Shown piece by piece: positions 1-64,000 of a stretch of DNA of 64,000 nt. This DNA comes from Burkholderiaceae bacterium (GTDB lineage: Bacteria > Pseudomonadota > Gammaproteobacteria > Burkholderiales > Burkholderiaceae_C), in assembly GCA_017992055.1 (NCBI GenBank), contig JAGOPK010000013.1:1-64000 (forward strand), given 5' to 3'. The notes beneath the pieces are model-generated. The model did not search any database. It was given only the letters and a program-made list of their open reading frames with translations, and was not told where the DNA came from. Position 1 is the first letter of the stretch, and every line of letters begins with the position of its first letter. A program made the position numbers and the translations under genes.

Positions 1-602
1 GCCTGGTGATCGAGGAATACCTGTGGACCTTCAACATGCCCACCGACCACCCGCGCGTCAGCTTCAGCGGCGTGTGGGTGCCCGAGTCGGCCCTGCTGGG
101 CCCGCTGGACGGCGGCCTGGCGCTGGCCCAGAGCTTTGTGCACCAGAACCGCATCCGCCAGGCCGCCAGCTCGCTGGGCGCGGCGACCTACTGCGTGGAG
201 CAGGCCGTGGCCTATGCGCGTGAGCGCAAGCCCTTCGGCGAGGAACTGGCGCGCAACCAGGCGATCCAGTTTCCGCTGGTGGAACTGGCCACGCAGTGCG
301 AGATGCTGCGCCTCTTGATCTACAAGACCGCCTGGCAGATGGACCGGCTGGACCACAAGCAGATCGAGCAGCAGCTGTCCGACAAGATCTCGATGTGCAA
401 CTACTGGGCCAATCGCCTGGTCTGCGAGGCCGCCGACCGGGCCATGCAGGTGCATGGCGGCATCGGCTACAGCCGGCACAAGCCCTTCGAGCACATCTAC
501 CGCCACCACCGCCGCTACCGCATCACCGAGGGCGCCGAAGAGATCCAGATGCGCAAGGTGGCCGGGCACCTGTTCGGCTACATGGGGCCGAACAAGCATT
601 GA
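1..602 (+). CDS. Acyl-CoA dehydrogenase, C-terminal part (5' end outside window)
   Basis: This is the C-terminal 200 or so residues of an acyl-CoA dehydrogenase, a soluble FAD enzyme that makes the trans-2-enoyl-CoA in fatty or aromatic acid breakdown. The reading frame is open to the left edge, so the true start is not visible and the GTG at 6 is internal. Visible family marks are the RKPFG stretch, the MQVHGGIGYS segment of the FAD/dimer contact, and YRITEGAEEIQ, where the Glu after the Thr is at the position of the catalytic base in medium-chain type enzymes. An enoyl-CoA hydratase-like gene follows after 16 bases, so the two are probably cotranscribed and act in consecutive beta-oxidation steps. 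The acyl substrate cannot be told from this fragment. Confidence 0.9.
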   Translation, partial: LVIEEYLWTFNMPTDHPRVSFSGVWVPESALLGPLDGGLALAQSFVHQNRIRQAASSLGAATYCVEQAVAYARERKPFGEELARNQAIQFPLVELATQCEMLRLLIYKTAWQMDRLDHKQIEQQLSDKISMCNYWANRLVCEAADRAMQVHGGIGYSRHKPFEHIYRHHRRYRITEGAEEIQMRKVAGHLFGYMGPNKH

Positions 603-618
603 AATCCAGGAGTTCCCG

Positions 619-1437
619 ATGAGCGAATCCGCGCCTGAATCTGCCCCTCTCAGCGAAGAACGCGACGGCCCCGTCGTCACCCTGGTGATGAACGACACGC
701 GCCGCCTGAACCCGCTGACCAAGCCCTTGCAGCGCGCGATGCTGCAGCGCGTGCGCGAGCTGGGCGAAGACCGCAGCGTGCGCGCCCTGGTGCTCACCGG
801 CGAGGGCCGGGGCTTCTGCGTCGGTGCCGACCTGAGCAGCATGGGCCCCTCGTCCGACGAGCCCGGCACGCTGGGCGAGCGCACCGCCAACTGGATGCAG
901 GAGCTGACCAACCCGCTGGCACTGGCGCTGCGCGAGGCGCCGTTCCCGGTGGTCAATGCGCTGAACGGCGCCTGCGCCGGCGCCGGGGCCGGCCTGGCTC
1001 TGTGTGCCGACATCGTGATCGCCGCACGCTCGGCCTATCTGTACCTGCCGTTCCTGCCCAAGCTGGGCATCGCGCCCGACATGGGCAGCACCTGGTTCCT
1101 GGAGCGCCTGGCCGGCCGCAGCCGCGCCATGGGCCTGGCCCTGCTGGGCGACAAGCTCAGCGCCGAGCAGGCCCAGCAATGGGGCCTGGTCTGGCAGGTG
1201 GTGGACGACGCGGCGCTGCGTCCCGAAGCCCAGGCCATCGCCCAGCGTCTGGCGCGATTGCCGGCGCATGCGGTGGGCGAGGCCCGCCGCGCCTTTGCCG
1301 CGGCCGCCAGTAACGATCTGCGCAGCCAGCTGGCCTACGAGGCCGGGCGCCAGCGCGAGCTGATCGACGGCCCCGACTTCGCCGAAGGCGTGCGGGCGTT
1401 CCGCGAGAAGCGCGAGCCCAACTTCGGCAGCCGCTGA
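619..1437 (+). CDS. Enoyl-CoA hydratase/isomerase family protein (PaaG-like)
   Basis: A 272-residue crotonase-fold protein. The ATG at 619 is chosen because AGGAG lies just upstream and the fold starts soon after. The oxyanion-hole region reads RGFCVGADLSSM and the second reads NGACAGAGAGLALCADIVIAA. Classical hydratases have Glu in the GGGxELA position, but here it is Gly (GAGAGLA). The second acidic position falls in LGIAPDMGSTW, with Asp kept. This pattern is that of the PaaG branch (ring-opening isomerase of epoxyphenylacetyl-CoA, or cis/trans enoyl-CoA isomerase) rather than a true hydratase. Its partner is the acyl-CoA dehydrogenase directly upstream. The family is sure; the exact reaction is inferred. 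Confidence 0.88.
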   Translation: MSESAPESAPLSEERDGPVVTLVMNDTRRLNPLTKPLQRAMLQRVRELGEDRSVRALVLTGEGRGFCVGADLSSMGPSSDEPGTLGERTANWMQELTNPLALALREAPFPVVNALNGACAGAGAGLALCADIVIAARSAYLYLPFLPKLGIAPDMGSTWFLERLAGRSRAMGLALLGDKLSAEQAQQWGLVWQVVDDAALRPEAQAIAQRLARLPAHAVGEARRAFAAAASNDLRSQLAYEAGRQRELIDGPDFAEGVRAFREKREPNFGSR

Positions 1438-1455
1438 GCCGCTGAGCCGTCGGGC

Positions 1456-1893
1456 TCAGCGCCCGCGGTCCACGCGCACGGCCAGCACCACCGAGGTGGT
1501 GGTCTTGCGCACGCCATCGGTCTCGCCGATCTGATCGAGCAGGGCGTCCAGGCGCTCGGTGGTGGCCGCGCGCAGCACGGCGATCAGGTCCGATTCGCCG
1601 CTCACCGTGTACAGCTGGGTCAGCTCGGGCATGGCCTGCAGGCGCAGTTGCACCTCGCGTGATCGCTTGGGCTCGACCGCGATGCCCACATGGGCCATCA
1701 CGCCCGGCTGCTGCTCGTCGCGCGCCAGGCGCAGGGTGTAGCCGACGATCACGCCCTCGCGCTCCAGCCGCTGCAGCCGCGCCACCACCGTGGTGCGGGC
1801 CACGCCCAGGCGCCGCGCCAGGTCGGCCGTGGATTGGCGCGCATCGGCCTGCAGTTGGGCGATCAGGGCCCGGTCCAGGTCATCCAGATTCAT
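1456..1893 (-). CDS. Lrp/AsnC family transcriptional regulator
   Basis: A 145-residue regulator starting MNLDDLDRALIAQLQADAR, the usual opening of the Lrp/AsnC winged helix. The helix-turn-helix spans about residues 5-60 (TADLARRLGVARTTVVARLQRLEREGVI). A RAM ligand-binding domain follows (MPELTQLYTVSGESDLIAVLRA). Length is normal for the family. It is transcribed away from the saccharopine-dehydrogenase-like gene at 2020 and the aldehyde dehydrogenase at 3133, so the simplest inference is that it senses lysine or a lysine breakdown product and controls that pair. Much longer open frames that extend it upstream are antisense shadows of the neighbouring genes. Confidence 0.9.
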   Translation of the reverse strand: MNLDDLDRALIAQLQADARQSTADLARRLGVARTTVVARLQRLEREGVIVGYTLRLARDEQQPGVMAHVGIAVEPKRSREVQLRLQAMPELTQLYTVSGESDLIAVLRAATTERLDALLDQIGETDGVRKTTTSVVLAVRVDRGR

Positions 1894-2019
1894 TTCGGCG
1901 ATTGAGGCTGACGATTCGTCGGAAGTATCGCCGCAATCGACGCATTGAGCCTTTCTTCCGTCAGCAGTTCTGGCCAGACTGCCGGGCATCGTCCCCAGTC
2001 CTCGAACGGAGCCCTTCCC
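1894..2019. promoter_or_regulatory. Divergent promoter region, Lrp regulator / lysine catabolic operon
   Basis: The 126 bases between the divergent starts must hold both promoters. An 11-base inverted repeat GACGATTCGTC (1910-1920) lies 17 bases upstream of the regulator start and is a candidate binding site. GGAG sits upstream of the ATG at 2020. I cannot assign -35/-10 boxes with confidence. Confidence 0.4.
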
Positions 2020-3114
2020 ATGCGCATCGCCCTGCTCGGCGCCGGCCACATCGGCCAGACCATTGCCCGCCTGCTGGCCGCCAGCGGCGACTACCAGGTC
2101 ACGGTGATCGACAAGAACCCGCAGTTCCTGGCCCTGCTGGCGGCCCAGGGCATCGCCACCGCGCAGGTCGACACCGAAGACCGTGCCGCGCTGGCGGCCC
2201 AGCTGCGTGGCCAGCAGGCGGTGGTCAATGCCCTGCCCTACCACCTGGCCATCACCGCCGCCACGCTGGCGCTGGAATGCGGCTGCCACTACTTCGACCT
2301 CACCGAGGACGTGGCCGCCACCCAGGCCATCAAGGGCCTGGCCCAGGGTGCGCGCACCGCCTTCATGCCGCAGTGCGGCCTGGCGCCGGGCTTCATCGGC
2401 ATCGTCGCCCACCACCTGGCCCGCCAGTTCGACGAGGTGCGCGATGTGCAGATGCGCGTGGGCGCGCTGCCGGCCTTTCCGACCAACCAGCTCAAGTACA
2501 ACCTGACCTGGAGCGTGGATGGCCTGATCAACGAGTACTGCCATCCCTGCGAGGCCATCCACGGCGGTCAGGCCATCGCCGCGCTGCCGCTGGAGGGGCT
2601 GGAGCACTTCAGCCTGGACGGCGTGGAATACGAGGCCTTCAACACCTCGGGCGGCCTGGGCACGCTGTGCGAAACCTGGTCGGGCAAGGTGCGCAACCTC
2701 GACTACAAGACCGTGCGCTACCCCGGCCACCGCGACCTGATGAAGTTCCTGCTCGACGACCTGGGCCTCGCGGCCGACCAGGAGCAGCTGAAGTCCATCC
2801 TGCGCAAGAGCATGCCGGCCACCATGCAGGACGTGGTGCTGGTCTTCGTCACCGTCTCGGGCATGAAGAACGGCACCCTGTTGCAGGAGGTGTTTGCGCG
2901 CAAGATCTTTGCCGAGCGCAACCCAGCCTCGCCGCTGAGCGCGATCCAGATCACCACCGCCGCCGGCATCTGCGCCGCGGTGGACCTGTTCCGCGAAGGC
3001 CGGCTGCCGCAGCAGGGCTTCATCCGGCAGGAGCAGGTAGAGTTGCCCGCCTTCCTGGCCAACCGCTTCGGCAGCGCCTACCAGCAGTCGCGCCAGGTCG
3101 AGTCCATCGCCTGA
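2020..3114 (+). CDS. Saccharopine dehydrogenase family protein, probable L-lysine 6-dehydrogenase
   Basis: A 364-residue soluble NAD(P)-dependent dehydrogenase. The N-terminal Rossmann motif is GAGHIGQTIARLL, with an acidic residue at the end of the second strand (VTVIDKNP) that favours NAD. The centre carries the saccharopine-dehydrogenase signature HYFDLTEDVAATQ and CGLAPGF. The ATG at 2020 is chosen because it starts the first beta strand and has GGAG upstream. The next gene, 18 bases on, is an aminoadipate-semialdehyde type aldehyde dehydrogenase, which fits lysine 6-dehydrogenase making the semialdehyde (or its cyclic imine) for that enzyme. The alternative is a saccharopine dehydrogenase. 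Substrate assignment rests on context. Confidence 0.82.
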   Translation: MRIALLGAGHIGQTIARLLAASGDYQVTVIDKNPQFLALLAAQGIATAQVDTEDRAALAAQLRGQQAVVNALPYHLAITAATLALECGCHYFDLTEDVAATQAIKGLAQGARTAFMPQCGLAPGFIGIVAHHLARQFDEVRDVQMRVGALPAFPTNQLKYNLTWSVDGLINEYCHPCEAIHGGQAIAALPLEGLEHFSLDGVEYEAFNTSGGLGTLCETWSGKVRNLDYKTVRYPGHRDLMKFLLDDLGLAADQEQLKSILRKSMPATMQDVVLVFVTVSGMKNGTLLQEVFARKIFAERNPASPLSAIQITTAAGICAAVDLFREGRLPQQGFIRQEQVELPAFLANRFGSAYQQSRQVESIA

Positions 3115-3132
3115 ATTCCTGCGGAGCCGCCC

Positions 3133-4677
3133 ATGCCCCACACCCTCACTCCCAAGCCCCCGGCCCAGGTGCTGTCCCTGCTGGCCTCGCTGGGCGTGGC
3201 CGAAGCCGCCGTCACCGGCGGCCGGCTGCGCGCCCGCTCTCCCATCGACGGCGGCTTCACCGGGGCCGTGGCCGCGGCCTCGCCGTCCGACATGACCCAG
3301 GCCATCGCCCAGGCCCAGGCCGCCTTTGTGCAGTGGCGGGCCGTGCCGGCGCCGCGCCGCGGCGAGCTGGTGCGCCTGTTCGGCCAGGTGCTGCGCGAGC
3401 GCAAGGCCGAGCTGGCCGCGCTGGTGACGCTGGAGGCCGGCAAGATCACCAGCGAAGGCCTGGGCGAGGTGCAGGAGATGATCGACATCTGCGACTTCGC
3501 CGTCGGCCTGTCGCGCCAGCTGCATGGCCTGACCATCGCCAGCGAGCGCCCCGGCCACCGCATGATGGAGCAGTGGCATCCGCTGGGCGTGGTCGGCGTC
3601 ATCAGCGCCTTCAACTTCCCGGTGGCGGTGTGGGCCTGGAATGCGGCCCTGGCCCTGGTCTGCGGCGACAGCGTGGTGTGGAAGCCCAGCGAGAAGACGC
3701 CGCTCACCGCCCTGGCCACGCAGGCCTTGTTTGACGAGGCGGTGTCGCGCTTTGGGCCCGAGGCGCCGCAGCACCTGAGCCAGACGCTGAACGGCGGCGC
3801 CGAGGTCGGCGAAGCCCTGGTCGACGACGCGCGCGTGGCCCTGGTCTCGGCCACCGGCTCCACCCGCATGGGCCGGGCCGTGGGCCCGCGCGTGGCGGCG
3901 CGCTTCGGTCGCTGCCTGCTGGAGTTGGGGGGCAACAACGCCATCATCGTCGCGCCCACGGCCGACCTGGACCTGGCGGTGCGTGGCATCGTCTTCGGCG
4001 CCTATGGCACGGCCGGCCAGCGCTGCACCACCACGCGCCGAGTCATCGCCCATGCCAGCATCCACGACGAATTGCTGGCGCGGCTGGAACGCGCCCGCGC
4101 CAGCCTGAAGATCGGCGATCCGCGCGAGTCCGGCGTGCTGGTCGGCCCGCTGGTCGACGAGGCCGCCTTCAATGCCATGCAGGCGGCGCTGGCCCAGGCG
4201 CGGGCCGAAGGCGGCTCGGTCAGCGGCGGCCAGCGGGCCCATGTCGGCAATGAAAACGGCATGCACGACGATGCCTTTTATGCCGTGCCGGCCCTGGTGA
4301 GCATGCCGGCGCAGACGGCCGTGGTCTGCCACGAGACCTTTGCGCCCATCCTCTATGTGCTGAAGTACGACACGCTGGACCAGGCCATCGCGCTGCAGAA
4401 CGGCGTGCCCCAGGGCCTGTCGTCGGCGATCTTCAGCAACGACGTGCGCGAGACCGAGGCCTTTTTGTCGGCCACCGGCAGCGATTGCGGCATCGCCAAC
4501 GTCAACATCGGCACCTCGGGCGCCGAGATCGGCGGCGCCTTCGGCGGCGAGAAGGAAACCGGCGGTGGGCGCGAATCGGGCAGCGATGCCTGGAAGGCCT
4601 ATATGCGCCGCGCCACCAACACGGTGAACTACTCGCGCGCGCTGCCGCTGGCCCAGGGCGTGGTGTTCGACGTCTGA
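3133..4677 (+). CDS. Aldehyde dehydrogenase (alpha-aminoadipate-semialdehyde / piperideine-6-carboxylate type)
   Basis: A 514-residue NAD(P)-dependent aldehyde dehydrogenase of the ALDH7/antiquitin branch. The catalytic Cys298 is in GTAGQRCTTTRR and the general-base Glu264 is in LELGGNNAII. The cofactor loop reads ISAFNFPVAVWAWN and KPSEKTPLT. The GQRCTTTRR context and the C-terminal GEKETGGGRESGSDAWK are typical of enzymes that oxidise alpha-aminoadipate semialdehyde to 2-aminoadipate in lysine breakdown. It follows the saccharopine-dehydrogenase-like gene with an 18-base gap and GGAG before the ATG. The hairpin at 4685-4711 lies just after its stop. Confidence 0.88.
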   Translation: MPHTLTPKPPAQVLSLLASLGVAEAAVTGGRLRARSPIDGGFTGAVAAASPSDMTQAIAQAQAAFVQWRAVPAPRRGELVRLFGQVLRERKAELAALVTLEAGKITSEGLGEVQEMIDICDFAVGLSRQLHGLTIASERPGHRMMEQWHPLGVVGVISAFNFPVAVWAWNAALALVCGDSVVWKPSEKTPLTALATQALFDEAVSRFGPEAPQHLSQTLNGGAEVGEALVDDARVALVSATGSTRMGRAVGPRVAARFGRCLLELGGNNAIIVAPTADLDLAVRGIVFGAYGTAGQRCTTTRRVIAHASIHDELLARLERARASLKIGDPRESGVLVGPLVDEAAFNAMQAALAQARAEGGSVSGGQRAHVGNENGMHDDAFYAVPALVSMPAQTAVVCHETFAPILYVLKYDTLDQAIALQNGVPQGLSSAIFSNDVRETEAFLSATGSDCGIANVNIGTSGAEIGGAFGGEKETGGGRESGSDAWKAYMRRATNTVNYSRALPLAQGVVFDV

Positions 4678-4684
4678 AAAGAAA

Positions 4685-4711
4685 AAGGGCAGGCCTTGTG
4701 GGCCTGCCCTT
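4685..4711 (-). terminator. Intrinsic terminator between convergent genes
   Basis: A perfect 11-bp stem (AAGGGCAGGCC / GGCCTGCCCTT) with a 5-base loop. Read on the minus strand, the stem is followed by a run of Ts broken by one C (the plus-strand A-run at 4677-4686), so it should end transcription of the DUF4148 gene. On the plus strand the trailing T-run is short, so it may only partly serve the aldehyde dehydrogenase. Confidence 0.85.
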
Positions 4712-4732
4712 GTTGCCGAAGCGGCGCCGGAC

Positions 4733-5101
4733 TTACTTGGCGGCGACGTTCTGGCCGGTGGTGCGCTTGGCGGCCGGGGCCACGTTGTTGAAGCCGTAGG
4801 TCTCCGAGTTGATCAGGGCCGCTTCGCCGCTGGCGATGGCGCGGCGCGTCTCGGCCTTGACTTCGGCGCGGGCCACATGGGTGCGCAGCGGCTCGATGTA
4901 GCCGGCACGCCAGGCGTTGATGCTGCCGTCGGCGCGCGCCGCATACAGCTCGGCGGTGACCTGGGTGCGGGTCTTGGTGCTCTTGGCCTGGGTCATCCAG
5001 GTGTCGGGCGTGGCTTCCTGGGCCATGGCGGCGCCGGCACCCAGCAGGGCGATCGCGGCGGTGGCCAGGGTGATCAGGGTTTGGCGGGCATTGCGGCTCA
5101 T
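4733..5101 (-). CDS. DUF4148 domain-containing exported protein
   Basis: A 122-residue protein with a clear Sec signal peptide (LATAAIALLGAGAAMAQE, cleavage probably after AMA). The mature part has the DUF4148 pattern: short helices with T/SR-x-QV-x-AEL and a TYGFNN segment near the end. This family is common in Burkholderiales, often in several copies per genome, with no established function; a periplasmic role is inferred from the signal. GGAG lies 7-10 bases before the ATG. It is followed by its own strong terminator, so it looks monocistronic. Confidence 0.85.
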   Translation of the reverse strand: MSRNARQTLITLATAAIALLGAGAAMAQEATPDTWMTQAKSTKTRTQVTAELYAARADGSINAWRAGYIEPLRTHVARAEVKAETRRAIASGEAALINSETYGFNNVAPAAKRTTGQNVAAK

Positions 5102-5388
5102 GTCAGGCTCCTTCAGGGTCGGTTCTCAGCAGGTTCAATCAGGGCATGTCGTGGGGCCAGGCTTGCGGCCCACTCTGTCCAGCTTCGATGCCCTTCGCTG
5201 TGGGGTGACTGCGGCATCGATGGGATGAACTGTAGGTACTAACCCGATACGGAAAAACCAGCGCCCGCTGAATGCATCATTTCAATTTCACGAACAATGA
5301 ACGGGGTTGAAAACAATCCTGCCGCCCTTTGCTGGGGGTGGTGCCATGGTTCCGACATGGCCATTGTCCATTTGTGAATAATGGTGTC
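5102..5388. promoter_or_regulatory. Intergenic promoter region, DUF4148 gene / LysR gene
   Basis: This 287-base gap contains no gene I can support. It is more A/T-rich than its surroundings, as expected of a divergent promoter. Two candidate sites are visible. TTCA-N7-TGAA at 5287-5301 has the T-N11-A symmetry of LysR boxes. GCCATG-N7-CATGGC lies about 40 bases before the LysR start. Confidence 0.4.
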
Positions 5389-6411
5389 ATGGACCTGATA
5401 CGCGCGATGAGAGTCTTCTGCCGCGTCGCCGACGAGGGCAGCTTTGCCGCCGCCAGCCGTTCGCTGGACCTGGCGCCGGCCGTCGTCACCCGCGTGGTGG
5501 CCGAGCTGGAGGAGCACCTGGGTGCGCGGCTGATGAACCGCACCACGCGCCGCCTGGCGCTGACCGAGGTGGGCGAGGACTACCTGGCCCGCTCGCGCCA
5601 GATCCTGGCCGATGTCGACGATGCCGAGGCCCTGGCGCAAAGCTCCACCGCCGAGCCGCGTGGCCACCTGCGCGTGCTGTGCCCGCCATCGCTGGCCGTG
5701 CACCAGCTGGCCAAGCACCTGCCCGAGTTCCATCGCCGCCACCCGCTGATCACCATCGAGCTGCACACGCCGGGGCCGGTGGAGGCGGTGGACGAGGGCT
5801 ATGACCTGACGCTGATCTCCAACCGCGGCGTGCTGGACGGCGACTTCATCGCCCGGCGCCTGGCGCGCACCGAGGTCATCCTCTGCGCCTCGCCCGAGTA
5901 CCTGGACCTGCGCGGTCGGCCCGCCCATCCGTCGGACCTGGTGCAGCACGACACCATGCTGCCGCCCAGCAGCGAGCTGGCGCGCGGCATCACCTTCGTC
6001 GCCGGCGTGCACGACGGCCGGCCTGGCGACGCCAACGGCCACGAGACCTACACCGTGGTGCCGCATCGGCCGCTGCTCAGCACCAGCCATGCCGACACCA
6101 TGTACGCCGGCGCCCTGCATGGCCTGGGCATCGCCGGCCTGCCGTCGTTCATGATCGAGGACGCGCTGCTGGAGCATGCGCTGGAGCGTGTGCTGCCGGC
6201 CTGGCGTCTGTTCTCGCTGAGCATCTGGGCGGCCATGCCCTCGCGCAAGTTCCTGCCGGCGCGCACCCGCGTCTTCCTCGACTTCCTGGTCGAGATCTTC
6301 GGCGGCACCGAGCGCGACCCCTGGCTGGCCGCGGCCGGCTGCGAGACCCTGCCCTTCGACGGCTGCTGCGACGCCAGTGCGCGGCTGCCCAGCCGCGCGC
6401 TGGCCGGCTGA
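5389..6411 (+). CDS. LysR family transcriptional regulator
   Basis: A 340-residue LysR-type activator/repressor. The N-terminal winged helix covers residues 1-60 (MDLIRAMRVFCRVADEGSF, then SRSLDLAPAVVTRVVAELEEHLGARLMNRTTRRLALTEVG written with short gaps). The effector-binding domain starts near residue 90. The ATG at 5389 is the natural start, with the helix-turn-helix at the usual distance. It is about 35-40 residues longer than most relatives; the extra C-terminal tail contains three Cys (GCETLPFDGCC) and looks unstructured. It ends back-to-back with the next LysR gene, their stops abutting. The target is unknown; autoregulation from the upstream gap is likely. Confidence 0.85.
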   Translation: MDLIRAMRVFCRVADEGSFAAASRSLDLAPAVVTRVVAELEEHLGARLMNRTTRRLALTEVGEDYLARSRQILADVDDAEALAQSSTAEPRGHLRVLCPPSLAVHQLAKHLPEFHRRHPLITIELHTPGPVEAVDEGYDLTLISNRGVLDGDFIARRLARTEVILCASPEYLDLRGRPAHPSDLVQHDTMLPPSSELARGITFVAGVHDGRPGDANGHETYTVVPHRPLLSTSHADTMYAGALHGLGIAGLPSFMIEDALLEHALERVLPAWRLFSLSIWAAMPSRKFLPARTRVFLDFLVEIFGGTERDPWLAAAGCETLPFDGCCDASARLPSRALAG

Positions 6412-7338
6412 TCAGGCGGTGGCCAGGCGCTGCGCCACGCGGTCGCCGACAAACTGCATGAAGGCGCGCACGCGCGCGGTCTGGCGCAGGTCCGGGTGGG
6501 TCAGCATCCACACCGGCACGGCCAGCTCGCTGATGGGCTCGCTGACCGCCACCAGCTCGGGATGGCGCGGCTCCATGAAGGTGGGCAGCAGGGCCACGCC
6601 CAGGCCGGTGTGCAGCACCGCGGCGGCGGCGTTGAAGATGTCCACGCGCAGCCGCACCTGCTCGGGCACCAGGTGCTTGCGCAGCCATTGGTCGTACAGC
6701 CGCGCCTGCTGGTCGCGCTCGAAGGCGATCCAGGGCGCGTCGCGCAGCAGCGTGGCCAGCGGCTGCACCGTCTGCGGCAGGCCCGGCGCGCCGCGGCGGG
6801 CATAGACCCGGCACTGGCTCAGGCCCAGCTGGCGGCCCACCAGGTGCTCGGCCACCTGGTGCGACAGACGGATGGCCACGTCGGCCTCGCGCCGTGCCCA
6901 GCCGGCCGACTCGTCGGCATGGCGCCGGCTCAGGTCGGCCAGGAAGGCGTTTTCGACCACCTCGACCTCGATGCCCGGATAGCTGCGCGAAAAGTCGGCC
7001 AGCGGCTGCGGCAGCAGATGCTCCATCACCACGAAGGCCGTGGTCACGCGCAGCACGCCGGTCAGCTCGCGGTCGCGGCCCGAGACGCGGCGCTCGATCT
7101 CCTCGGCCTGGTCGGCCATGCGCCGCGCCTGCTCCAGCAGCAGGGCGCCAGCCTCGGTGGGCAGGTAGCCGGTGCGCGCGCGCTCGAACAATCGCGCGCC
7201 CAGGCGCTCCTCCAGCGCATCCAGGCGCCGCAGCACCGTCGTGTGGTTGACCGCCAGCTGGCGCGCCGCGCCGGCCAGCGAGCCGGTCTGGCCCACCGCC
7301 AGCGCATAGCGCAGATCGCTCCAATCGAGTTCCGCCAT
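6412..7338 (-). CDS. LysR family transcriptional regulator
   Basis: A 308-residue LysR-type regulator starting MAELDWSDLRYALAVGQTGS. The helix-turn-helix (AARQLAVNHTTVLRRLDALEERLG) is of the group in which the regulator often controls a single neighbouring oxidoreductase or transporter. The effector domain follows (ELTGVLRVTTAFVVMEHLLPQ). The ATG at 7338 is supported by AGGAG about 8 bases upstream on the minus strand. The region upstream (7339-7447) separates it from the small ORF at 7448 on the other strand, which might be its target. No effector can be named. Confidence 0.87.
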   Translation of the reverse strand: MAELDWSDLRYALAVGQTGSLAGAARQLAVNHTTVLRRLDALEERLGARLFERARTGYLPTEAGALLLEQARRMADQAEEIERRVSGRDRELTGVLRVTTAFVVMEHLLPQPLADFSRSYPGIEVEVVENAFLADLSRRHADESAGWARREADVAIRLSHQVAEHLVGRQLGLSQCRVYARRGAPGLPQTVQPLATLLRDAPWIAFERDQQARLYDQWLRKHLVPEQVRLRVDIFNAAAAVLHTGLGVALLPTFMEPRHPELVAVSEPISELAVPVWMLTHPDLRQTARVRAFMQFVGDRVAQRLATA

Positions 7339-7447
7339 CGTCTCCTGGCTTTCTTCAGTGACTGCAAAAATGCAATTGTGCGGTGCGGAGCAATTCCTTG
7401 TGTGCGCCCAAGGTCGGTGACTACATTGATTTGCTCTGCATCTGCCC

Positions 7448-7624
7448 ATGATCGACGCCCTTGCCCATCCCGCGCCCGAAGGTGGCGGCCTGGCCCCGCC
7501 GCCGCTGCGCCTGCTGCTGCCGCGTCCGGCGCCGGCCGCGCCGGTGCGGCTGCGGCCCGGTGCCACGCCGGCCCGGCCCTGGTGGCGGCGCTGGTGGACG
7601 GCCGGCCCGCAGCCCGGTCGCTGA
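7448..7624 (+). CDS. Small Pro/Trp-rich ORF with WWRRWW C-terminus
   Basis: A possible 58-residue protein, MIDALAHPAPEGGG through a Pro/Leu/Arg-rich middle to RPWWRRWWTAGPQPGR. It has no signal peptide or membrane segment and no family I recognise. The support for its being real is the WWxRWW tail, repeated almost base for base in the well-supported small gene at 56686 (TGGTGGCSGCGCTGGTGG in both, in frame). Against it, there is no good ribosome binding site before the ATG. It stands divergent from the LysR gene ending its promoter region at 7339 and 45 bases before the sigma factor. Confidence 0.4.
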   Translation: MIDALAHPAPEGGGLAPPPLRLLLPRPAPAAPVRLRPGATPARPWWRRWWTAGPQPGR

Positions 7625-7669
7625 GCCCGCCCGCGGGAATAATCGGCCGCTTCCGGCCGTAGACCCGAC

Positions 7670-8215
7670 GTGCACGCCCCTGCCAGCTTTCGCCAGCAAC
7701 TGCTCGATGCGATGCCGCGGCTGCGGCGCTATGCACGCTCCCTGTGTTTCGACGCCGCCGGCGCCGACGATCTGGTGCAGACCGTGCTGGAACGTGCACT
7801 GACCCACTGGCAACAGTTCGACCCGCAGCGCGCCATGCTGGTCTGGCTGCTGTCCATCGCCCACAACGCCCACCTGGACCAGCGTCGGCGCGACGCCCGG
7901 CTGTCGGTGGTCGAGCCCGCCGAGGCCGATGCCCGGCAGGACGCGCTGCGTGCCGATCCCGGCGCCGACGTTGGCCTGCGCCTGGACCTGGTGGCCGCGC
8001 TGGCGCGGCTGCCGGCCGAGCAGCGCGAGCCGCTGCTGCTGGTCAGCATCGAGCGCTTCAGCTATGCCGAATGCGCCGAGGCCCTGGGCATCCCCATCGG
8101 CACGGTGATGTCGCGGGTCTCGCGCGGCCGCGTGGCCCTGCGGGCGCTGCTGGAGGGCCGCAACAGCCGCCCCGATCCTCAGCTGGCCTCGCCGTCGCTG
8201 CGGCGGGTGATCTGA
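7670..8215 (+). CDS. ECF-type RNA polymerase sigma factor
   Basis: A 181-residue extracytoplasmic-function sigma factor with a GTG start. Region 2 covers about residues 10-75 (RRYARSLCFDAAGADDLVQTVLERAL, then MLVWLLSIAHNAHLDQRRR). Region 4 covers about 115-165 (ALARLPAEQREPLLLVSIERFS, AECAEALGIPIGTVMSRVSRGR). It is followed, one base after its stop, by a membrane anti-sigma factor, so the pair forms a standard translationally coupled stress switch. The signal is unknown. The AmpG-like transporter and M48 protease that follow on the same strand suggest cell-envelope stress, but that is inference. Confidence 0.92.
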   Translation: MHAPASFRQQLLDAMPRLRRYARSLCFDAAGADDLVQTVLERALTHWQQFDPQRAMLVWLLSIAHNAHLDQRRRDARLSVVEPAEADARQDALRADPGADVGLRLDLVAALARLPAEQREPLLLVSIERFSYAECAEALGIPIGTVMSRVSRGRVALRALLEGRNSRPDPQLASPSLRRVI

Positions 8216-8216
8216 C

Positions 8217-9137
8217 ATGAGCATCTCTTCCGTTCCCCAAGCCCCCGACGACCTGCAGCTGTCCGCCTGGCTGGACGGCGAACTCGACCCGGCCGCCGCG
8301 GCCGAGGTCCAGGCCTGGCTGAACGATCATCCGGATGACGCCGCCCGCGTGCGCCTGTGGGCTGCCGACCGCGACGCGCTGCGCGCCCGGCTCGACCCGA
8401 TGGTCGACGAGCCCCTGCCCGAGGCCCTGCGCCAGCAGGTGCTGCACGGCCGGCCCGCCATGGCGTCCGCGCCGCGCCGCCTGCCGCTGGCCTGGGCCGC
8501 CGGCCTGCTGCTGGCCGGTGGCGTGCTGGGCGGGCTGATCGGGGCCGGCGTGGTCTGGCAGTGGCCGGCGGCCGAGCAGGTGCTGGCCCAGCGCGGCTGG
8601 GCGGCCGAGGCCATCCCGACCAGCGGCTGGACACGGCGCGCCGCCGTGGCCCATGCGGTGTATGTGCCCGAGCGCCGCCACCCTGTCGAGGTCAGCGTGG
8701 CCGAGGGCGATGCCGCGGCCCAGCGCGCCCAGGAGGAACACCTGGTGCGCTGGCTGTCGCGGCGCCTGGACATGCCGGTGATGCTGTACGACCTGAGCCG
8801 CTTCGGCTATGCCCTGGTCGGCGGCCGGCTGCTGCCCGATGCCAGCGGCCCCAGCGCCCAGCTGATGTACCAGGACGGCACCGGCCAGCGCATCACCATC
8901 TATCTGCGCAAGCCCGAGCCCGGCGCGAGCATGGCCTTCCGCTACCAGCGCGAAGGCGAGCTGGGCCTGTTCTACTGGATCGACGAGGGCTTTGGCTGCG
9001 CCCTGGTCGGCCGCCTGCCCAAGGACCGCCTGCTGGCCCTGGCCGAGGCCGTCTACCAGCAGGCCGAGGCGGCGCCGGCGCGGCCGCCGGCTTCGGCACC
9101 GGCACCGGCGGCCCGGGCCTCGGGACCGCTGTCCTAG
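8217..9137 (+). CDS. Membrane anti-sigma factor
   Basis: A 306-residue protein with an N-terminal cytoplasmic anti-sigma domain (DLQLSAWLDGELDPAAAAEVQAWLNDHPDD, residues about 10-60), one membrane helix at about residues 85-112, and a periplasmic domain of about 190 residues ending in an Ala/Pro tail. The zinc-binding HxxxCxxC motif of ZAS-type anti-sigmas is absent. The start overlaps the sigma stop closely (TGACATG), indicating coupling. It should hold the sigma factor from the gene before it at the inner membrane. The periplasmic sensor part matches nothing I can name. Confidence 0.87.
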   Translation: MSISSVPQAPDDLQLSAWLDGELDPAAAAEVQAWLNDHPDDAARVRLWAADRDALRARLDPMVDEPLPEALRQQVLHGRPAMASAPRRLPLAWAAGLLLAGGVLGGLIGAGVVWQWPAAEQVLAQRGWAAEAIPTSGWTRRAAVAHAVYVPERRHPVEVSVAEGDAAAQRAQEEHLVRWLSRRLDMPVMLYDLSRFGYALVGGRLLPDASGPSAQLMYQDGTGQRITIYLRKPEPGASMAFRYQREGELGLFYWIDEGFGCALVGRLPKDRLLALAEAVYQQAEAAPARPPASAPAPAARASGPLS

Positions 9138-9155
9138 GCTTCCTAGAATGGCTCG

Positions 9156-10787
9156 ATGCCCGTTGCCCCCGACGCCGACATCGCCGCCAGCCCCGTCCAC
9201 CCTGTCTCGCGCCGCGCCACCTGGAGCCGCGGCCTGGTGGTGGCCGTGCTGGGCTTTGCCTCGGGCCTGCCGCTGGCGCTGACCGGCCAGGCCCTGCAGG
9301 CCTGGCTGACGCTGGACGGCCTGGACATCGCCACCATCGGCTTTCTCAGCCTGGTCGGCCTGCCCTACACCTTCAAGTTCCTGTGGGCGCCGCTGATGGA
9401 CCGTTTCGAGCCGCTGGCGCCCTGGCTGGGCCGGCGCCGCGGCTGGCTGCTGATCACCCAGCTGGCCCTGGCCGGCGGCCTGCTGGCGATGGCCGCGGTG
9501 TCGCCCAAGGACGGGTTGCAGGTGTTTGCGCTGCTGGCGGTGGCGGTGGCCTTTGTCTCGGCCTCGCAGGACGTGGTCATCGACGCCTACCGCACCGACC
9601 TGCTGCCGCCCTCCGAGCGTGGCCTGGGCTCGTCGCTGAACGTGGCCGGCTACCGTGCGGCGATGGTGGTGTCCGGCGGCCTGGCGCTGATCTGGACCGA
9701 TGCCCAGCAGGGCAGCGGCCTGAGCTGGCCCGAGCTGTACCGCTGGATGGCCGCGGCCATGGCCGGCGCGGCCGTGATTTCGGCGGTGCTGCTGCCGCGC
9801 CTGCCGCCGCTGCCGCGTGAGCTGCGGCCCGCTGCCGCGCCGGTGGCCGGCCTGCAGGACCTGCGCGGTTTTGGCGCCGTGCTGCTGGCTGCGGCCGCCG
9901 GCTATGTGGCCACGCAGCAGCTGTTCACGCCGCTGATGCAGGCCTTGCTGGGTCCCTGGCTGGCCGGCGGCAGCCTGCCGGCGCCGCTGCAGGCGCGCTG
10001 GATCGACCTGGCGGCCCTGCTCTGCGGCCTGGGCTTCACGCTGCCGCTGGGCGCCTGGGCGGCGCGGGCGGCGCGCTACGAGACCCTGCTGGGCGGCCTG
10101 CGCGCCTACTGGGCCCAGCCCGGCGCCGGCGCCTTCCTGGCCTTCATCGTGCTGTACAAGCTCTGCGATGCGTTTGCGGTGGCCCTGGTCACGCCCTTCC
10201 TGCTCAAGGCCATGGCCTTCGGCTCGGCCGAGGTCGGCGTGGTCAACAAGCTGCTGGGCCTGTGGCTGACCATCGGTGGCGCGCTGCTGGGCGGCCTGCT
10301 GATGCTGCGCCTGGGCCTGTGGCGCGCGCTGATGGCCTTTGGCGTGCTGCAGGCGGTGAGCAACCTGGGCTACTGGTGGCTGGCGTCCCAGGGCAAGGGC
10401 CAGCTGGGCCTGCTGCTGCTGCCGGCCTTCGACTGGGGCTTCGTGTCGCTGAAGGCGCCCACGCCGGTGGATGGCTCGCTGCTGGCGGTGATCGCCTTCG
10501 ACAACATTGCCGGCGGCATGGGCACGGCGGCCTTTCTGGCCTTCTTGATGAGCCTGACCCAGCAGCGCTTCACGGCCACGCAGTTTGCGATGCTCAGCGC
10601 CTTTGCCTCGGTGGGCCGGGTCTGGGTCGGGCCACTGGCCGGCGTGCTGGCCGAATCCATCGGCTGGCCGGCGTTTTTCATCGTGTCCACCGTGGTGGCC
10701 CTGCCGGCGTTGCTGCTGTTGTGGTGGCTGCGCGCCACCGTGCACCGGCTGGACGTGCCGGCCGGCGGCGCGCCGCTGGATGATTGA
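9156..10787 (+). CDS. AmpG-like muropeptide transporter (MFS)
   Basis: A 543-residue integral membrane protein with 12 or more hydrophobic segments. The opening GFASGLPLALTGQALQAWL and PYTFKFLWAPLMDRF, followed by RRRGWLLITQLALAG and SQDVVIDAYRTDLL, are the characteristic blocks of AmpG permeases. AmpG imports N-acetylglucosaminyl-anhydro-muropeptides from the periplasm for cell-wall recycling and, in some bacteria, beta-lactamase induction. It lies 18 bases after the anti-sigma gene and 32 before the protease gene, so it may share their transcript. No ampC or ampR is in the window. Confidence 0.88.
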   Translation: MPVAPDADIAASPVHPVSRRATWSRGLVVAVLGFASGLPLALTGQALQAWLTLDGLDIATIGFLSLVGLPYTFKFLWAPLMDRFEPLAPWLGRRRGWLLITQLALAGGLLAMAAVSPKDGLQVFALLAVAVAFVSASQDVVIDAYRTDLLPPSERGLGSSLNVAGYRAAMVVSGGLALIWTDAQQGSGLSWPELYRWMAAAMAGAAVISAVLLPRLPPLPRELRPAAAPVAGLQDLRGFGAVLLAAAAGYVATQQLFTPLMQALLGPWLAGGSLPAPLQARWIDLAALLCGLGFTLPLGAWAARAARYETLLGGLRAYWAQPGAGAFLAFIVLYKLCDAFAVALVTPFLLKAMAFGSAEVGVVNKLLGLWLTIGGALLGGLLMLRLGLWRALMAFGVLQAVSNLGYWWLASQGKGQLGLLLLPAFDWGFVSLKAPTPVDGSLLAVIAFDNIAGGMGTAAFLAFLMSLTQQRFTATQFAMLSAFASVGRVWVGPLAGVLAESIGWPAFFIVSTVVALPALLLLWWLRATVHRLDVPAGGAPLDD

Positions 10788-10819
10788 ACCTGGCCCTTGC
10801 ACCCCGATCTGATGCCCTC

Positions 10820-11746
10820 ATGAGCGATCCATTCCGCACCGATGTCCAGATCCCGCTGCCGCCGCTGGCCAGCCATGGCGATGATTGCCGCTGCGTGCTG
10901 CATGCACGGCGCCGCCTGGGCGGTGCGGTGTTGGGCGCCGGCCTGTTTGGCGGTCTGGGCCTGAGCGGCACGGCCCAGGCCCAGGCCGATGCCGAATGCA
11001 GCGTCTCGGCCTTTACCAAGGCGGTGTCGGCCGAGCAGGTGGAGCAGGCCGCCGGCCAGCAGTACCGCCAGATGCTGCAGCAGGCGGCGGCGCAAAAGGG
11101 CGTGGCGCCGATGGAGCATCCGCAGCTCAAGCGGCTGCGCTACATCGCCAACCGCATCGTGCCGCTGTCCTTCGACTGCAATCCACGCGCGCGCAACTGG
11201 CGCTGGGAGGTCAACCTGCTGGGCAGCGACGACCTCAATGCCTTCTGCATGCCCGGCGGCAAGATCGCCTTCTACTTCGGCATTCTGAAGAAGCTGCAGC
11301 TCGACGACGACGAGGTGGCGGTGATCATGGGCCACGAGGTGGCGCATGCGCTGCTGGAGCATGCGCGCGAGCGCATGGGCAAGACCATGGCCACGCGCGG
11401 GGCCATCGAGATCGGCGCCGCCCTGCTGGGCCTGGGCGACCTGGGCCGCACCGCGGCCAACATGGGCGGCCAGCTGCTGACGCTGCGCTTCTCGCGCTCC
11501 GACGAATCGCAGGCCGACGCGCTGGGCCTGGTGCTGTCGGCCAAGGCCGGCTACCGGCCCGATGCCGGCGCCTCGCTGTGGCGCAAGATGCTGTCGGCCA
11601 GCAAGGGCGCGCCGCCGGCCTGGCTGTCCACCCACCCCTCGGGCGAAGAGCGCATCCGCGAGATCGAGGCGCGTTATGCCCGCGTCGATCCGCTGTATGC
11701 GGCGGCGGCCAAGCCCGACCAGCGCTTCGCTCCGCCCAAGGCTTGA
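10820..11746 (+). CDS. M48 family metalloprotease
   Basis: A 308-residue zinc protease. The HExxH motif is H172-E173-V-A-H176 (MGHEVAHALLEHARERMG), with a downstream DESQADALG block supplying the third ligand. An N-terminal export signal follows an unusually long charged leader: the hydrophobic stretch LGGAVLGAGLFGGLGLSG is preceded by Arg-Arg-Arg and followed by AQAQA, so it may be a Sec or Tat substrate. The ATG at 10820 is preferred; an upstream in-frame start would overlap the transporter. Relatives (BepA/LoiP type) act in the periplasm in outer-membrane quality control, which fits the sigma/anti-sigma neighbours. Confidence 0.88.
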   Translation: MSDPFRTDVQIPLPPLASHGDDCRCVLHARRRLGGAVLGAGLFGGLGLSGTAQAQADAECSVSAFTKAVSAEQVEQAAGQQYRQMLQQAAAQKGVAPMEHPQLKRLRYIANRIVPLSFDCNPRARNWRWEVNLLGSDDLNAFCMPGGKIAFYFGILKKLQLDDDEVAVIMGHEVAHALLEHARERMGKTMATRGAIEIGAALLGLGDLGRTAANMGGQLLTLRFSRSDESQADALGLVLSAKAGYRPDAGASLWRKMLSASKGAPPAWLSTHPSGEERIREIEARYARVDPLYAAAAKPDQRFAPPKA

Positions 11747-11855
11747 TGGGTGCTGCACCCGGTGCCGGAGTGCCGGCCCCACCCGCCAGGCGGGTCGCCG
11801 GCCAGCTTCGGAGCGGCCGGGCGCTCGGCCGGCGCGCGCCCAACCACGACGGTGC

Positions 11856-12548
11856 CTACCAGCGCTGCGGCAGCGGCTTCAGCAGCCGGTAGCGCTGCTG
11901 GTCCAGCATCAGGTAGGCGCCGCGCTCCAGGTCCTTCATCAGCCGGCTGACCATCTCGCGCGAGCAGCCCAGGCGGTTGGCCATCTCCTGGTGCGTCAGG
12001 CGCTCGGCCATCCAGCGGCTGCCGTCGGCCTGCGCCAGCGACAGCTCGGCCAGCAGGCTGCGCAGCCGGCCGTAGACATCGTTCAGCGCCAGCTGGCGCG
12101 CATTCAGCGTGGCCGCGCGGGCCCGGCGGATGACCTTGGCCAGCAGCTCGAAGGCGAAGTCGGGCCGCTCGGCGACAAAGGCCTCCAGCGTGCGCCGGCC
12201 GACCACCGCGCAGGTGCTGGCCTCCAGCGTGATGACGCTGGCCGAGCGTGGGCCGCCGTCCAGGCTCATCTCGCCGATGTATTCGCCGGCGCCGTAGACG
12301 CCGTAGGTGATCTCGCGGTCGTTGTCGCCGCTGCTGAAGGCGCGCAGCCGACCGGCCAGGATGATGAACAGCGTCTCGCCGACATCGCCCTCCTGGATCA
12401 GCAGCGTGCCCTTGCGGTAGCGCCGCACCTCGCCGCGCTCGGCCAGGGCCTGCAGCGCATCGGACATGGCCAGCGTGGCCGAGGCCTCGGCGAGGACCGG
12501 GTTCTTGGAGCGCTCAGGGCGTGGCGAGGTGGTGGGCGGGGTCGGCAT
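11856..12548 (-). CDS. Crp/Fnr family transcriptional regulator
   Basis: A 230-residue regulator with an N-terminal cyclic-nucleotide-binding fold (residues about 35-150; KGTLLIQEGDVGETLFIILAG, GEYIGEMSLDGGPRSASV) and a C-terminal winged helix whose recognition helix is THQEMANRLGCSREMVSRLMKDL. The phosphate-binding segment GEMSLDGGPRSASV resembles true cAMP-binding members, and there is no Fnr-type Cys cluster. So it is more likely a Crp/Vfr-like nucleotide sensor than an oxygen sensor. It is convergent with the M48 gene and has a LuxR-like gene upstream on the same strand. Confidence 0.9.
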   Translation of the reverse strand: MPTPPTTSPRPERSKNPVLAEASATLAMSDALQALAERGEVRRYRKGTLLIQEGDVGETLFIILAGRLRAFSSGDNDREITYGVYGAGEYIGEMSLDGGPRSASVITLEASTCAVVGRRTLEAFVAERPDFAFELLAKVIRRARAATLNARQLALNDVYGRLRSLLAELSLAQADGSRWMAERLTHQEMANRLGCSREMVSRLMKDLERGAYLMLDQQRYRLLKPLPQRW

Positions 12549-12618
12549 GGGCGGCGGCAGCCGCTGACAGCGCGGCCGGTGCGCATGCTAACCGCCGTGC
12601 CGGCCGGACGCTCAGGCC

Positions 12619-13341
12619 TCAGGCCTGCAGGGCGCTGACCAGCGGCGGCAGCACCGCCACCTGGCGCACCAGGGCGCGGATGCTGCCGGCGCCGGTCTTG
12701 GCGCGGATGCTGCCGATCTGCGTGCGCACCGTGGCCAGGCCCACGCCCTGGCGCTCGGCGATCTGCAGCGGCGTCAGGTCCTGGCACAGGCCCTTCATCA
12801 CCGTGGTCTCGGCCATGGTCAGGTGGTGGGCGCGGGCGAACCAGTCCACCGTCAGCTCCTCGCAGACCTGGCGCCGACCCAGCAGCAGGGCCACGCCATG
12901 CTGGGCGTCGCCGCCCAGCGGCGCCAGCGGCACCACCGCCAGGCTGACGCGCTGGCGGCCCTCGCCCAGCATCAGCAGGCGGCGCAGGCTACGCTGGGCC
13001 GCGCCCTGCAGCGCGTCGCGCAGCGGCTGCTCGTCCAGCGCATGGCGGGTCTCCAGCCGGTCGCCGGCCAGTTGCAGCGGATGCTGCTCGTCCAGGTCGC
13101 GGCGCGCGGCCTTGTTCAGATGGCCGACGCGGCCCTCGCCGTCGACCACCAGCAGGCCATGGTCCAGCGTGTCCAGCACCTGGGCCATGCGGCGCTGGTG
13201 CTGCGAGGTGGCGGTGCGGCGCTCGGGGCCGGCATAGCTGCCGCGGTGCCGTGGCGCACCGGCGGCGATGGCGCCCAGGCCGGCAAAGCTGGCGCTGAAC
13301 TCGGCCAGGTTGAGCGGGCGGGGGGAGGACAGTTCGAGCAT
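12619..13341 (-). CDS. LuxR-family (GerE-type) HTH regulator with PAS-like N-terminus
   Basis: A 240-residue protein ending in a LuxR/GerE helix-turn-helix (HHLTMAETTVMKGLCQDLTP, then IAERQGVGLATVRTQIGSIRAKTG). The middle (QVLDTLDHGLLVVDGEGRVGHLNKAARRDL) is a PAS-like sensor, with no phospho-acceptor receiver domain. The ATG at 13341 has AGGAG 6-10 bases upstream, and the longer open frame upstream is not supported. It is likely a ligand-sensing rather than two-component regulator. The Crp-like gene lies 70 bases downstream on the same strand. The target is unknown. Confidence 0.82.
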   Translation of the reverse strand: MLELSSPRPLNLAEFSASFAGLGAIAAGAPRHRGSYAGPERRTATSQHQRRMAQVLDTLDHGLLVVDGEGRVGHLNKAARRDLDEQHPLQLAGDRLETRHALDEQPLRDALQGAAQRSLRRLLMLGEGRQRVSLAVVPLAPLGGDAQHGVALLLGRRQVCEELTVDWFARAHHLTMAETTVMKGLCQDLTPLQIAERQGVGLATVRTQIGSIRAKTGAGSIRALVRQVAVLPPLVSALQA

Positions 13342-13519
13342 GGCAACTCCTTGGTCGCGGCCCGCGCCGCCCGCAAAAACGGGGCGGCGTCCAGCCTGCG
13401 TGCCTTGGAGCATAGGCAGCCGGGTCGGCCGCGGGCGGTGATGCGCCTCGCCGCCAGGCTGTGACAAATTCACGCTCGCATCCCCTGCGCGGCGTAGGCG
13501 CCGCGCGGCGGGGCGCGCC

Positions 13520-14158
13520 TCAGGTGCCGCCGACGAAGGGGTTGTCGCGGCGCTCGTCGCCAAACGAGCTTTCCGGGCCGTGGCCGGGAATGAACACGGT
13601 GTCGTCGCCCATCGGCCACAGGCGCTGGGTGATGCTGCGGATCAGCGTGCCATGGTCGCCGCCGGGAAAGTCGGTGCGGCCGATGGAGCCGGCGAACAGC
13701 ACGTCGCCGACGAAGGCGCGCTGCGTCTGCGGATCGTGGAACACCACATGGCCCGGCGTGTGGCCGGGGCAGTGGCGCACGTCGAGCGTGACCTCGCCGA
13801 CCTGCACCTGGTCGCCGTCGGCCAGCCAGCGTGTGGGCGTGAACGGCTCGGCCGGCTTGAAGCCGAACATCTGCGCCTGCTGGGCCAGGCCGTCGATCCA
13901 GAACTGGTCGCCCGGGTGCGGGCCGACGATGGGCAGGCCCAGGCGCCGCGCCAGCGTGCCGGTGCCGCCGGCATGGTCGATGTGGGCATGGGTCAGCAGG
14001 ATCTGCTTGAGCACCAGGCCATGGCGGGCCACCGCCGCCTCGATGCGCTCGAGATCACCCCCGGGGTCGACCACCGCCGCTTCCTTGGTGCGCTCGCACC
14101 ACAGCAGCGAGCAGTTCTGCTCGAACGGCGTGACGGGGATGGTCTCGTAGCGCAGCAT
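13520..14158 (-). CDS. MBL-fold metallo-hydrolase (glyoxalase II-like, YcbL type)
   Basis: A 212-residue beta-lactamase-fold hydrolase. The dinuclear metal site is visible as THAHIDHAGG (THxHxDH), CPGHTPGHVVF, the bridging Asp in FVGDVLFAGSIGRTDFPGG, and IPGHGPES near the end. The length and the SIGRTDFPGG block place it with YcbL-type single-domain glyoxalase II relatives, which hydrolyse thioesters such as S-lactoylglutathione; the precise substrate is not settled for this branch. It is cytosolic, with no signal. It follows the H-NS gene on the minus strand with a 19-base gap and may be cotranscribed. Confidence 0.88.
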   Translation of the reverse strand: MLRYETIPVTPFEQNCSLLWCERTKEAAVVDPGGDLERIEAAVARHGLVLKQILLTHAHIDHAGGTGTLARRLGLPIVGPHPGDQFWIDGLAQQAQMFGFKPAEPFTPTRWLADGDQVQVGEVTLDVRHCPGHTPGHVVFHDPQTQRAFVGDVLFAGSIGRTDFPGGDHGTLIRSITQRLWPMGDDTVFIPGHGPESSFGDERRDNPFVGGT

Positions 14159-14177
14159 CGGGCGGTGGCGCGCGGGC

Positions 14178-14630
14178 TCAGGCCTGGGCGGCTTCGGCCG
14201 CGGCTTCGGCGCGGGACTTCTTGGCCAGGGTACTGGCCTGGGTCTTGGCGGCGCGGGCCTTCTTGGGCGCGGCCTTCTTGGCGGCGGCACGCGGCTTGGC
14301 TGCCGGTGCGGCGGCCTCGGCCTGGATCAGGAAGGCGCTGCGGTCGGCGACGCCGGCAATCCAGCCCGGCGGCTTGCCATGGCCGGTCCAGGTCTTGCCG
14401 GTGGCCGGATCGCGGTACTTGGGAGCGCCCGGCGCCTTGGCCTTGGATGCCGCCTTGGCCACGCGTTTGCTGCCCCGGCCGGACAGGCCCAGATCCTCGG
14501 CAGTGAGGCCAAAACGCTGGATCAGCTCACGCGCCTGGGCAATGGCCGATTTGGCTTCGGCCTGGCGCAGGCCATCGGCCTTTTTCTTCAACTCCGCGAT
14601 TTGCTTCTCAATGGCAGCGAGGGTGGCCAT
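14178..14630 (-). CDS. H-NS family nucleoid protein with basic C-terminal tail
   Basis: A 150-residue nucleoid-associated protein. Residues 1-45 form the coiled-coil oligomerisation segment (LAAIEKQIAELKKKADGLRQ). The DNA-binding core at about 70-92 is KYRDPATGKTWTGHGKPPGW, matching the H-NS consensus. About 50 residues follow that are almost all Ala, Lys, Arg and Pro, like a histone H1 tail, so the protein is longer than plain H-NS. The tail probably adds non-specific DNA affinity. Upstream (14631-14812) lies an A/T-richer region with a perfect palindrome, a possible autoregulatory site. Confidence 0.9.
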   Translation of the reverse strand: MATLAAIEKQIAELKKKADGLRQAEAKSAIAQARELIQRFGLTAEDLGLSGRGSKRVAKAASKAKAPGAPKYRDPATGKTWTGHGKPPGWIAGVADRSAFLIQAEAAAPAAKPRAAAKKAAPKKARAAKTQASTLAKKSRAEAAAEAAQA

Positions 14631-14812
14631 GGGCGTTCTTCATCAAAGTTGGTGACGTGACGAGTCTAGGGCATGGCCGGGCGATTGACGGCTTCCGACT
14701 GTTTCTCGATGCGCAAATGGTCCGCCAATGGGCTGCAAATGGGCCGCAAATGCCATTCGCAATACGGGCAATGGGCCAATTTGGCCCATTGCGGCGGCCA
14801 TGCCGATGACCG
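14631..14812. promoter_or_regulatory. H-NS gene promoter region with 25-base palindrome and repeats
   Basis: The 182 bases between the H-NS start and the stop of the next minus-strand gene are markedly richer in A/T than the surroundings. They contain repeated CAAATGG/CCAATGGG words at 14715-14760. At 14768-14792 there is a perfect palindrome with 12-base arms (GCAATGGGCCAA / TTGGCCCATTGC) around a single T. It may be an operator for the H-NS gene, or a factor-dependent terminator of the gene ending at 14813; no T-run follows on either strand, which argues against a plain intrinsic terminator. Confidence 0.55.
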
Positions 14813-16039
14813 TCAGTCTTCCAGGGCGAAGCGCAGGCCGGCATGGGCCTGCAGGCGCCGGATCAGCGCCTCGCCCATCGCCGGGGCCGGGGTCCAGATG
14901 CCGCCGGGCAGGTCGACGGCATCGTGCAACAGGCACAGCGCGGCCTCGGCGATCATCTTGCTGGTCGAGCCATAGCCAGGGTCGCGGTCGCCGGTCACGC
15001 TGGCCTTCAATCGCTGGCCGGCGCCGTCTTCGCCGAGGAACAGCAGGTCGTAATAGCCGCTTTCGCGCTCTTCTTTCGACGGGCCCTCGCCGGGCTTGGG
15101 CCCGCCTTCTCCGCCCAGCGATTTGTCGGCCGCCACATGCTGGGCGATCTGCTCGCCGCGCGCACCGGGGCCGGTGACCAGCATTTCGTCATAGACGAAA
15201 TCGGCGCCATAGCCCTGGCCGCGGCCGGCCAGCAAATGGTTGGAGCGGTGCACGTTCTTGGTATTGATCGCCGCCATCACAAAAGGCGCGACCCAGATGC
15301 CTTCGCCGCCGACCTGGCCCAGGGCCTCGTCGACCATGGGCTTGTTGCCCGAGGGCTGGCGCGGGCCTTCAAAGCCGGGCGTCAGCGCAAACGGGCTGCG
15401 CAGCCAGTCCAGCACCCGCGGGTCCTGGGCCGCGGCGGCCAGCGTGGCCTTCAGGCTGGCCGCGGTGCCGCCGGAGAACGTGCCCTTCATCTTGCGCACC
15501 CGGCCGCGCACACGCGAGGCCGCATGGCCGTGGCGGCGCTGGAACTCCTGCTGCAGGAAGTACACGCCCAGGTCGAACGGGATCGAATCGAAGCCGCAGG
15601 AGAACACGATGCGCGCGCCGCTGGCCTGGGCCTGGGCCTGGTGGGCGTCGATCATCAGCCGCATCCAGGCCGGCTCGCCGCACAGGTCCACATAGTGCAC
15701 GCCGGCGGCGGCGCAGGCCGCCACCAGCTCGTTGCCGTAGAGCTGGTAGGGCCCGACGGTGCTGAGCACCAGGCGCGTGCGGGCCATCAGCGCGGCCAGC
15801 GAGGCCGGGTCGGCCACATCGGTGACCACCAGCGGCGTATCGGCCGGCGCGCCGATCTGGTCGCGCACCGCAGCCAGCCGGTCCAGGTTGCGCCCGCCCA
15901 GGGCCCAGCGCGGGCCGCCGGCCTGGCCGTTGGGATGGTGGCTGGCCATGTACTCGGCCACCAGGCGGCCGGTGAAGCCGCTGGCGCCGTGGATGACGAT
16001 GTCGAACTCCTTGGAGTCCTGGGGCGTGGGCTGGGTCAT
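14813..16039 (-). CDS. Saccharopine dehydrogenase-like / trans-acting enoyl reductase family protein
   Basis: A 408-residue NAD(P)-binding protein. The Rossmann motif is IVIHGASGFTGRLVAEYM and the second block YGNELVAACAAAGVHYVDLCGEPAW is the family signature. This group is named for saccharopine dehydrogenase but most members do not act on saccharopine; mycobacterial relatives are lipid trans-acting enoyl reductases. The ATG at 16039 is the first in-frame start before the Rossmann strand. It is divergent from the PQQ-type dehydrogenase at 16178. A role in lipid modification is possible, not shown. Confidence 0.8.
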   Translation of the reverse strand: MTQPTPQDSKEFDIVIHGASGFTGRLVAEYMASHHPNGQAGGPRWALGGRNLDRLAAVRDQIGAPADTPLVVTDVADPASLAALMARTRLVLSTVGPYQLYGNELVAACAAAGVHYVDLCGEPAWMRLMIDAHQAQAQASGARIVFSCGFDSIPFDLGVYFLQQEFQRRHGHAASRVRGRVRKMKGTFSGGTAASLKATLAAAAQDPRVLDWLRSPFALTPGFEGPRQPSGNKPMVDEALGQVGGEGIWVAPFVMAAINTKNVHRSNHLLAGRGQGYGADFVYDEMLVTGPGARGEQIAQHVAADKSLGGEGGPKPGEGPSKEERESGYYDLLFLGEDGAGQRLKASVTGDRDPGYGSTSKMIAEAALCLLHDAVDLPGGIWTPAPAMGEALIRRLQAHAGLRFALED

Positions 16040-16177
16040 GGCGATCTCCGGGTGAGGGGCAGGGCGCGGGGACTGGATTCTGGGCGCAGCGCGACGCCCG
16101 TGGCGTCGCCAGGGTGGCAGGCGGCGCTGCCACACAATCGGCGGCCCAGGTCGGGCTCTGCGAGCGGGAGGCGGAAG
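16040..16177. promoter_or_regulatory. Divergent promoter region
   Basis: This 138-base gap separates the enoyl-reductase-like gene (minus) from the glucose/sorbosone dehydrogenase-like gene (plus) and should hold both promoters. No convincing -35/-10 pair or long inverted repeat was found by eye. Confidence 0.3.
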
Positions 16178-17482
16178 ATGAGCGGAAAGACAAGTGCGCT
16201 GGCCAGCGTGGTGGCCCTGGTCGGCGATGCCGCGGTGCGCTGGCGGCGCCTGAGCGGCACGGTGTCCCAGCAGGCCGTGGGCACGCAGCCGCAGATCCCC
16301 GAGGCCCGGCCGCAGGGCAGCATCCCGACGCTGAAGATGCCCACCGCCCAGGGCTGGGCGCCGGGCCAGCTGCCGCTGGCCGCGCCGGGGCTGAAGGTGA
16401 ATGCCTTTGCCAGCGGCCTCAAGCATCCGCGCTGGATCCACGTGCTGCCCAATGGCGACGTGACCATCGCCGAGGCCCTGCAAAAGGCTGGCAAGCCGCG
16501 CACGCTGTTCGAGCATGCGATGGTCAGCACCATGCAGCGCGCCGCGGCCATTGGCGACAGCCCCGACCGCATCATCCTGCTGCGCGATGCCGATGGCGAC
16601 GGCGTGGCCGAGCAGCGCGAGGTGTTCCGCGACGGCCTGAACCAGCCCTTCGGCATGGCCCTGGTCGGCAACACCTTCTATGTGGGCAACACCGACGGCA
16701 TCGTGGCCTTCGATCACCAGCCCGGCGCCACGCGGCTGCAAGGCGAGGGCCGGCGGCTGACGCGCTTCAAGCCCGGCGGCCACTGGACGCGCAGCCTGCT
16801 GGCCAGCCCGGATGGCCAGCGCCTGTATGCCGGCGTGGGCTCGCTGACCAACATCGCCGACGGCGGCATGGCGGTGGAAGAAGGCCGCGCCTGCATCGTC
16901 GAGCTCGACCTGGCCAGCGGCAGCAGCCGGACCTTTGCCAGCGGCCTGCGCAACCCGGTGGGCCTGGCCTGGGAGCCGCGCAGCGGCGCGCTGTGGACCG
17001 TGGTCAACGAGCGCGATGGCCTGGGCGACGAGACCCCGCCCGACTACCTGACGCGGGTGGAGGACGGCGGCTTCTACGGCTGGCCTTACTGCTACTGGGG
17101 CCGCACCGTCGACGAGCGCGTGCCGCAGGATGCGGACCGGGTGGCCCGTGCCATCACGCCCGACTATGCCCTGGGCGGACACACCGCATCGCTGGGCCTG
17201 TGCTGGCTGCCGGCCGGCATGCTGCCGGGCTTTGGCGAGGGCATGGTCATCGGCCAGCACGGCTCGTGGAACCGCAGCACGCTCAGCGGCTACCGTGTGG
17301 TCTTCGTGCCCTTCGCCGATGGCCGGCCGGCCGGGCCGCCGCGCGACATCCTCAGCGGCTTTCTGGCGCCCGACGAGAAGGTCTCCTACGGCCGGCCGGT
17401 GGGCGTGGCCCTGGCCGCCGACGGCGCGCTGCTGGTGGCCGACGACGTGGGCGACGTGATCTGGCGGGTCAGCGCAGCGTGA
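16178..17482 (+). CDS. Soluble PQQ-type glucose/sorbosone dehydrogenase-like beta-propeller
   Basis: A 434-residue six-bladed propeller of the glucose/sorbosone dehydrogenase family. Visible family blocks are LKHPRWIHVLPNGDVTIAEA, DADGDGVAE (calcium-type loop), NQPFGMALVGNTFYVGNTDGIV, RNPVGLAWEPRSGALWTVVNERD, and GQHGSWNRS. Such proteins oxidise sugars or aldehydes with PQQ, usually in the periplasm; the N-terminus here has only a short hydrophobic stretch (ALASVVALVGDAAV), so export is uncertain. The stop overlaps the GTG of the TetR gene by the GTGA arrangement, so regulator and enzyme are coupled. The substrate is unknown. Confidence 0.82.
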   Translation: MSGKTSALASVVALVGDAAVRWRRLSGTVSQQAVGTQPQIPEARPQGSIPTLKMPTAQGWAPGQLPLAAPGLKVNAFASGLKHPRWIHVLPNGDVTIAEALQKAGKPRTLFEHAMVSTMQRAAAIGDSPDRIILLRDADGDGVAEQREVFRDGLNQPFGMALVGNTFYVGNTDGIVAFDHQPGATRLQGEGRRLTRFKPGGHWTRSLLASPDGQRLYAGVGSLTNIADGGMAVEEGRACIVELDLASGSSRTFASGLRNPVGLAWEPRSGALWTVVNERDGLGDETPPDYLTRVEDGGFYGWPYCYWGRTVDERVPQDADRVARAITPDYALGGHTASLGLCWLPAGMLPGFGEGMVIGQHGSWNRSTLSGYRVVFVPFADGRPAGPPRDILSGFLAPDEKVSYGRPVGVALAADGALLVADDVGDVIWRVSAA

Positions 17483-18216
17483 GCGGCGACGGCCGGCCCG
17501 CCGGCGCGCCGGCGCCGCGCGTGCGCAGCCGCAGCGGCGGTTATGCCAAGGGCGAGGCCTCGCGCCAGCGCCTGCTGGAGGTGGCGCTGGCCGAGTTCGG
17601 CCGCCAGGGCTTCCAGGCCACCACCACGCGCCAGATCGCCCAGGCCGCCGGCGTCACGCTGCCGGCCATCGCCTACCACTTCGGCCACAAGGAAGGCCTG
17701 TACCTGGCCTGCGCCGACGAGGTGGCGCGCCGCTACCGGCTGCGCCTGGGCGAGGTGGCCGACGCCACGGCGCGGGCGCTGCGCGCCAGGCCGGCGCCCG
17801 ATGCCGAGCTGGCGCGCAGCCAGCTCAAGCGCCTGGTCGATGCGCTGGCGCAGATGCTGGTGGGCAGCAACGAGGCCGCGCTGTGGAGCGGCTTCGTGCA
17901 GGCCGAGCTGGGCCAGCCCGGCCCGGCCTTCGACGCGCTGTTCCAGCGCCTGTGGTCGCCGGGCATCGAGCTGGCGGCGGCGCTGATCGCGCGGGTGCAG
18001 GGCCGGGCCAGCGCCGCGGCCGACGACCGCCTGCGTGCGCTGATGCTGATCGCCGGCCTGGGCGCCTTCCACCACGGCCGGCCGGTGGCGCTGCGCACGC
18101 TGGGCTGGGCCGAGATCGGCGCCGCCCAGCTCGACCAGGTGCTGGCCCTGCTGCACCGCCAGATCGACGAGATCCCGGCGCCCGCGCCCCGCCGCCGCGC
18201 CAGCGGCCCGGCCTGA
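17479..18216 (+). CDS. TetR family transcriptional regulator
   Basis: A 245-residue TetR-type repressor. The N-terminal helix-turn-helix (RLLEVALAEFGRQGFQATTT, RQIAQAAGVTLPAIAYHFGHKEGLYLACAD) is preceded by about 22 disordered residues. The GTG start at 17479 overlaps the upstream stop. The C-terminal domain is of the CerR-like group (LKRLVDALAQMLVGSNEAALWSGFVQAELGQP). Downstream, 100 bases away, is an MpaB/DUF2236 gene with a short inverted repeat in its promoter, a plausible operator. The ligand is unknown. Confidence 0.88.
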   Translation: MSGDGRPAGAPAPRVRSRSGGYAKGEASRQRLLEVALAEFGRQGFQATTTRQIAQAAGVTLPAIAYHFGHKEGLYLACADEVARRYRLRLGEVADATARALRARPAPDAELARSQLKRLVDALAQMLVGSNEAALWSGFVQAELGQPGPAFDALFQRLWSPGIELAAALIARVQGRASAAADDRLRALMLIAGLGAFHHGRPVALRTLGWAEIGAAQLDQVLALLHRQIDEIPAPAPRRRASGPA

Positions 18217-18279
18217 CCTCGCCCGATCCTGCCGGCCGGCCCGCTGTCGCCGGTTGGACAGGTCTGCGTGGATAAAAAA

Positions 18280-18293
18280 CTATCATGCGATAG
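18280..18293. promoter_or_regulatory. Candidate TetR operator and -10 region
   Basis: CTATC-ATGC-GATAG forms a short inverted repeat in an A/T-rich island 24 bases before the start at 18317. TATCAT inside it is one base off the -10 consensus, and TTGGAC at 18254-18259 is a weak -35-like element though spaced too far. A repressor bound here would block the promoter. The assignment to the TetR gene just upstream is inference. Confidence 0.4.
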
Positions 18294-18316
18294 CTTTCTA
18301 TCCGCAAAGGCCTGCC

Positions 18317-19660
18317 ATGACCGTTTCCATCGCCGCCCTGCAGCAGCAGGTGCAACGCCAGCGTGAACTGGCGCCGGCCCTGTATGCCGACATGGACTTC
18401 GACCAGCTGCCCGAGCGCTGGACCGAAACGCCCGGCGACGACAGCCACCTGGCGCCGGGCCTGACCGGCCGCCGCAACCAGCTGCTGGCCGACCCCGAGC
18501 GCGTGGCCCTGATGCGTGCCTACACCCTGCTGGGCGACGCGGTCTGCGATGCCTATGTGGCGCTGATGCCGCGGCTGGGCTTCAAGACCCTGGTGGCCCT
18601 GCTGGTGCAGGCCTGCGAGCGCGGCGTGGACCAGGTGGCCGAAGCCCCGCCCGAGCTGGTGGCCCTGCTGCGCGACATGGAGCGCGTGCCGGACTGGCTG
18701 GACATGGACCTGGTGGAGCGCGGCGCGCGCATCGAGCGCAACGGCGCCGCCCACCTGGGGCCGGTGATCATGCGCGGCGCCTTCCTGGCCACCTTCCTCA
18801 ACAAGTACGCGGCCTTGCCGATGGTGCTGACCGGCCGCTTGTCCACCCAGCGCGCCGCGCACCGGGTCAAGGAGACGGCCAGCTTCTTCACCCTCAGCGT
18901 GATGCCTGGCGCGCTGCGCCGCGACGGCGCCGGCTTCAAGGCCGCGGCCATGGTGCGGCTGATGCACTCGATGGTGCGCTTCAATGCGCTGCGCAGCGGC
19001 GCCTGGGACCGCCGGGTCTACGGCATCCCGATCCCGCAGGTCGACCAGATGCCGGCCGGCCTGATCGCCATCTACCTGATGGCCAGCCGGGTGCTGAAGT
19101 CGGGCCGCAGCACGTTCACGCCCGACGAGCGTGCGCGGGTCGAGCTGGCGCGCTACCGCGCCTACCTGCTGGGCCTGCCCGAGGCCTTGCTGGCCGATAC
19201 GCCGCGGGCCATCGTCGACCTGTGGCTGACGCGCGCGGCCACGCTGCGCAAGGGCTTCGACGACGCCACCTGCGGCGAGCTGATCCGCTCGACCATGGCC
19301 GCCTACCTGCCGGCCGACCGCCGCTGGACCAGCCGGCTGCGCCAGCGCCTGGAGCAGGGCTTCTCCAAGGCCTTCTTCGTGCGCGCCTTCCTCTACGGCG
19401 ATCGCGAACGCGCCGCGCGCATCGGCGTGCAGGTCGGCGCGGCCGACCGGCTGTGTGCGCTGCTGGTGCTGGCCGGCGTGGCCTCGCGCATGCTGGCCTT
19501 CGGCCTGGCGGCACGAGTGCCGGGCCTGGCCGACTGGGCCGACCGCCGCCTGGTGGCCAAGCTCAGGCGCCGGCTGCAGGGCCTGGGCCAGGCCGAGTTC
19601 ACCACCGATGCGCCGCCGCCCGGCCATGGCGGCGGGGCGGGGCGGCCGTCGGCCGCCTGA
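18317..19660 (+). CDS. MpaB/DUF2236 family oxygenase-like protein
   Basis: A 447-residue protein of the DUF2236 (MpaB, latex-clearing protein-like) superfamily, haem-dependent oxygenases or relatives. The middle has GAAHLGPVIMRGAFLATFLN, then RVKETASFFTLSVMPGALRRDGAGFKAAAMVRLMHSMVR; the last His and Arg correspond to the conserved family core. The ATG at 18317 is preferred because the open frame upstream covers the putative promoter. No signal peptide is evident. It lies downstream of the TetR gene with an operator-like repeat between. Enzymatic activity and substrate are not established for most members. Confidence 0.8.
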   Translation: MTVSIAALQQQVQRQRELAPALYADMDFDQLPERWTETPGDDSHLAPGLTGRRNQLLADPERVALMRAYTLLGDAVCDAYVALMPRLGFKTLVALLVQACERGVDQVAEAPPELVALLRDMERVPDWLDMDLVERGARIERNGAAHLGPVIMRGAFLATFLNKYAALPMVLTGRLSTQRAAHRVKETASFFTLSVMPGALRRDGAGFKAAAMVRLMHSMVRFNALRSGAWDRRVYGIPIPQVDQMPAGLIAIYLMASRVLKSGRSTFTPDERARVELARYRAYLLGLPEALLADTPRAIVDLWLTRAATLRKGFDDATCGELIRSTMAAYLPADRRWTSRLRQRLEQGFSKAFFVRAFLYGDRERAARIGVQVGAADRLCALLVLAGVASRMLAFGLAARVPGLADWADRRLVAKLRRRLQGLGQAEFTTDAPPPGHGGGAGRPSAA

Positions 19661-19686
19661 GCCGCCGCCGGCATGACAATGCCGGC

Positions 19687-20136
19687 ATGCCCCTCCTCCT
19701 GCGTCTGCTGCACGGCCTGGTGCCGTGCCTGGTCCTGATGGCCTGCTCCGAGGTCAGCAATGGCACCGGCAGCATCAGCCAGCGCCTGGGCGAGCGGCTG
19801 CGCACGCCGGGCACGCAGGAGGTCGACCTGGGCCAGCTCACCAGCTTTGGCTGGGACCGCTTCTACGTGTTCCGGCCCGGCAGCACGCGCACCGAGGTGT
19901 GCCGGTTCATCGCCGCGCCGCGCACCGCCTGCGGCCGCATCATCCGCGTCGAGCAGGCCCCCGAAGGCCATGTGTTCATGATCTTCGGCCTGGGTCCGCA
20001 GCTGACCCATGTGGAGATGCATGCGCTGGCCAATGGCCGCTTCGACCTGGACTTTCCCGAGGCCGGCCTGCCGCGCCAGCGCGCGGTGTTCCGCGTGCGC
20101 CGCAGCGGCGAGGCCTGGCGGCTCGAACCGCGCTGA
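19687..20136 (+). CDS. Small lipoprotein, unknown function
   Basis: A 149-residue putative lipoprotein. The leader MPLLLRLLHGLVPCLVLMAC ends in a lipobox (LMAC) followed by SE, so the mature protein would begin at Cys20 and be membrane-anchored. The mature part is about 130 residues with two further Cys (VCRFIAAPRTACGR) that could form a disulfide. I recognise no domain. It sits between the MpaB-like gene and the LysR of the next operon; a 26-base gap on the left suggests cotranscription with the MpaB-like gene. Confidence 0.7.
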   Translation: MPLLLRLLHGLVPCLVLMACSEVSNGTGSISQRLGERLRTPGTQEVDLGQLTSFGWDRFYVFRPGSTRTEVCRFIAAPRTACGRIIRVEQAPEGHVFMIFGLGPQLTHVEMHALANGRFDLDFPEAGLPRQRAVFRVRRSGEAWRLEPR

Positions 20137-20169
20137 CCCGGCCGACCTGGCTGCTCCCATCGCCGGCCC

Positions 20170-21099
20170 ATGAACATCCACGCCCGCGCCCTCAAGTACT
20201 TCGACACCATCCGCCGCGCCGGCTCGATCCGCGAGGCGGCGCGGCGCCTGCATGTGGCCTCGTCGGCGGTCAACCGCCAGCTGCTGCAGCTGGAGGACGA
20301 GATCGGCGCGCCGCTGTTCGAGCGCATGTCCTCGGGCTTGAAGCTCACCGCCGCCGGCGAGGTGTTTTCGCGCCATGTCATCACCGTGCTGCAGGACGAG
20401 CACCGGCTGATCGGCGAGCTGGAGGCGCTCAAGGGCATACGCCGCGGCGAACTGAAGCTGATCTCGGTGGAGGGCCTGAACGCCGACCTGCTGCCCCAGG
20501 TGCTGGAGCGCATGCTGACGCGCTATCCCACCATCCGCATCAGCGCGCGCTCGGCCGGCTCGGCCCAGACCGCGCGGGCGCTGATCGATGGTGACGCCGA
20601 CCTGGCCATCGGCTTCTCGCTGGAGCGCAGCGAGGCCCTGCGCCAGTGCGCGGTGGGCCGCTTCGGCCTGGGCGCCATCGTGCCGCCGGCGCATCCGCTG
20701 GCCGCGCTGGCCCAGGTGGGCCTGGCCGAGTGCGCGCGCTACCCGCTGATCCTGGCCGGGCCCGAGCTGTCCATCCATGCCTCGATGAAGCCGCTGATCG
20801 CCCACCTGAAGCGGCCGCTGACGGTGCTGCTGGAAACCGCCTCCATCGAGCTGGCCAAGACCCTGGCCATGCGCGGCCTGGGCGTGGCCTTCCAGACGCG
20901 CATCGGCATGGAGCGTGAGCTGGCCGAGGGCCGCCTGGTGCATGTGCCGCTGAAGGCCGGCAACGCCCAGCCGCGCGTGCTCAGCGAGCTGGGCGTGTAT
21001 GTGCGCGCCGGCCGCACGCTGCCGCCGGTGCTGGACGCCTTCATCCGCCTGGTGGCCGAGGAGCTGGAGCGGCGCGAGGCCGAGGAGCCCGCGCCGTGA
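20170..21099 (+). CDS. LysR family regulator of the heterocycle-degradation operon
   Basis: A 309-residue LysR-type regulator starting MNIHARALKYFDTIRRAGSI, with the helix-turn-helix AARRLHVASSAVNRQLLQLEDEIGAPLFE and a full effector domain. This sequence type (SIREAARRLHVASSAVNRQ) is often found beside nucleobase or amine catabolic genes. It is co-directional with, and 116 bases upstream of, the oxygenase at 21216, so it probably controls that operon in response to the substrate or a pathway intermediate. Direct evidence is limited to position. Confidence 0.88.
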   Translation: MNIHARALKYFDTIRRAGSIREAARRLHVASSAVNRQLLQLEDEIGAPLFERMSSGLKLTAAGEVFSRHVITVLQDEHRLIGELEALKGIRRGELKLISVEGLNADLLPQVLERMLTRYPTIRISARSAGSAQTARALIDGDADLAIGFSLERSEALRQCAVGRFGLGAIVPPAHPLAALAQVGLAECARYPLILAGPELSIHASMKPLIAHLKRPLTVLLETASIELAKTLAMRGLGVAFQTRIGMERELAEGRLVHVPLKAGNAQPRVLSELGVYVRAGRTLPPVLDAFIRLVAEELERREAEEPAP

Positions 21100-21215
21100 T
21101 GCCGGGCTGAGCCTGCCGCTGATGCCGTTTCGGCAGCACCCCGCGCCAAAAACGGCGCTATCCGGATCGGGCCGCGGTTTCTAGACTGACTTCCGTCAAG
21201 TCCGAATCCGCCGCC
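21100..21215 (+). promoter_or_regulatory. Promoter region of the heterocycle-degradation operon
   Basis: The 116-base gap holds two inverted repeats, TGCCG-TTT-CGGCA (21124-21136) and GCGCC-AAAAAC-GGCGC (21143-21158). A -10-like TAGACT lies at 21182-21187, 28 bases before the ATG. No strong Shine-Dalgarno precedes the ATG at 21216. One repeat may be a weak terminator of the LysR gene and the other its binding site. Confidence 0.4.
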
Positions 21216-22199
21216 ATGACTGTTGCCTCCGCCCCGGTGTCCAGCCCCCCCAGCCTGCCGCTGATCGACTTCAGCGCCTGGCGCTCGGGCACGGCGCAGG
21301 GCCGGGCAGCGGTGGCGGCGGCGCTGCGCCAGGCCTGCGAGCAGCGCGGCTTCTTCTACCTCACCGGCCATGGCGTGCCGCAGCCGCTGATCGCCGCGGC
21401 CTTTGCGCAGTCCGAGCGCTTCTTCGACCTGCCGGAAGACAGCAAGTGCGCGCTGGACAAGGTGCACTCGCGCTGCAACCGCGGCTACGAGCCGCTGCGC
21501 GCCCAGCGCCTGGAGGCCGGCGCGCCGCCGGACCTGAAAGAGAGCTTCTACATCGGCCAGGAGGTGGCCGAAGACGATCCACGCGTGCTGGCCGGCCGCT
21601 TCAACACCGGGCCCAACCAGTGGCCGGCCGGCCTGGACGGCTTCCGCGAGGCCATGCAGGCCTATTTCGACGCCGCCCATGGTCTGGGCGCCGAGGTCGT
21701 GCGCGCCCTGGGCCAGTCGCTGGACCTGCCCGAGGGCACGTTCGAGCCCTATCTGCAGGACGCGGCCGCCACGCTGCGCCTGCTGCACTATCCGCCGCAG
21801 CCGCCGAACCCGCAGCCGGGCGAGAAGGGCTGCGGCGAGCACACCGACTTCGGCGGCGTGACCCTGCTGCTGCAGGACGACTGCGGCGGCCTGCAGGTCT
21901 GGGACGCGGCCAGCGCCGGCTGGATCGACGCGCCGCCGGTGGCCGGCGCCTATGTGGTGAACATCGGCGACCTGTTCGCGCGCTGGACCAATGGCCGCTA
22001 CCGCTCCACGCTGCACCGGGTCATCAACCGCTCGGGCCGCGAGCGGCATTCGATCCCGTATTTCTTCACCGGCAACCCCACGCATGTGGTCAGCGGCCTG
22101 CCCACCTGCCTGGCACCGGGCGAGGCGCCGCGCCAGCCGCCGATCACGGTGGAGGCGCACCTGCAGGAGTGCTACCGCCGCACCTACGGCACGCCGTGA
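21216..22199 (+). CDS. 2-oxoglutarate/Fe(II)-dependent oxygenase (isopenicillin N synthase-like)
   Basis: A 327-residue double-stranded beta-helix oxygenase of the DIOX_N/2OG-FeII_Oxy group. The metal triad is visible: His209 and Asp211 in GEHTDFGG and His267 in STLHRVIN. The 2-oxoglutarate-binding pair is Arg277 and Ser279 (RHSIPYF). The N-terminal domain has the usual QRGFFYLTGHGVP and FFDLP. Relatives include isopenicillin N synthase, plant hormone oxidases and fungal thymine-7-hydroxylase. Its neighbours (importer, base deaminase, molybdenum hydroxylase) point to hydroxylation or N-dealkylation of a nitrogen heterocycle, not antibiotic synthesis. Its stop overlaps the next start (TGATG). 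Confidence 0.88.
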   Translation: MTVASAPVSSPPSLPLIDFSAWRSGTAQGRAAVAAALRQACEQRGFFYLTGHGVPQPLIAAAFAQSERFFDLPEDSKCALDKVHSRCNRGYEPLRAQRLEAGAPPDLKESFYIGQEVAEDDPRVLAGRFNTGPNQWPAGLDGFREAMQAYFDAAHGLGAEVVRALGQSLDLPEGTFEPYLQDAAATLRLLHYPPQPPNPQPGEKGCGEHTDFGGVTLLLQDDCGGLQVWDAASAGWIDAPPVAGAYVVNIGDLFARWTNGRYRSTLHRVINRSGRERHSIPYFFTGNPTHVVSGLPTCLAPGEAPRQPPITVEAHLQECYRRTYGTP

Positions 22200-23029
22200 T
22201 GCCCCAGGCCGCCAAGCACCTGGTGCTGATCCACGGCGCCTGGCAGGGCGCCTGGGCCTTCGACGCCTGGCGTCCGCTGCTGGCCCAGGCCGGCTGGACG
22301 GTGCACACGCCCGATCTGCCGGGCAACGGCTGGGGGCCGGATGCCGACGCGCCGGCCTCGCTGGCCACCTATGTGGACCAGGTGCTGGCCCTGCTGCGCG
22401 GTCTGGATGGCCCGGTGGTGCTGCTGGGCCACAGCGGCGGCGGCATCACCGCCACCGCGGTGGCCGAGGCCTGGCCCGAGCGCCTGGCGGCGGTGGTCTA
22501 CCTGGCCGGCATCATGCTGCCCTCGGGCCGCAGCCATGGCGAGCTGCTGGGCGAGCTGCAGGCCCGGCAGCCGGGGCTGGACCTGGGCGGCATCGCGCCG
22601 CATCTGCAGTGGTCGGCCGACCGCCGCACCACGACAGTGCCCGAGGCCGCGGCGCTGCACATCTTTCTGCACGACTGCGAGCCGCAGGCCGCCCGCCGCG
22701 CCGCGGCCCTGCTGCGGCCCCAGCCTGAGAGCGGGCGTGCGCTGCGCCCGCTGTGGACGGCCCAGCGCGCCGGCCGCGTGCCACGCGTCTATGTGGAATG
22801 CGCGCAGGACCGCTCCATCGTCCCGGCCGTGCAGCAGCACTTCCAGGCCTTGAGCCCGGGCGCCCAGCGCCTGGTGCTGGACTGCGGCCATGTGCCCCAG
22901 CTGGCCTGCCCGGCCGGGCTGACAGCCGCCCTGCTGCCGCGGCTGGACACGCTTCTTGCATTGCCCCCATTGCCCACCTTGCCCGCCACCGCTTCTTCTT
23001 CCCCAACCGTCGCACAGGACCTGCCATGA
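22199..23029 (+). CDS. Alpha/beta hydrolase
   Basis: A 276-residue alpha/beta-fold hydrolase. The oxyanion block is LVLIHGAWQGAWAFDAW, and the nucleophile elbow is LLGHSGGG with Ser as nucleophile. The acid is probably Asp in VECAQDRSIVP, and the catalytic His is in DCGHVPQLACP. The ILVHGAWQGAW start resembles plant-type esterases/hydroxynitrile lyases and bacterial esterases of the same subfamily. It overlaps the oxygenase gene by one base and the ABC binding-protein gene by four (ATGA), so it is firmly in the operon. It could hydrolyse a ring-opened or ester intermediate; unproven. Confidence 0.87.
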   Translation: MPQAAKHLVLIHGAWQGAWAFDAWRPLLAQAGWTVHTPDLPGNGWGPDADAPASLATYVDQVLALLRGLDGPVVLLGHSGGGITATAVAEAWPERLAAVVYLAGIMLPSGRSHGELLGELQARQPGLDLGGIAPHLQWSADRRTTTVPEAAALHIFLHDCEPQAARRAAALLRPQPESGRALRPLWTAQRAGRVPRVYVECAQDRSIVPAVQQHFQALSPGAQRLVLDCGHVPQLACPAGLTAALLPRLDTLLALPPLPTLPATASSSPTVAQDLP

Positions 23030-24024
23030 CCCGTCTTCGTTTCCCGCTGCTGCCGCGCACCGCGGTGCTGGCCCTGAGCCTGGCCGCCGGCCTGGCCCAG
23101 GCCGCCGACAAGCTCACGGTGCAGCTCGACTGGCTGCCCGGCGGCGACAAGAGCTTCGTCTATGCCGGCGTCAAGCAGGGCTTCTTCGCCGCCGAGGGCC
23201 TGGAGGTGACCATCACCCCGGGCCGCGGCTCGGCCGATGCCATCACCAAGGTGGGCTCGGGCGCGGCCGACGTGGGCTTTGGCGGCATCTCCGCGCTGAT
23301 GATGGCCGCGGCCGAGGGCGGCGTGCCGGTCAAGGCCGTGGCCTCGCTGTATGCCAAGCAGCCCGATGCCATCTTCACCACCAAGGGCAGCGGCATCACC
23401 AGCCTGAAGGGCACCGAGGGCAAGACCGTGGCCACCTCCACCTTCTCGTCCAGCAATACGCTGTGGCCGGTGGTGCTGGAGGCCAATGGCATCGACGCCG
23501 GCAAGATCAAGCTGCTGAAGGTGGACCCGGCCACGCTGGCGCCGATGCTGGCCCAGGGCAAGGTGGATGCCACCATCAACTGGGTCACCGTGGGCCCGGC
23601 CTTCGACGCCGTGCTCAAGCAGGCCGGCAAGGAGCTGGTGGTGCTGCCCTGGTCGGCCGCCGGCCTGGACGGCTATGGCTGGTCGGTGATGGCCGGCGAC
23701 AAGATCATCAAGGAGCGGCCCGAGGTGCTGCGCCGCTACCTGCGTGCGCTGATGAAGTCGCTGCAGTTCGCCATCGCCAACCCCGACAAGGCCGCGGCCG
23801 ACCTGAAGGCCGCCGTGCCCGAGGCCGATGCCGCGGTGCTGGCGCGTGAATTCCGCGCCTCCATCCCGCTGATCGACAACGAGGTCAGCAAGAAGGACGG
23901 CATCGGCAAGTTCGAGCCCAAGCAGCTGGCCGCCACCTGGACCTGGGTGGCCAAGTCGATGAACTACGCGCCGACCAAGGTCGACCCCGAGAAGCTGGTC
24001 GACCGCAGCTTCCTGCCCAAGTGA
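23026..24024 (+). CDS. ABC transporter substrate-binding protein (NMT1/THI5-like)
   Basis: A 332-residue periplasmic binding protein. The signal peptide is residues 1-25 (LAALSL-type core with cleavage after AQA, giving ADKLTVQLDWLPGG). The mature part has the NMT1/SsuA-like fold: DWLPGGDKSFVYAGVKQGFF, then VTITPGRGSADAITKVGSG and VGFGGISALMMAAAEG. Family members bind pyrimidine precursors, taurine, nitrate or aromatic sulfonates. With the ATPase and permease that follow it forms a complete importer. The ATG overlaps the hydrolase stop (ATGA). The ligand is not readable from the sequence; the operon suggests a nucleobase-like compound. Confidence 0.9.
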   Translation: MTRLRFPLLPRTAVLALSLAAGLAQAADKLTVQLDWLPGGDKSFVYAGVKQGFFAAEGLEVTITPGRGSADAITKVGSGAADVGFGGISALMMAAAEGGVPVKAVASLYAKQPDAIFTTKGSGITSLKGTEGKTVATSTFSSSNTLWPVVLEANGIDAGKIKLLKVDPATLAPMLAQGKVDATINWVTVGPAFDAVLKQAGKELVVLPWSAAGLDGYGWSVMAGDKIIKERPEVLRRYLRALMKSLQFAIANPDKAAADLKAAVPEADAAVLAREFRASIPLIDNEVSKKDGIGKFEPKQLAATWTWVAKSMNYAPTKVDPEKLVDRSFLPK

Positions 24025-24026
24025 CG

Positions 24027-24809
24027 ATGAAGCCCTCCGGCGCGGTGATCACGCTGCAAGGCGTGGGCATGCGCTTCGTGTCCAGCGATGGCAGCCCGGT
24101 GCAGGCCCTGCAGGGCGTGGACCTGGCCCTGCAGCGGCATGAGTTCGTGTCGCTGATCGGGCCCTCGGGCTGCGGCAAGAGCACCATCCTGAGGCTGATC
24201 GCCGGCCTGCTCAAGCCCAGCGAGGGCCAGCTGGCCATCTTCGACCTGCCGGTCACCGAGCCGCGCGACGAGATCGGCGTGGTGTTCCAGAAGCCCACGC
24301 TGCTGCCCTGGCTGAACGTGCTGGACAACGTGACCTTCCCGATGAAGCACAAGCACGGCCGTGTCGACGCGCGCGACCGCGCCCGTGCCCAGGAGCTGCT
24401 GGCGATGACCGGGCTGAGCGACTTTGCCGCCAAGCGCCCGGCCGAGCTGTCGGGCGGCATGCAGCAGCGCGTGGCCATCGCACGCTCGCTGCTGCACGAC
24501 CCCGACATCCTGCTGATGGACGAGCCGTTTTCGGCGCTGGATGCGCTGACCCGCGATGAGATGAGCTTCGAGCTGCTGCGCATCTGGGGCGAGCGGCCCA
24601 AGACCGTGGTCTTCGTCACCCATTCCATCCAGGAGGCGCTGCTGCTGTCCGACCGCATCGTGGTGATGAGCGCACGCCCCGGCCGCGTGGCCGAGATCAT
24701 CGACGTGCCGCTGCCACGCCCGCGCAGCCTGGCCACGCTGTCCGACCCGGTGTTCACGGCCCTGGCCAACGACATCCGCGTCAAGGTGTTCAGCCGCAAG
24801 CCGGTGTGA
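24027..24809 (+). CDS. ABC transporter ATP-binding protein
   Basis: A 260-residue nucleotide-binding subunit of the nitrate/taurine class. Walker A is GPSGCGKSTI, the Q-loop is VFQKPTLLPWL, the signature LSGGMQQRVAIARSLL, Walker B ILLMDEPFSALD and the switch His is in FVTHSIQEALLL. The ATG at 24027 is used; a GTG at 24021 overlapping the upstream stop is equally possible. It pairs with the permease at 24823 and the binding protein just upstream. Confidence 0.92.
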   Translation: MKPSGAVITLQGVGMRFVSSDGSPVQALQGVDLALQRHEFVSLIGPSGCGKSTILRLIAGLLKPSEGQLAIFDLPVTEPRDEIGVVFQKPTLLPWLNVLDNVTFPMKHKHGRVDARDRARAQELLAMTGLSDFAAKRPAELSGGMQQRVAIARSLLHDPDILLMDEPFSALDALTRDEMSFELLRIWGERPKTVVFVTHSIQEALLLSDRIVVMSARPGRVAEIIDVPLPRPRSLATLSDPVFTALANDIRVKVFSRKPV

Positions 24810-24822
24810 GGAGAGGCCCCGC

Positions 24823-25587
24823 GTGTCCGCATTTCTGAACCGCCACGCCTCGCTGCTGGCCTTTGTCGCCGTGCTGGCGCTGTGGGAGGCCGCGGCGCGC
24901 GGCCTGTCGCTGCCTGTCTACATCCTGCCGGCGCCCAGCGCCATTGCGCTGGCCGTGCAGGAGCTGGGTTATGCCCGCTGGGGCGAGCACCTGCTGGCCA
25001 CGCTGTCGGTGGCGCTGATGGGCTATGGCCTGGCGATCGCCATTGCGCTGCCGCTGGCCGTGGGCATCACGCATTCGCCGCTGCTGGCGCGCACCCTGCT
25101 GCCCTGGCTGGTGGTGATCCAGTCCACGCCCATCGTGGCGATTGCGCCCATCATCGTGGTCACGCTGGGCGCGGGCAATCTGCCGCGGGTGGTGATCACC
25201 ACGCTGATCGCGTTTTTCCCGCTGGTCATTTCCACCGCCACCGGCCTGGCCGCGGTGCCGGCCGAGTTGATCGAGCTGTCGCGCTCGCTGCGCGCCAGCC
25301 GCGGGCGCGAATATGCGCAGATCCGCCTGCCCTATGCCGTGCCCTACATCTTCTCGGCGCTGAAGGTGGCCATCACGCTGGCGGTGATCGGCGCCGTGGT
25401 GGCCGAGTTCGTGGCCGCTGAAAAGGGCCTGGGCTACCTGATCCTGTTCGCCACCTCGTCGTTCAAGGTGCCGGTGGCCTTTGCCTCGCTGACGCTCTTG
25501 GTCGGTTGCAGCCTGGCGCTGTACGGGGTGATCGTCTGGCTGCACCGCCGCCTGTTCCCGTGGAGCCTGTCCACGCCCTCGTCCTGA
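24823..25587 (+). CDS. ABC transporter permease
   Basis: A 254-residue inner-membrane permease (GTG start) with about six membrane segments. The cytoplasmic EAA-type loop is ELIELSRSLRASRGREYAQIRLPYAVPYIF, which docks on the ATPase. It belongs to the SsuC/TauC/NrtB group. GGAG precedes the start by seven bases, and 13 bases separate it from the ATPase gene. Confidence 0.9.
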   Translation: MSAFLNRHASLLAFVAVLALWEAAARGLSLPVYILPAPSAIALAVQELGYARWGEHLLATLSVALMGYGLAIAIALPLAVGITHSPLLARTLLPWLVVIQSTPIVAIAPIIVVTLGAGNLPRVVITTLIAFFPLVISTATGLAAVPAELIELSRSLRASRGREYAQIRLPYAVPYIFSALKVAITLAVIGAVVAEFVAAEKGLGYLILFATSSFKVPVAFASLTLLVGCSLALYGVIVWLHRRLFPWSLSTPSS

Positions 25588-25594
25588 GCCCGCC

Positions 25595-26098
25595 ATGAAC
25601 CTGCCACCCCAGGGCCTGGAGCCCACGCCCGAACAGATCCTGCGCCACCTGCGCCGCGCCAATGCCGTGGCCCAGCGTGCCATCGCCCTGGGCCACCACC
25701 CGTTTGGCGCCATCCTGGTCGGGCCCGACCAGGAGAGCGTGCTGCTGGAGCAGTGCAACATCGACGCCGTCAACCATGCGGAGAGCACGCTGGCGCGCGT
25801 GGCCGCCAGCAACTACACGCCCGAGTTCCTGTGGGGCTGCACGCTCTACACCACGGCCGAGCCCTGCTGCATGTGCGCCGGCACCGCCTACTGGGCCCAC
25901 ATCGGCCGCATCGTCTACGGCATGACCGAGGCCCAGCTGCTGGCCGAAACCGGCAGCCACCCCGAGAACCCGACCATGGACCTGCCCTGCCGCCAGGTCT
26001 TTGCCGCCGGCCAGAAGCCGGTGCAGGTGATCGGCCCGGTCGAGGCCATCGTGCCCGAGGTGCTGGCCCTGCACCAGGGCTTCTGGACCGGGCGCTGA
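25595..26098 (+). CDS. Nucleobase/nucleoside deaminase (CDA fold, guanine deaminase-like)
   Basis: A 167-residue zinc deaminase. The catalytic set is complete: H61-A62-E63 (VNHAESTLARV) and P90-C91-C-M-C94 (TAEPCCMCAGTAYWAHIGRIVYGM). The sequence is closer to bacterial guanine deaminase and related nucleoside deaminases than to the tRNA enzyme TadA. The reaction would convert an amino-purine or related base to its oxo form, a suitable substrate for the molybdenum hydroxylase encoded next. It starts 8 bases after the permease and ends 7 bases before the FAD subunit. Confidence 0.87.
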   Translation: MNLPPQGLEPTPEQILRHLRRANAVAQRAIALGHHPFGAILVGPDQESVLLEQCNIDAVNHAESTLARVAASNYTPEFLWGCTLYTTAEPCCMCAGTAYWAHIGRIVYGMTEAQLLAETGSHPENPTMDLPCRQVFAAGQKPVQVIGPVEAIVPEVLALHQGFWTGR

Positions 26099-26104
26099 CG
26101 CGCG

Positions 26105-26974
26105 ATGGACGCGGCCATGCTGGACTGGACCCTGCCGCCGCCGGCCGAGGCCCCGGCGCTGTGCCAGCCGGCCAGCGCGGCCCAGGCCCTGGCCCTGCGC
26201 CAGCAGCCCGGCGCCGCCTACATTGCCGGCGGCACGGCGCTGCAGCTGGCCTGGGGCGTGGCCGAGGAAGAACGGCCCACGGCCGGCCTGCTGATCGACC
26301 TGCTGGCCGGCGCCGTGCCGGCCGGCGTGGCGCTGGCGGCCCTGCCCGATGGCCAGCCGGCGCTGCGCCTGGGCGCCGGCACACGGCTGGAGGCGCTGCG
26401 CCGCGAGCCTCGGGTGCGTGCGCAAGCGCCGCGCCTGGCCGAGGCGCTGGACAGCATCGCCGCACCCGGCGTGCGCCAGCTGGCCACGCTGGGCGGCAAC
26501 ATCGCCTGGCGCTGCGGCGATGCCGTGCCGGCCCTGCTGGCCGCCGGGGCCTGGGTGGAGTTGGCCGAGGGCGGGCCGCAGCCGCTGGAATCGCTGCTGC
26601 AGGCCGAGCCGCCGCTGATCGTCGCCGTGCTGTGGCCGCTGGCCTCGGCGCCCTGGACCGGCTGGTCGGTGTTCGAGAAGCTGGGCTGGCGCGCCGCGTT
26701 TTCGCCGTCGCGGCTGACGCTGGCCATCGAGGTGGCCTGCGTCGATGGCCGCTTCCACCGGCCGCAGCTGGCCGCCACCGCCGCCGGCTGGCCGGCGCGA
26801 CGCCTGGCCCAGGCCGAGGCCTGGCTGGCCGGCCGATCAACTTCGGCACTGGCCGGCGCGTCGGCCGCGCTGCGCCAGGCCTGCCTGGCCGATCTGCAGG
26901 ATGCATCACGCGCCCGCCTGGCCGCCAACCTGATCGCCGCCCACCTGATGCGTGAAGCGAGCGTGCATGGCTGA
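26105..26974 (+). CDS. Molybdenum hydroxylase FAD-binding subunit (xanthine dehydrogenase family)
   Basis: A 289-residue FAD_binding_5/CO_deh_flav_C protein. The FAD-binding stretch is YIAGGTALQLAWG, and the second motif LATLGGNIAWRCGDAVPALLA is the family TLGGN element. The C-terminal domain starts near residue 170 (WSVFEKLGWRAAFSPSRLTL). It passes electrons from the iron-sulfur subunit to FAD and on to NAD. A start at 26117 (MLDW) is also possible. The next gene overlaps its end by eight bases, showing coupling among the three subunits. Confidence 0.88.
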   Translation: MDAAMLDWTLPPPAEAPALCQPASAAQALALRQQPGAAYIAGGTALQLAWGVAEEERPTAGLLIDLLAGAVPAGVALAALPDGQPALRLGAGTRLEALRREPRVRAQAPRLAEALDSIAAPGVRQLATLGGNIAWRCGDAVPALLAAGAWVELAEGGPQPLESLLQAEPPLIVAVLWPLASAPWTGWSVFEKLGWRAAFSPSRLTLAIEVACVDGRFHRPQLAATAAGWPARRLAQAEAWLAGRSTSALAGASAALRQACLADLQDASRARLAANLIAAHLMREASVHG

Positions 26975-29243
26975 CCACGATCCACTGCCCACCCAGGTGC
27001 TGGACTCCGGCACGCTGCTGGCGCGCAGCCGGCCACGCGCCGATGCCCAGGCCAAGCTGCGTGGCGAGGCCGGCTTCTTGAGCGACCGGCTGCAGCCTGG
27101 CCAGCTGCACGGCGCCATCCTCGGCAGCCCGCTGCCGCATGCGCGCTTGCTGGCCGTCGACACCACGGCCGCGGCGGCGATGCCCGGCGTGCAGGCGGTG
27201 GTCACCGCCGCCGACATCCCCGGCCCGGCGCTGTACGGCCTGCGCCATGTGGACCGGCCGGCGCTGTGCAGCGATCGCCTGCGCTGCGTCGGCGATCCCA
27301 TCGCCGCGGTGGCCGCCGACACGCCCGAGATCGCCCGCGCCGCGCTGGCCGCAATCCGCCTGCAACTGCAGCCGCTGCCGGTGCTCGACGATGCCGAGGC
27401 CGCGCTGGCGCCCGGGGCCCTGCCGCTGCACGGCGCCAGCAACCTGCTGCACCGGGTGGAACACCGGCAGGGCGATGCCGAGGCGGCGGCCTGCGCCCAT
27501 GTGGTCGAGGCGGTTTATCACAGCCCGCGCCAGATGCCGGTGCCGCTGGAGACCGAGGGCGGCGTGGCCGAGCCCGATGGCCAGGGCGGCCTGGTGCTGT
27601 GGTGGGGCTGCCAGAACCCCGAGCGCGACCGCCAGGTCATCGCCGCCATGCTGTGCCTGCCGCCCGAGCGCGTGCGCGTGGTTGGCTCGCCGCTGGGTGG
27701 CTCGTATGGCGCCAAGGACGAGCTGACGGTGCAGCCCATCGTCGCCCTGCTGGCCTGGAAGACGCAGCGCGCGGTGCGCCTGCAGCTGTCGCGGCCGGCC
27801 TCCACCGACCTGGGCGTCAAGCGCCATGCGATGACGATCCGCATGCGCAGCGGCTGCGATGCCCAGGGCCGGCTGTGCCTGCACCGCGTCGACATCCTGG
27901 CCGATACCGGCGCCTATGCCACGCATGGCCCCGAGGTGCTGGATGCTGCGGTCGAGCATGCGGTGGGCCCCTATGCCTGGCCAGCGCTGAGCATCCAAGC
28001 CCGCCTGGCCTACACCAACAACGGCATCGCCGGCGCCATGCGCGGCTTTGGCGCAGTGCAGGTGCAATGGGCGCTGGAGCAGCAGATGGATCGCCTGGCG
28101 CGGGCCTGCGGCGCCGATGCGCTGGACTTCCGCCGCCGCAACCTGGCGGCCATGGACGCGCCGGGCCCGCTGGGCCAGCAGGTCGCGCCGTTCGACGGCC
28201 CGCGCCTGGCGCTGGCGCAGATCGCCCGGCATCCGCTGTGGCTGGGCCGCGCCGAGCGTGCCGACGACAACGATGGGCGCTACTGCCATGGCACCGGCCT
28301 GGCCCTGGTGCAGCGCAGTGACGGCTTCGGCCGCGGCGGGCCCAATGGCGCCCGGCTGATGCTGGCCCTGGCCGCCGATGGCCGCATCGAGCTGCGCGTC
28401 AGCCTCACCGAGATGGGCCAGGGCCTGGATGCGGCCCTGCGTGCGCTGGCCGTGCGCCACTGGGGCTGCGCCGAGGACGATCTGCGCCCGCTCATCGGCG
28501 ACACCGCGCTGGCGCCCGACACCGGCGCGGCGGCCGCCTCGCGCTCGACCACGCTGCTGCACCGGGCGTTGTCGGGGCCCGGGCGCGACTGGGTCGACGG
28601 CCTCACCCGCCTGGCCGCCGCGCGGCTGGGCCTGGCACCTGCGGCGCTGCGGCTGGGGCCCGGCGGCTGGAGCGATGGCCAGGGCCGGCCCCAGCTCAGC
28701 CTGGCGGCCCTGGCCCGGCAGCTGGCGGCCGATCTGCCGCAGCGGCTGATCGAGCTGGACGCCGAGGAGACGCCCAGCCCGGTGCCCGGCGCGCACTGGG
28801 TGTTTGGCGCCTGTGCGGCGCTGGCGCGGGTGCGCATCGACCGCTGGACCGGCGCGCTGCAGGTGCAGCGCCTGGTGGTGGCCGCGGCGCTGGGGCCGGT
28901 GGCCTCGCCGCTGGGCCTGCTGGGCCAGATCGAGGGCGGGGCGCTGATGGGCCAGGGCCTGGCCACCTGCGAGCGCCTGGACATGGCGGCGGGCCGCTAT
29001 CTGGCGCGCAACCTCGATGCCTATCTGCTGCCGGTGCTGGCGGATGCGCCGCAGTGGGAGCTGCTGGCCATCGAGGACCTGCCACCCGGCGATGCCGTGG
29101 GCCCGCGGGGCGCCGGCGAGATCGCCGTCAACATCGCCGTGCCGGCGATTGCCAATGCGGTCACGGCGGCCATCGCCCTGCCGGTGGACCACTTGCCGAT
29201 CACCCCCGACGCCATCCTGGACTGGCTGGAGCGCAAACCATGA
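26967..29243 (+). CDS. Molybdenum hydroxylase large (molybdopterin-binding) subunit
   Basis: A 758-residue xanthine-dehydrogenase-family large subunit. The first domain (a/b hammerhead) has GEAGFLSDRLQPGQLHGAIL. The substrate-binding block is AGAMRGFGAVQVQWALEQQM, with the Arg that often orients purines. The catalytic Glu is in PRGAGEIAVNIAVPAIANAV near the C-terminus. Together with the FAD and 2Fe-2S subunits this is a complete molybdenum hydroxylase that would hydroxylate a carbon next to a ring nitrogen. Purine is the likeliest substrate class because of the deaminase in the operon, but related enzymes oxidise other N-heterocycles or aldehydes. It overlaps both neighbours. Confidence 0.9.
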   Translation: MADHDPLPTQVLDSGTLLARSRPRADAQAKLRGEAGFLSDRLQPGQLHGAILGSPLPHARLLAVDTTAAAAMPGVQAVVTAADIPGPALYGLRHVDRPALCSDRLRCVGDPIAAVAADTPEIARAALAAIRLQLQPLPVLDDAEAALAPGALPLHGASNLLHRVEHRQGDAEAAACAHVVEAVYHSPRQMPVPLETEGGVAEPDGQGGLVLWWGCQNPERDRQVIAAMLCLPPERVRVVGSPLGGSYGAKDELTVQPIVALLAWKTQRAVRLQLSRPASTDLGVKRHAMTIRMRSGCDAQGRLCLHRVDILADTGAYATHGPEVLDAAVEHAVGPYAWPALSIQARLAYTNNGIAGAMRGFGAVQVQWALEQQMDRLARACGADALDFRRRNLAAMDAPGPLGQQVAPFDGPRLALAQIARHPLWLGRAERADDNDGRYCHGTGLALVQRSDGFGRGGPNGARLMLALAADGRIELRVSLTEMGQGLDAALRALAVRHWGCAEDDLRPLIGDTALAPDTGAAAASRSTTLLHRALSGPGRDWVDGLTRLAAARLGLAPAALRLGPGGWSDGQGRPQLSLAALARQLAADLPQRLIELDAEETPSPVPGAHWVFGACAALARVRIDRWTGALQVQRLVVAAALGPVASPLGLLGQIEGGALMGQGLATCERLDMAAGRYLARNLDAYLLPVLADAPQWELLAIEDLPPGDAVGPRGAGEIAVNIAVPAIANAVTAAIALPVDHLPITPDAILDWLERKP

Positions 29244-29707
29244 CGGCCGAGACCCTGATCGACCTGCACTGCCGCGTCAACGGCCAGCCGGTGGCGCTGC
29301 GCTGCCCGCCGACGCGGCGCCTGCTGGCGCTGCTGCGCGAGGACCTGGGCCTGGCCGGCGCCAAGCCCGGCTGCGGCGTCGGCCGCTGCGGCGCCTGCCT
29401 GGTCTGGCTGGACGGCGAGCCGGCCAATGCCTGCCTGGTGATGGCCTACCAGCTGCAGGGCCGCGAGGTGACGAGCATCGAGGCCGTCGGCGCCAGCGAG
29501 GCCAGCGCCCCGGTGCGCGAGGCCCTGGCCCGCTGCGGCGGCGTGCAATGCGGCTACTGCAGCCCCGGCCTGGTGATGATGCTGACCCATCTGCACCAGC
29601 AGCAGCCGCGCCCCGATGCGCAGCAGGCGGCCGGGCAGCTGAATGGCCAGCTGTGCCGCTGCACCGGCTATGGCGGCCTGCAGCGCACGCTGGCGGTGCT
29701 GTTCTGA
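29240..29707 (+). CDS. Molybdenum hydroxylase 2Fe-2S subunit
   Basis: A 155-residue small subunit with two 2Fe-2S clusters. Cluster one is plant-ferredoxin type (KPGCGVGRCGACLVWLDGEP, then ANAC). Cluster two has CGGVQCGYCSPG and LCRCTGYGG. The ATG overlaps the large-subunit stop (ATGA). It is the last gene of the operon that begins at 21216. Electrons pass from molybdopterin through these clusters to the FAD subunit. Confidence 0.93.
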   Translation: MTAETLIDLHCRVNGQPVALRCPPTRRLLALLREDLGLAGAKPGCGVGRCGACLVWLDGEPANACLVMAYQLQGREVTSIEAVGASEASAPVREALARCGGVQCGYCSPGLVMMLTHLHQQQPRPDAQQAAGQLNGQLCRCTGYGGLQRTLAVLF

Positions 29708-29739
29708 GCGTGCCCAGGCGGCCATCGGGCCGCGCCCGG

Positions 29740-29757
29740 GTGGCACCCAGGTGCCAC
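29740..29757. repeat. Inverted repeat upstream of the cyclase-like gene
   Basis: GTGGCACC-CA-GGTGCCAC is a perfect 8-base inverted repeat 33 bases after the 2Fe-2S stop. A related word, TGTGGCACA, follows at 29774-29782 over the next start codon. There is no T-run, so it looks more like a protein-binding site than an intrinsic terminator. Confidence 0.4.
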
Positions 29758-29774
29758 AGGGATGACGTGTTGCT

Positions 29775-33938
<4,164 letters not shown>

Positions 33939-33941
33939 CCA

Positions 33942-33965
33942 GGCATCCGCAGAACATGGGATGCC
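33942..33965. repeat. Inverted repeat after the cyclase-like gene
   Basis: GGCATCC, ten bases, then GGATGCC, starting four bases after the stop codon. A 7-bp hairpin could form in the transcript but no T-run follows. It may be a weak or factor-dependent terminator. Confidence 0.3.
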
Positions 33966-34030
33966 GCAGGCCGGCCGCAGCGCGGTCCACGGCACCATCG
34001 CAGCTCCCGACCCCCTGACCGGCCCCGCCC

Positions 34031-35884
34031 ATGACCGATCCCGACGCCCCGCCGCTGACGCCCTATCAAACCAACCAGCAGCTGCAGCGCACGCTGGCCG
34101 ACGATGCCAGCCGCGATGCGCTGTACGAGCGCCTGCGCGCCAGTGGCGAGCTGATCCAGTTCCAGAGCCTGGCCGCCGCGCCGGTGGCCACGGGCGCGGT
34201 GCCGCAGTACCACCAGACGGTGGCCTTGCTGACCGCGCGCGAGCATGTGGAGCTGGCGCTGCGCGACGACCGCTTGTTCAGCAATGCGCCCTATCAGCCG
34301 CTGGGCAGCGGCACTTTCATGCTGGGCCTGGACGGCATGGCCCATGCGCTGCAGCGTGGCCTGGCCGCGCGCCTGCTGCGCTACAACGCGGCCGAGATCG
34401 GCGCCCTGGTCGAGATCGCCTGGCAAGCCGCCTCGGTGCTGCCGCTGAAGGGCCGGCGCTTCGACGCCGCCCAGCTGGGCGAGCAGGTCGGCCTGCGCTA
34501 TGCGGCCCTGCTGTTCGGCTATCCGCTGGACCAGCATGGTGTGCTCGAAGCCTCGATGCGCGCCGGCTACCAGCAGCTGGTGCACCAGATCATCGGCCGG
34601 CATTTCACTTTCGACCCGGTGCCGCAGAAAACCGCCGAGGCCGCCGGCGCGGTGTTCCTGATGCGCACGCTGGCCCTGCTGTCGGACTATGCGGCCGGCG
34701 AGACGCCCGACGACGTGGTCGAGCTGAAGGCCCAGCTCCAGGCCCTCGGCGCGCAGCGCAAGCTGCTCGGCCTGGACCAGTTTGTGCCGGTGGCCGAGCG
34801 TCTGGTGGCCGAGCCCGGCGAGTTGTCGGGCCATGAGATGGCTTCGCTGCTGGGCGGGCTGATCGCCGGCACCATCGGCAATGTGCAGGCCAGCGTGGCC
34901 CTGGCGCTGGATGCGCTGCTGCTCGATCCGGCCGGCGCGCCGTACCACGCCGAGCTGGTGGCCCTGGCCCATGCCGCTTCGCCGGGCCGGCCCGAGCGCG
35001 CGCGGCTGCAGCGCCGCATCGTCGATGCGCTGGCCGCGCATCCGCCGGCGGCCTTTCTGCCGCGCCAGGTCATCGCCGACTGCACGCTGCAGCACCAGGG
35101 CCGGCCGGTGGCCCAGCTCAAGGCCGGCCAGCAGGTCATCCTGGCCATCGGCGCGGCCACGCGCGAGGCCCTGGCCACGCCCGGTGCCAGCGAGGCCTTT
35201 GGCGAGCGTGGCGATCCGCTGATCTTCGGCGCCTCGGGCCGGGCCGAGGCCGCCCATGGCCACGACTGCATCGGCGCCTACCTGGCCTTGCCACTGGTGG
35301 TGGAAACCGTGCGCCGCGTGCTGATGCTGCCCGGCATCGGCCCCAGCCTCGACCCCGCCACCGGCCAGCCCGAGCGGCTGCGCAAGACCTGGGGCTTTCG
35401 CTGCGACCAGCTGCGGCTGGAGTACGCCCGCGAGCAGGCCTGCGTGCAGAACCCGCTGGCGGTGATCATGCCGATCAAGGCGCCGGTGGCCGAAAACGCC
35501 GACAAGCTGCGCAAGACCATTGCCGCCGCCGCGCCGCGCATCGAGTTCAAGCTGGCGGCCGCCCGCCATGTGCACTTCGCCTGGTTTCTGCTGCTCGATG
35601 GCGACACCAAGCTGGGCCTGTTCACCACCTTCGACGGCGCCTTCGACGAGTACCTCAAGCACTTTGCCCGCACGGTCGGCCCGCTGTTCGACACGCTGTT
35701 CGCCTGCCTGGACGATGCGCCGCCGCTGCCGGTGGCCGACAACGCCGAGGCCTTTGTGGCCAAGGCGCGGCAGTACAACGCCGCGCCGGTGGGTGGTTAT
35801 TTCTACAGCGCCTATCCGCAGGCGCCGGTGGTGGCGGTGCAGCAGGGCCTGGCGCGAGACGCAGCCCGGGGAGAGGCCGCATGA
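34031..35884 (+). CDS. Cytochrome P450-like protein fused to a C-terminal DyP-related domain
   Basis: A 617-residue protein. Residues 1-455 are a cytochrome P450: the haem-ligand Cys413 is in HGHDCIGAYLALPLV. Two hallmarks are degenerate. The ExxR motif of helix K reads D332-A-L-A335 before HPPAAFLPR, and the oxygen-activating AGxDT of helix I reads A279-G-T-I-G-N284. FGASG lies several residues further upstream of the Cys than usual. Residues about 465-600 are an added domain (NPLAVIMPIK, HVHFAWFLLLDG, GLFTTFDGAFDEYLKHF) resembling the ferredoxin-like fold of DyP-type peroxidases. Its stop overlaps the DyP gene (ATGA). It may be a peroxygenase-like enzyme working with the DyP protein. Confidence 0.82.
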   Translation: MTDPDAPPLTPYQTNQQLQRTLADDASRDALYERLRASGELIQFQSLAAAPVATGAVPQYHQTVALLTAREHVELALRDDRLFSNAPYQPLGSGTFMLGLDGMAHALQRGLAARLLRYNAAEIGALVEIAWQAASVLPLKGRRFDAAQLGEQVGLRYAALLFGYPLDQHGVLEASMRAGYQQLVHQIIGRHFTFDPVPQKTAEAAGAVFLMRTLALLSDYAAGETPDDVVELKAQLQALGAQRKLLGLDQFVPVAERLVAEPGELSGHEMASLLGGLIAGTIGNVQASVALALDALLLDPAGAPYHAELVALAHAASPGRPERARLQRRIVDALAAHPPAAFLPRQVIADCTLQHQGRPVAQLKAGQQVILAIGAATREALATPGASEAFGERGDPLIFGASGRAEAAHGHDCIGAYLALPLVVETVRRVLMLPGIGPSLDPATGQPERLRKTWGFRCDQLRLEYAREQACVQNPLAVIMPIKAPVAENADKLRKTIAAAAPRIEFKLAAARHVHFAWFLLLDGDTKLGLFTTFDGAFDEYLKHFARTVGPLFDTLFACLDDAPPLPVADNAEAFVAKARQYNAAPVGGYFYSAYPQAPVVAVQQGLARDAARGEAA

Positions 35885-37311
35885 CCGGATGGTCGTTCCA
35901 GGACCCGGATGCCGGCATCCAGCACCTGCCGGTCTACGGCCTGCCGGCGCACATGCTGCGGGTGCGCCACGGCCTGCTGCGCGTGGCCGATGCCGACCAG
36001 GCCCGGCTGTGGCTGTCGCTGCTGCTGGACGGCGGCGGCCATCTGCGCGAGGGCCGCGAGCAGGGCGGGCTGGAGACCGTGCCGGTCAAGCCCATGCGGG
36101 GCGGCCGGCGGCCGGCCGGCCAGCATGCGGTGAACCTGGGCCTGAGCTTTGCCGGCCTGCAGGCCCTGGGCCTGCCCGACGACTGGGCCGCGGCGCTGCG
36201 CCAGCGTGCGCCGGCCTTTGCCGCCGGTGCGGTGCAGCGCGCCGCGGCCCGCCTGGGCGACACCGGCGACAGCGCCGCCTGGCGCTGGGAGGCCAGCTTC
36301 CAGGCCGACCAGGCCCATCTGGCGCTGAGCCTGCATGCGCGCACTGCGGCGCAGATCGATGCCCAGTGGCAGGCGCTGCGCACGCTGCCCGGTGCCGGCG
36401 GCCTGCACGGCTGGGACGCGGTGCACGACGGCCGCCACCTGGTCGGCCCGCATGGCACGCGCCTGGTGCACTTCGGCTATGTGGACGGCATCGCCAACCC
36501 GCGCTTCGACGGCGTGCACCTGCGCTCCCAGGCCGACGGCAGCCCGGCCCTGCATGCGCCGGGCGAGCTGCTGCTGGGCCATGCCAACAACGATGGCGCC
36601 AATCCCTGGCAGTTCGGCGAGCTGCCGGCGGCGACCACCTTCTTCCGCGATGCCAGCTTCGGCGTGCTGCGCAAGATCGCCCAGGACGAGGCCGGCTTCC
36701 GCGCCTATGTGGATCAGGCCGCGGCCTCGCTGGGCCAGTCCGGCGACTGGGTGCTGGCCAAGCTCTGTGGCCGCTGGCCCGACGGACGGCTGATGCGGCC
36801 GGCCGAAGCCAAGGCCGATGCGCAGCGCGACGCCCCGGGCTTCGACGCCTTCAACTTCCAGGACGAGGACGCCCGCGGCAGCGGCTGCCCCTTCGGCGCC
36901 CACATCCGCCGCCTGAACCCGCGTGCCGATCCGCTGGTGCAGCCGCAGCGCCGGCCGCTGGTGCGTCGTGGCATGGCCTATGGCCCGCGGTATGCCGCGC
37001 GCACCGCGGCCGCCGAGCGTGGCCTGCTGGGCCTGTTCTTCTGTGCCAGCCTGGAAGACCAGTTCGAGCATCTGCTGGGCGCCTGGGCCGACCGCAACCC
37101 GATGGGCCCCGACCACCGCGGCACGTCCAAGGACCCGCTGATCGGCCAGCACGACGACCCGCAGGCCTGGTTCGAGATCCCCGGTGCGCCGGGCCAGCCC
37201 ACGCGCCGGCTGCGCGCGCCGCCGCGGCCCTTCACCACCACGCGTGGCACGGCCTATCTGCTGTACCTCAGCGCGCCGGCGCTGCGCCGGCTGGCGGCCG
37301 GTCTGGGCTGA
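35881..37311 (+). CDS. DyP-type peroxidase family protein
   Basis: A 476-residue haem peroxidase. The diagnostic GxxDG motif is FGYVDGIANPRF, and the conserved GAHIRRLNPR block near residue 340 supplies the haem-side His/Arg region (CPFGAHIRRLNPRAD). The N-terminal part has PVKPMRG and the C-terminal part FFCASLEDQFEHLLG. There is no signal peptide, so it is cytosolic or encapsulated. It overlaps the P450-fusion gene by four bases, so the two are made together in similar amounts. Substrates of such enzymes are dyes, phenolics or porphyrins; none can be assigned here. Confidence 0.87.
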   Translation: MTGWSFQDPDAGIQHLPVYGLPAHMLRVRHGLLRVADADQARLWLSLLLDGGGHLREGREQGGLETVPVKPMRGGRRPAGQHAVNLGLSFAGLQALGLPDDWAAALRQRAPAFAAGAVQRAAARLGDTGDSAAWRWEASFQADQAHLALSLHARTAAQIDAQWQALRTLPGAGGLHGWDAVHDGRHLVGPHGTRLVHFGYVDGIANPRFDGVHLRSQADGSPALHAPGELLLGHANNDGANPWQFGELPAATTFFRDASFGVLRKIAQDEAGFRAYVDQAAASLGQSGDWVLAKLCGRWPDGRLMRPAEAKADAQRDAPGFDAFNFQDEDARGSGCPFGAHIRRLNPRADPLVQPQRRPLVRRGMAYGPRYAARTAAAERGLLGLFFCASLEDQFEHLLGAWADRNPMGPDHRGTSKDPLIGQHDDPQAWFEIPGAPGQPTRRLRAPPRPFTTTRGTAYLLYLSAPALRRLAAGLG

Positions 37312-37333
37312 GCGCGGCGCGACAATCGCGCCG

Positions 37334-39250
37334 ATGGAAGACAGCAACCGCAGCGCCAACCCCAGCATCCACCAGATCAGCGATCCCGCCCGCCGCCAGT
37401 GGCTGCAGGGCGGCCTGGGCCTGGCCTTTGCCAGCGCCTTTGCCCCGCTGGCCGCGCCGCTGGCGGGTTGTGCCACGGCGCCGGCCGGGCCCAAGCTGGG
37501 CTTTCGCAGCGTGCCGGCCTCGCTGGCCGACCAGGTGCAGGTGCCCGAGGGCTATGTGGCCCAGGTGCTGACGGCCTGGGGCGATCCGGTGGGCCTGGCC
37601 AGCGGCATGCCGGCCTTCAAGCCCGATGCCTCCAACAGCGCCGCCGAGCAGGCGCTGCAGCAGGGCATGCACCACGACGGCATGCAGTACTTTGCGCTGG
37701 CCGAGGGCCAGGCCGGCAGCCGCCGCGGCCTGCTGGCCACCAACCACGAGTACGTGGACAACGGCCTGCTGTTCCCCGATGGCCAGCGGACCTGGAGCGC
37801 CGAGAAGGTGGCCAAGGCCCAGGCCTCGCACGGCATCTCGGTGATCGAGGTGGCGCGCCAGGCCGATGGTGCCTGGCAGGTGCAGCGGCCCTCGGCCCAG
37901 GCGCGGCGCATCACCGGCCGCACGCCGTTTGAAGTGCGCGGCCCGGCCGCCGGCCATGCGCTGATGCGCACCGCCGCCGACGCGGCCGGCCGCACGGTGC
38001 TGGGCACCATCGCCAACTGCGCGGCCAGCGGCACGCCCTGGGGCACGCTGCTGTCGGGCGAGGAGAACTGGGCCGGCTACTTCGACGGCCCCGAGCGCGC
38101 CGATGCCGACCAGCAGCGCTGGGGCCTGCGCCGCAAGGGCTGGTCGGGCTGGGCCGAGCACGACGAGCGCTTCGATGCAGGGCGCCATCCCAACGAGTTC
38201 CACCGCTTCGGCTGGGTGGTCGAGATCGACCCCTACGATCCGCAGTCCGTGCCGGTCAAGCGCACGGCCCTGGGACGCGCCGCCCACGAGGGCGCGACCA
38301 CCACGCTGACGCGCGACGGCCGGGCGGTGGTGTATTCGGGCGAGGACGCGCGCTTCGAGTACATCTACAAGTTCGTCAGCCGCGAGCGCATGCGCCAGCC
38401 CGCGCCGGGCCAGACCGCCGGCCAGGCCAACCGCGGCCTGCTCGACGAGGGCACGCTGTATGTGGCGCGCTTCGATGCCGACGGCCGCGGCCGCTGGCTG
38501 CCGCTGGTGCATGGCCAGGGCCCGCTGACGGCGGCCAACGGTTTTGCCGACCAGGGCGCGGTGGTGATCCGCGCGCGCCAGGCCAGCGACCTGCTGGGCG
38601 CGACCAAGATGGACCGGCCCGAATGGCTGGCGGTGGACCCGGCCACGCGCGACGTGTACTGCACCCTGACCAACAACCGCGACCGTGGCGCCGACGGCTT
38701 TGCCGGCCCGGATGCGGCCAATCCACGCGCACGCAATGTGATGGGCCAGATCATCCGCTGGCGCGAGGACGGCGACCACGACGGCGAGGCCTTCCGCTGG
38801 GACCATCTGCTGCTGGCCGGCGACCCGGCCAATCAGCGGCCCGAGGCTCGTGGCAATGTGCGCGGCGACCCCTTCGCCTGTCCCGACGGCCTGCTGATGG
38901 ACGGCCGCGGCGTGCTGTGGATCTGCACCGACCATGCCAGCAGCGAGCGGGGCCAGGGCGAGTTTGCGCGCCTGGGCAACAACCAGATGCTGGCCTGCGA
39001 TGTGGCCACGGGCGAGGTGCGGCGCTTCCTGGTCGGGCCGGCCAATGCCGAGATCACCGGGCCGACGATCACGCCCGATGGCCGCACGCTGTTCGTCAAT
39101 GTGCAGCACCCGGGCGAGCCGGTGGGCGACCGCAGCGATCCGGCCCGGCCCGAGCGTTTTTCCAGCTGGCCCGGCGGGCCGGGCAGCGGCCGGCCGCGCT
39201 CGGCCACGCTGGCCATCCGCCGCCTGGACGGCGGCGTGGTCGGCGGCTGA
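37334..39250 (+). CDS. PhoX-like (DUF839) secreted phosphatase family protein
   Basis: A 638-residue beta-propeller protein of the PhoX/DUF839 family. The N-terminus carries a Tat-type signal (DPARRQWLQGGLGLAFASAF), followed by GCATAP, so it may also be lipidated. Family blocks include LLATNHEYVDNGLLFP, GTPWGTLLSGEENWAGYF, EGATTTLTRDGRAVVYSGED and NNQMLACD. PhoX proteins are calcium/iron-dependent alkaline phosphatases in the periplasm, though many DUF839 members are uncharacterised. It lies 22 bases after the DyP gene and may be cotranscribed. Confidence 0.83.
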   Translation: MEDSNRSANPSIHQISDPARRQWLQGGLGLAFASAFAPLAAPLAGCATAPAGPKLGFRSVPASLADQVQVPEGYVAQVLTAWGDPVGLASGMPAFKPDASNSAAEQALQQGMHHDGMQYFALAEGQAGSRRGLLATNHEYVDNGLLFPDGQRTWSAEKVAKAQASHGISVIEVARQADGAWQVQRPSAQARRITGRTPFEVRGPAAGHALMRTAADAAGRTVLGTIANCAASGTPWGTLLSGEENWAGYFDGPERADADQQRWGLRRKGWSGWAEHDERFDAGRHPNEFHRFGWVVEIDPYDPQSVPVKRTALGRAAHEGATTTLTRDGRAVVYSGEDARFEYIYKFVSRERMRQPAPGQTAGQANRGLLDEGTLYVARFDADGRGRWLPLVHGQGPLTAANGFADQGAVVIRARQASDLLGATKMDRPEWLAVDPATRDVYCTLTNNRDRGADGFAGPDAANPRARNVMGQIIRWREDGDHDGEAFRWDHLLLAGDPANQRPEARGNVRGDPFACPDGLLMDGRGVLWICTDHASSERGQGEFARLGNNQMLACDVATGEVRRFLVGPANAEITGPTITPDGRTLFVNVQHPGEPVGDRSDPARPERFSSWPGGPGSGRPRSATLAIRRLDGGVVGG

Positions 39251-39259
39251 TCCCGGGGC

Positions 39260-40927
39260 TCAGACCGAGCCGTCGAAGCCCGAGGACGGCGTGCTGCCGT
39301 CGTACTCCTGCACGCGGTTGCGGCCGTCCTGCTTGGCGCGGTAGAGCGCGCGGTCGGCCTGCTCGAACAGCGCCGCGGCCTCGTGCGGCGGCGCATGGGC
39401 CAGGCCGATGCTCACCGTGACCTGCAGGCCACGCGCCAGCGCAGCCCAGGCATGGGCCTCGACCCGCTGGCGCAGGCGCTCGCAGATCTGGCGCGCCAGC
39501 TCGGGCGCGGTGTCGGGCAGCACGATCAGGAACTCCTCGCCGCCCAGGCGCGCCAGCAGGTCGCCGCCCGCGGCGCCGCCGCCCGGGCCGTCGCGTGTGC
39601 CCTCGCGCAGCAGCCGCGCCAGCGCCACCAGCACCTGGTCGCCGCGGCGGTGGCCGTGGCGGTCGTTGACGCGCTTGAAGTGGTCGGCATCGACCAGGGC
39701 CAGGGCCAGCGGCCGGCCGCTGCGCGCGGCCTGGGCCAGCAGGCCGGGCAGGCGCTCGTCGACCTGGCGGCGGTTGGCCAGGCCGGTCAGCGCATCCAGC
39801 CGCGCATGGCGGGCCTGCTCGTCGGCCTGGGCCTGGGCGCTGCGCGCCTGCTGGCGGGCGCGCTCGGCCTCGGCCCGCGTCACCAGCAGCTGCGACTGGG
39901 CGCGCAGCTGCAGCGTGGCGCGCTCGCGCTGCAGGCGGTCGCTGTGGTGCAGATGCCAGAAGGCGTCCTCGAAGCGGCCCAGCGCCTGGCAGGCGCGCCA
40001 GCGCGTCTGGTGCAGGCGCAGCCGCGTGGCCTGCGGCATGGCCGCGCCGGCTTCGGACTGCAGCGCCGTCAGCTGGGCCTCGGCCGCGGCGGCATCGCCC
40101 TGGGCGATGCGGCCCTCGGCCAGCGTGCAGCGGATGCGCCAGGACTGGGCCAGGTGCTTGTTGTCCAGCGCCAGCTGCAGCGCGCGCTGCAGCAGCGGCT
40201 CGGCGCTGGCCACATCGCCCAGGTGCAGCAGGGCCTCGCCGACATTGCCGTCGATGAAGACGTGGAAGAAGGTGTCGGTCACCGCCGCCGCGTCCTGCTG
40301 GGCGCGGCGCGCATAGCCCAGCGCACGCAGCAGGGCGCCGCGGGCCTCGGCCTCGTCGACGTCGCGGTGCAGGTGGTAGGCGCCGATGGTCACGGCGGCC
40401 AGGTTGTTCAGCGTCACCAGCTTGGGATGCAGCTGGTCCTGGCGCTCGGCATGGGCCAGGCCGTCGAGCATCAGGCGCTCGGCCTGCCAGGGGTCGCCCA
40501 TGCGCTCGAAGCACACGGCCAGCGCATTCAGCGCCAGCGCCTGCAGCGCATCGTCGTCGCTGGCGTCGGCCAGCGCGCAGTGCTCGGTGGCGGCGGCCAT
40601 GGCCTGCTCGAAGCGGCCGGTCTCGGCGCCGGCCAGGGTCAGCCAGCGCAGCAGTTCGGCGCGCTCGTTGCGCCGGCTGCTGGCCGGCAGATCGACCAGC
40701 ACCCGCGGGCCCAGGTCCAGCAGCGCCGCGAGGTCGCCCAGCCGGTAGTGGCAGGCGCAGGCCAGCAGGCCGGCCTCGGCGCGCAGCACGGCGTCGCGGG
40801 CCACGGCCTGGGCGGCCAGGGCCGGGGCCAGGGCCGCGGCCAGCTCGCCCCGCTCGCGGCAGGCGCGGGCCGCGGCCAGCAGCAGCGCGGCATCGTCCGG
40901 CGGGGCGGTGACGGGGGGGCGGGTCAT
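39260..40927 (-). CDS. TPR-containing diguanylate cyclase (GGDEF)
   Basis: A 555-residue cytosolic protein. Residues 1-340 are helical TPR-like repeats (ALQALALNALAVCFERMGD, LHPKLVTLNNLAAVTIGAY). A coiled coil rich in Gln/Ala/Arg follows at about 340-375. The C-terminal GGDEF domain starts at DALTGLANRR and contains the active-site RLGGEEFLIVLP, so c-di-GMP synthesis is likely. The product-inhibition RxxD site five residues upstream reads AGGD, so feedback inhibition is probably lost. No membrane segment is seen. It is convergent with the PhoX-like gene, with stops nine bases apart. Confidence 0.87.
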   Translation of the reverse strand: MTRPPVTAPPDDAALLLAAARACRERGELAAALAPALAAQAVARDAVLRAEAGLLACACHYRLGDLAALLDLGPRVLVDLPASSRRNERAELLRWLTLAGAETGRFEQAMAAATEHCALADASDDDALQALALNALAVCFERMGDPWQAERLMLDGLAHAERQDQLHPKLVTLNNLAAVTIGAYHLHRDVDEAEARGALLRALGYARRAQQDAAAVTDTFFHVFIDGNVGEALLHLGDVASAEPLLQRALQLALDNKHLAQSWRIRCTLAEGRIAQGDAAAAEAQLTALQSEAGAAMPQATRLRLHQTRWRACQALGRFEDAFWHLHHSDRLQRERATLQLRAQSQLLVTRAEAERARQQARSAQAQADEQARHARLDALTGLANRRQVDERLPGLLAQAARSGRPLALALVDADHFKRVNDRHGHRRGDQVLVALARLLREGTRDGPGGGAAGGDLLARLGGEEFLIVLPDTAPELARQICERLRQRVEAHAWAALARGLQVTVSIGLAHAPPHEAAALFEQADRALYRAKQDGRNRVQEYDGSTPSSGFDGSV

Positions 40928-41008
40928 CGCCTGGGTGTCGGCCCTGCACGCCGCGGCTGTAGCGCCCCAGGGTTCATCACGGCTTGTGGGGTGAACTGCA
41001 TCACGCCG

Positions 41009-42064
41009 TCAGCGGCCGCCGCAGCTGTCGCGCAGCACCAGGCTGGGCGCCGGCAGCGGCGGCAGCGCGCCGTGATCGGCCAGGCCCAGGGCCTGCCGCA
41101 GCCGCGCCACCGCATGCCGGCCTTGGGCCGCGGGGTCGCTGCGCACGCTGCTCAGCGGCGGCTCGGCAAAGGCCGCCAGCGGGATGTCGTCGTAGCCGAT
41201 CAAGGCCATGTCCTGCGGCACGCGCAGCCCGGCCTCGCGCAGCGCGCGCAGCGCACCGAAGGCGATGGTGTCGTTGCCGGCAAACAGCGCCGTCAGCCCG
41301 CCGCCGCGGGCCAGCAGGGCCTGGGTGGCGCGCCAGCCGCTGTCGGCGCTGATGTCGGCATGCACCCGCCAGTCGTCGGGCGCGCTGATGCCGGCTTCCT
41401 GCAGCGCCTGGCGCCAGCCCTGCTCGCGCTGCGCCGCCTGGTGGAAGCTGGCCGGCGCATAGTTGACGAAGCCGATGCGGCGGTGGCCCAGCGCCAGCAG
41501 GTGGCGCACGGCCAGGCGCGCCGACGGCCCGCTGTCGTCGCCGATGGCCACCAGGCCGGCATCGGCGGCCAGGCCGCAGCCCAGCACCACCAGGGGCACG
41601 CCCGAGTCGCGCAGCTGCTGCAGATGGGCCAGCTCGGCGGTGCGCAGATGGGCCACGATCAGGCCGTCGATGCGCCGGCTGCGCACCAGGCGCACGAAGT
41701 CGCCGGGCGCATGGCCTTCGCTGGTCTCGATCAGCAGCTTCAGGCCGCTGGCCTGGCAGCTGGCGCTGACGCTGGCCAGCAGCTGGGCCAGAAAGGCATC
41801 CACCTGCAGGTGCTGCACGCTGGGCAGCACCAGGGCGATGCTGCCGCTGGCGCCACCGGCCAGCGCACGCGCCGCGGCATTGGGCTCGTAGCCCAGGCGC
41901 AGCGCGGCCTCCAGCACACGCTGGCGCGTGGCCTCGCTGATGCCGCGGTCGGTGACGCCGTTGAGCACGAAGGACACCGTGGTGCGCGACACCTGGGCCA
42001 GGCGCGCCACCTCGGCACTGGTGGGTCGGGCGCTGGGCCGGGGAGCGTCGGGGTCCGGGTTCAT
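41009..42064 (-). CDS. LacI family repressor of the gal operon
   Basis: A 351-residue LacI/GalR-type regulator. The N-terminal helix-turn-helix is TSAEVARLAQVSRTTVSFVLNG with the hinge NAAARALAGGASGSIALVLP. A periplasmic-binding-protein-like domain follows (AHLRTAELAHLQQLRDSGVP, LFAGNDTIAFGALRALREAG). It is divergent from galT-galK, and two near-identical palindromes with the LacI-type central CG lie in the 69-base gap. It should repress galTK, and itself, until a galactose-related sugar binds. Confidence 0.9.
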   Translation of the reverse strand: MNPDPDAPRPSARPTSAEVARLAQVSRTTVSFVLNGVTDRGISEATRQRVLEAALRLGYEPNAAARALAGGASGSIALVLPSVQHLQVDAFLAQLLASVSASCQASGLKLLIETSEGHAPGDFVRLVRSRRIDGLIVAHLRTAELAHLQQLRDSGVPLVVLGCGLAADAGLVAIGDDSGPSARLAVRHLLALGHRRIGFVNYAPASFHQAAQREQGWRQALQEAGISAPDDWRVHADISADSGWRATQALLARGGGLTALFAGNDTIAFGALRALREAGLRVPQDMALIGYDDIPLAAFAEPPLSSVRSDPAAQGRHAVARLRQALGLADHGALPPLPAPSLVLRDSCGGR

Positions 42065-42076
42065 CGGGGGCGATTG

Positions 42077-42106
42077 TTGACTAACGCGGGTTAGCTGTCT
42101 CAGAAT
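42077..42106 (+). promoter_or_regulatory. galT-galK promoter (-35 and -10)
   Basis: TTGACT at 42077-42082 matches the -35 consensus in five of six positions. CAGAAT at 42101-42106 matches the -10 in four, with an 18-base spacer. The first operator overlaps the -35 and spacer and the second lies just past the expected start of transcription, a classic repression arrangement. Confidence 0.6.
42081..42094. promoter_or_regulatory. LacI-type operator O1
   Basis: CTAACGCGGGTTAG is a 14-base palindrome with one central mismatch. It overlaps the last bases of the predicted -35 of galT and lies 17 bases before the LacI gene start. It is nearly identical to O2, 35 bases away centre to centre. Confidence 0.8.
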
Positions 42107-42115
42107 GCCGGAACA

Positions 42116-42129
42116 CTAACGCGCGTTAG
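42116..42129. promoter_or_regulatory. LacI-type operator O2
   Basis: CTAACGCGCGTTAG is a perfect 14-base palindrome with the central CG step that LacI-family hinge helices recognise. It ends four bases before the galT ATG, so a bound repressor would block elongation or initiation. It leaves no room for a good Shine-Dalgarno, so galT may be translated from a leader-poor message. Confidence 0.82.
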
Positions 42130-42133
42130 CTCC

Positions 42134-43273
42134 ATGTCCGACCTGCCCGATCGGCCCCAGCCGCCCGAGTCTTCCGTCCCGTCCGCCGTGCCCGGCTTCG
42201 ATCCGGCCGAGCATCCGCACCGCCGCCGCAATGCGCTGACCGGGCGCTGGGTGCTGGTGTCGCCGCACCGCGCCAAGCGCCCCTGGCAGGGCGCGCAGGA
42301 GGCGCTGGACGATGCGCCGCGCCCGGCCCACGACCCCGGCTGCTACCTGTGTGCCGGCAACCGCCGCATCAACGGCGAGCGCAATCCCGACTACCTGGGC
42401 ACCCATGTCTTCGGCAACGACTTCGCGGCGCTGATGGCCGAGACCCCGGCGCCAGGCCCGGCCCAGGGCGGCGGCGCCGACGATGCGCTGTTTGCGCTGC
42501 AGCCGGCGCGTGGCGCCAGCCGGGTGATCTGCTTCTCGCCCGACCATTCGCGCAGCCTGCCCGAGCTGTCGCTGCCGGCGCTGCGCGGCGTGGTCGATGC
42601 CTGGGCCGGGCAGACGGCCGAGCTGGGCCAGCAGCAGGGCTGGCGCTGGGTGCAGGTGTTCGAGAACAAGGGCGCGCAGATGGGCTGCAGCAACCCGCAT
42701 CCGCATGGCCAGGTCTGGGCCAGCGAGCATGTGCCCGACGAGCCGGCCATCGAGGACCTGCACCAGCGCGCGCACTTCCTGGCCACCGGCCGGCCGCTGC
42801 TGCTGGAGCTGGCCGAGCGTGAGCTGGCCCTGGGCCAGCGCGTGGTGGTGCACAACCACCACTGGCTGGCCATCGTGCCCTGGTGGGCCACCTGGCCGTT
42901 CGAGACCCTGCTGCTGCCGCGTTTTGCGGTGCAGCGCCTGCCGCAGCTGGACGACGGCCAGCGCGACAGCCTGGCGGTCATCGTCAAGGCGCTGACCACG
43001 CGCTACGACAACCTGTTCCGCTGCTCGTTCCCGTATTCGATGGGCTGGCATGGCGCGCCGTTCGAGCCGGACGCTTGCGTGTCGGCGCCCGAGCACTGGA
43101 CCCTGCATGCGCACTTCTACCCGCCGTTGCTGCGCTCGGCCACGGTGCGCAAGTTCATGGTCGGCTACGAGATGCTGGCCGAGGCCCAGCGCGACCTGAC
43201 GCCCGAGCAGGCCGCCCAGCGCCTGCGCGAGCTGCCCGAGATCCACTACCTCCACGAGCGCGAGGGCCTGTGA
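42134..43273 (+). CDS. galT: Galactose-1-phosphate uridylyltransferase
   Basis: A 379-residue HIT-superfamily nucleotidyltransferase of the Leloir pathway, exchanging UMP between UDP-glucose and galactose-1-phosphate. The nucleophile His is in [13 protein letters not shown]. Metal-binding Cys occur in [35 protein letters not shown] near the start and FSMGWH-type [10 protein letters not shown] near residue 305 are family blocks. It is the first gene of an operon controlled by the LacI-type regulator. Its stop overlaps the galK ATG (TGATG). Confidence 0.95.
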
Positions 43274-44457
43274 TGTCCGATGCCATCGTCCCCGAGCTGC
43301 GCCAGCGTGCGCTGCAGGCCTTTGCCGCGGCCTTTGGCGGCGCGCCCACGCAATGGGTGCAGGCGCCCGGCCGCGTCAACCTGATCGGCGAGCACACCGA
43401 CTACAACGGCGGCTTCGTGCTGCCCTGCGCGATCAATTTCCACACCCTGGTGGCGCTGCGCCCACGCGCCGACCGCCGCGTGCAGGTGCTGGCTGCCGAT
43501 CAGGAGGGTGCCCTGGACGCCTTCGACCTGGACGCGCCCATCGTGCCCCGCGACGACGCGCCCTGGACCGCCTATGTGCGCGGCATGGTGCAGCAGCTGC
43601 AGGCCCACGGCCTGGCGCTGCAGGGCGTGGACCTGGCGGTGGCCGGCAATGTGCCGCAGGGCGCGGGCCTGTCCTCGTCGGCTTCGCTGGAAGTGGCCAT
43701 CGGCCAGGTCTTCAAGCAGCTGGCCGGCGGCACCGAGCCCGAGGCCACCACGCTGGCCCTGCTGGCGCAGCGGGCCGAAAACGAGTTCGTCGGCTGCCGC
43801 TGCGGCATCATGGACCAGCTGATCTCGGCCCGCGGCCAGGCCGGCCATGCGCTGCTGATCGACTGCCGCTCGCTGCAGGCCCGGGCCGTGCCGCTGCCGG
43901 CCGATGCGGCGGTGATGATCGTGCACAGCCATGTGAAGCGTGGCCTGGTGGACAGCGAGTACAACACCCGCCGCGCGCAGTGCGAGGCCGCGGCCAGCCA
44001 CTTCGGCGTGGCCGCGCTGCGCGAGGTGGACGGTGCGCGGCTGCAGGCCGGGCGCGAGGGTCTGGACCCGCTGGTTTGGCGCCGTGCGCGCCACATCGTC
44101 AGCGAAAACGCGCGCACCGAGGCCGCGGCGCTGGCGCTGGCCGCCGGCGACCTGGCGGCCATGGGCCGGCTGATGGCCGAGTCGCATGCGTCGATGCGCG
44201 ACGACTTCCAGATCACCGTGCCGGCCATCGACCGCCTGGTCGAGATCCTGCAGCAGGCCATTGCCGGGCATGCGGCCGGCCAGGGCGGCGCGCGCATGAC
44301 CGGCGGCGGCTTCGGCGGCTGCGCCGTGGCCCTGCTGCCGCGCGCGGCGGTGGCGCCGGTGCGCGACGCGGTGCTGCGGCACTACCGCTCGCCCGAGGGC
44401 GGGCCGGCCACGGTGTGGGTGTGCAGCGCCGCCGACGGCGCCGGCGCCCTGGCCTGA
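43273..44457 (+). CDS. galK: Galactokinase
   Basis: A 394-residue GHMP-family kinase that phosphorylates galactose. All three signature motifs are visible: [19 protein letters not shown] (galactose binding), [16 protein letters not shown] (ATP loop) and [13 protein letters not shown] (motif 3). The ATG is fused to the galT stop, so expression is coupled. Neither the epimerase galE nor a galactose transporter is in the window, so the rest of the pathway is elsewhere. Confidence 0.95.
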
Positions 44458-44458
44458 A

Positions 44459-46174
44459 TCAGGGCATGGCGCAGCGGAAGCTGCCGGCCGCCTCGGGCGG
44501 GCCGCCGGCATAACGCGCCACGCGCGGCCAGGGGCACAGCGCGCGGCCACGCTGGCGGCTCCAGCCGGCCGGCAGCTCGGGATTGGCCGCATCCACCTGG
44601 GCCTCCAGCCGATCCGGCGCCCGGCCCTGCTCGACCCAGGCCATCAGCGCGCCCAGCGCGTCAAAGCGGTCGGTGGCCGGTCCGCCGCTGCAATGGCCCA
44701 TGCCGGGCACGGCGAAGCTGCGCGCGCGCTGGTCGGCCTGGGCCAGGCCCAGCTGGGCCTGCAGGGCCTCGGTCCAGCGCAGCGTGGCCTGCAGCGACAG
44801 CACCGGATCGGCCGCGCCGTGGTAGACCAGCACGCGGCCGCCGCGCCGCGCCAGCGCGTCCAGCCGCGGCGCCAGCACGTCGGGCGGGTCGAACAACGCC
44901 AGCGCCGATTGCGGATGTCGCTCATCGGTGGCGGCCATGGCCTCGGCGGCCTGGTCCAGGTCCAGCTGCAGCAGCCAGTCGCGCAGCGCGGCCGGCGTGC
45001 CGTCCACCGCCACCGGCGGCGTGCTGAAGACGCGGCTCAGCGAGGCCGCGGCCAGCACTGTGCCGGTGGCCTCGCCGTCGAGGTCGGCGCCGCCGCCATC
45101 GAGCTTCCACTGGCGCCAGGCCGGCGTGGCGATGCCGGGGTCCAGCGGCCAATGCGCATACAGCGGCCGGCCCTGGCCGTCCTGGGCGCCGTCGAGCACG
45201 CCCTTCAGCGCCGCGGCGCGGCCACGGTCCAGGCAGGTGGCGGCGCTTGCGCCCGGGCTGCCGCAGACCAGCTCGGTCCAGCGCAGGCTGCGCTGGCAGC
45301 GCGCCACATCGGCCACCAGGCCATCGACCAGCAGGTCCTGGGCATCGCAGCGCGCCAGCACGGCCTGGGCCACGCGCTGCAGATCTTCGGCCGACAGCGC
45401 GCGCTGCGGCTCGGGGTCCACGGTGCGCCAGACCCGCGCCTCCCAGGCCGATTGCAGGGCCGCGCGAGGCAGGTGCAGGGCTGGCGCGCCGGCCAGCACG
45501 CCGTCGTACTGCTCGGGCGTGCGGCTGGCGGCCACCAGGGCGCGGCGCCCGCCCTCGCCACAGCCGGCGATGTAGCGCCAGCGTGGCGCCTGGCCGTAGT
45601 GGCGCTGGGTGATGGTCTGGGCCAGCGGCCACAGCGTGGCGTCTGCGGCATGGCCGAGGTCGGCGCGGGCCTGCGGATCGCGGCCGAAGGCCTGGCCGCG
45701 GGCGGCGCCGTCCTTCTGGAAGCCGCGCTCGCTGCTGTCGTGGCCGCCGTCGCTGGACAGCACGGCGATGCCACGCGACAGCGCATCGGCCGCGCCCAGC
45801 ACGGCCAGGCCGCCGTAGGCCGGATCGACGCGGCCGGCTTGGGGCTGGTGCAGCAGGCGGCCGCTCCAGCCCACCGGCAGGCGCAGCTCGAAGCCGATGG
45901 CGTAACGCTGGCCATCGTCGCCGCGGCGCTCATGGAGCCGGCCGCTGATCCTGCAATGCGCCGGGTGGCCCTGGCCGTCGGCCGCGACGGTCTCGGCATC
46001 GACCATGCGCAGGCCGTCCAGGTCGCGCAGCGCCGACGGCATGCGGCCGCAGGCCACGGCCGGCTGGCCCTCACCCGAAGGCGGCGCCGTGCCGCAGGCG
46101 GCCAGCAGCAGCAGCGCCGCCAGCGGGGGCAGGGCGTTGCGCCGGATCGACGGGGGCAGGGGGGCGGACAGCAT
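44459..46174 (-). CDS. Tannase/feruloyl esterase family lipoprotein lacking the nucleophilic Ser
   Basis: A 571-residue secreted protein of the tannase/feruloyl esterase family. A lipoprotein leader ends LLLLAAC (Cys27). The family core is present: GCxxGGR reads GCGEGGRRALVAA (Cys205-Gly206), acid Asp in YHGAADPVLS and the His plus Cys of VPGMGHCSGGP. In active members the residue after the Cys is the nucleophilic Ser (GCSTGGR). Here it is Gly206 (codon 45557-45559 on the minus strand). The disulfide partners are kept. So it is either inactive, a binding protein, or uses another residue. A start at 46201, nine residues earlier, is possible. Confidence 0.8.
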   Translation of the reverse strand: MLSAPLPPSIRRNALPPLAALLLLAACGTAPPSGEGQPAVACGRMPSALRDLDGLRMVDAETVAADGQGHPAHCRISGRLHERRGDDGQRYAIGFELRLPVGWSGRLLHQPQAGRVDPAYGGLAVLGAADALSRGIAVLSSDGGHDSSERGFQKDGAARGQAFGRDPQARADLGHAADATLWPLAQTITQRHYGQAPRWRYIAGCGEGGRRALVAASRTPEQYDGVLAGAPALHLPRAALQSAWEARVWRTVDPEPQRALSAEDLQRVAQAVLARCDAQDLLVDGLVADVARCQRSLRWTELVCGSPGASAATCLDRGRAAALKGVLDGAQDGQGRPLYAHWPLDPGIATPAWRQWKLDGGGADLDGEATGTVLAAASLSRVFSTPPVAVDGTPAALRDWLLQLDLDQAAEAMAATDERHPQSALALFDPPDVLAPRLDALARRGGRVLVYHGAADPVLSLQATLRWTEALQAQLGLAQADQRARSFAVPGMGHCSGGPATDRFDALGALMAWVEQGRAPDRLEAQVDAANPELPAGWSRQRGRALCPWPRVARYAGGPPEAAGSFRCAMP

Positions 46175-46359
46175 GGACGGTGGGCGTGCGCCCGCGATCA
46201 TGCGCGCCGGGCCGCCACCATGATCGGCCGAACAGGCCGGCCGCAGCCGTCCATGTCGAGATCGGCCGCGGCCCTTCGTCGTGGGGATGGTGCGGCCCGG
46301 CCGCCGGGGGCACCGTTCATCGCCCCGACTTCGGTCACCCATCCTTGCAGGAGCCCGCC

Positions 46360-46845
46360 ATGCCCCACAGCCCCGTCAAACCCATCCCCGACGGCTTCCA
46401 TGCCGTTACGCCGCACCTGGTGTGCCAGGGCGCCGCCGCGGCGCTGGACTTCTATGCCCGTGCCTTTGGCGCCGAGGAGTTGTCGCGCCTGCCCGGCCCC
46501 GACGGCCGGCTGATGCATGCCTCGATGCGCATCGCCGACTCGGTGCTGATGCTCAACGACGAGTTTCCCGAGATGGGCTGCGTCGGCCCGCAGGCCCTGA
46601 CCGCCAGCCCGGTGGTGCTGCACCTGTATGTGCGCGACGTCGATGCCGCCATCGCCCGGGCCGAGGCCGCCGGCGCCAAGGTCACGATGCCGGCCACCGA
46701 CATGTTCTGGGGCGACCGCTATGGCCAGGTGCGCGATCCTTTCGGCCACCAGTGGTCGCTGGCCACGCACCTGCGCGATGTCACGCCCGAGCAGATGCGC
46801 GAGGCCATGGCGGCGATGGGGCCTGGCGACCCCTGCGCCACCTGA
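46360..46845 (+). CDS. VOC family protein (PhnB-like glyoxalase superfamily)
   Basis: A 161-residue paired beta-alpha-beta-beta-beta protein. The first module has VCQGAAAALDFYARAFGAEELSRLPGPDGR and ADSVLMLNDEFPEMG. The second has HLYVRDVDAAIARAEAAGAKV and the C-terminal WGDRYGQVRDPFGHQWSLATH. This is the PhnB/YycE-type group of the vicinal-oxygen-chelate superfamily, with members from glyoxalases to resistance proteins; no specific reaction can be given. AGGAG lies 7-11 bases before the ATG. It stands alone between two minus-strand genes. Confidence 0.85.
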   Translation: MPHSPVKPIPDGFHAVTPHLVCQGAAAALDFYARAFGAEELSRLPGPDGRLMHASMRIADSVLMLNDEFPEMGCVGPQALTASPVVLHLYVRDVDAAIARAEAAGAKVTMPATDMFWGDRYGQVRDPFGHQWSLATHLRDVTPEQMREAMAAMGPGDPCAT

Positions 46846-46858
46846 GCAGCCGGTCAGC

Positions 46859-48379
46859 TCACTTCGACACCGGGAAGCTGAACTCGGCGCCCTTGGCGAT
46901 GCTTTCCGGCCAGCGCTGCATCACGCTCTTTTGCTTGGTGTAGAAGCGCACGCCCTCCTCGCCATAGGCGTGCATGTCGCCGAACAGGCTCTTCTTCCAG
47001 CCGCCAAAGCCGTGCCAGGCCATGGGCACCGGGATCGGCACGTTGACGCCGACCATGCCCACCTGCACGCGGCGGCTGAACTCGCGCGCGATGCCGCCGT
47101 CGCCGGTGTAGATCGACACGCCGTTGCCGAACTCGTGCTCGTTGATCAGCTTCAGTGCGCTGGCGAAATCGGGCACGCGCACGCAGGTCAGCACCGGGCC
47201 GAAGATCTCTTCCTTGTAGATGCGCATGTCCGGCGTGGCATGGTCGAACAGCGTGCCGCCGGTGAAGAAGCCGCCCTCCAGGCCCGCCACCTTCAGGCCG
47301 CGGCCATCGACCACCAGTTGTGCGCCCTCTTGCACGCCGGTGGCGATGTAGCCCTCGATGCGTTCCTTGGCCTGCTGGGTGACGATGGGGCCCATCTCGG
47401 CGTCCAGCGCCATCGGGTCCTTGACCTTCAGCGCACGCGCGCGCTCGGCCACCAGGGGCACGATCTTGTCGCCGGCATCGCCCACCAGCACCGCCACCGA
47501 GATCGCCATGCAGCGCTCGCCGGCCGAGCCATAGGCCGCGCCCACCAGGGCGTCCACCGCCTGCTCGACATTGGCGTCGGGCATCACCACCAGGTGGTTC
47601 TTGGCGCCGCCGAGTGCCTGCACGCGCTTGCCATGGCGCGCGCCGGTTTCGTAGATGTAGTTGGCGATGGGCGTCGAGCCGACGAAGCTGACCGCGCGCA
47701 CGTCCGGATGCGTCAGCAGCGCATCCACCGCCAGCTTGTCGCCCTGCACCACGTTGAACACGCCGTCGGGCAGGCCGGCCTGCTTCAGCAGATCGGCCAT
47801 GAACAGGCTGCAGCTGGGGTCGCGCTCGCTGGGCTTGAGGATGAAGGCATTGCCGGTGACCAGGGCCAGCGGAAACATCCACAGCGGCACCATGCACGGA
47901 AAGTTGAACGGCGTGATGCCGGCCACCACGCCCAGCGGCTGGCGCAGCGTGTGGTTGTCGATGCCGGTGGACACCTGGTCGGTGAAGTCGCCCTTCAGCA
48001 GCTGCGGTGCACCGCAGGCGAACTCGACGATGTCGATGCCACGCGCCACCTCGCCCTGGGCATCGGTGAACACCTTGCCATGCTCGGCGGTGATCATTGC
48101 CGCCAGCGTGTCCTTGTGCTGGTTCAGCAGCTCCAGGAACTTGAACATCACCCGCGCGCGGCGCAGCGGCGGCAGCTCACCCCAGGCCGGCTGGGCCGCG
48201 GCGGCGGCGGCCACCGCGGCGTTGACCTCGTCGGCCGAGGCCAGCGCCACCTGGCGCGCCACCTGGCCGCTGGCCGGGTGGTAGACGGCCTGCTGGCGGC
48301 CGCTGGCGCCCGGCACCAGGCGACCGGCAATGTAATGGCCGACGTCGGCCGTGGCGGTGAAGGCTTCGGGCGCACCCAT
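46859..48379 (-). CDS. mmsA: CoA-acylating methylmalonate-semialdehyde dehydrogenase
   Basis: A 506-residue aldehyde dehydrogenase of the MmsA branch. It converts methylmalonate semialdehyde to propionyl-CoA in valine breakdown (and malonate semialdehyde to acetyl-CoA). The catalytic Cys is in [33 protein letters not shown] and [13 protein letters not shown] are specific to this branch, and the GGAKNH in place of GGK/GGNN separates it from ordinary ALDHs. The Lys/Asn cofactor block KPSERDPSC is present. A divergent LysR gene lies 128 bases upstream. No other valine gene is in the window. Confidence 0.92.
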
Positions 48380-48459
48380 GGCGGTCTCCTGAGATTGGGA
48401 TCGAGGCCCGCAGTCTAGGCAGGCCGGGGCGCCGCCACCAGTCCATCCACGCTGGATTC

Positions 48460-48481
48460 ATTGTTCACGATACTGAACAAT
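48460..48481. promoter_or_regulatory. LysR-box inverted repeat between mmsA and LysR gene
   Basis: ATTGTTCA and TGAACAAT form perfect 8-base arms around a 6-base centre, 26 bases before the LysR ATG and 80 before mmsA. It contains T-N11-A, the LysR recognition form, and sits where a divergently transcribed LysR usually represses itself. Confidence 0.7.
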
Positions 48482-48507
48482 AGGGTGGCAACCTCCGGAA
48501 CAACAGC

Positions 48508-49434
48508 ATGGACCCGCGCCGCATCGACACCCTCTGGAGCCATGTGCATGCGCTGTCGGTGCTGGGCATGCTGGGCAGCTACACCGCCGCGGCCCAGCGC
48601 CTGGGCCTGAGCAAGGCGGCGATGAGCCAGCGCATCGCCGAGCTGGAGCGTGCCGCCGGCGTGCCCCTGGTGCTGCGCACCACGCGCAGCGTGCGTCTGA
48701 CCGAGGCTGGCCAGCGCCTGGCCGATGCCACGGCCGGCGCCTTCGACACCATTGCCACCGCGTTTTCGGGCGTGCGCGATCTGGCCGAGCAGCCGCGCGG
48801 CCGGCTGCGCATCACCGCGCCGGTGGCGCTGGCGCGCCAGCAGCTCGTGCCGCGGCTGCCGGACTTTCTGCGCGCCCATCCCGAGGTGCGCATCGAGCTG
48901 GACCTGGCCGACCGCCTGGTGCCGCTGGCCCAGGAAGGCTACGACCTGGCGATCCGCCACACCCATGCACCGCCCGACACCCATGTGGCCTGGACGCTGT
49001 GCGCCACGCGCTCGCTGCTGGTGGCCAGCCGCGCCTACCTGCGCCGCCGCGGCACGCCGGCCACGCCCGACGAGCTGCGCGGCCACGACTGCCTGCACTA
49101 TCTGCGCCCCGGCGACGCGCCGGCCTGGACCCTGGTCGATGGCGACGGCCGCGAGACCACGGTGCCGGTGGCCGGCCCGTTTGCCGCCAACAACAGCGAG
49201 GCCTTGCGCGAGGCCTCGCTGCGTGGCCTGGGCATTGCGCTGCTGCCCGACTTCAGCGCCCAGGCGGCGCTGCGCGAGGACCGGCTGCAGCCGGTGCTGG
49301 CCGGCTGGCGGCCGGTGGGCAGCTTTGGCGAGCAGCTGTATGCGATCCGCCCCTACAGCCCCTATGTGCCCCGCGCCGTGCAGGCCCTGGTGGCCTGGCT
49401 GCGCCAGGAGCTGGCGCCGGGTTTTGCGGCCTGA
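48508..49434 (+). CDS. LysR family transcriptional regulator, probable mmsA regulator
   Basis: A 308-residue LysR-type protein starting MDPRRIDTLWSHVHALSVLG. The helix-turn-helix is AQRLGLSKAAMSQRIAELERAAGVPL and the effector domain follows (GRLRITAPVALARQQLVPRLPDFL). It belongs to the group with SYTAAAQRLGLSKAAMSQ near the start. It is divergent from mmsA and shares a gap with a perfect inverted repeat, so it likely controls mmsA. The inducer is unknown. Confidence 0.88.
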   Translation: MDPRRIDTLWSHVHALSVLGMLGSYTAAAQRLGLSKAAMSQRIAELERAAGVPLVLRTTRSVRLTEAGQRLADATAGAFDTIATAFSGVRDLAEQPRGRLRITAPVALARQQLVPRLPDFLRAHPEVRIELDLADRLVPLAQEGYDLAIRHTHAPPDTHVAWTLCATRSLLVASRAYLRRRGTPATPDELRGHDCLHYLRPGDAPAWTLVDGDGRETTVPVAGPFAANNSEALREASLRGLGIALLPDFSAQAALREDRLQPVLAGWRPVGSFGEQLYAIRPYSPYVPRAVQALVAWLRQELAPGFAA

Positions 49435-49634
49435 GCCGGCAGCCGGGGCCAAAAAAAAGCCCGCCGAGTCTCGGCGGGCTTGGAAGTCCTCGGAAAGGAC
49501 GTCGTTGGGACCTTGGCAACGCATCGCAGGATCTGGACTGCGCCGCACAACGCCGCGGACTGTGCCCAGCCGCGCCGCCCACGCCCATCCCTAGAAGTGA
49601 TTCACTCGGGTTGACGGGCCGCCGGCCGTGGCAT
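49435..49634 (-). ncRNA. Candidate small RNA or structured 3' UTR with terminator
   Basis: The 200-base gap contains no credible protein gene. On the minus strand it ends in a strong intrinsic terminator (49451-49481). Before that lie further short hairpins (GTCCT/AGGAC at 49486-49500; GCAG/CTGC around 49525-49540; GTTG/CAAC at 49504-49520). This could be an independent sRNA or the 3' end of the message of the reductase gene at 49635. No promoter is evident, so the call is weak. Confidence 0.35.
49457..49481 (-). terminator. Intrinsic terminator
   Basis: A perfect 11-bp stem (AAGCCCGCCGA / TCGGCGGGCTT) with loop GTC. On the minus strand it is followed by eight Ts (49451-49458 as As on the plus strand, partly within the stem). 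It should end transcription from the reductase gene at 49635. It may also slow plus-strand transcription from the LysR gene. Confidence 0.88.
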
Positions 49635-50585
49635 TCAGCCGACGGCGCAGCGCGCCGCGGCCAGGTCCCACAGCGCCGCGCCGCAGCTCTTGAACAGCAC
49701 CGGGCCGCTGCGGGGCTCGGCCTCACCCAGGTCCTGCAGGGCCGGCAGCGCCGCCAGGTCCAGGCCGGCGGCGATCAGGTCGCCGGCCTCGTGGCGGGCC
49801 GCCGGGCTGTCGAGCACGATGCGGCCGCGGGCGGCGATGTCGCGGGTCAGGGCCGGGTCCAGCTCGATCATCTGCGGCGTGAAGGCGCCGATGGCGGCGA
49901 CGAAGGCATCGTCGCGCACGCGGCCGCGCAGCAGCACGGCCTGGGCCGGCGTGGCCGTGACCACCAGCGGGCAGTCGGCCAGGGCGCGATCCAGGTCCGG
50001 AAGGGCGGCGGGCCGGGCATCCAGGCCGTCCTGCTCGCGCAGCAGGCTGCAGAACTCGGCGGCGCGCTGCGGCGTGCGGCCGATCACCTGCAGCCGGTCC
50101 ACGCCCAGCCCCGCCGCCAGGGCCTGGGCATGGGCGCGGGCCTGCACGCCGGTGCCGACGATCAGCAGCGGCCCGGCGGGCTGCGGCGCCAGGCGCTGTG
50201 CCGCCAGCAGCGTGACCGCGGCGGTGCGGCGTGCGGTGACCGTGGGCCCGTCCAGCAGCGCCAGGCGCTGGCCGGTGGAGGCGCGCAGCACCAGCACATC
50301 GCCCAGGATGGCCGGCAGGCCCCGCGCCGGGTTGGCCGCGGCATAGGTGATCAGCTTGATCGCCGCCAGATCGCCGGCCTCGGGTGCCAGCCAGGCCGGC
50401 ATCAGAAACCACGAGCTGCCGGGCGCCAGCGGCAGCACCCAGCGTTCGGGCGCCTGCACCTGGCCGGCGGCCTGGTCGGCCAGCGTGGCGGCGATGGCCC
50501 GGGTCAGCGCCGCCCAGGGCAGGGCGGCGGCGGTGGCGGCGGCGTCCAGCAGCTGCGGCGGTCGGTCGGGTGGCATGGCGGTCAT
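49635..50585 (-). CDS. Ornithine cyclodeaminase family protein, probable delta1-piperideine/pyrroline-2-carboxylate reductase
   Basis: A 316-residue NAD(P)-dependent protein of the ornithine cyclodeaminase/mu-crystallin fold. The N-terminal domain has QAPERWVLPLAPGSSWFLMPAW and AIKLITYAAANPARGLPA. The Rossmann motif is LLIVGTGVQARAHAQALAAG. The start (MTAMPPDRPPQLLD at 50585; a second ATG at 50576) and the APERWVL block resemble enzymes reducing piperideine-2- and pyrroline-2-carboxylate in D-lysine and hydroxyproline breakdown, more than true ornithine cyclodeaminase. It is divergent from the YecA-like gene and followed by a strong terminator. Confidence 0.8.
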   Translation of the reverse strand: MTAMPPDRPPQLLDAAATAAALPWAALTRAIAATLADQAAGQVQAPERWVLPLAPGSSWFLMPAWLAPEAGDLAAIKLITYAAANPARGLPAILGDVLVLRASTGQRLALLDGPTVTARRTAAVTLLAAQRLAPQPAGPLLIVGTGVQARAHAQALAAGLGVDRLQVIGRTPQRAAEFCSLLREQDGLDARPAALPDLDRALADCPLVVTATPAQAVLLRGRVRDDAFVAAIGAFTPQMIELDPALTRDIAARGRIVLDSPAARHEAGDLIAAGLDLAALPALQDLGEAEPRSGPVLFKSCGAALWDLAAARCAVG

Positions 50586-50616
50586 GCAGCCATCATAGGC
50601 AGGCCACAATCCGGCC

Positions 50617-51420
50617 ATGACGCCGCCCCGCCCGCCTGCGAAGAAGTCGCCCCCCCGCTCCGTTGCCGCGGCGGCCGGCCGGCGGCCACCGCCGCGCCCG
50701 GTGCGGCCGCCGCAGGCCGCCCGGTCGCCGGCCGAGGCCCAGCCGCTGAAACCGCTGGACGAGGCCGAGATCGACGCGCTGCAGGCCCTGCTCGACCGCC
50801 TGCCCGAGAGTCACGACGCGCTGGACGTGATGTCGCTCGATGGCTACCTGGCCGGCGTGCTGCTGCAGCCCGAGCCGGTGGCCGAGCCGCGCTGGCTGGC
50901 CCACATCGTCGACGTGGACGGCAAGGCGCCGCCGCCGGGCTTTGATGCGGCGCGGCTGCAGTCGCTGGTGCGGCGCCGCCATGCCGAGCTGGCCCAGGCG
51001 ATTGCCGAGCGCGACTGGTTCGATCCCTGGGTCTACGAGCTGGAGGACGATGCCGATCCGTCCGAGGTGGTGATGCCCTGGGTGGCCGGCTTTGCCACCG
51101 CGGTGGACCTGTTTCCGGCGCTGATGGACCGCTTCGAGGACCGGCTGACCGAGCCGCTGGCCCTGCTCTACCGCCACCTCGACCCCGACGACCTGGAGGA
51201 CGCCGAGGCCCTGCTGGCCGAGATCGAGACGCTGGAGCCGCCCGAGACCCTGGACGAGGCGGTGGAAGACCTGGTGCGCGCCACGCTGCTGATCGCCGAT
51301 GTGTCGCGGCCGCAGGCCGATGCGCCGCGGCCGGCCGCACGGCCGGGCCAGCGCCCCGGACCGGGCCGCCAGGGGTCTGGCCGCCCGGGGCCGGCGGGCG
51401 GCCGCCCGCCGCGGCGCTGA
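50617..51420 (+). CDS. UPF0149/YecA family protein
   Basis: A 267-residue cytosolic protein. Residues 50-230 match the YecA/UPF0149 fold: LDRLPESHDALDVMSLDGYLAGVLLQPEP, RWLAHIVDVDG, PWVAGFATAVDLFPALMDRF. The N-terminus is a Pro/Arg/Lys-rich extension of about 45 residues, and the C-terminus is a Gly/Pro/Arg-rich tail of about 40 residues in place of the SEC-C zinc motif seen in many relatives. The function of the family is not settled. It converges on the Hsp70-like gene, with 65 bases between, where a 31-base repeat lies. Confidence 0.82.
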   Translation: MTPPRPPAKKSPPRSVAAAAGRRPPPRPVRPPQAARSPAEAQPLKPLDEAEIDALQALLDRLPESHDALDVMSLDGYLAGVLLQPEPVAEPRWLAHIVDVDGKAPPPGFDAARLQSLVRRRHAELAQAIAERDWFDPWVYELEDDADPSEVVMPWVAGFATAVDLFPALMDRFEDRLTEPLALLYRHLDPDDLEDAEALLAEIETLEPPETLDEAVEDLVRATLLIADVSRPQADAPRPAARPGQRPGPGRQGSGRPGPAGGRPPRR

Positions 51421-51430
51421 GGCTCAGGCC

Positions 51431-51513
51431 GGCGCGCCGAACACCCGGCGCTGCCTACCGAGACGCGCCAAACACCCGGCGCAGCTCACCCAGGCGCGCC
51501 AAACACCCGGCGC
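51431..51513. repeat. Three direct repeats, 31-base period, at the 3' end of the Hsp70-like gene
   Basis: Three 21-base copies begin at exactly 51431, 51462 and 51493, sharing the core AACACCCGGCGC with one or two differences, separated by unlike 10-base spacers. The third copy encodes the last residues of the Hsp70-like protein (RRVFGAP on the minus strand); the other two lie beyond its stop. It looks like a tandem duplication of the gene end. Three copies, short spacers and the coding overlap exclude CRISPR. Confidence 0.85.
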
Positions 51514-52787
51514 GCGTGCTGCCCCAGCCCGGCGGCGACGCTGGCGAAGGCATCGCCGCGCACCCGGCGCGCGGCCGGAAAGCGCGCCGCGATGCGCTCG
51601 GCCAGCGGCGTCAGCCCGGTCGAGCCGCCGGTGAAATACAGCGCGTCCACCTGCTCCGGCCGCAGCCCGGCCTGGGTCAGGGTGTCGCCGGCAGCATCGA
51701 CGATGCGCTGCAGGTCGGCGTCCAGCGCCGCCACCGCCTCGGCCTCGCCCAGTGCCACCTCCAGGCCCGGCTCGCCCAGCAGCGACAGGTCGATGCGGGC
51801 CGCGCCACCGCTGCCGGCCAGGCCGGCCACGGCGATCTTGGCCGCTTCGGCGCGGGCGATCAGGCCGTGGCCCAGGTGCTCGCGCAGCACCGTCATCAGC
51901 CGCGCATGCTGGCCCAGGTCGGCGTAGAAGCTCTTCATGCGCGCCAGCTCGCCCACCCGCTGCGGCAGGTAGCAGGTGTTGATCAGATGCCAGGTGGCGA
52001 GGTCGAAGTACACCTTGCTCGGCACCTCGCGGCCGTTCGGGCCCAGGCCTTTGTAGCCGCACAGCGGCAGGATGGCGGCCAGCTCCAGGTGGCGGTCGAA
52101 GTCGGTGCCGGCGATGTGCACGCCGTGGTTGGCCAGGATGTCGTCGGCGCGGTCCACACGCTCGCGCCGGGCCGGGCCCACGCGCACCAGCGAGAAGTCC
52201 GAGGTGCCGCCGCCGATGTCGGCCACCAGCACGATCTGCTCGCGGTCCACGCCCATCTCGTAGTCCAGCGCCGCGGCAATCGGCTCGTACTGGAAGCTGA
52301 CCTCGGCAAAGCCGACCTGGCGTGCCGCCGCCTCCAGCGCCGCCTGGGCTGCGGCATCGCGCTCGGCATCGTCGTCGACGAAGAACACCGGCCGACCCAG
52401 CACCACGCGCTGCAGCGGCCCGCCGGCGTCGCGCTCGGCCAGCGTCTTCAGGTGGCGCAGATAGCCGGCCACCACGTCGAGGTAGCGCACCGAGCGGCCG
52501 GCGCCCACGTCGGTGGCCTGGGTGGCCAGCGTCGAGCCCAGGATGCTCTTCATCGAGCGCATCAGCCGGCCTTCGATGCCTTCCACATAGGCCGCCACCG
52601 CGGCGCGGCCGTAGTGGCGCTGCGGCTCCTCGTGAGCGGCCAGGCCCTCGACCGCATAGAACACCGCGGTGGGCATGGTGCGCTGGCCGGGCTCGACCTC
52701 GACCAGGCGCACGCCGGCACCGGCGGGCAGGGCGATGCCCGAGTTGGAGGTGCCGAAGTCGATTGCGCAGACAGCTGCAGAGGTCAT
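51486..52787 (-). CDS. Hsp70 family protein (YegD-like)
   Basis: A 433-residue Hsp70/actin-fold ATPase. Phosphate-1 motif IDFGTSNSG, connect/phosphate-2 VADIGGGTSDFSLVRV, adenosine motif FTGGSTGLTPLAERI are all present. It is much shorter than DnaK and has no substrate-binding domain or lid, like YegD. The role is not known in detail; such proteins are thought to be specialised chaperone-like ATPases. It starts 168 bases from the PEP-CTERM gene on the other strand. Its last 31 bases are triplicated downstream, and an alternative frame through the repeat would end in the same RRVFGAP residues. Confidence 0.87.
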   Translation of the reverse strand: MTSAAVCAIDFGTSNSGIALPAGAGVRLVEVEPGQRTMPTAVFYAVEGLAAHEEPQRHYGRAAVAAYVEGIEGRLMRSMKSILGSTLATQATDVGAGRSVRYLDVVAGYLRHLKTLAERDAGGPLQRVVLGRPVFFVDDDAERDAAAQAALEAAARQVGFAEVSFQYEPIAAALDYEMGVDREQIVLVADIGGGTSDFSLVRVGPARRERVDRADDILANHGVHIAGTDFDRHLELAAILPLCGYKGLGPNGREVPSKVYFDLATWHLINTCYLPQRVGELARMKSFYADLGQHARLMTVLREHLGHGLIARAEAAKIAVAGLAGSGGAARIDLSLLGEPGLEVALGEAEAVAALDADLQRIVDAAGDTLTQAGLRPEQVDALYFTGGSTGLTPLAERIAARFPAARRVRGDAFASVAAGLGQHARRVFGAPG

Positions 52788-52955
52788 GGGCCGCTCGTTC
52801 CGGGGGGTGGCGATGGAGGGGGCGGGATTCTAGGCGCCCCGCGGCCACCGGACGTAAGGGCCGGACGCGGCAGAAAACTGTCAACCCGCGTGGGGGATGG
52901 GTGGCGGCGGCTGCGGCCGCTACCGTGCCGGCCGTCATCCTGGCTGGAGCCTGCC
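52788..52955. promoter_or_regulatory. Divergent promoter region, Hsp70-like / PEP-CTERM genes
   Basis: This 168-base gap between divergent genes must hold both promoters. A short A-run follows GGCAG at 52870-52880 (GCAGAAAACTGTC). I see no operator-like repeat of note beyond short G/C palindromes. Confidence 0.3.
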
Positions 52956-54140
52956 GTGTTTGCCCGTCGCCATCGCCCCGTTCTTCTTTCCGTCCTGATG
53001 CTGATGCTGCTGCCGACGCTGGCCGGCGCCGCGGCCATCCAGGTCAGCCAGGGCCCACGCAACAGCGGCGGCGCCTCGCTCAGCAGCGACGGCCAGCGCC
53101 TGGTGTTCTATTCGGCCAACAACCTGGACGGCAGCAATGCCGATGGCAGCTTCGACGTCTTTGCCTACCAGCGCAGCAGCGGCCAGACCCAGGCGCTGAG
53201 CAGCTTTGCCGGCGGTGCACTGGCCGGCGGCCACCAGACGCCGGTGATCAGCGGCGACGGCAGCACGGTGGTCTACCAGCGCTTCGAGAGCCAGCCCAAT
53301 GGCACGGTGCTGTTCGGCAGCCTGGCCGGCAGCTTTGCCGGCGGCGCGGCCACGGCGCTGACCGGCCTGGGCGGTTTCCAGACCGGCGACATCTCCGACG
53401 ATGGCCGGCAGGTGCTGCTGGACATCTCCAACGTCGGCCTGGTGCTGTTGGATCTGCAGGCCGGCACGCAGCAGCTGGTGGCCGGCGGCAACGGCCTGGC
53501 CTTCGGCCTCAGCGGCGACGGCAAGCGGCTGGTGCGCCAGTCCTTTGGCGGCGCCATCAGCGTCGTCGATGTGGACAGCGGCACGGTGCAGGCTATCAGC
53601 GCGGCGACGGCTGGCGGCGCATTCTTCGATACCGCCATCAGCGGCGATGGCCGCCATGTTGCCTTCACCACCAGCCTGAACCCGCTGGGCAGCAATGCCG
53701 ACGGCAATGTCGAGGCCTTTGTGATCGACCTGGACAGCGGCCTGCTGCGCCAGATCACCCACAGCACCGACAGCCGCACGCTGCGTGGCCTGGCCCTCAG
53801 CGACGACGGCTCGCGCCTGGTCTTCAGCAGCCAGCGCGACCTGGCCGGCGGCAATGCCGACCATGGCGAGGAGGTGTTTCTGGCCGATCTGCTGGCCGGC
53901 AGCCTGGGCCAGATCACCAGCCATGCCGATGCGACGGTGCAAAGCCTGGAGGCCACCATCAGCGGCGACGGCCTGACGGCGGCCTGGACCACCTTCGGCC
54001 TGGGCGGCGGCTCGCAGATCTTTTTGTCCGACCTGGCGCCACGGGCGCAGGACGTGCCCGAGCCCGGCAGCCTGGCCCTGCTGCTGCTGGCCGCCGGTGC
54101 CGCCTGGCAGGCGCGGCGCCGGCCTGCGCCTCAGGCCTGA
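52956..54140 (+). CDS. PEP-CTERM sorted beta-propeller protein
   Basis: A 394-residue exported protein starting at GTG. The signal peptide has the core LLSVLMLMLLPTLAGAAA. The mature part is a TolB/WD-like propeller with repeated S-x-DG-x-R-L-V-F blocks (LSSDGQRLVFYSANN, ISDDGRQVLLD, LSGDGKRLVR, ISGDGRHVAF, LSDDGSRLVFSS). The C-terminus is a clear PEP-CTERM sorting signal: VPEPGSLALLLLAAGAAWQ then Arg-Arg-Arg. Such proteins are anchored and released by exosortase at the cell surface, often in exopolysaccharide producers. It converges on, and overlaps by 10 bases, the D-amino acid dehydrogenase gene. Confidence 0.9.
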   Translation: MFARRHRPVLLSVLMLMLLPTLAGAAAIQVSQGPRNSGGASLSSDGQRLVFYSANNLDGSNADGSFDVFAYQRSSGQTQALSSFAGGALAGGHQTPVISGDGSTVVYQRFESQPNGTVLFGSLAGSFAGGAATALTGLGGFQTGDISDDGRQVLLDISNVGLVLLDLQAGTQQLVAGGNGLAFGLSGDGKRLVRQSFGGAISVVDVDSGTVQAISAATAGGAFFDTAISGDGRHVAFTTSLNPLGSNADGNVEAFVIDLDSGLLRQITHSTDSRTLRGLALSDDGSRLVFSSQRDLAGGNADHGEEVFLADLLAGSLGQITSHADATVQSLEATISGDGLTAAWTTFGLGGGSQIFLSDLAPRAQDVPEPGSLALLLLAAGAAWQARRRPAPQA

Positions 54141-55468
54141 CGCGGCGCCGGCGCGCCCAGGCCCACCATGGGCCGGGCCGGCGGCAGCGCGTCGCCACAG
54201 AAGCCGAAGCCGCTGCCGGCCAGGGCCGGGCGCTTGCCGCTGATCAGCTCGGCCAGGGCCTGGCCCGAGCCGGCGCCATGGGTCCAGCCCAGCGTGCCAT
54301 GGCCGGCGTTGAGCCACAGATTGGCCAGCCGGCTGCGGCCGATGTAGGGGATGTTGGTCGGCGTGCTGGGGCGCAGGCCGGTCCAGTAGTTGGGCTCGGA
54401 GGTGTCGGCCACGCCGGGGAACAGCTCCTCGTAGCGCCGCACCAGGGCCGCGCAGCGGGCGCGGGCGGTGCTGCCGTCCAGCGAGCTGTCGTAGCCGGCC
54501 AGCTCGGCCGTGCCGGCGATGCGGATCTGGTCGCCCAGGCGGCTGATGGCGATCTTGCGCGTATCGTCGAGCAGGCTGACCACGCTGGCGTCGTCGGGGC
54601 GCTTGAGCTTCAGCGTCGCCGAGTAGCCCTTGGCCGGATAGATGTTCAGCCACAGGCCCACCTGGCGCAGCAGCGGCGCGGTGTACGGGCCCAGCGCCGC
54701 CACATAGGCGTCGGCGGTCAGCGTCTGGCGCGAGCCATGGCGCAGGTGGTGCACACGCACGCCGCCGATGGCATCGCCGCTGCGGTTCAGGCCGCTGATC
54801 GCGGTCTCGTGCAGAAAGCGCGCGCCACGTGCGCGGCACAGCTCCGCCAGCTTCTGCGTGAAGACGCGGGCATCGCCCGACTCGTCGCTGGGCGTGAAGG
54901 TGCCGCCATGGATGTTCGGGCCGAAGGCGGCCAGCGCCGGCTCGACCTTCAGCACCTCGTCGCGGCTGAGCACGCGGCGGTCCACGCCATGGCGGCGCAT
55001 CAGCTCGGCCGCCGACGCGCCGGATTCAAAATCCGCCGCCGACGAGAAGAAGTGCAGGATGCCGCGCTCCAGCCGCTGGTACTCGATGCCGGTGGCCGCG
55101 ACCACGCCCTTCAGCGACTCGTGGCTGTAGCGGCCCAGCGCCACCAGCTGGCGCACGTTGCGCTCGAAGGCGGCGTCGCTGCACTGGCCCAGGAAGCTCA
55201 GGCCCCAGCGCCACTGGTGCGGGTCCAGCCGCGGGCGGAACAGCAGCGGCGAATCGTCGCGCAGCAGCCACTTGGCCACCTTGAACGGGGCATCGGCGCT
55301 GGCCCAGGGCTCGCAGAAGCTGACCGAGATCTGCGCGCCGTTGGCAAAGCTGGTCTCCAGCGCCGCATCGGGCTGGCGGTCGACCACCGTGACCTCATGG
55401 CCTTCGTTCAGCAGATGCCAGGCGGTGGACACGCCGATGATGCCGGCGCCGAGAACAAGAACCTTCAT
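54131..55468 (-). CDS. dadA: D-amino acid dehydrogenase
   Basis: A 445-residue FAD oxidoreductase of the DAO family that deaminates D-amino acids (D-alanine best) to oxo acids, feeding the respiratory chain. The dinucleotide-binding motif is VLVLGAGIIGVSTAWHL then EGHEVTVVDRQPD. The central FAHHLLAFYA-type region reads LALGRYSHESLKGVVAATG, and the C-terminal block is YIGRSRLANLWLNAGHGTLGWTHGAGSG. The ATG at 55468 starts the first strand. It is peripheral to the inner membrane in known cases. No alanine racemase is seen next to it. Confidence 0.9.
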   Translation of the reverse strand: MKVLVLGAGIIGVSTAWHLLNEGHEVTVVDRQPDAALETSFANGAQISVSFCEPWASADAPFKVAKWLLRDDSPLLFRPRLDPHQWRWGLSFLGQCSDAAFERNVRQLVALGRYSHESLKGVVAATGIEYQRLERGILHFFSSAADFESGASAAELMRRHGVDRRVLSRDEVLKVEPALAAFGPNIHGGTFTPSDESGDARVFTQKLAELCRARGARFLHETAISGLNRSGDAIGGVRVHHLRHGSRQTLTADAYVAALGPYTAPLLRQVGLWLNIYPAKGYSATLKLKRPDDASVVSLLDDTRKIAISRLGDQIRIAGTAELAGYDSSLDGSTARARCAALVRRYEELFPGVADTSEPNYWTGLRPSTPTNIPYIGRSRLANLWLNAGHGTLGWTHGAGSGQALAELISGKRPALAGSGFGFCGDALPPARPMVGLGAPAPRQA

Positions 55469-55557
55469 GCGCAACTCCAGGGTCCGCGGGGCGATGCGCC
55501 GGATTCTCGGCAGCGCCCCGTCAAACCTGAAGCAGGATTCAGGTAATTCTCAATTCA

Positions 55558-56034
55558 TTAGGCGCTCTGATAATTGACCGGGCTGCAGCCCAGCCGCGCG
55601 CCCAGCAGGTGCTCGCGCACCCGGTCCATGGGCTGGGGCAGCAGGGCCAGCGCGTCTTCGGCGCGCAGATGGCCGCCCGCCACCAGGCGCAGCGTGCTGC
55701 GCAGCTCGGGCGGCAGGCCGACCAGGCTGCTCTCCTGCAGCCGGCCACGCTCGCGGGCGGCCATCACCGCGGCGGCAAACAGCCAGTCGGCCGAAGCCAC
55801 CGCACCGCGCAGCCGGTGCAGCGCCTGCGTGGCCTGCTGCACGGCGCGCCGGCGGGCCTGCTCCAGGCCGTGCTGCGGACCTGCAAGCGTGCCGTCGTCG
55901 CCGCGGCCCAACGCCCAGCGCAGCAGCCGCGGCCGGTAGGGGGCGAGCCAGTCGCGCAGGCTGGGCTCGGACGAGCGCCAGGCGGCGGGGGGAGGGCGGC
56001 GCAGCGCCGCGGCGGGCAGGACGGTGACCAGCAT
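55558..56034 (-). CDS. Hypothetical protein
   Basis: A 158-residue frame, MLVTVLPAAALRRPPPAAW..., Arg- and Leu-rich, with no signal peptide. I recognise no family. The last 60 residues (LPPELRSTLRLVAGGHLRAEDALALLPQPMDRVREHLLG) loosely resemble the region-4 layout of an ECF sigma factor, LPxxxR followed by a helix-turn-helix, but the recognition-helix pattern is poor. Codon use is normal for this genome. It may be a divergent regulator or a spurious frame. Confidence 0.45.
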   Translation of the reverse strand: MLVTVLPAAALRRPPPAAWRSSEPSLRDWLAPYRPRLLRWALGRGDDGTLAGPQHGLEQARRRAVQQATQALHRLRGAVASADWLFAAAVMAARERGRLQESSLVGLPPELRSTLRLVAGGHLRAEDALALLPQPMDRVREHLLGARLGCSPVNYQSA

Positions 56035-56135
56035 GATGGCCCACAGCCTAGGGGCGCGGGCCGATCCCGGGCTGTGCTGCGCTGCCGGCGCGGCCTGTGA
56101 CGGCGGTCACAGCCGCCGCCGGCGGACTGCAGGCT

Positions 56136-56393
56136 TCAGCGTCGCTCGGTCTGGGCCGTCCGCGCCGCCGGGCTCAGCGGCGGGGCGGCTGGGCGCTCCA
56201 GCCCGGCCAGGGCCGCCGGTCCGGGCGCGGCCTTGGCCGGCACGGGGCTCAGGACCGGCTGCGGGGCCGGCGACCTGGCCTGCTGGGCCGGCACGCGGCG
56301 CGCATCCGGCAGGCGGCTGGACAGGAACAGTGTGGCGAGCACCACCGCGGCCACGATGGACCAGGCGATGGATTGCAGCAGCGAGGGTGGCAT
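56136..56393 (-). CDS. Small membrane protein, hypothetical
   Basis: An 85-residue frame with one convincing membrane segment (SIAWSIVAAVVLATLFLSS, residues about 8-27) followed by a Pro/Ala-rich tail. Start MPPSLLQSIAW is chosen because it places the helix near the N-terminus; a longer frame to 56498 is also open. No family recognised. The Pro/Ala tail could be a periplasmic linker. Weak evidence. Confidence 0.4.
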   Translation of the reverse strand: MPPSLLQSIAWSIVAAVVLATLFLSSRLPDARRVPAQQARSPAPQPVLSPVPAKAAPGPAALAGLERPAAPPLSPAARTAQTERR

Positions 56394-56685
56394 CGGTGGT
56401 CGAGGCTGGGCTTGGGGCAAGGGGCGGCCGGGAGGCGCTGGCGCGTGGCCGCCCGGCAACAGCCACCCGAACAAAGGGGCCTGGGCGGAGCCAGTCACCC
56501 CCCGTGACTGCAGGGCGCGTGATTATTGCCCACCCCATGTTGCGCTGCGGGATGTGAAATCGCCCGGGAGGCTGGGTTGTTGCTGCTTTGTTTCATCGAT
56601 CGAGACGAGGCGGGCTGAGCGAAGCTCATGCCATCACGGGTCAGGGCCGCGCAGACGGCTCCGACACCTTCTCCAGGAGACCGCC
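56394..56685. other. Intergenic region with inverted repeat
   Basis: Nothing codes here with confidence. An inverted repeat with 7-base arms and a 5-base loop (CAGTCAC-CCCCC-GTGACTG, 56492-56510) is present. The word GTGACTG recurs at 56923-56929 before the TetR gene. A Shine-Dalgarno for the next small gene (CCAGGAGACC) lies at its right end. Confidence 0.5.
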
Positions 56686-56913
56686 ATGAGCCCCCGGTTT
56701 GCGATTCCACTGCTGTCCCGCTTCGGTCGGCGCCGCCGTGCCGCCCGAGCCCCCGAGCCGGCCGACATGGGCACGGCCTTCGGCATGGAGCAATGGCTGG
56801 ACGAGATCGAAGACGCTGCCATCGCGCCGGCCCCGGTGCGTGGCAGCGCCCGGCCCCGTGCCGGCTGGCCCACTTGGTGGCCGCGCTGGTGGCAGGGTTC
56901 GACGGCCCGTTGA
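56686..56913 (+). CDS. Small basic protein with C-terminal WWPRWW motif
   Basis: A 75-residue protein, MSPRFAIPLLSRFGRRRRAAR with a basic start, then an acidic segment (MGTAFGMEQWLDEIEDAAI) and a tail WPTWWPRWWQGSTAR. AGGAG lies 8 bases before the ATG, so translation is likely. There is no signal peptide and no family I know. The tail's DNA (TGGTGGCCGCGCTGGTGG, 56875-56892) differs by one base from the corresponding part of the small ORF at 7448. The role is unknown; Trp/Arg tails often bind membranes or other proteins. Confidence 0.7.
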   Translation: MSPRFAIPLLSRFGRRRRAARAPEPADMGTAFGMEQWLDEIEDAAIAPAPVRGSARPRAGWPTWWPRWWQGSTAR

Positions 56914-56936
56914 TGCGGCGTGGTGACTGACCGGTC

Positions 56937-56955
56937 ACCGAATAACCTTTTCGGT
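56937..56955. promoter_or_regulatory. Candidate TetR operator
   Basis: ACCGAA-N7-TTCGGT is a 19-base inverted repeat 34 bases before the TetR start. A second palindrome, TGACCGGTCA, abuts it at 56928-56937. The placement fits autorepression by the TetR protein encoded at 56989. Confidence 0.45.
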
Positions 56956-56988
56956 TCAGTTTGCGAGGTCGGCGCCTAGAATGGCGCC

Positions 56989-57609
56989 GTGAACCTGCCG
57001 CCCAAGCTCAGCTTCCGCCAGAAAGTGCATCTGGCGCGCGAAGACGCCATCGTTGCCGCGGTCAAGCGACTGCTGGCCGAAAAGGGCTTCGACCTGATGA
57101 CGGTGGACGAGGTGGCAGCCGAGGTTGGCATCGCCAAGGCCAGCCTGTACAAGCATTTCCCGTCCAAGGAGGCGCTGGCCGCCGCGGCCATGGTCGAAAC
57201 CATGGACCAGGCCCTGGCCGTGGCCGAGGGCCTGGGCGCCGATGGCGCCCTGGATGCGATGGGCCGGCTCAAGGCCATGACGCGCTGGACGCTGCAGACC
57301 CAGCTGGCCGGCGCCATGCCCACGCTGCCGTCCGAAAATTCGTCGCTGCGCAGCGCGCTGATCGCCCACCGCGACTACATGGACCGGCTGATGCAGCTGA
57401 GTGATCGCCTCGGCGAGTGGATCACCGAGGCCCAGGCCAGCGGCCGGCTGAACCCGGCGCTGCCGCCCGAGGCCGTGCTGTACACGCTGTTTGCCCGCGC
57501 CTGCGATCCGGTGCTGGGCTTTCTGAAGGCCAGTGGCCAGCACGGCGACGAGCAGATCGTCGACTGGGTGCTGTCCACCTGCTTCGACGGGCTGTCAGCC
57601 CGGGCCTGA
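56989..57609 (+). CDS. TetR family transcriptional regulator
   Basis: A 206-residue TetR-type regulator with a GTG start. The helix-turn-helix is AIVAAVKRLLAEKGFDLMTV, then VAAEVGIAKASLYKHFPSKEALAAAAM. The ligand domain has no recognised specificity. Its promoter holds inverted repeats, pointing to autoregulation. It is convergent with the UspA gene (36 bases apart). Its target may be the small gene at 56686, but evidence is only proximity. Confidence 0.88.
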   Translation: MNLPPKLSFRQKVHLAREDAIVAAVKRLLAEKGFDLMTVDEVAAEVGIAKASLYKHFPSKEALAAAAMVETMDQALAVAEGLGADGALDAMGRLKAMTRWTLQTQLAGAMPTLPSENSSLRSALIAHRDYMDRLMQLSDRLGEWITEAQASGRLNPALPPEAVLYTLFARACDPVLGFLKASGQHGDEQIVDWVLSTCFDGLSARA

Positions 57610-57645
57610 ACGCTCAGCTTGCCGCGCCCGCCGGGCGCCCCATCC

Positions 57646-58068
57646 TCAGCGGATGATCAGCACCGGCACGCCGCAGCGGCTGATGACCTTGGTCGCCACC
57701 GAGCCCAGCACCAGGTTGCCCAGCACGCCATGGCCGTGCGAGCCCATCATCAGCAGGTCGTACTGGCCCTTCTCGGCCAGGTCGACGATGGCGTCGGCGG
57801 CATGGCCGACCTTGGCCACGAACTCGGCCTGGATCTTCTGCTTGGCAAAAAACGTGCGGATGGGCTTGAACACCTTCTCGGCCTCGTCGGTGTAGTAGCC
57901 CTTCAGCGTTTCCTTGTCGATCACCGCGGCGGCGCGCGCCGGCACCGCCGGCGACACATACATCAGCGTGTAGCGGTGCTGGGCGCCCAGCCATTCGTCG
58001 TGGGCGGCCAGGTAGGCCAGCATGCGCTTGGTGAACGGGCTGCCGTCGACGGGAACCAGGATCTTCAT
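57646..58068 (-). CDS. Universal stress protein (UspA family)
   Basis: A 140-residue USP-fold protein. It starts KILVPVDGSPFTKRMLAYL and ends with the nucleotide-binding motif GSHGHGVLGNLVLGSVATKVIS (G-2x-G-9x-G-S/T form), so it probably binds ATP. AGGAG lies before the ATG. Such proteins accumulate under starvation, hypoxia or stress. Neighbours do not specify its signal. Confidence 0.92.
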   Translation of the reverse strand: MKILVPVDGSPFTKRMLAYLAAHDEWLGAQHRYTLMYVSPAVPARAAAVIDKETLKGYYTDEAEKVFKPIRTFFAKQKIQAEFVAKVGHAADAIVDLAEKGQYDLLMMGSHGHGVLGNLVLGSVATKVISRCGVPVLIIR

Positions 58069-58165
58069 GGTGTGCTCCTCGGGTGGGTGTTGAGGGGGTT
58101 GGAATTCAGTGTCGCACCGGGCCGGGGGTCGGCCTTGTCCGATGTCAAGCCGGGCTGGTTCAGGG

Positions 58166-58963
58166 TCATGGGCCGGGCAGCTGCAGCAGCTTCAGCGGGT
58201 CGAAGCCGCTCTGCTCGCCCTTCTTGGCCAGGCCGGCGGCCTGACAGACCACGCGCGTCGCGCATTGTTCCGGACGTTCGATCGCATAGTCGTGCCGGCA
58301 GTGCAGGTGGCCGTGCAGCCACAGGTCGGCCAGCGAGATCAGGTCGTCGTCGGCATTGCAGAAGCTGGCCGTGCCGGGCTGGCGGCCGTAGCGTGGATCG
58401 GCACTCTTCAGGCTGGGCGCGAAGTGGGTGATGGCGATGGTGGCGTCCCAGCCGCCGTCGGCCGCGCCGGGGTTGGGCCGGGCCAGCTCGGCGGCCAGCC
58501 AGGCGCGGCAGGCCAGGGCCTCGTCGCGCAGCAGGGCGGCATCGATGGGCTGGCCGTCCAGCGTCGCCCCCATCACCTTCAGGTAGTAGCCGGCGGCACG
58601 CATGGCGCGCTCGCGGCCGGCCTCGCCGAAGACGTCGAAGTCGCACCAGCGCACCGTGCCCAGCAGGCGCACGCGCCGGCCGTCGCGGGCCTGGTGGATC
58701 AGCGATTCACGCTCCAGCAGGCGGATGCCCAGGCTGTCCAGGTGGGCGCGAAAGGCCGGCCAGGCCTGGCGCAGCTCGCGGCCGTCGAACTCGTGGTTGC
58801 CGGCCACCGCCACCACCGGCACCGGCCAGTCGGCAAACAGCGACCAACCCTCCCAGCCGGCGTCGATGTCGCCGGCCAGCACCAGCAGCTCGGCCCCGGG
58901 GGCCGGCTGCGGTGTGAAGCTCTCGGTTTCGAGGTGGAGGTCGGACAGCAGTTGCAGGATCAC
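58166..58963 (-). CDS. Metallophosphoesterase
   Basis: A 265-residue calcineurin-like phosphoesterase. All metal-binding blocks are present: SDLHLE (D-x-H), AGDIDAG (GD), AGNHEFDG (GNH) and WLHGHLHCRHDY (GHxH), with another His in ITHFAPSLKSADPRYG. It is cytosolic, with no signal. The SDLHLE start and RLLGTVRWCDFDVFG block resemble a bacterial group of unknown substrate. It is preceded by the pckG stop 43 bases away and may be cotranscribed. Confidence 0.87.
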   Translation of the reverse strand: MILQLLSDLHLETESFTPQPAPGAELLVLAGDIDAGWEGWSLFADWPVPVVAVAGNHEFDGRELRQAWPAFRAHLDSLGIRLLERESLIHQARDGRRVRLLGTVRWCDFDVFGEAGRERAMRAAGYYLKVMGATLDGQPIDAALLRDEALACRAWLAAELARPNPGAADGGWDATIAITHFAPSLKSADPRYGRQPGTASFCNADDDLISLADLWLHGHLHCRHDYAIERPEQCATRVVCQAAGLAKKGEQSGFDPLKLLQLPGP

Positions 58964-59006
58964 ACCGGCATCATGCCGCGGATCCGGCCCCTGTCCGCGC
59001 GCTTCA

Positions 59007-60884
59007 TCAGGCCGACAGCGCGGCCTCGATGCGCGCCTTGGTCGCCGGCAGCTCGGCCGGCAGGTGGTGGCTCAGGGTCTCGAACAGCTCGGCATGCAGC
59101 TTCAGCTCGGCCTGCCAGGCGGCCTTGTCGATGGAGATCACCGACTCGAACTGCTCGCGGCTGAACTCCAGGCCGTCGAAGTTGAGGTCTTCGTAGCGCG
59201 GGCTGACGCCGAACACGTTGTCGGCTCCACCGGCCTGGCCTTCGACCCGGTCCAGCATCCACTTCAGCACGCGCATGTTGTCGCCATAGCCGGGCCAGAC
59301 GAACTTGCCATCGGCGCCCTTGCGGAACCAGTTGACGCAGTAGATCTTGGGCAGGCTCTGGCCGTTGGACTGGGCCAGCTTGCCGACCTGCTGGCCCAGG
59401 CCCAGCCAATGGGCGAAGTAGTCGCTCATGTGGTAGCCCATGAACGGCAGCATCGCAAACGGGTCGCGGCGCACCACGCCCTGCTGGCCGGCGGCGGCGG
59501 CGGTGGTCTCGCTGCCCATGGTGGCGGCCATGTAGACGCCTTCGGTCCAGTTGCGCGCCTCGGTGACCAGGGGCACGGTGGTGCTGCGGCGGCCGCCGAA
59601 GATGAAGGCGTCGATGGCCACGCCGTGGGCGTTGTCCCAGTCGGCGTCCAGCACCGGGTTGTTGGTGGCGCTGACGGTGAAGCGGGCGTTCGGGTGCGCG
59701 GCCTTGGCGCCGGTTTCCTTGGCGATCTGCGGCGTCCAGTCCTTGCCCTGCCAGTCGATGGCATGGGCCGGGGCCTCGCCGTCCATGCCTTCCCACCAGA
59801 TGTCGCCGGCGTCGGTGAGGGCGACGTTGGTGTAGATCACGTCGCGCTTGAGCGAATCCATGCAGTTCGGATTCGTCTTGTAGTTGGTGCCCGGGGCCAC
59901 GCCGAAGTAGCCGGCCTCGGGGTTGATGGCATACAGGCGGCCGTCGGCGCCCGGCTTGATCCAGGCGATGTCGTCGCCGATGGTGGTGACCTTCCAGCCG
60001 CCGAAGGCCTTGGGCGGCACCAGCATCGCGAAATTGGTCTTGCCGCAGGCGCTGGGGAAGGCGGCGGCGACGTGGTACTTCTTGCCGGCCGGGCTGGTGA
60101 CGCCCAGGATCAGCATGTGCTCGGCCAGCCAGCCGTGGTCGCGGCCCATGGTGCTGGCGATGCGCAGCGCAAAGCACTTCTTGCCCAGCAGGGCGTTGCC
60201 GCCGTAGCCCGAGCCGTAGGACCAGATCTCGCGCGTCTCGGGGTAGTGCACGATGTACTTGGTCTTGTTGCAAGGCCAGGCCACATCCTTCTGGCCCGGC
60301 TGCAGCGGCGCGCCGACGGTGTGCACGCAGGGCACGAACTCGCCGTCCTCGCCCAGCACGTCGAACACGGCCTTGCCCATGCGCGTCATGTGGCGCATGT
60401 TGACGGCCACATAGGGGCTGTCGCTCAGCTCGATGCCGATGTGGGCGATGTGCGAGCCCAGCGGGCCCATCGAGAACGGCACCACATACAGCGTGCGGCC
60501 CTGCATGCAGCCCTTGAACAAAGCGGCATCGCCGGTCTGCAGCAGCGCGCGCATCTCCTCGGGCGCCATCCAGTTGTTGGTCGGGCCGGCGTCCTCAGGA
60601 CGCTCGCTGCAGATGAAGGTGCGGTCTTCGACGCGGGCCACGTCGCTGGCGTCGCTGCGTGCCAGAAAGCTGTTGGGCCGCAGCTCGGGATTGAGCTTGG
60701 TGAAGGTGCCGGCGTCCACCAGCTGCTTGCACAGGCGGTCGTATTCCTCCTGGCTGCCGTCGCACCAGTACACGTCGCGGGCCTGGGTCAGGGCGGCGAT
60801 TTCGCCGACCCAGGCGATCAGGCGCGGGTGCTTGACATGGGCGGGGACGTTCAGGCGCAGGCCTTCCATCACGGGTTGGTTCAT
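59007..60884 (-). CDS. pckG: Phosphoenolpyruvate carboxykinase (GTP)
   Basis: A 625-residue GTP-dependent PEP carboxykinase, converting oxaloacetate to PEP in gluconeogenesis. The P-loop with its reactive Cys is [12 protein letters not shown]. Metal and nucleotide residues follow in [33 protein letters not shown] and [16 protein letters not shown]. The C-terminal FNGLEF-type motif reads [11 protein letters not shown]. The length is as expected. The ATG at 60884 is preferred ([12 protein letters not shown]); the longer frame reaches into the leader. Gluconeogenesis fits a bacterium growing on amino and fatty acids. Confidence 0.95.
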
Positions 60885-61197
60885 CACGGCAGCTCCAAGG
60901 TTTGAATCGAAAGAGGCGGAATCGAACCAGCCTCGGCCGGACCGGGGTCCGGCGCCGGGGCTCGTTCCATGCCGCGTCGGGGGGACAGCAGGAACCGGCG
61001 GGTTACACCGCCGGCAGGCGTGGCCTGCCCATCGGGGCGGCGCCCAGCCAGTGTCAAATGAGTGTAATGGGCAGGTAACCTCCTTGGGTCCGGGGGTATG
61101 CAGATCCTGCATAGTTTGATGCCGGCATTGGCGTGCGTCTTTCACGACCCTGAACGCAGCGGCAGGCGAGCCTCGCCTGCCCGTACCATGCGGCGCC
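60885..61197. promoter_or_regulatory. Divergent regulatory region, pckG / MOSC gene, with hairpins and a palindrome
   Basis: This 313-base gap has no gene. It holds the pckG leader with three short hairpins (CCGGACC/GGTCCGG at 60937-60952, CCGGCGG/CCGCCGG at 60995-61014, GGCAGGC/GCCTGCC at 61013-61029, the last two overlapping by two bases). A perfect 17-base palindrome lies at 61097-61113. A stable hairpin (GGCAGGCGAG/CTCGCCTGCC, 61161-61181) ends 16 bases before the MOSC ATG. -35/-10 boxes are not obvious. Confidence 0.55.
61097..61113. promoter_or_regulatory. 17-base palindrome, candidate operator
   Basis: TATGCAG-ATC-CTGCATA has perfect 7-base arms around three bases, in an A/T-richer spot of the pckG/MOSC gap, 84 bases before the MOSC start and 212 before pckG. 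The form suits a dimeric regulator such as GntR or a fatty-acid/propionate-type regulator, but none is identified here. Confidence 0.5.
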
Positions 61198-61773
61198 ATG
61201 AAGATCCTCAGCGTCAACACGGCCCGCGTCGGCCGCCTGCACATCCAGGGCCGCAGCGTGGCCACCGCCATCGGCAAGCGGCCGGTGGATGGGCCGGTGG
61301 CGGTGCTGCCGCTGGGCCTGGACGGCGACGAGCAGGCCGATCCCACGGTGCATGGCGGCCGCAACAAGGCCGTCTATGCCTACGGCGCCCAGCACCGTGC
61401 GTTCTGGCAGACGGTGCGCGCGCAGGCGCGGGCGGCCGCGCCGGACGAGGTCCTGCCCCATGGCTTCATGGGCGAGAACCTCAGCATCGACCAGCTGGAC
61501 GAGGCGCAGTGCTTTGTCGGCGACCGCTGGCGCCTGCCCGGCTGCACCCTGGTGGTGACCGAGCCGCGCCAGCCCTGCTACAAGTTCAATGCGGTGATGG
61601 GTTTCAACCAGGCCGGCAAGCTGATGGCCCAGTCGGGCTGGTGCGGCAGCTACCTGGCGGTGCTGGAGCCCGGCGTGGTGCAGGCCGGCGATGTGATCGA
61701 GGTCGTGCCCGGCGCGCGCGAAGTCAACATCCGCGAGCTGTTCCTGATGAAGATGAAGCGGCGCGCCGGCTGA
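61198..61773 (+). CDS. MOSC domain-containing protein (YiiM-like)
   Basis: A 191-residue MOSC-fold protein. [26 protein letters not shown] near the start and the conserved Cys in [17 protein letters not shown] (position of the molybdenum ligand in YiiM) are clear. YiiM-type enzymes reduce N-hydroxylated bases such as 6-hydroxylaminopurine using a molybdenum cofactor, protecting cells from base-analogue mutagenesis. The molybdenum theme recalls the hydroxylase at 26105-29707, but the loci are far apart. It is divergent from pckG. Confidence 0.87.
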
Positions 61774-61785
61774 GCTGCGGCAGGC

Positions 61786-62913
61786 TCAGGCGGTCACGGC
61801 GTCCAGCGTCGGATAGTCGGTGTAGCCGGCCGCGCCGCCGCCGTACAGCAGCTTGCTGTCCAGCTTGGCCCAGGGCGCGTCCAGGCGCAGGCGCGCGCCC
61901 AGGTCGGGGTTGGCGATGAACGGCCGGCCGAAGGCCACCAGGTCGGCCGCGCCCGAGGCCACGGCCTGCAGCGCCATGTCGCGGCTGTAGGCGTTGTTGA
62001 CCATCCAGGCGCCGTCATAGTGGCGGCGCAGCGCCGCATAGTCGAAGGGCGCCACGCCCTGCTCGCGCAGGTCGCGGGCGCCGCCGGTCTGGCCTTCGAT
62101 GACATGGATGTAGGCCGGCTTGAAACCGGCGATGGCCTGCACCGCGGCCTCGTAGGTGGCCTGGGCATCGCTGTCCTGGGCGGCATCGTTGACTGGCGTG
62201 ATCGGCGACAGGCGCACGCCGCTGCGGCCACCGCCGATCTCGCGCGTGATGGCCTCCATCACCTCGACCAGCAGGCGGATGCGGCTGTCGCGGCTGCCGC
62301 CCCAGGCATCCGTGCGGTCGTTGATGCTGTCGCGGATGAACTGCTCGATCAGGTAGCCGTTGGCCGCATGCAGTTCCACGCCGTCGAAGCCGGCTTCCAG
62401 CGCGTTGCGCGCGGCGCGGCGGTAGTCGTCGACGATGGCCGGGATCTCGTCGCTGCGCAGCGCCCGCGGCGTGCTGGTGGCGACGAAGCCGTCGGTGGTG
62501 AAGGTCTTGCCGTTGGCCGCCCGCGCGGTGGACGACACCGGCGCCGCGCCACCCAGCAGGCTGGTGTGCGAGATGCGGCCCACATGCCAGAGCTGGATCA
62601 CGATCCTGCCGCCCTCGGCATGCACGGCGTCGGTGACCTGGCGCCAGGCCGCCACCTGCTCGGCACTGTGGATGCCGGGGGTGTCGAGGTAGCCCTGGCC
62701 TTGCGGGCTGATCTGGCTGGCTTCGCTGACGATCAGGCCGGCGCCGGTGGCCGGGTTGGCGCGCTGGCGGTAGTAGGTGGCCATCAGCGCATTGGGCAGC
62801 TGATGCGGCGCGCGGTTGCGCGTCAGCGGGGCCATCACGATGCGGTTGGCAAGCTGGATGTCGCCGACGCGGATCGGGTCGAACAGGCTGGGGGTCGGGG
62901 TGGAGGTAGGCAT
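61786..62913 (-). CDS. Old Yellow Enzyme family alkene reductase (NemA-like)
   Basis: A 375-residue FMN oxidoreductase. It starts SLFDPIRVGDIQLANRIVMAPLTRNRA, with the FMN and substrate blocks QLWHVGRISH, VELHAANGYLIEQFIRDSINDRTDAWGGS (His-Ala-Ala-Asn at the active site) and ADLVAFGRPFIANPDLG. Relatives reduce N-ethylmaleimide, nitrate esters and activated alkenes with NADPH. The ATG at 62913 is used. It lies next to, and is divergent from, the CoA-transferase. Confidence 0.9.
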   Translation of the reverse strand: MPTSTPTPSLFDPIRVGDIQLANRIVMAPLTRNRAPHQLPNALMATYYRQRANPATGAGLIVSEASQISPQGQGYLDTPGIHSAEQVAAWRQVTDAVHAEGGRIVIQLWHVGRISHTSLLGGAAPVSSTARAANGKTFTTDGFVATSTPRALRSDEIPAIVDDYRRAARNALEAGFDGVELHAANGYLIEQFIRDSINDRTDAWGGSRDSRIRLLVEVMEAITREIGGGRSGVRLSPITPVNDAAQDSDAQATYEAAVQAIAGFKPAYIHVIEGQTGGARDLREQGVAPFDYAALRRHYDGAWMVNNAYSRDMALQAVASGAADLVAFGRPFIANPDLGARLRLDAPWAKLDSKLLYGGGAAGYTDYPTLDAVTA

Positions 62914-62993
62914 GGGCGGGAGCGTAGCGGTGCCGGCGATGACCCCGCTGTCACCGCTGCGCCGCGTTTTGTGCCAGCACAATCGGTGCCGCG

Positions 62994-64000
62994 ATGAACG
63001 ATGCGACGCCACGACACGCCGGCCCGCTGGCCGGCCTCAAGGTGCTGGAGCTGGGCCAGCTGATCGCCGGCCCGTTTGCCGGCAAGACCCTGGCCGACTT
63101 CGGCGCCGAGGTCATCAAGGTCGAGCCGCCCGGCGATGGCGACCCGCTGCGCAAGTGGCGGCTGCTGCACAAGGGCACCAGCGTCTGGTGGCAGGTGCAA
63201 AGCCGCAACAAGAAGAGCGTGGTGCTGGACCTGCGCAGCGACGAGGGCCGCGCCGATGTGCGCCGCCTGGCCGCCGAGGCCGATGTGCTGATCGAGAACT
63301 TCAAGCCCGGCACGCTGGAGAAATGGGGCCTGGGCTACGAGCAGCTGTCGGCCGACAACCCGGGCCTGATCATGCTGCGCATCAGCGGCTACGGCCAGAC
63401 CGGGCCCTACCGCGACCTGCCGGGCTTTGCCGTGGTGGCCGAGGCCTTTGGCGGCCTGCGCCACCTGATGGGCGAGCCGGGCCGCCCGCCAGTGCGTGCC
63501 GGCGTCAGCCTGGGCGATACGCTGGCCGCGCTGCATGGCGTGATCGGCGTGCTGCTGTCGCTGCAGGCGCGTGCGCAGTCCGTCAGCGCTGACGCGCCCA
63601 AGGGCCGCGGCCAGGTGGTCGACGTGGCGCTGTACGAGGCGGTGTTCAACTGCATGGAAAGCCTGCTGCCCGAATACAGCGCCTTTGGTGCCGTGCGCCA
63701 GCCGGCCGGCTCGGCCCTGCCGGGCATTGCGCCCAGCAATGCCTACCGCTGCGCCGACGGCCAGGTGGTCATCGGCGGTAACGGCGATTCCATCTTCAAG
63801 CGGCTGATGTCCAGCATCGGCCGCGACGACCTGGGCCAGGACCCCGGCCTGGCCGACAACGCGCTGCGCGCCGCGCGGGCCGACGAGCTGGATGCGGCCA
63901 TCACCGCCTGGACCGTGCAGCGCCCGGTGGCCGAGGTGGTGCGGGTGCTGCAGGCGGCCAGCGTGCCGGTGGGGCCGATCAGCACCGTGGCCGACATCGC
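62994..64000 (+). CDS. CaiB/BaiF CoA-transferase family protein (3' end outside window)
   Basis: The first about 335 residues of a class III CoA-transferase; the frame stays open to the right edge and lacks its C-terminus. The start MNDATPRHAGPLAGLKVLELGQLIAGPF is typical. LADFGAEVIKVEPPGDGDPLRKW, RNKKSVVLDLRSDEG and ENFKPGTLEKWGLGYEQL are family blocks. The catalytic Asp that carries CoA is in SLGDTLAALHGV. The enzyme moves CoA between acyl groups, for example carnitine, formyl or succinyl CoA; substrate unknown. It is divergent from the Old Yellow Enzyme gene. Confidence 0.9.
   Translation, partial: MNDATPRHAGPLAGLKVLELGQLIAGPFAGKTLADFGAEVIKVEPPGDGDPLRKWRLLHKGTSVWWQVQSRNKKSVVLDLRSDEGRADVRRLAAEADVLIENFKPGTLEKWGLGYEQLSADNPGLIMLRISGYGQTGPYRDLPGFAVVAEAFGGLRHLMGEPGRPPVRAGVSLGDTLAALHGVIGVLLSLQARAQSVSADAPKGRGQVVDVALYEAVFNCMESLLPEYSAFGAVRQPAGSALPGIAPSNAYRCADGQVVIGGNGDSIFKRLMSSIGRDDLGQDPGLADNALRAARADELDAAITAWTVQRPVAEVVRVLQAASVPVGPISTVADI

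What the first reader, a model, noticed from the sequence alone, without database searches (positions are those of the whole stretch)
20170..29707. Ten-gene operon pairing a 2-oxoglutarate oxygenase with an ABC importer, a nucleobase deaminase and a molybdenum hydroxylase
Seen: tightly packed, overlapping genes for a LysR regulator, an IPNS-like Fe(II) oxygenase with complete active site, an alpha/beta hydrolase, an NMT1-type importer, a CDA-fold deaminase and all three subunits of a xanthine-dehydrogenase-type enzyme. Known: the last two together are usual in purine breakdown; fungal thymine-7-hydroxylase belongs to the same oxygenase fold. Inferred: the oxygenase and hydrolase extend the route to a substituted or uncommon N-heterocycle (methylated purine, pyrimidine, pterin). 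No urate oxidase or allantoinase gene is in the window, so this may not be plain purine degradation.
Basis: partly seen in the sequence, partly recalled or inferred. Interest (0 to 1): 0.72.

Follow-up and report, generated by a model that had tools for sequence, protein, structure and literature searches.

The report
Operon for scavenging unusual purines
A ten-gene bacterial operon probably imports and breaks down modified purine bases, most likely ones carrying an extra alkyl group, starting with an oxygen-dependent enzyme whose task is still untested.

Summary
In detail: ten same-strand genes at 20170-29707 (LysR, Fe(II)/2OG oxygenase, alpha/beta hydrolase, NMT1-type importer, CDA-fold deaminase, three molybdenum-hydroxylase subunits). 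All ten recur in 11 of 18 carrier genomes (window included). A LysR-type palindrome before the oxygenase occurs once in the 5.9 Mb genome and recurs in six other carriers. The oxygenase is patchy: 6 of 399 order genomes at E 1e-85. Context points to purines, though only 4 of 18 carrier loci show purine or Ndm-type genes nearby. The oxygenase groups (support 100/99) with oxygenases on Pseudomonas, Acinetobacter and Moraxella plasmids that lie, variously, near hpxO, allantoicase, nucleobase symporters and NdmCDE-type genes; one Burkholderiales genome joins the LysR-oxygenase-hydrolase core to NdmC/D/E-like genes. The own genome has guanine deaminase, XDH, urate oxidase and allantoinase-like genes elsewhere, so this is an added route. 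Best reading: use of N-alkylated purines, with oxygenase plus hydrolase as entry step. Substrate and reactions are inferred. The molybdenum enzyme is PucD-like and xanthine is not excluded. Pyrimidine and pterin readings have weak support. Ten open-access literature searches found no description of it.

The parts
20170..21099 (+). LysR-type regulator
   Evidence: Pfam HTH_1 and LysR_substrate; homologs of 61-83% before the oxygenase in 16 of 17 other carriers (none found in L080)
21123..21135 (+). palindrome TGCCGTTTCGGCA, probable LysR recognition site
   Evidence: only exact copy in the 5.9 Mb genome; same site (T or A in the middle) before the oxygenase in L039, L072, L076, L078, L159, L160
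21136..21188 (+). conserved promoter stretch (GCTATC block and CTAGACTG, a probable -10)
   Evidence: alignment A3 of 16 upstream regions; the -10 label is inference, the sigma-70 scan found no promoter here
21216..22199 (+). Fe(II)/2-oxoglutarate oxygenase, IPNS-like
   Evidence: Pfam DIOX_N + 2OG-FeII_Oxy; HTD...H...RxS kept in 16 of 16
22199..23029 (+). alpha/beta serine hydrolase
   Evidence: Pfam Abhydrolase_6; Ser/Asp/His kept in 15 of 15; start overlaps oxygenase stop by 1 nt
23026..24024 (+). NMT1-type periplasmic binding protein
   Evidence: Pfam NMT1; profile best matches 4nmy and 3ix1
24027..24809 (+). ABC importer ATPase
   Evidence: Pfam ABC_tran
24823..25587 (+). ABC importer permease
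   Evidence: Pfam BPD_transp_1
25595..26098 (+). CDA-fold nucleobase deaminase
   Evidence: Pfam dCMP_cyt_deam_1; HAE and PCxxC kept in 11 of 11 aligned sequences
26105..26974 (+). FAD subunit of the molybdenum hydroxylase
   Evidence: Pfam FAD_binding_5; best NCBIfam pucC, below cut-off
26952..29243 (+). molybdenum subunit, PucD-like (start uncertain)
   Evidence: TIGR03196 569 bits, cut-off 784; catalytic GE kept in 12 of 12
29240..29707 (+). 2Fe-2S subunit
   Evidence: Pfam Fer2 and Fer2_2; best NCBIfam pucE, below cut-off

Best explanation
A LysR-controlled operon for using N-alkylated purine bases (for example methylguanines or methylxanthines from RNA turnover or plants) as nitrogen source. 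The NMT1-type importer takes up the base; the 2OG oxygenase oxidises the N-alkyl carbon; the serine hydrolase acts on the oxidised product (for instance hydrolysing an N-formyl group to formate); the CDA-fold deaminase removes an exocyclic amino group; the PucD-like molybdenum enzyme hydroxylates the ring towards urate, which the genome's separate urate pathway finishes. Shown: genes, recurring order, conserved active sites, conserved upstream site, purine neighbourhoods of oxygenase-clade members. Inferred: that the substrate is an alkylated purine (main inference), the oxygenase reaction, the hydrolase reaction, the order of steps, the role of the upstream site.
For: All ten genes in 11 of 18 carriers. 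Oxygenase clade (support 100/99) joins the window type to Pseudomonas, Acinetobacter and Moraxella plasmid oxygenases which lie near NCS2 symporter and OmpK channel genes, two of the three also near hpxO, one near allantoicase, one beside NdmCDE-architecture genes; pPp1290 is alike. Part of the upstream site is shared. Bridge genome G449 (L160): LysR 62%, oxygenase 58%, hydrolase 52%, then BMP binding protein, Rieske-less VanA_C oxygenase 60% to the pKF715A NdmC-like protein, Rieske/ferredoxin protein, GST, all on one strand. PucD-like molybdenum subunits on two Rhizobium plasmids also sit beside an NdmC-like gene. Verticiella L075 has the full operon plus HpxO (49%) and an HpxD-like Rieske oxygenase (63%) 3-5 kb upstream. 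Deaminase homologs (50-74%) sit beside NCS2 symporters in 5 of 7 annotated loci. Acinetobacter L066 also carries formaldehyde-disposal genes about 8 kb away. Canonical GuaD and XDH exist elsewhere in the genome.
Against: No substrate was tested. Only 4 of 18 carrier loci (L073, L075, L076, L160) had any hit to my 17 purine/Ndm reference proteins; the window and 13 others had none within the stretch held, nor did the clade members L081-L084 (L084 was not in the tree). The NdmC-like protein's best PDB relatives are SxtDIOX/SxtT, with NdmB/NdmA weaker, so its demethylase role is itself unproven. NMT1 proteins also bind non-purines. FrmA and FghA queries had no hit in the window. Oxygenase relatives at 43-44% on Agrobacterium and Paroceanicella plasmids lie with creatininase or cytosine deaminase and no annotated purine genes. 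B. subtilis PucD shares the Asp of the changed molybdenum site and also lacks the Arg, so plain xanthine is not excluded. The hydrolase has no defined place in a simple N-demethylation. The Acinetobacter and Moraxella tree rows were flagged for deviant composition.
Confidence: 0.47

Rival explanations
1. Unsubstituted purine scavenging: the operon takes up guanine or an oxidised guanine, deaminates it, and the PucD-like enzyme makes urate; the oxygenase oxidises the purine ring itself, as fungal xanthine dioxygenase does (recalled).
For: Deaminase homologs sit with NCS2 symporters; PucD of B. subtilis, a xanthine dehydrogenase (recalled), has the same Asp and no Arg; L073 lacks the CDA deaminase but has, about 0.7 kb before LysR, an amidohydrolase of NF009059, second best 8-oxoguanine deaminase.
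Against: Canonical GuaD and XDH are already in the genome; does not explain the oxygenase-hydrolase pair or its union with NdmCDE-like genes.
Confidence: 0.22
2. Breakdown of N6-substituted adenines (cytokinins) or other side-chain purines: the oxygenase hydroxylates the side-chain carbon next to nitrogen.
For: A 53% relative is on plasmid pPp1290 of P. putida 1290, isolated from the pear phyllosphere.
Against: pPp1290 was described only as carrying IS elements and aromatic-degradation, stress, fluoride and transfer genes (PMC6624763, whole text); a search on bacterial cytokinin breakdown listed nothing relevant; the deaminase context suits 2-aminopurines better (inference).
Confidence: 0.12
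3. A pyrimidine, pterin or thiamin-pyrimidine route, for example thymine-7-hydroxylase-like oxidation.
For: Oxygenase resembles thymine dioxygenase (E 1.5e-42); ThiY and THI5 are among the binding protein's nearest structures; L160 has an amidohydrolase distantly related to cytosine deaminases about 6 kb from the oxygenase (NF004636 568 bits; cytosine deaminase models below cut-off).
Against: Several other 2OG enzymes score higher than thymine dioxygenase. Pyrimidine-breakdown genes were not searched for systematically; the one family tried, barbiturase, was uninformative because its control also found nothing.
Confidence: 0.1

Closest known systems
NdmABCDE methylxanthine N-demethylation clusters (Pseudomonas putida CBB5 type)
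   Same: Purine context; oxygen-dependent demethylation proposed as entry before xanthine breakdown; the LysR-oxygenase-hydrolase core is joined to NdmC/D/E-like genes in G449
   Different: No Rieske-type hit in the window; the oxygen-dependent enzyme is of the Fe(II)/2OG class; the words 2-oxoglutarate, ketoglutarate and dioxygenase do not occur in the main text of the caffeine review PMC4408171
Bacillus subtilis puc operon (PucABCDE)
   Same: FAD/Mo/Fe-S enzyme of the PucCDE lineage
   Different: Scores fall below the NCBIfam cut-offs; oxygenase, hydrolase, importer and CDA deaminase lie in the same operon here
hpx purine clusters (HpxD, HpxO)
   Same: HpxO or HpxD-like genes lie near some homologs
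   Different: No HpxO or HpxD-type hit in the window
N2,N2-dimethylguanine hydrolases (NdmH, amidohydrolases)
   Same: Bacterial enzymes acting on a methylated RNA base (PMC13054789, outline, abstract and passages)
   Different: Hydrolytic and amidohydrolase-fold, not oxidative
CDA-fold deaminase of PDB 5xkq/5xko (Mycobacterium smegmatis MSMEG3575, recalled)
   Same: Best PDB match of the deaminase
   Different: E about 5e-16 only; organism and substrate range are recalled, not checked

Membership tests
Fe(II)/2-oxoglutarate oxygenase superfamily | HxD...H metal triad and RxS 2OG site in the DSBH domain | tested here: met
   Pfam PF03171 90 bits; residues kept in 16 of 16 aligned sequences
Thymine 7-hydroxylase | closest relationship to thymine dioxygenase | tested here: inconclusive
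   E 1.5e-42, behind several other 2OG enzymes; substrate not testable here
PucCDE xanthine dehydrogenase (TIGR03196/03198/03199) | score above curated cut-off | tested here: not met
   569 of 784, 156 of 254, 85 of 306 bits
XdhAB xanthine dehydrogenase (TIGR02965) | score above curated cut-off | tested here: not met
   227 of 849.5 bits; another gene in this genome scores 1177
Xanthine-dehydrogenase family molybdenum hydroxylases | MoCoBD domains, hammerhead domain and catalytic Glu (GE motif) | tested here: met
   Pfam; GE kept in 12 of 12
CDA-fold deaminase | HxE and PCxxC zinc site | tested here: met
   Pfam PF00383; 11 of 11 aligned sequences
TadA tRNA deaminase | score above curated cut-off | tested here: not met
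   46.5 of 150 bits
Taurine or sulfonate binding proteins (TIGR01729, TIGR01728) | score above curated cut-off | tested here: not met
   48.6 of 304; 93.8 of 163.5 bits
NMT1/THI5 binding proteins | Pfam NMT1 domain | tested here: met
   138.5 bits
NMT1/THI5 binding proteins | binds an N-heterocycle | not testable with these tools
NdmABCDE methylxanthine demethylation system | Rieske oxygenase genes in the cluster | tested here: not met
   NdmC-, NdmD- and Rieske-type queries gave no hit in the window
NdmABCDE methylxanthine demethylation system | N-demethylase activity on methylxanthines | not testable with these tools
   needs enzyme assay

The most novel reading that the evidence does not exclude
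A dedicated pathway for free N-methylated purines whose demethylase is a soluble 2-oxoglutarate oxygenase, an AlkB/FTO-like chemistry on free bases evolved in another 2OG lineage, oxidising N-methyl to N-formyl, with a serine hydrolase that releases formate and so avoids free formaldehyde.
Probability: 0.25. Interest if true: 0.78.

Novelty: new variant of a known kind. Interest (0 to 1): 0.52.

Why it matters
Modified purines from RNA turnover and plants are a nitrogen source, and the bacterial methylxanthine N-demethylases described in the papers I read (Ndm) are Rieske enzymes; a 2OG enzyme doing such a step would be a second chemical solution, simpler to express because it needs no reductase partner. 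The operon also gives a compact, testable set: regulator, upstream site, importer and four enzyme activities that travel together across genera.

Tried and rejected
Altered Mo site as proof of a non-xanthine substrate: all 12 aligned window-type sequences have Asp and Ala where the genome's canonical XDH has Glu and Arg (bovine E802/R880, numbering recalled), but B. subtilis PucD pieces also have Asp, with Phe at the second place. Rejected as proof.

Hydroxynitrile-lyase role for the hydrolase: PDB matches include these lyases, but the aligned hydrolases carry HGAW at the oxyanion end, which looks esterase-like (recalled motif knowledge). Not pursued.

Barbiturase test for the oxidative pyrimidine route: uninformative, control rang nowhere. 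PF16181 was a wrong accession for urate oxidase; PF06181 later matched by hmmscan.

OHCU decarboxylase in 17 of 17 other carrier genomes: no matched background was measured; the 14 control genomes gave 4, so little weight.

Short MetE-like methyltransferase in the oxygenase loci L080, L166 and L085 (3 of 103 loci over 6 kb): a lead on methyl fate, too weak to use; in L080 a longer MetE-looking frame lies nearby, by my reading of its sequence.

Literature: ten searches listed no paper whose title or shown abstract describes this operon or a 2OG methylxanthine demethylase; lists were capped and the library is open-access only.

Full report
OBSERVATION. The window holds ten + strand genes from 20170 to 29707, with a 116 bp spacer after LysR and then gaps of -23 to +13 bp. 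Pfam confirms each fold. Counting the window each time, the oxygenase keeps its HTD...H metal triad and RxS site in 16 of 16 aligned sequences, the hydrolase its Ser/Asp/His in 15 of 15, the deaminase its HAE and PCxxC in 11 of 11, the molybdenum subunit its catalytic GE in 12 of 12. The frame-broken MAG locus L074 was left out of these alignments.

CONSERVATION. A scan of GTDB genomes with peptide patterns of the oxygenase gave 55 loci, a method that finds close relatives only; 14 are at 66-73% identity (L067-L080). With the window, G129 (L039), G256 (L159) and G449 (L160, 58%) I counted 18 carriers. All ten genes are present in 11: window, L039, L159, L067, L068, L069, L070, L074 (a MAG with frame breaks), L075, L078, L079. 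L071 has the first eight up to the contig end; L072 and L073 lack only the deaminase; L076 has the first six; L077 lacks the hydrolase and the three Mo-enzyme subunits; L160 has regulator, oxygenase and hydrolase; L080 oxygenase and hydrolase (about 10 kb or less each side was seen). L081 (60%, a Rhodospirillaceae MAG), not counted among the 18, has oxygenase and hydrolase. Named genomes with all ten include Comamonas testosteroni, Comamonas suwonensis, Verticiella sediminum and a Variovorax. The oxygenase is patchy: at E 1e-85 or better it is in 6 of 399 genomes of the order, of which own, G256 and G449 show the regulator-oxygenase-hydrolase core while L161-L163 do not, and in 1 of 369 of the class sample, own only. 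Of 200 family genomes 41 have some relative at E 1e-40; only own and G129 (73%) exceed 66% identity.

WIDER MODULE. Of 20 regions fetched around oxygenase relatives in 18 family genomes (chosen mainly by score, not a random draw; the window-type L039 is one), 15 have an NMT1-type binding protein match within about 3 kb and 9 hold a deaminase homolog. In 11 regions fetched for other reasons (not random either) none matches the deaminase, oxygenase, hydrolase or binding protein. The own genome has a second LysR - binding protein - deaminase - oxygenase set on contig C37.

REGULATORY SITE. TGCCGTTTCGGCA at 21123-21135 is the only exact copy in the genome (the reversed control pattern occurs twice) and the only one in the window even with one mismatch (chance mean 0.13). 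With T or A in the middle it occurs before the oxygenase in L039, L072, L076, L078, L159 and L160; the pattern is found in 11 of 164 fetched loci, all of them views of these seven sites. Comamonas, P. putida and Acinetobacter keep its right part (AGATCA or GGCATCA) and the following GCT(A/T)T block. That LysR binds it is inferred.

PURINE CONTEXT. The oxygenase tree places the window type, alphaproteobacterial and related MAG ones (L081-L083) and those of P. putida pKF715A, Acinetobacter pACI-3569 and Moraxella p1 in one clade (100/99; the Acinetobacter and Moraxella rows deviate in composition). Those three plasmid genes lie near nucleobase:cation symporter and OmpK channel genes; the P. putida and Acinetobacter ones also near hpxO, and the Acinetobacter one near allantoicase, ureidoglycolate lyase and formaldehyde-disposal genes. 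pKF715A adds a Rieske-less VanA_C oxygenase, a Rieske/NAD-binding/ferredoxin protein and a GST, the arrangement of NdmC, NdmD and NdmE; pPp1290 has the same set with the Rieske/ferredoxin gene annotated in three pieces. The ferredoxin end matches NdmD in the PDB at 1.7e-34, whereas the NdmC-like protein is closer to SxtDIOX than to NdmB. In G449, of the window's order, LysR (62%), oxygenase (58%; about 1.1 kb and one opposite frame after LysR) and hydrolase (52%) are followed on the same strand by a BMP/PnrA-type binding protein, an NdmC-like protein (60% over 221 residues), a Rieske + ferredoxin protein (42% over 149) and a GST (39%). In Verticiella (L075) the full operon has HpxO (49%) and an HpxD-like Rieske oxygenase (63%) upstream. 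L076 has an NCS2 fragment at the locus edge and Rieske and reductase genes; L073 has a Rieske gene, an amidohydrolase and a BMP protein. The other 14 of 18 carriers, the window included, have no hit to my 17 reference proteins in the stretch held, and L081-L084 have none either. PucD-like Mo subunits on two Rhizobium plasmids (43%) sit beside an NdmC-like gene (42-45%), one also with an annotated GST. Deaminase homologs are next to NCS2 symporters in 5 of 7 annotated plasmid loci (an eighth was unannotated). Two more distant oxygenases (43-44%) lie with creatininase or cytosine deaminase and no annotated purine genes.

NOT THE PLAIN PATHWAY. The genome has a canonical guanine deaminase (475 bits, cut-off 375) beside a canonical XDH (1177 bits, cut-off 850) on C21, and on C15 a urate oxidase (PF06181, 431 bits), a PuuE-type allantoinase (388 bits for a cut piece, cut-off 425) and an OHCU decarboxylase. 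The window operon therefore duplicates deaminase and Mo steps and adds uptake, an oxygenase and a hydrolase. The 17 other carriers all have OHCU decarboxylase (no matched background).

TRANSPORT. A profile of 14 binding proteins matches 4nmy (1.6e-28; ligand not stated in the listing), the FAMP-binding ThiY (2.2e-23) and THI5 (2.6e-14) before taurine (3.2e-9) or sulfonate binders (1.1e-5). That favours an N-heterocycle but proves none.

MOLYBDENUM SUBUNIT. The substrate-site residues differ from the genome's canonical XDH in all 12 aligned sequences, but B. subtilis PucD and two Rhizobium relatives also have the Asp and lack the Arg, so it is a lineage trait and xanthine remains possible.

MECHANISM. 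The most conserved unit is LysR + oxygenase (+ hydrolase), which appears with alternative importers (NMT1 ABC, BMP, NCS2) and alternative downstream sets (deaminase + PucD-like enzyme, or NdmCDE-like). This suggests that the oxygenase step is the entry step of a purine-derivative route. Together with Ndm-type neighbours, N-dealkylation is the likeliest reaction; the hydrolase may remove an N-formyl group. These are inferences.

LITERATURE. Seen: PMC4408171, PMC8055839, PMC12828455, PMC11651626, PMC10488154, PMC13391042 (passages), PMC13054789 (outline with abstract, passages), PMC6186785 (first of five parts and passages), PMC6624763 (whole). PMC8055839 states that there were no other reports of N-demethylases degrading caffeine than Ndm at its date. 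PMC13054789 reports bacterial enzymes with high activity on N2,N2-dimethylguanine. Properties of MSMEG3575, B. subtilis PucD, fungal xanthine dioxygenase, NdmC lacking a Rieske domain and the bovine residue numbers are recalled.

Noticed in passing
own genome contig C37, about 127700-131300 (L142 7711-11296): Second cassette LysR - NMT1 binding protein - CDA deaminase - 2OG oxygenase, distant relatives of the window genes; similar sets recur in family genomes such as L040, L043, L048.
   Followed up: partly
L073 2042-3469: An operon copy without the CDA deaminase has, about 0.7 kb before LysR, an amidohydrolase of NF009059 (720 bits, cut-off 543), next best 8-oxoguanine deaminase: possible non-homologous replacement.
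   Followed up: partly
L169 8760-10515: The NdmD-like gene of P. putida plasmid pPp1290 is annotated as three separate frames, unlike the single frame in pKF715A.
   Followed up: no
L173 about 3397-6685: puc genes on a B. subtilis food-strain plasmid record match only in several pieces.
   Followed up: no
L080 11752-12924; L166 3077-4216; L085 9839-10978: Short MetE-like methyltransferase (NF005085 in the first two) in three oxygenase loci.
   Followed up: partly
window 29775-33938: Large protein with nucleotide-cyclase and AAA domains right after the operon, same strand.
   Followed up: no
window 18254-19660: 468 aa frame with no Pfam or NCBIfam match.
   Followed up: no
L043, L048: Binding protein-oxygenase pairs lie next to what look, by eye, like urease (UreD, L048) and urea ABC transporter genes.
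   Followed up: no
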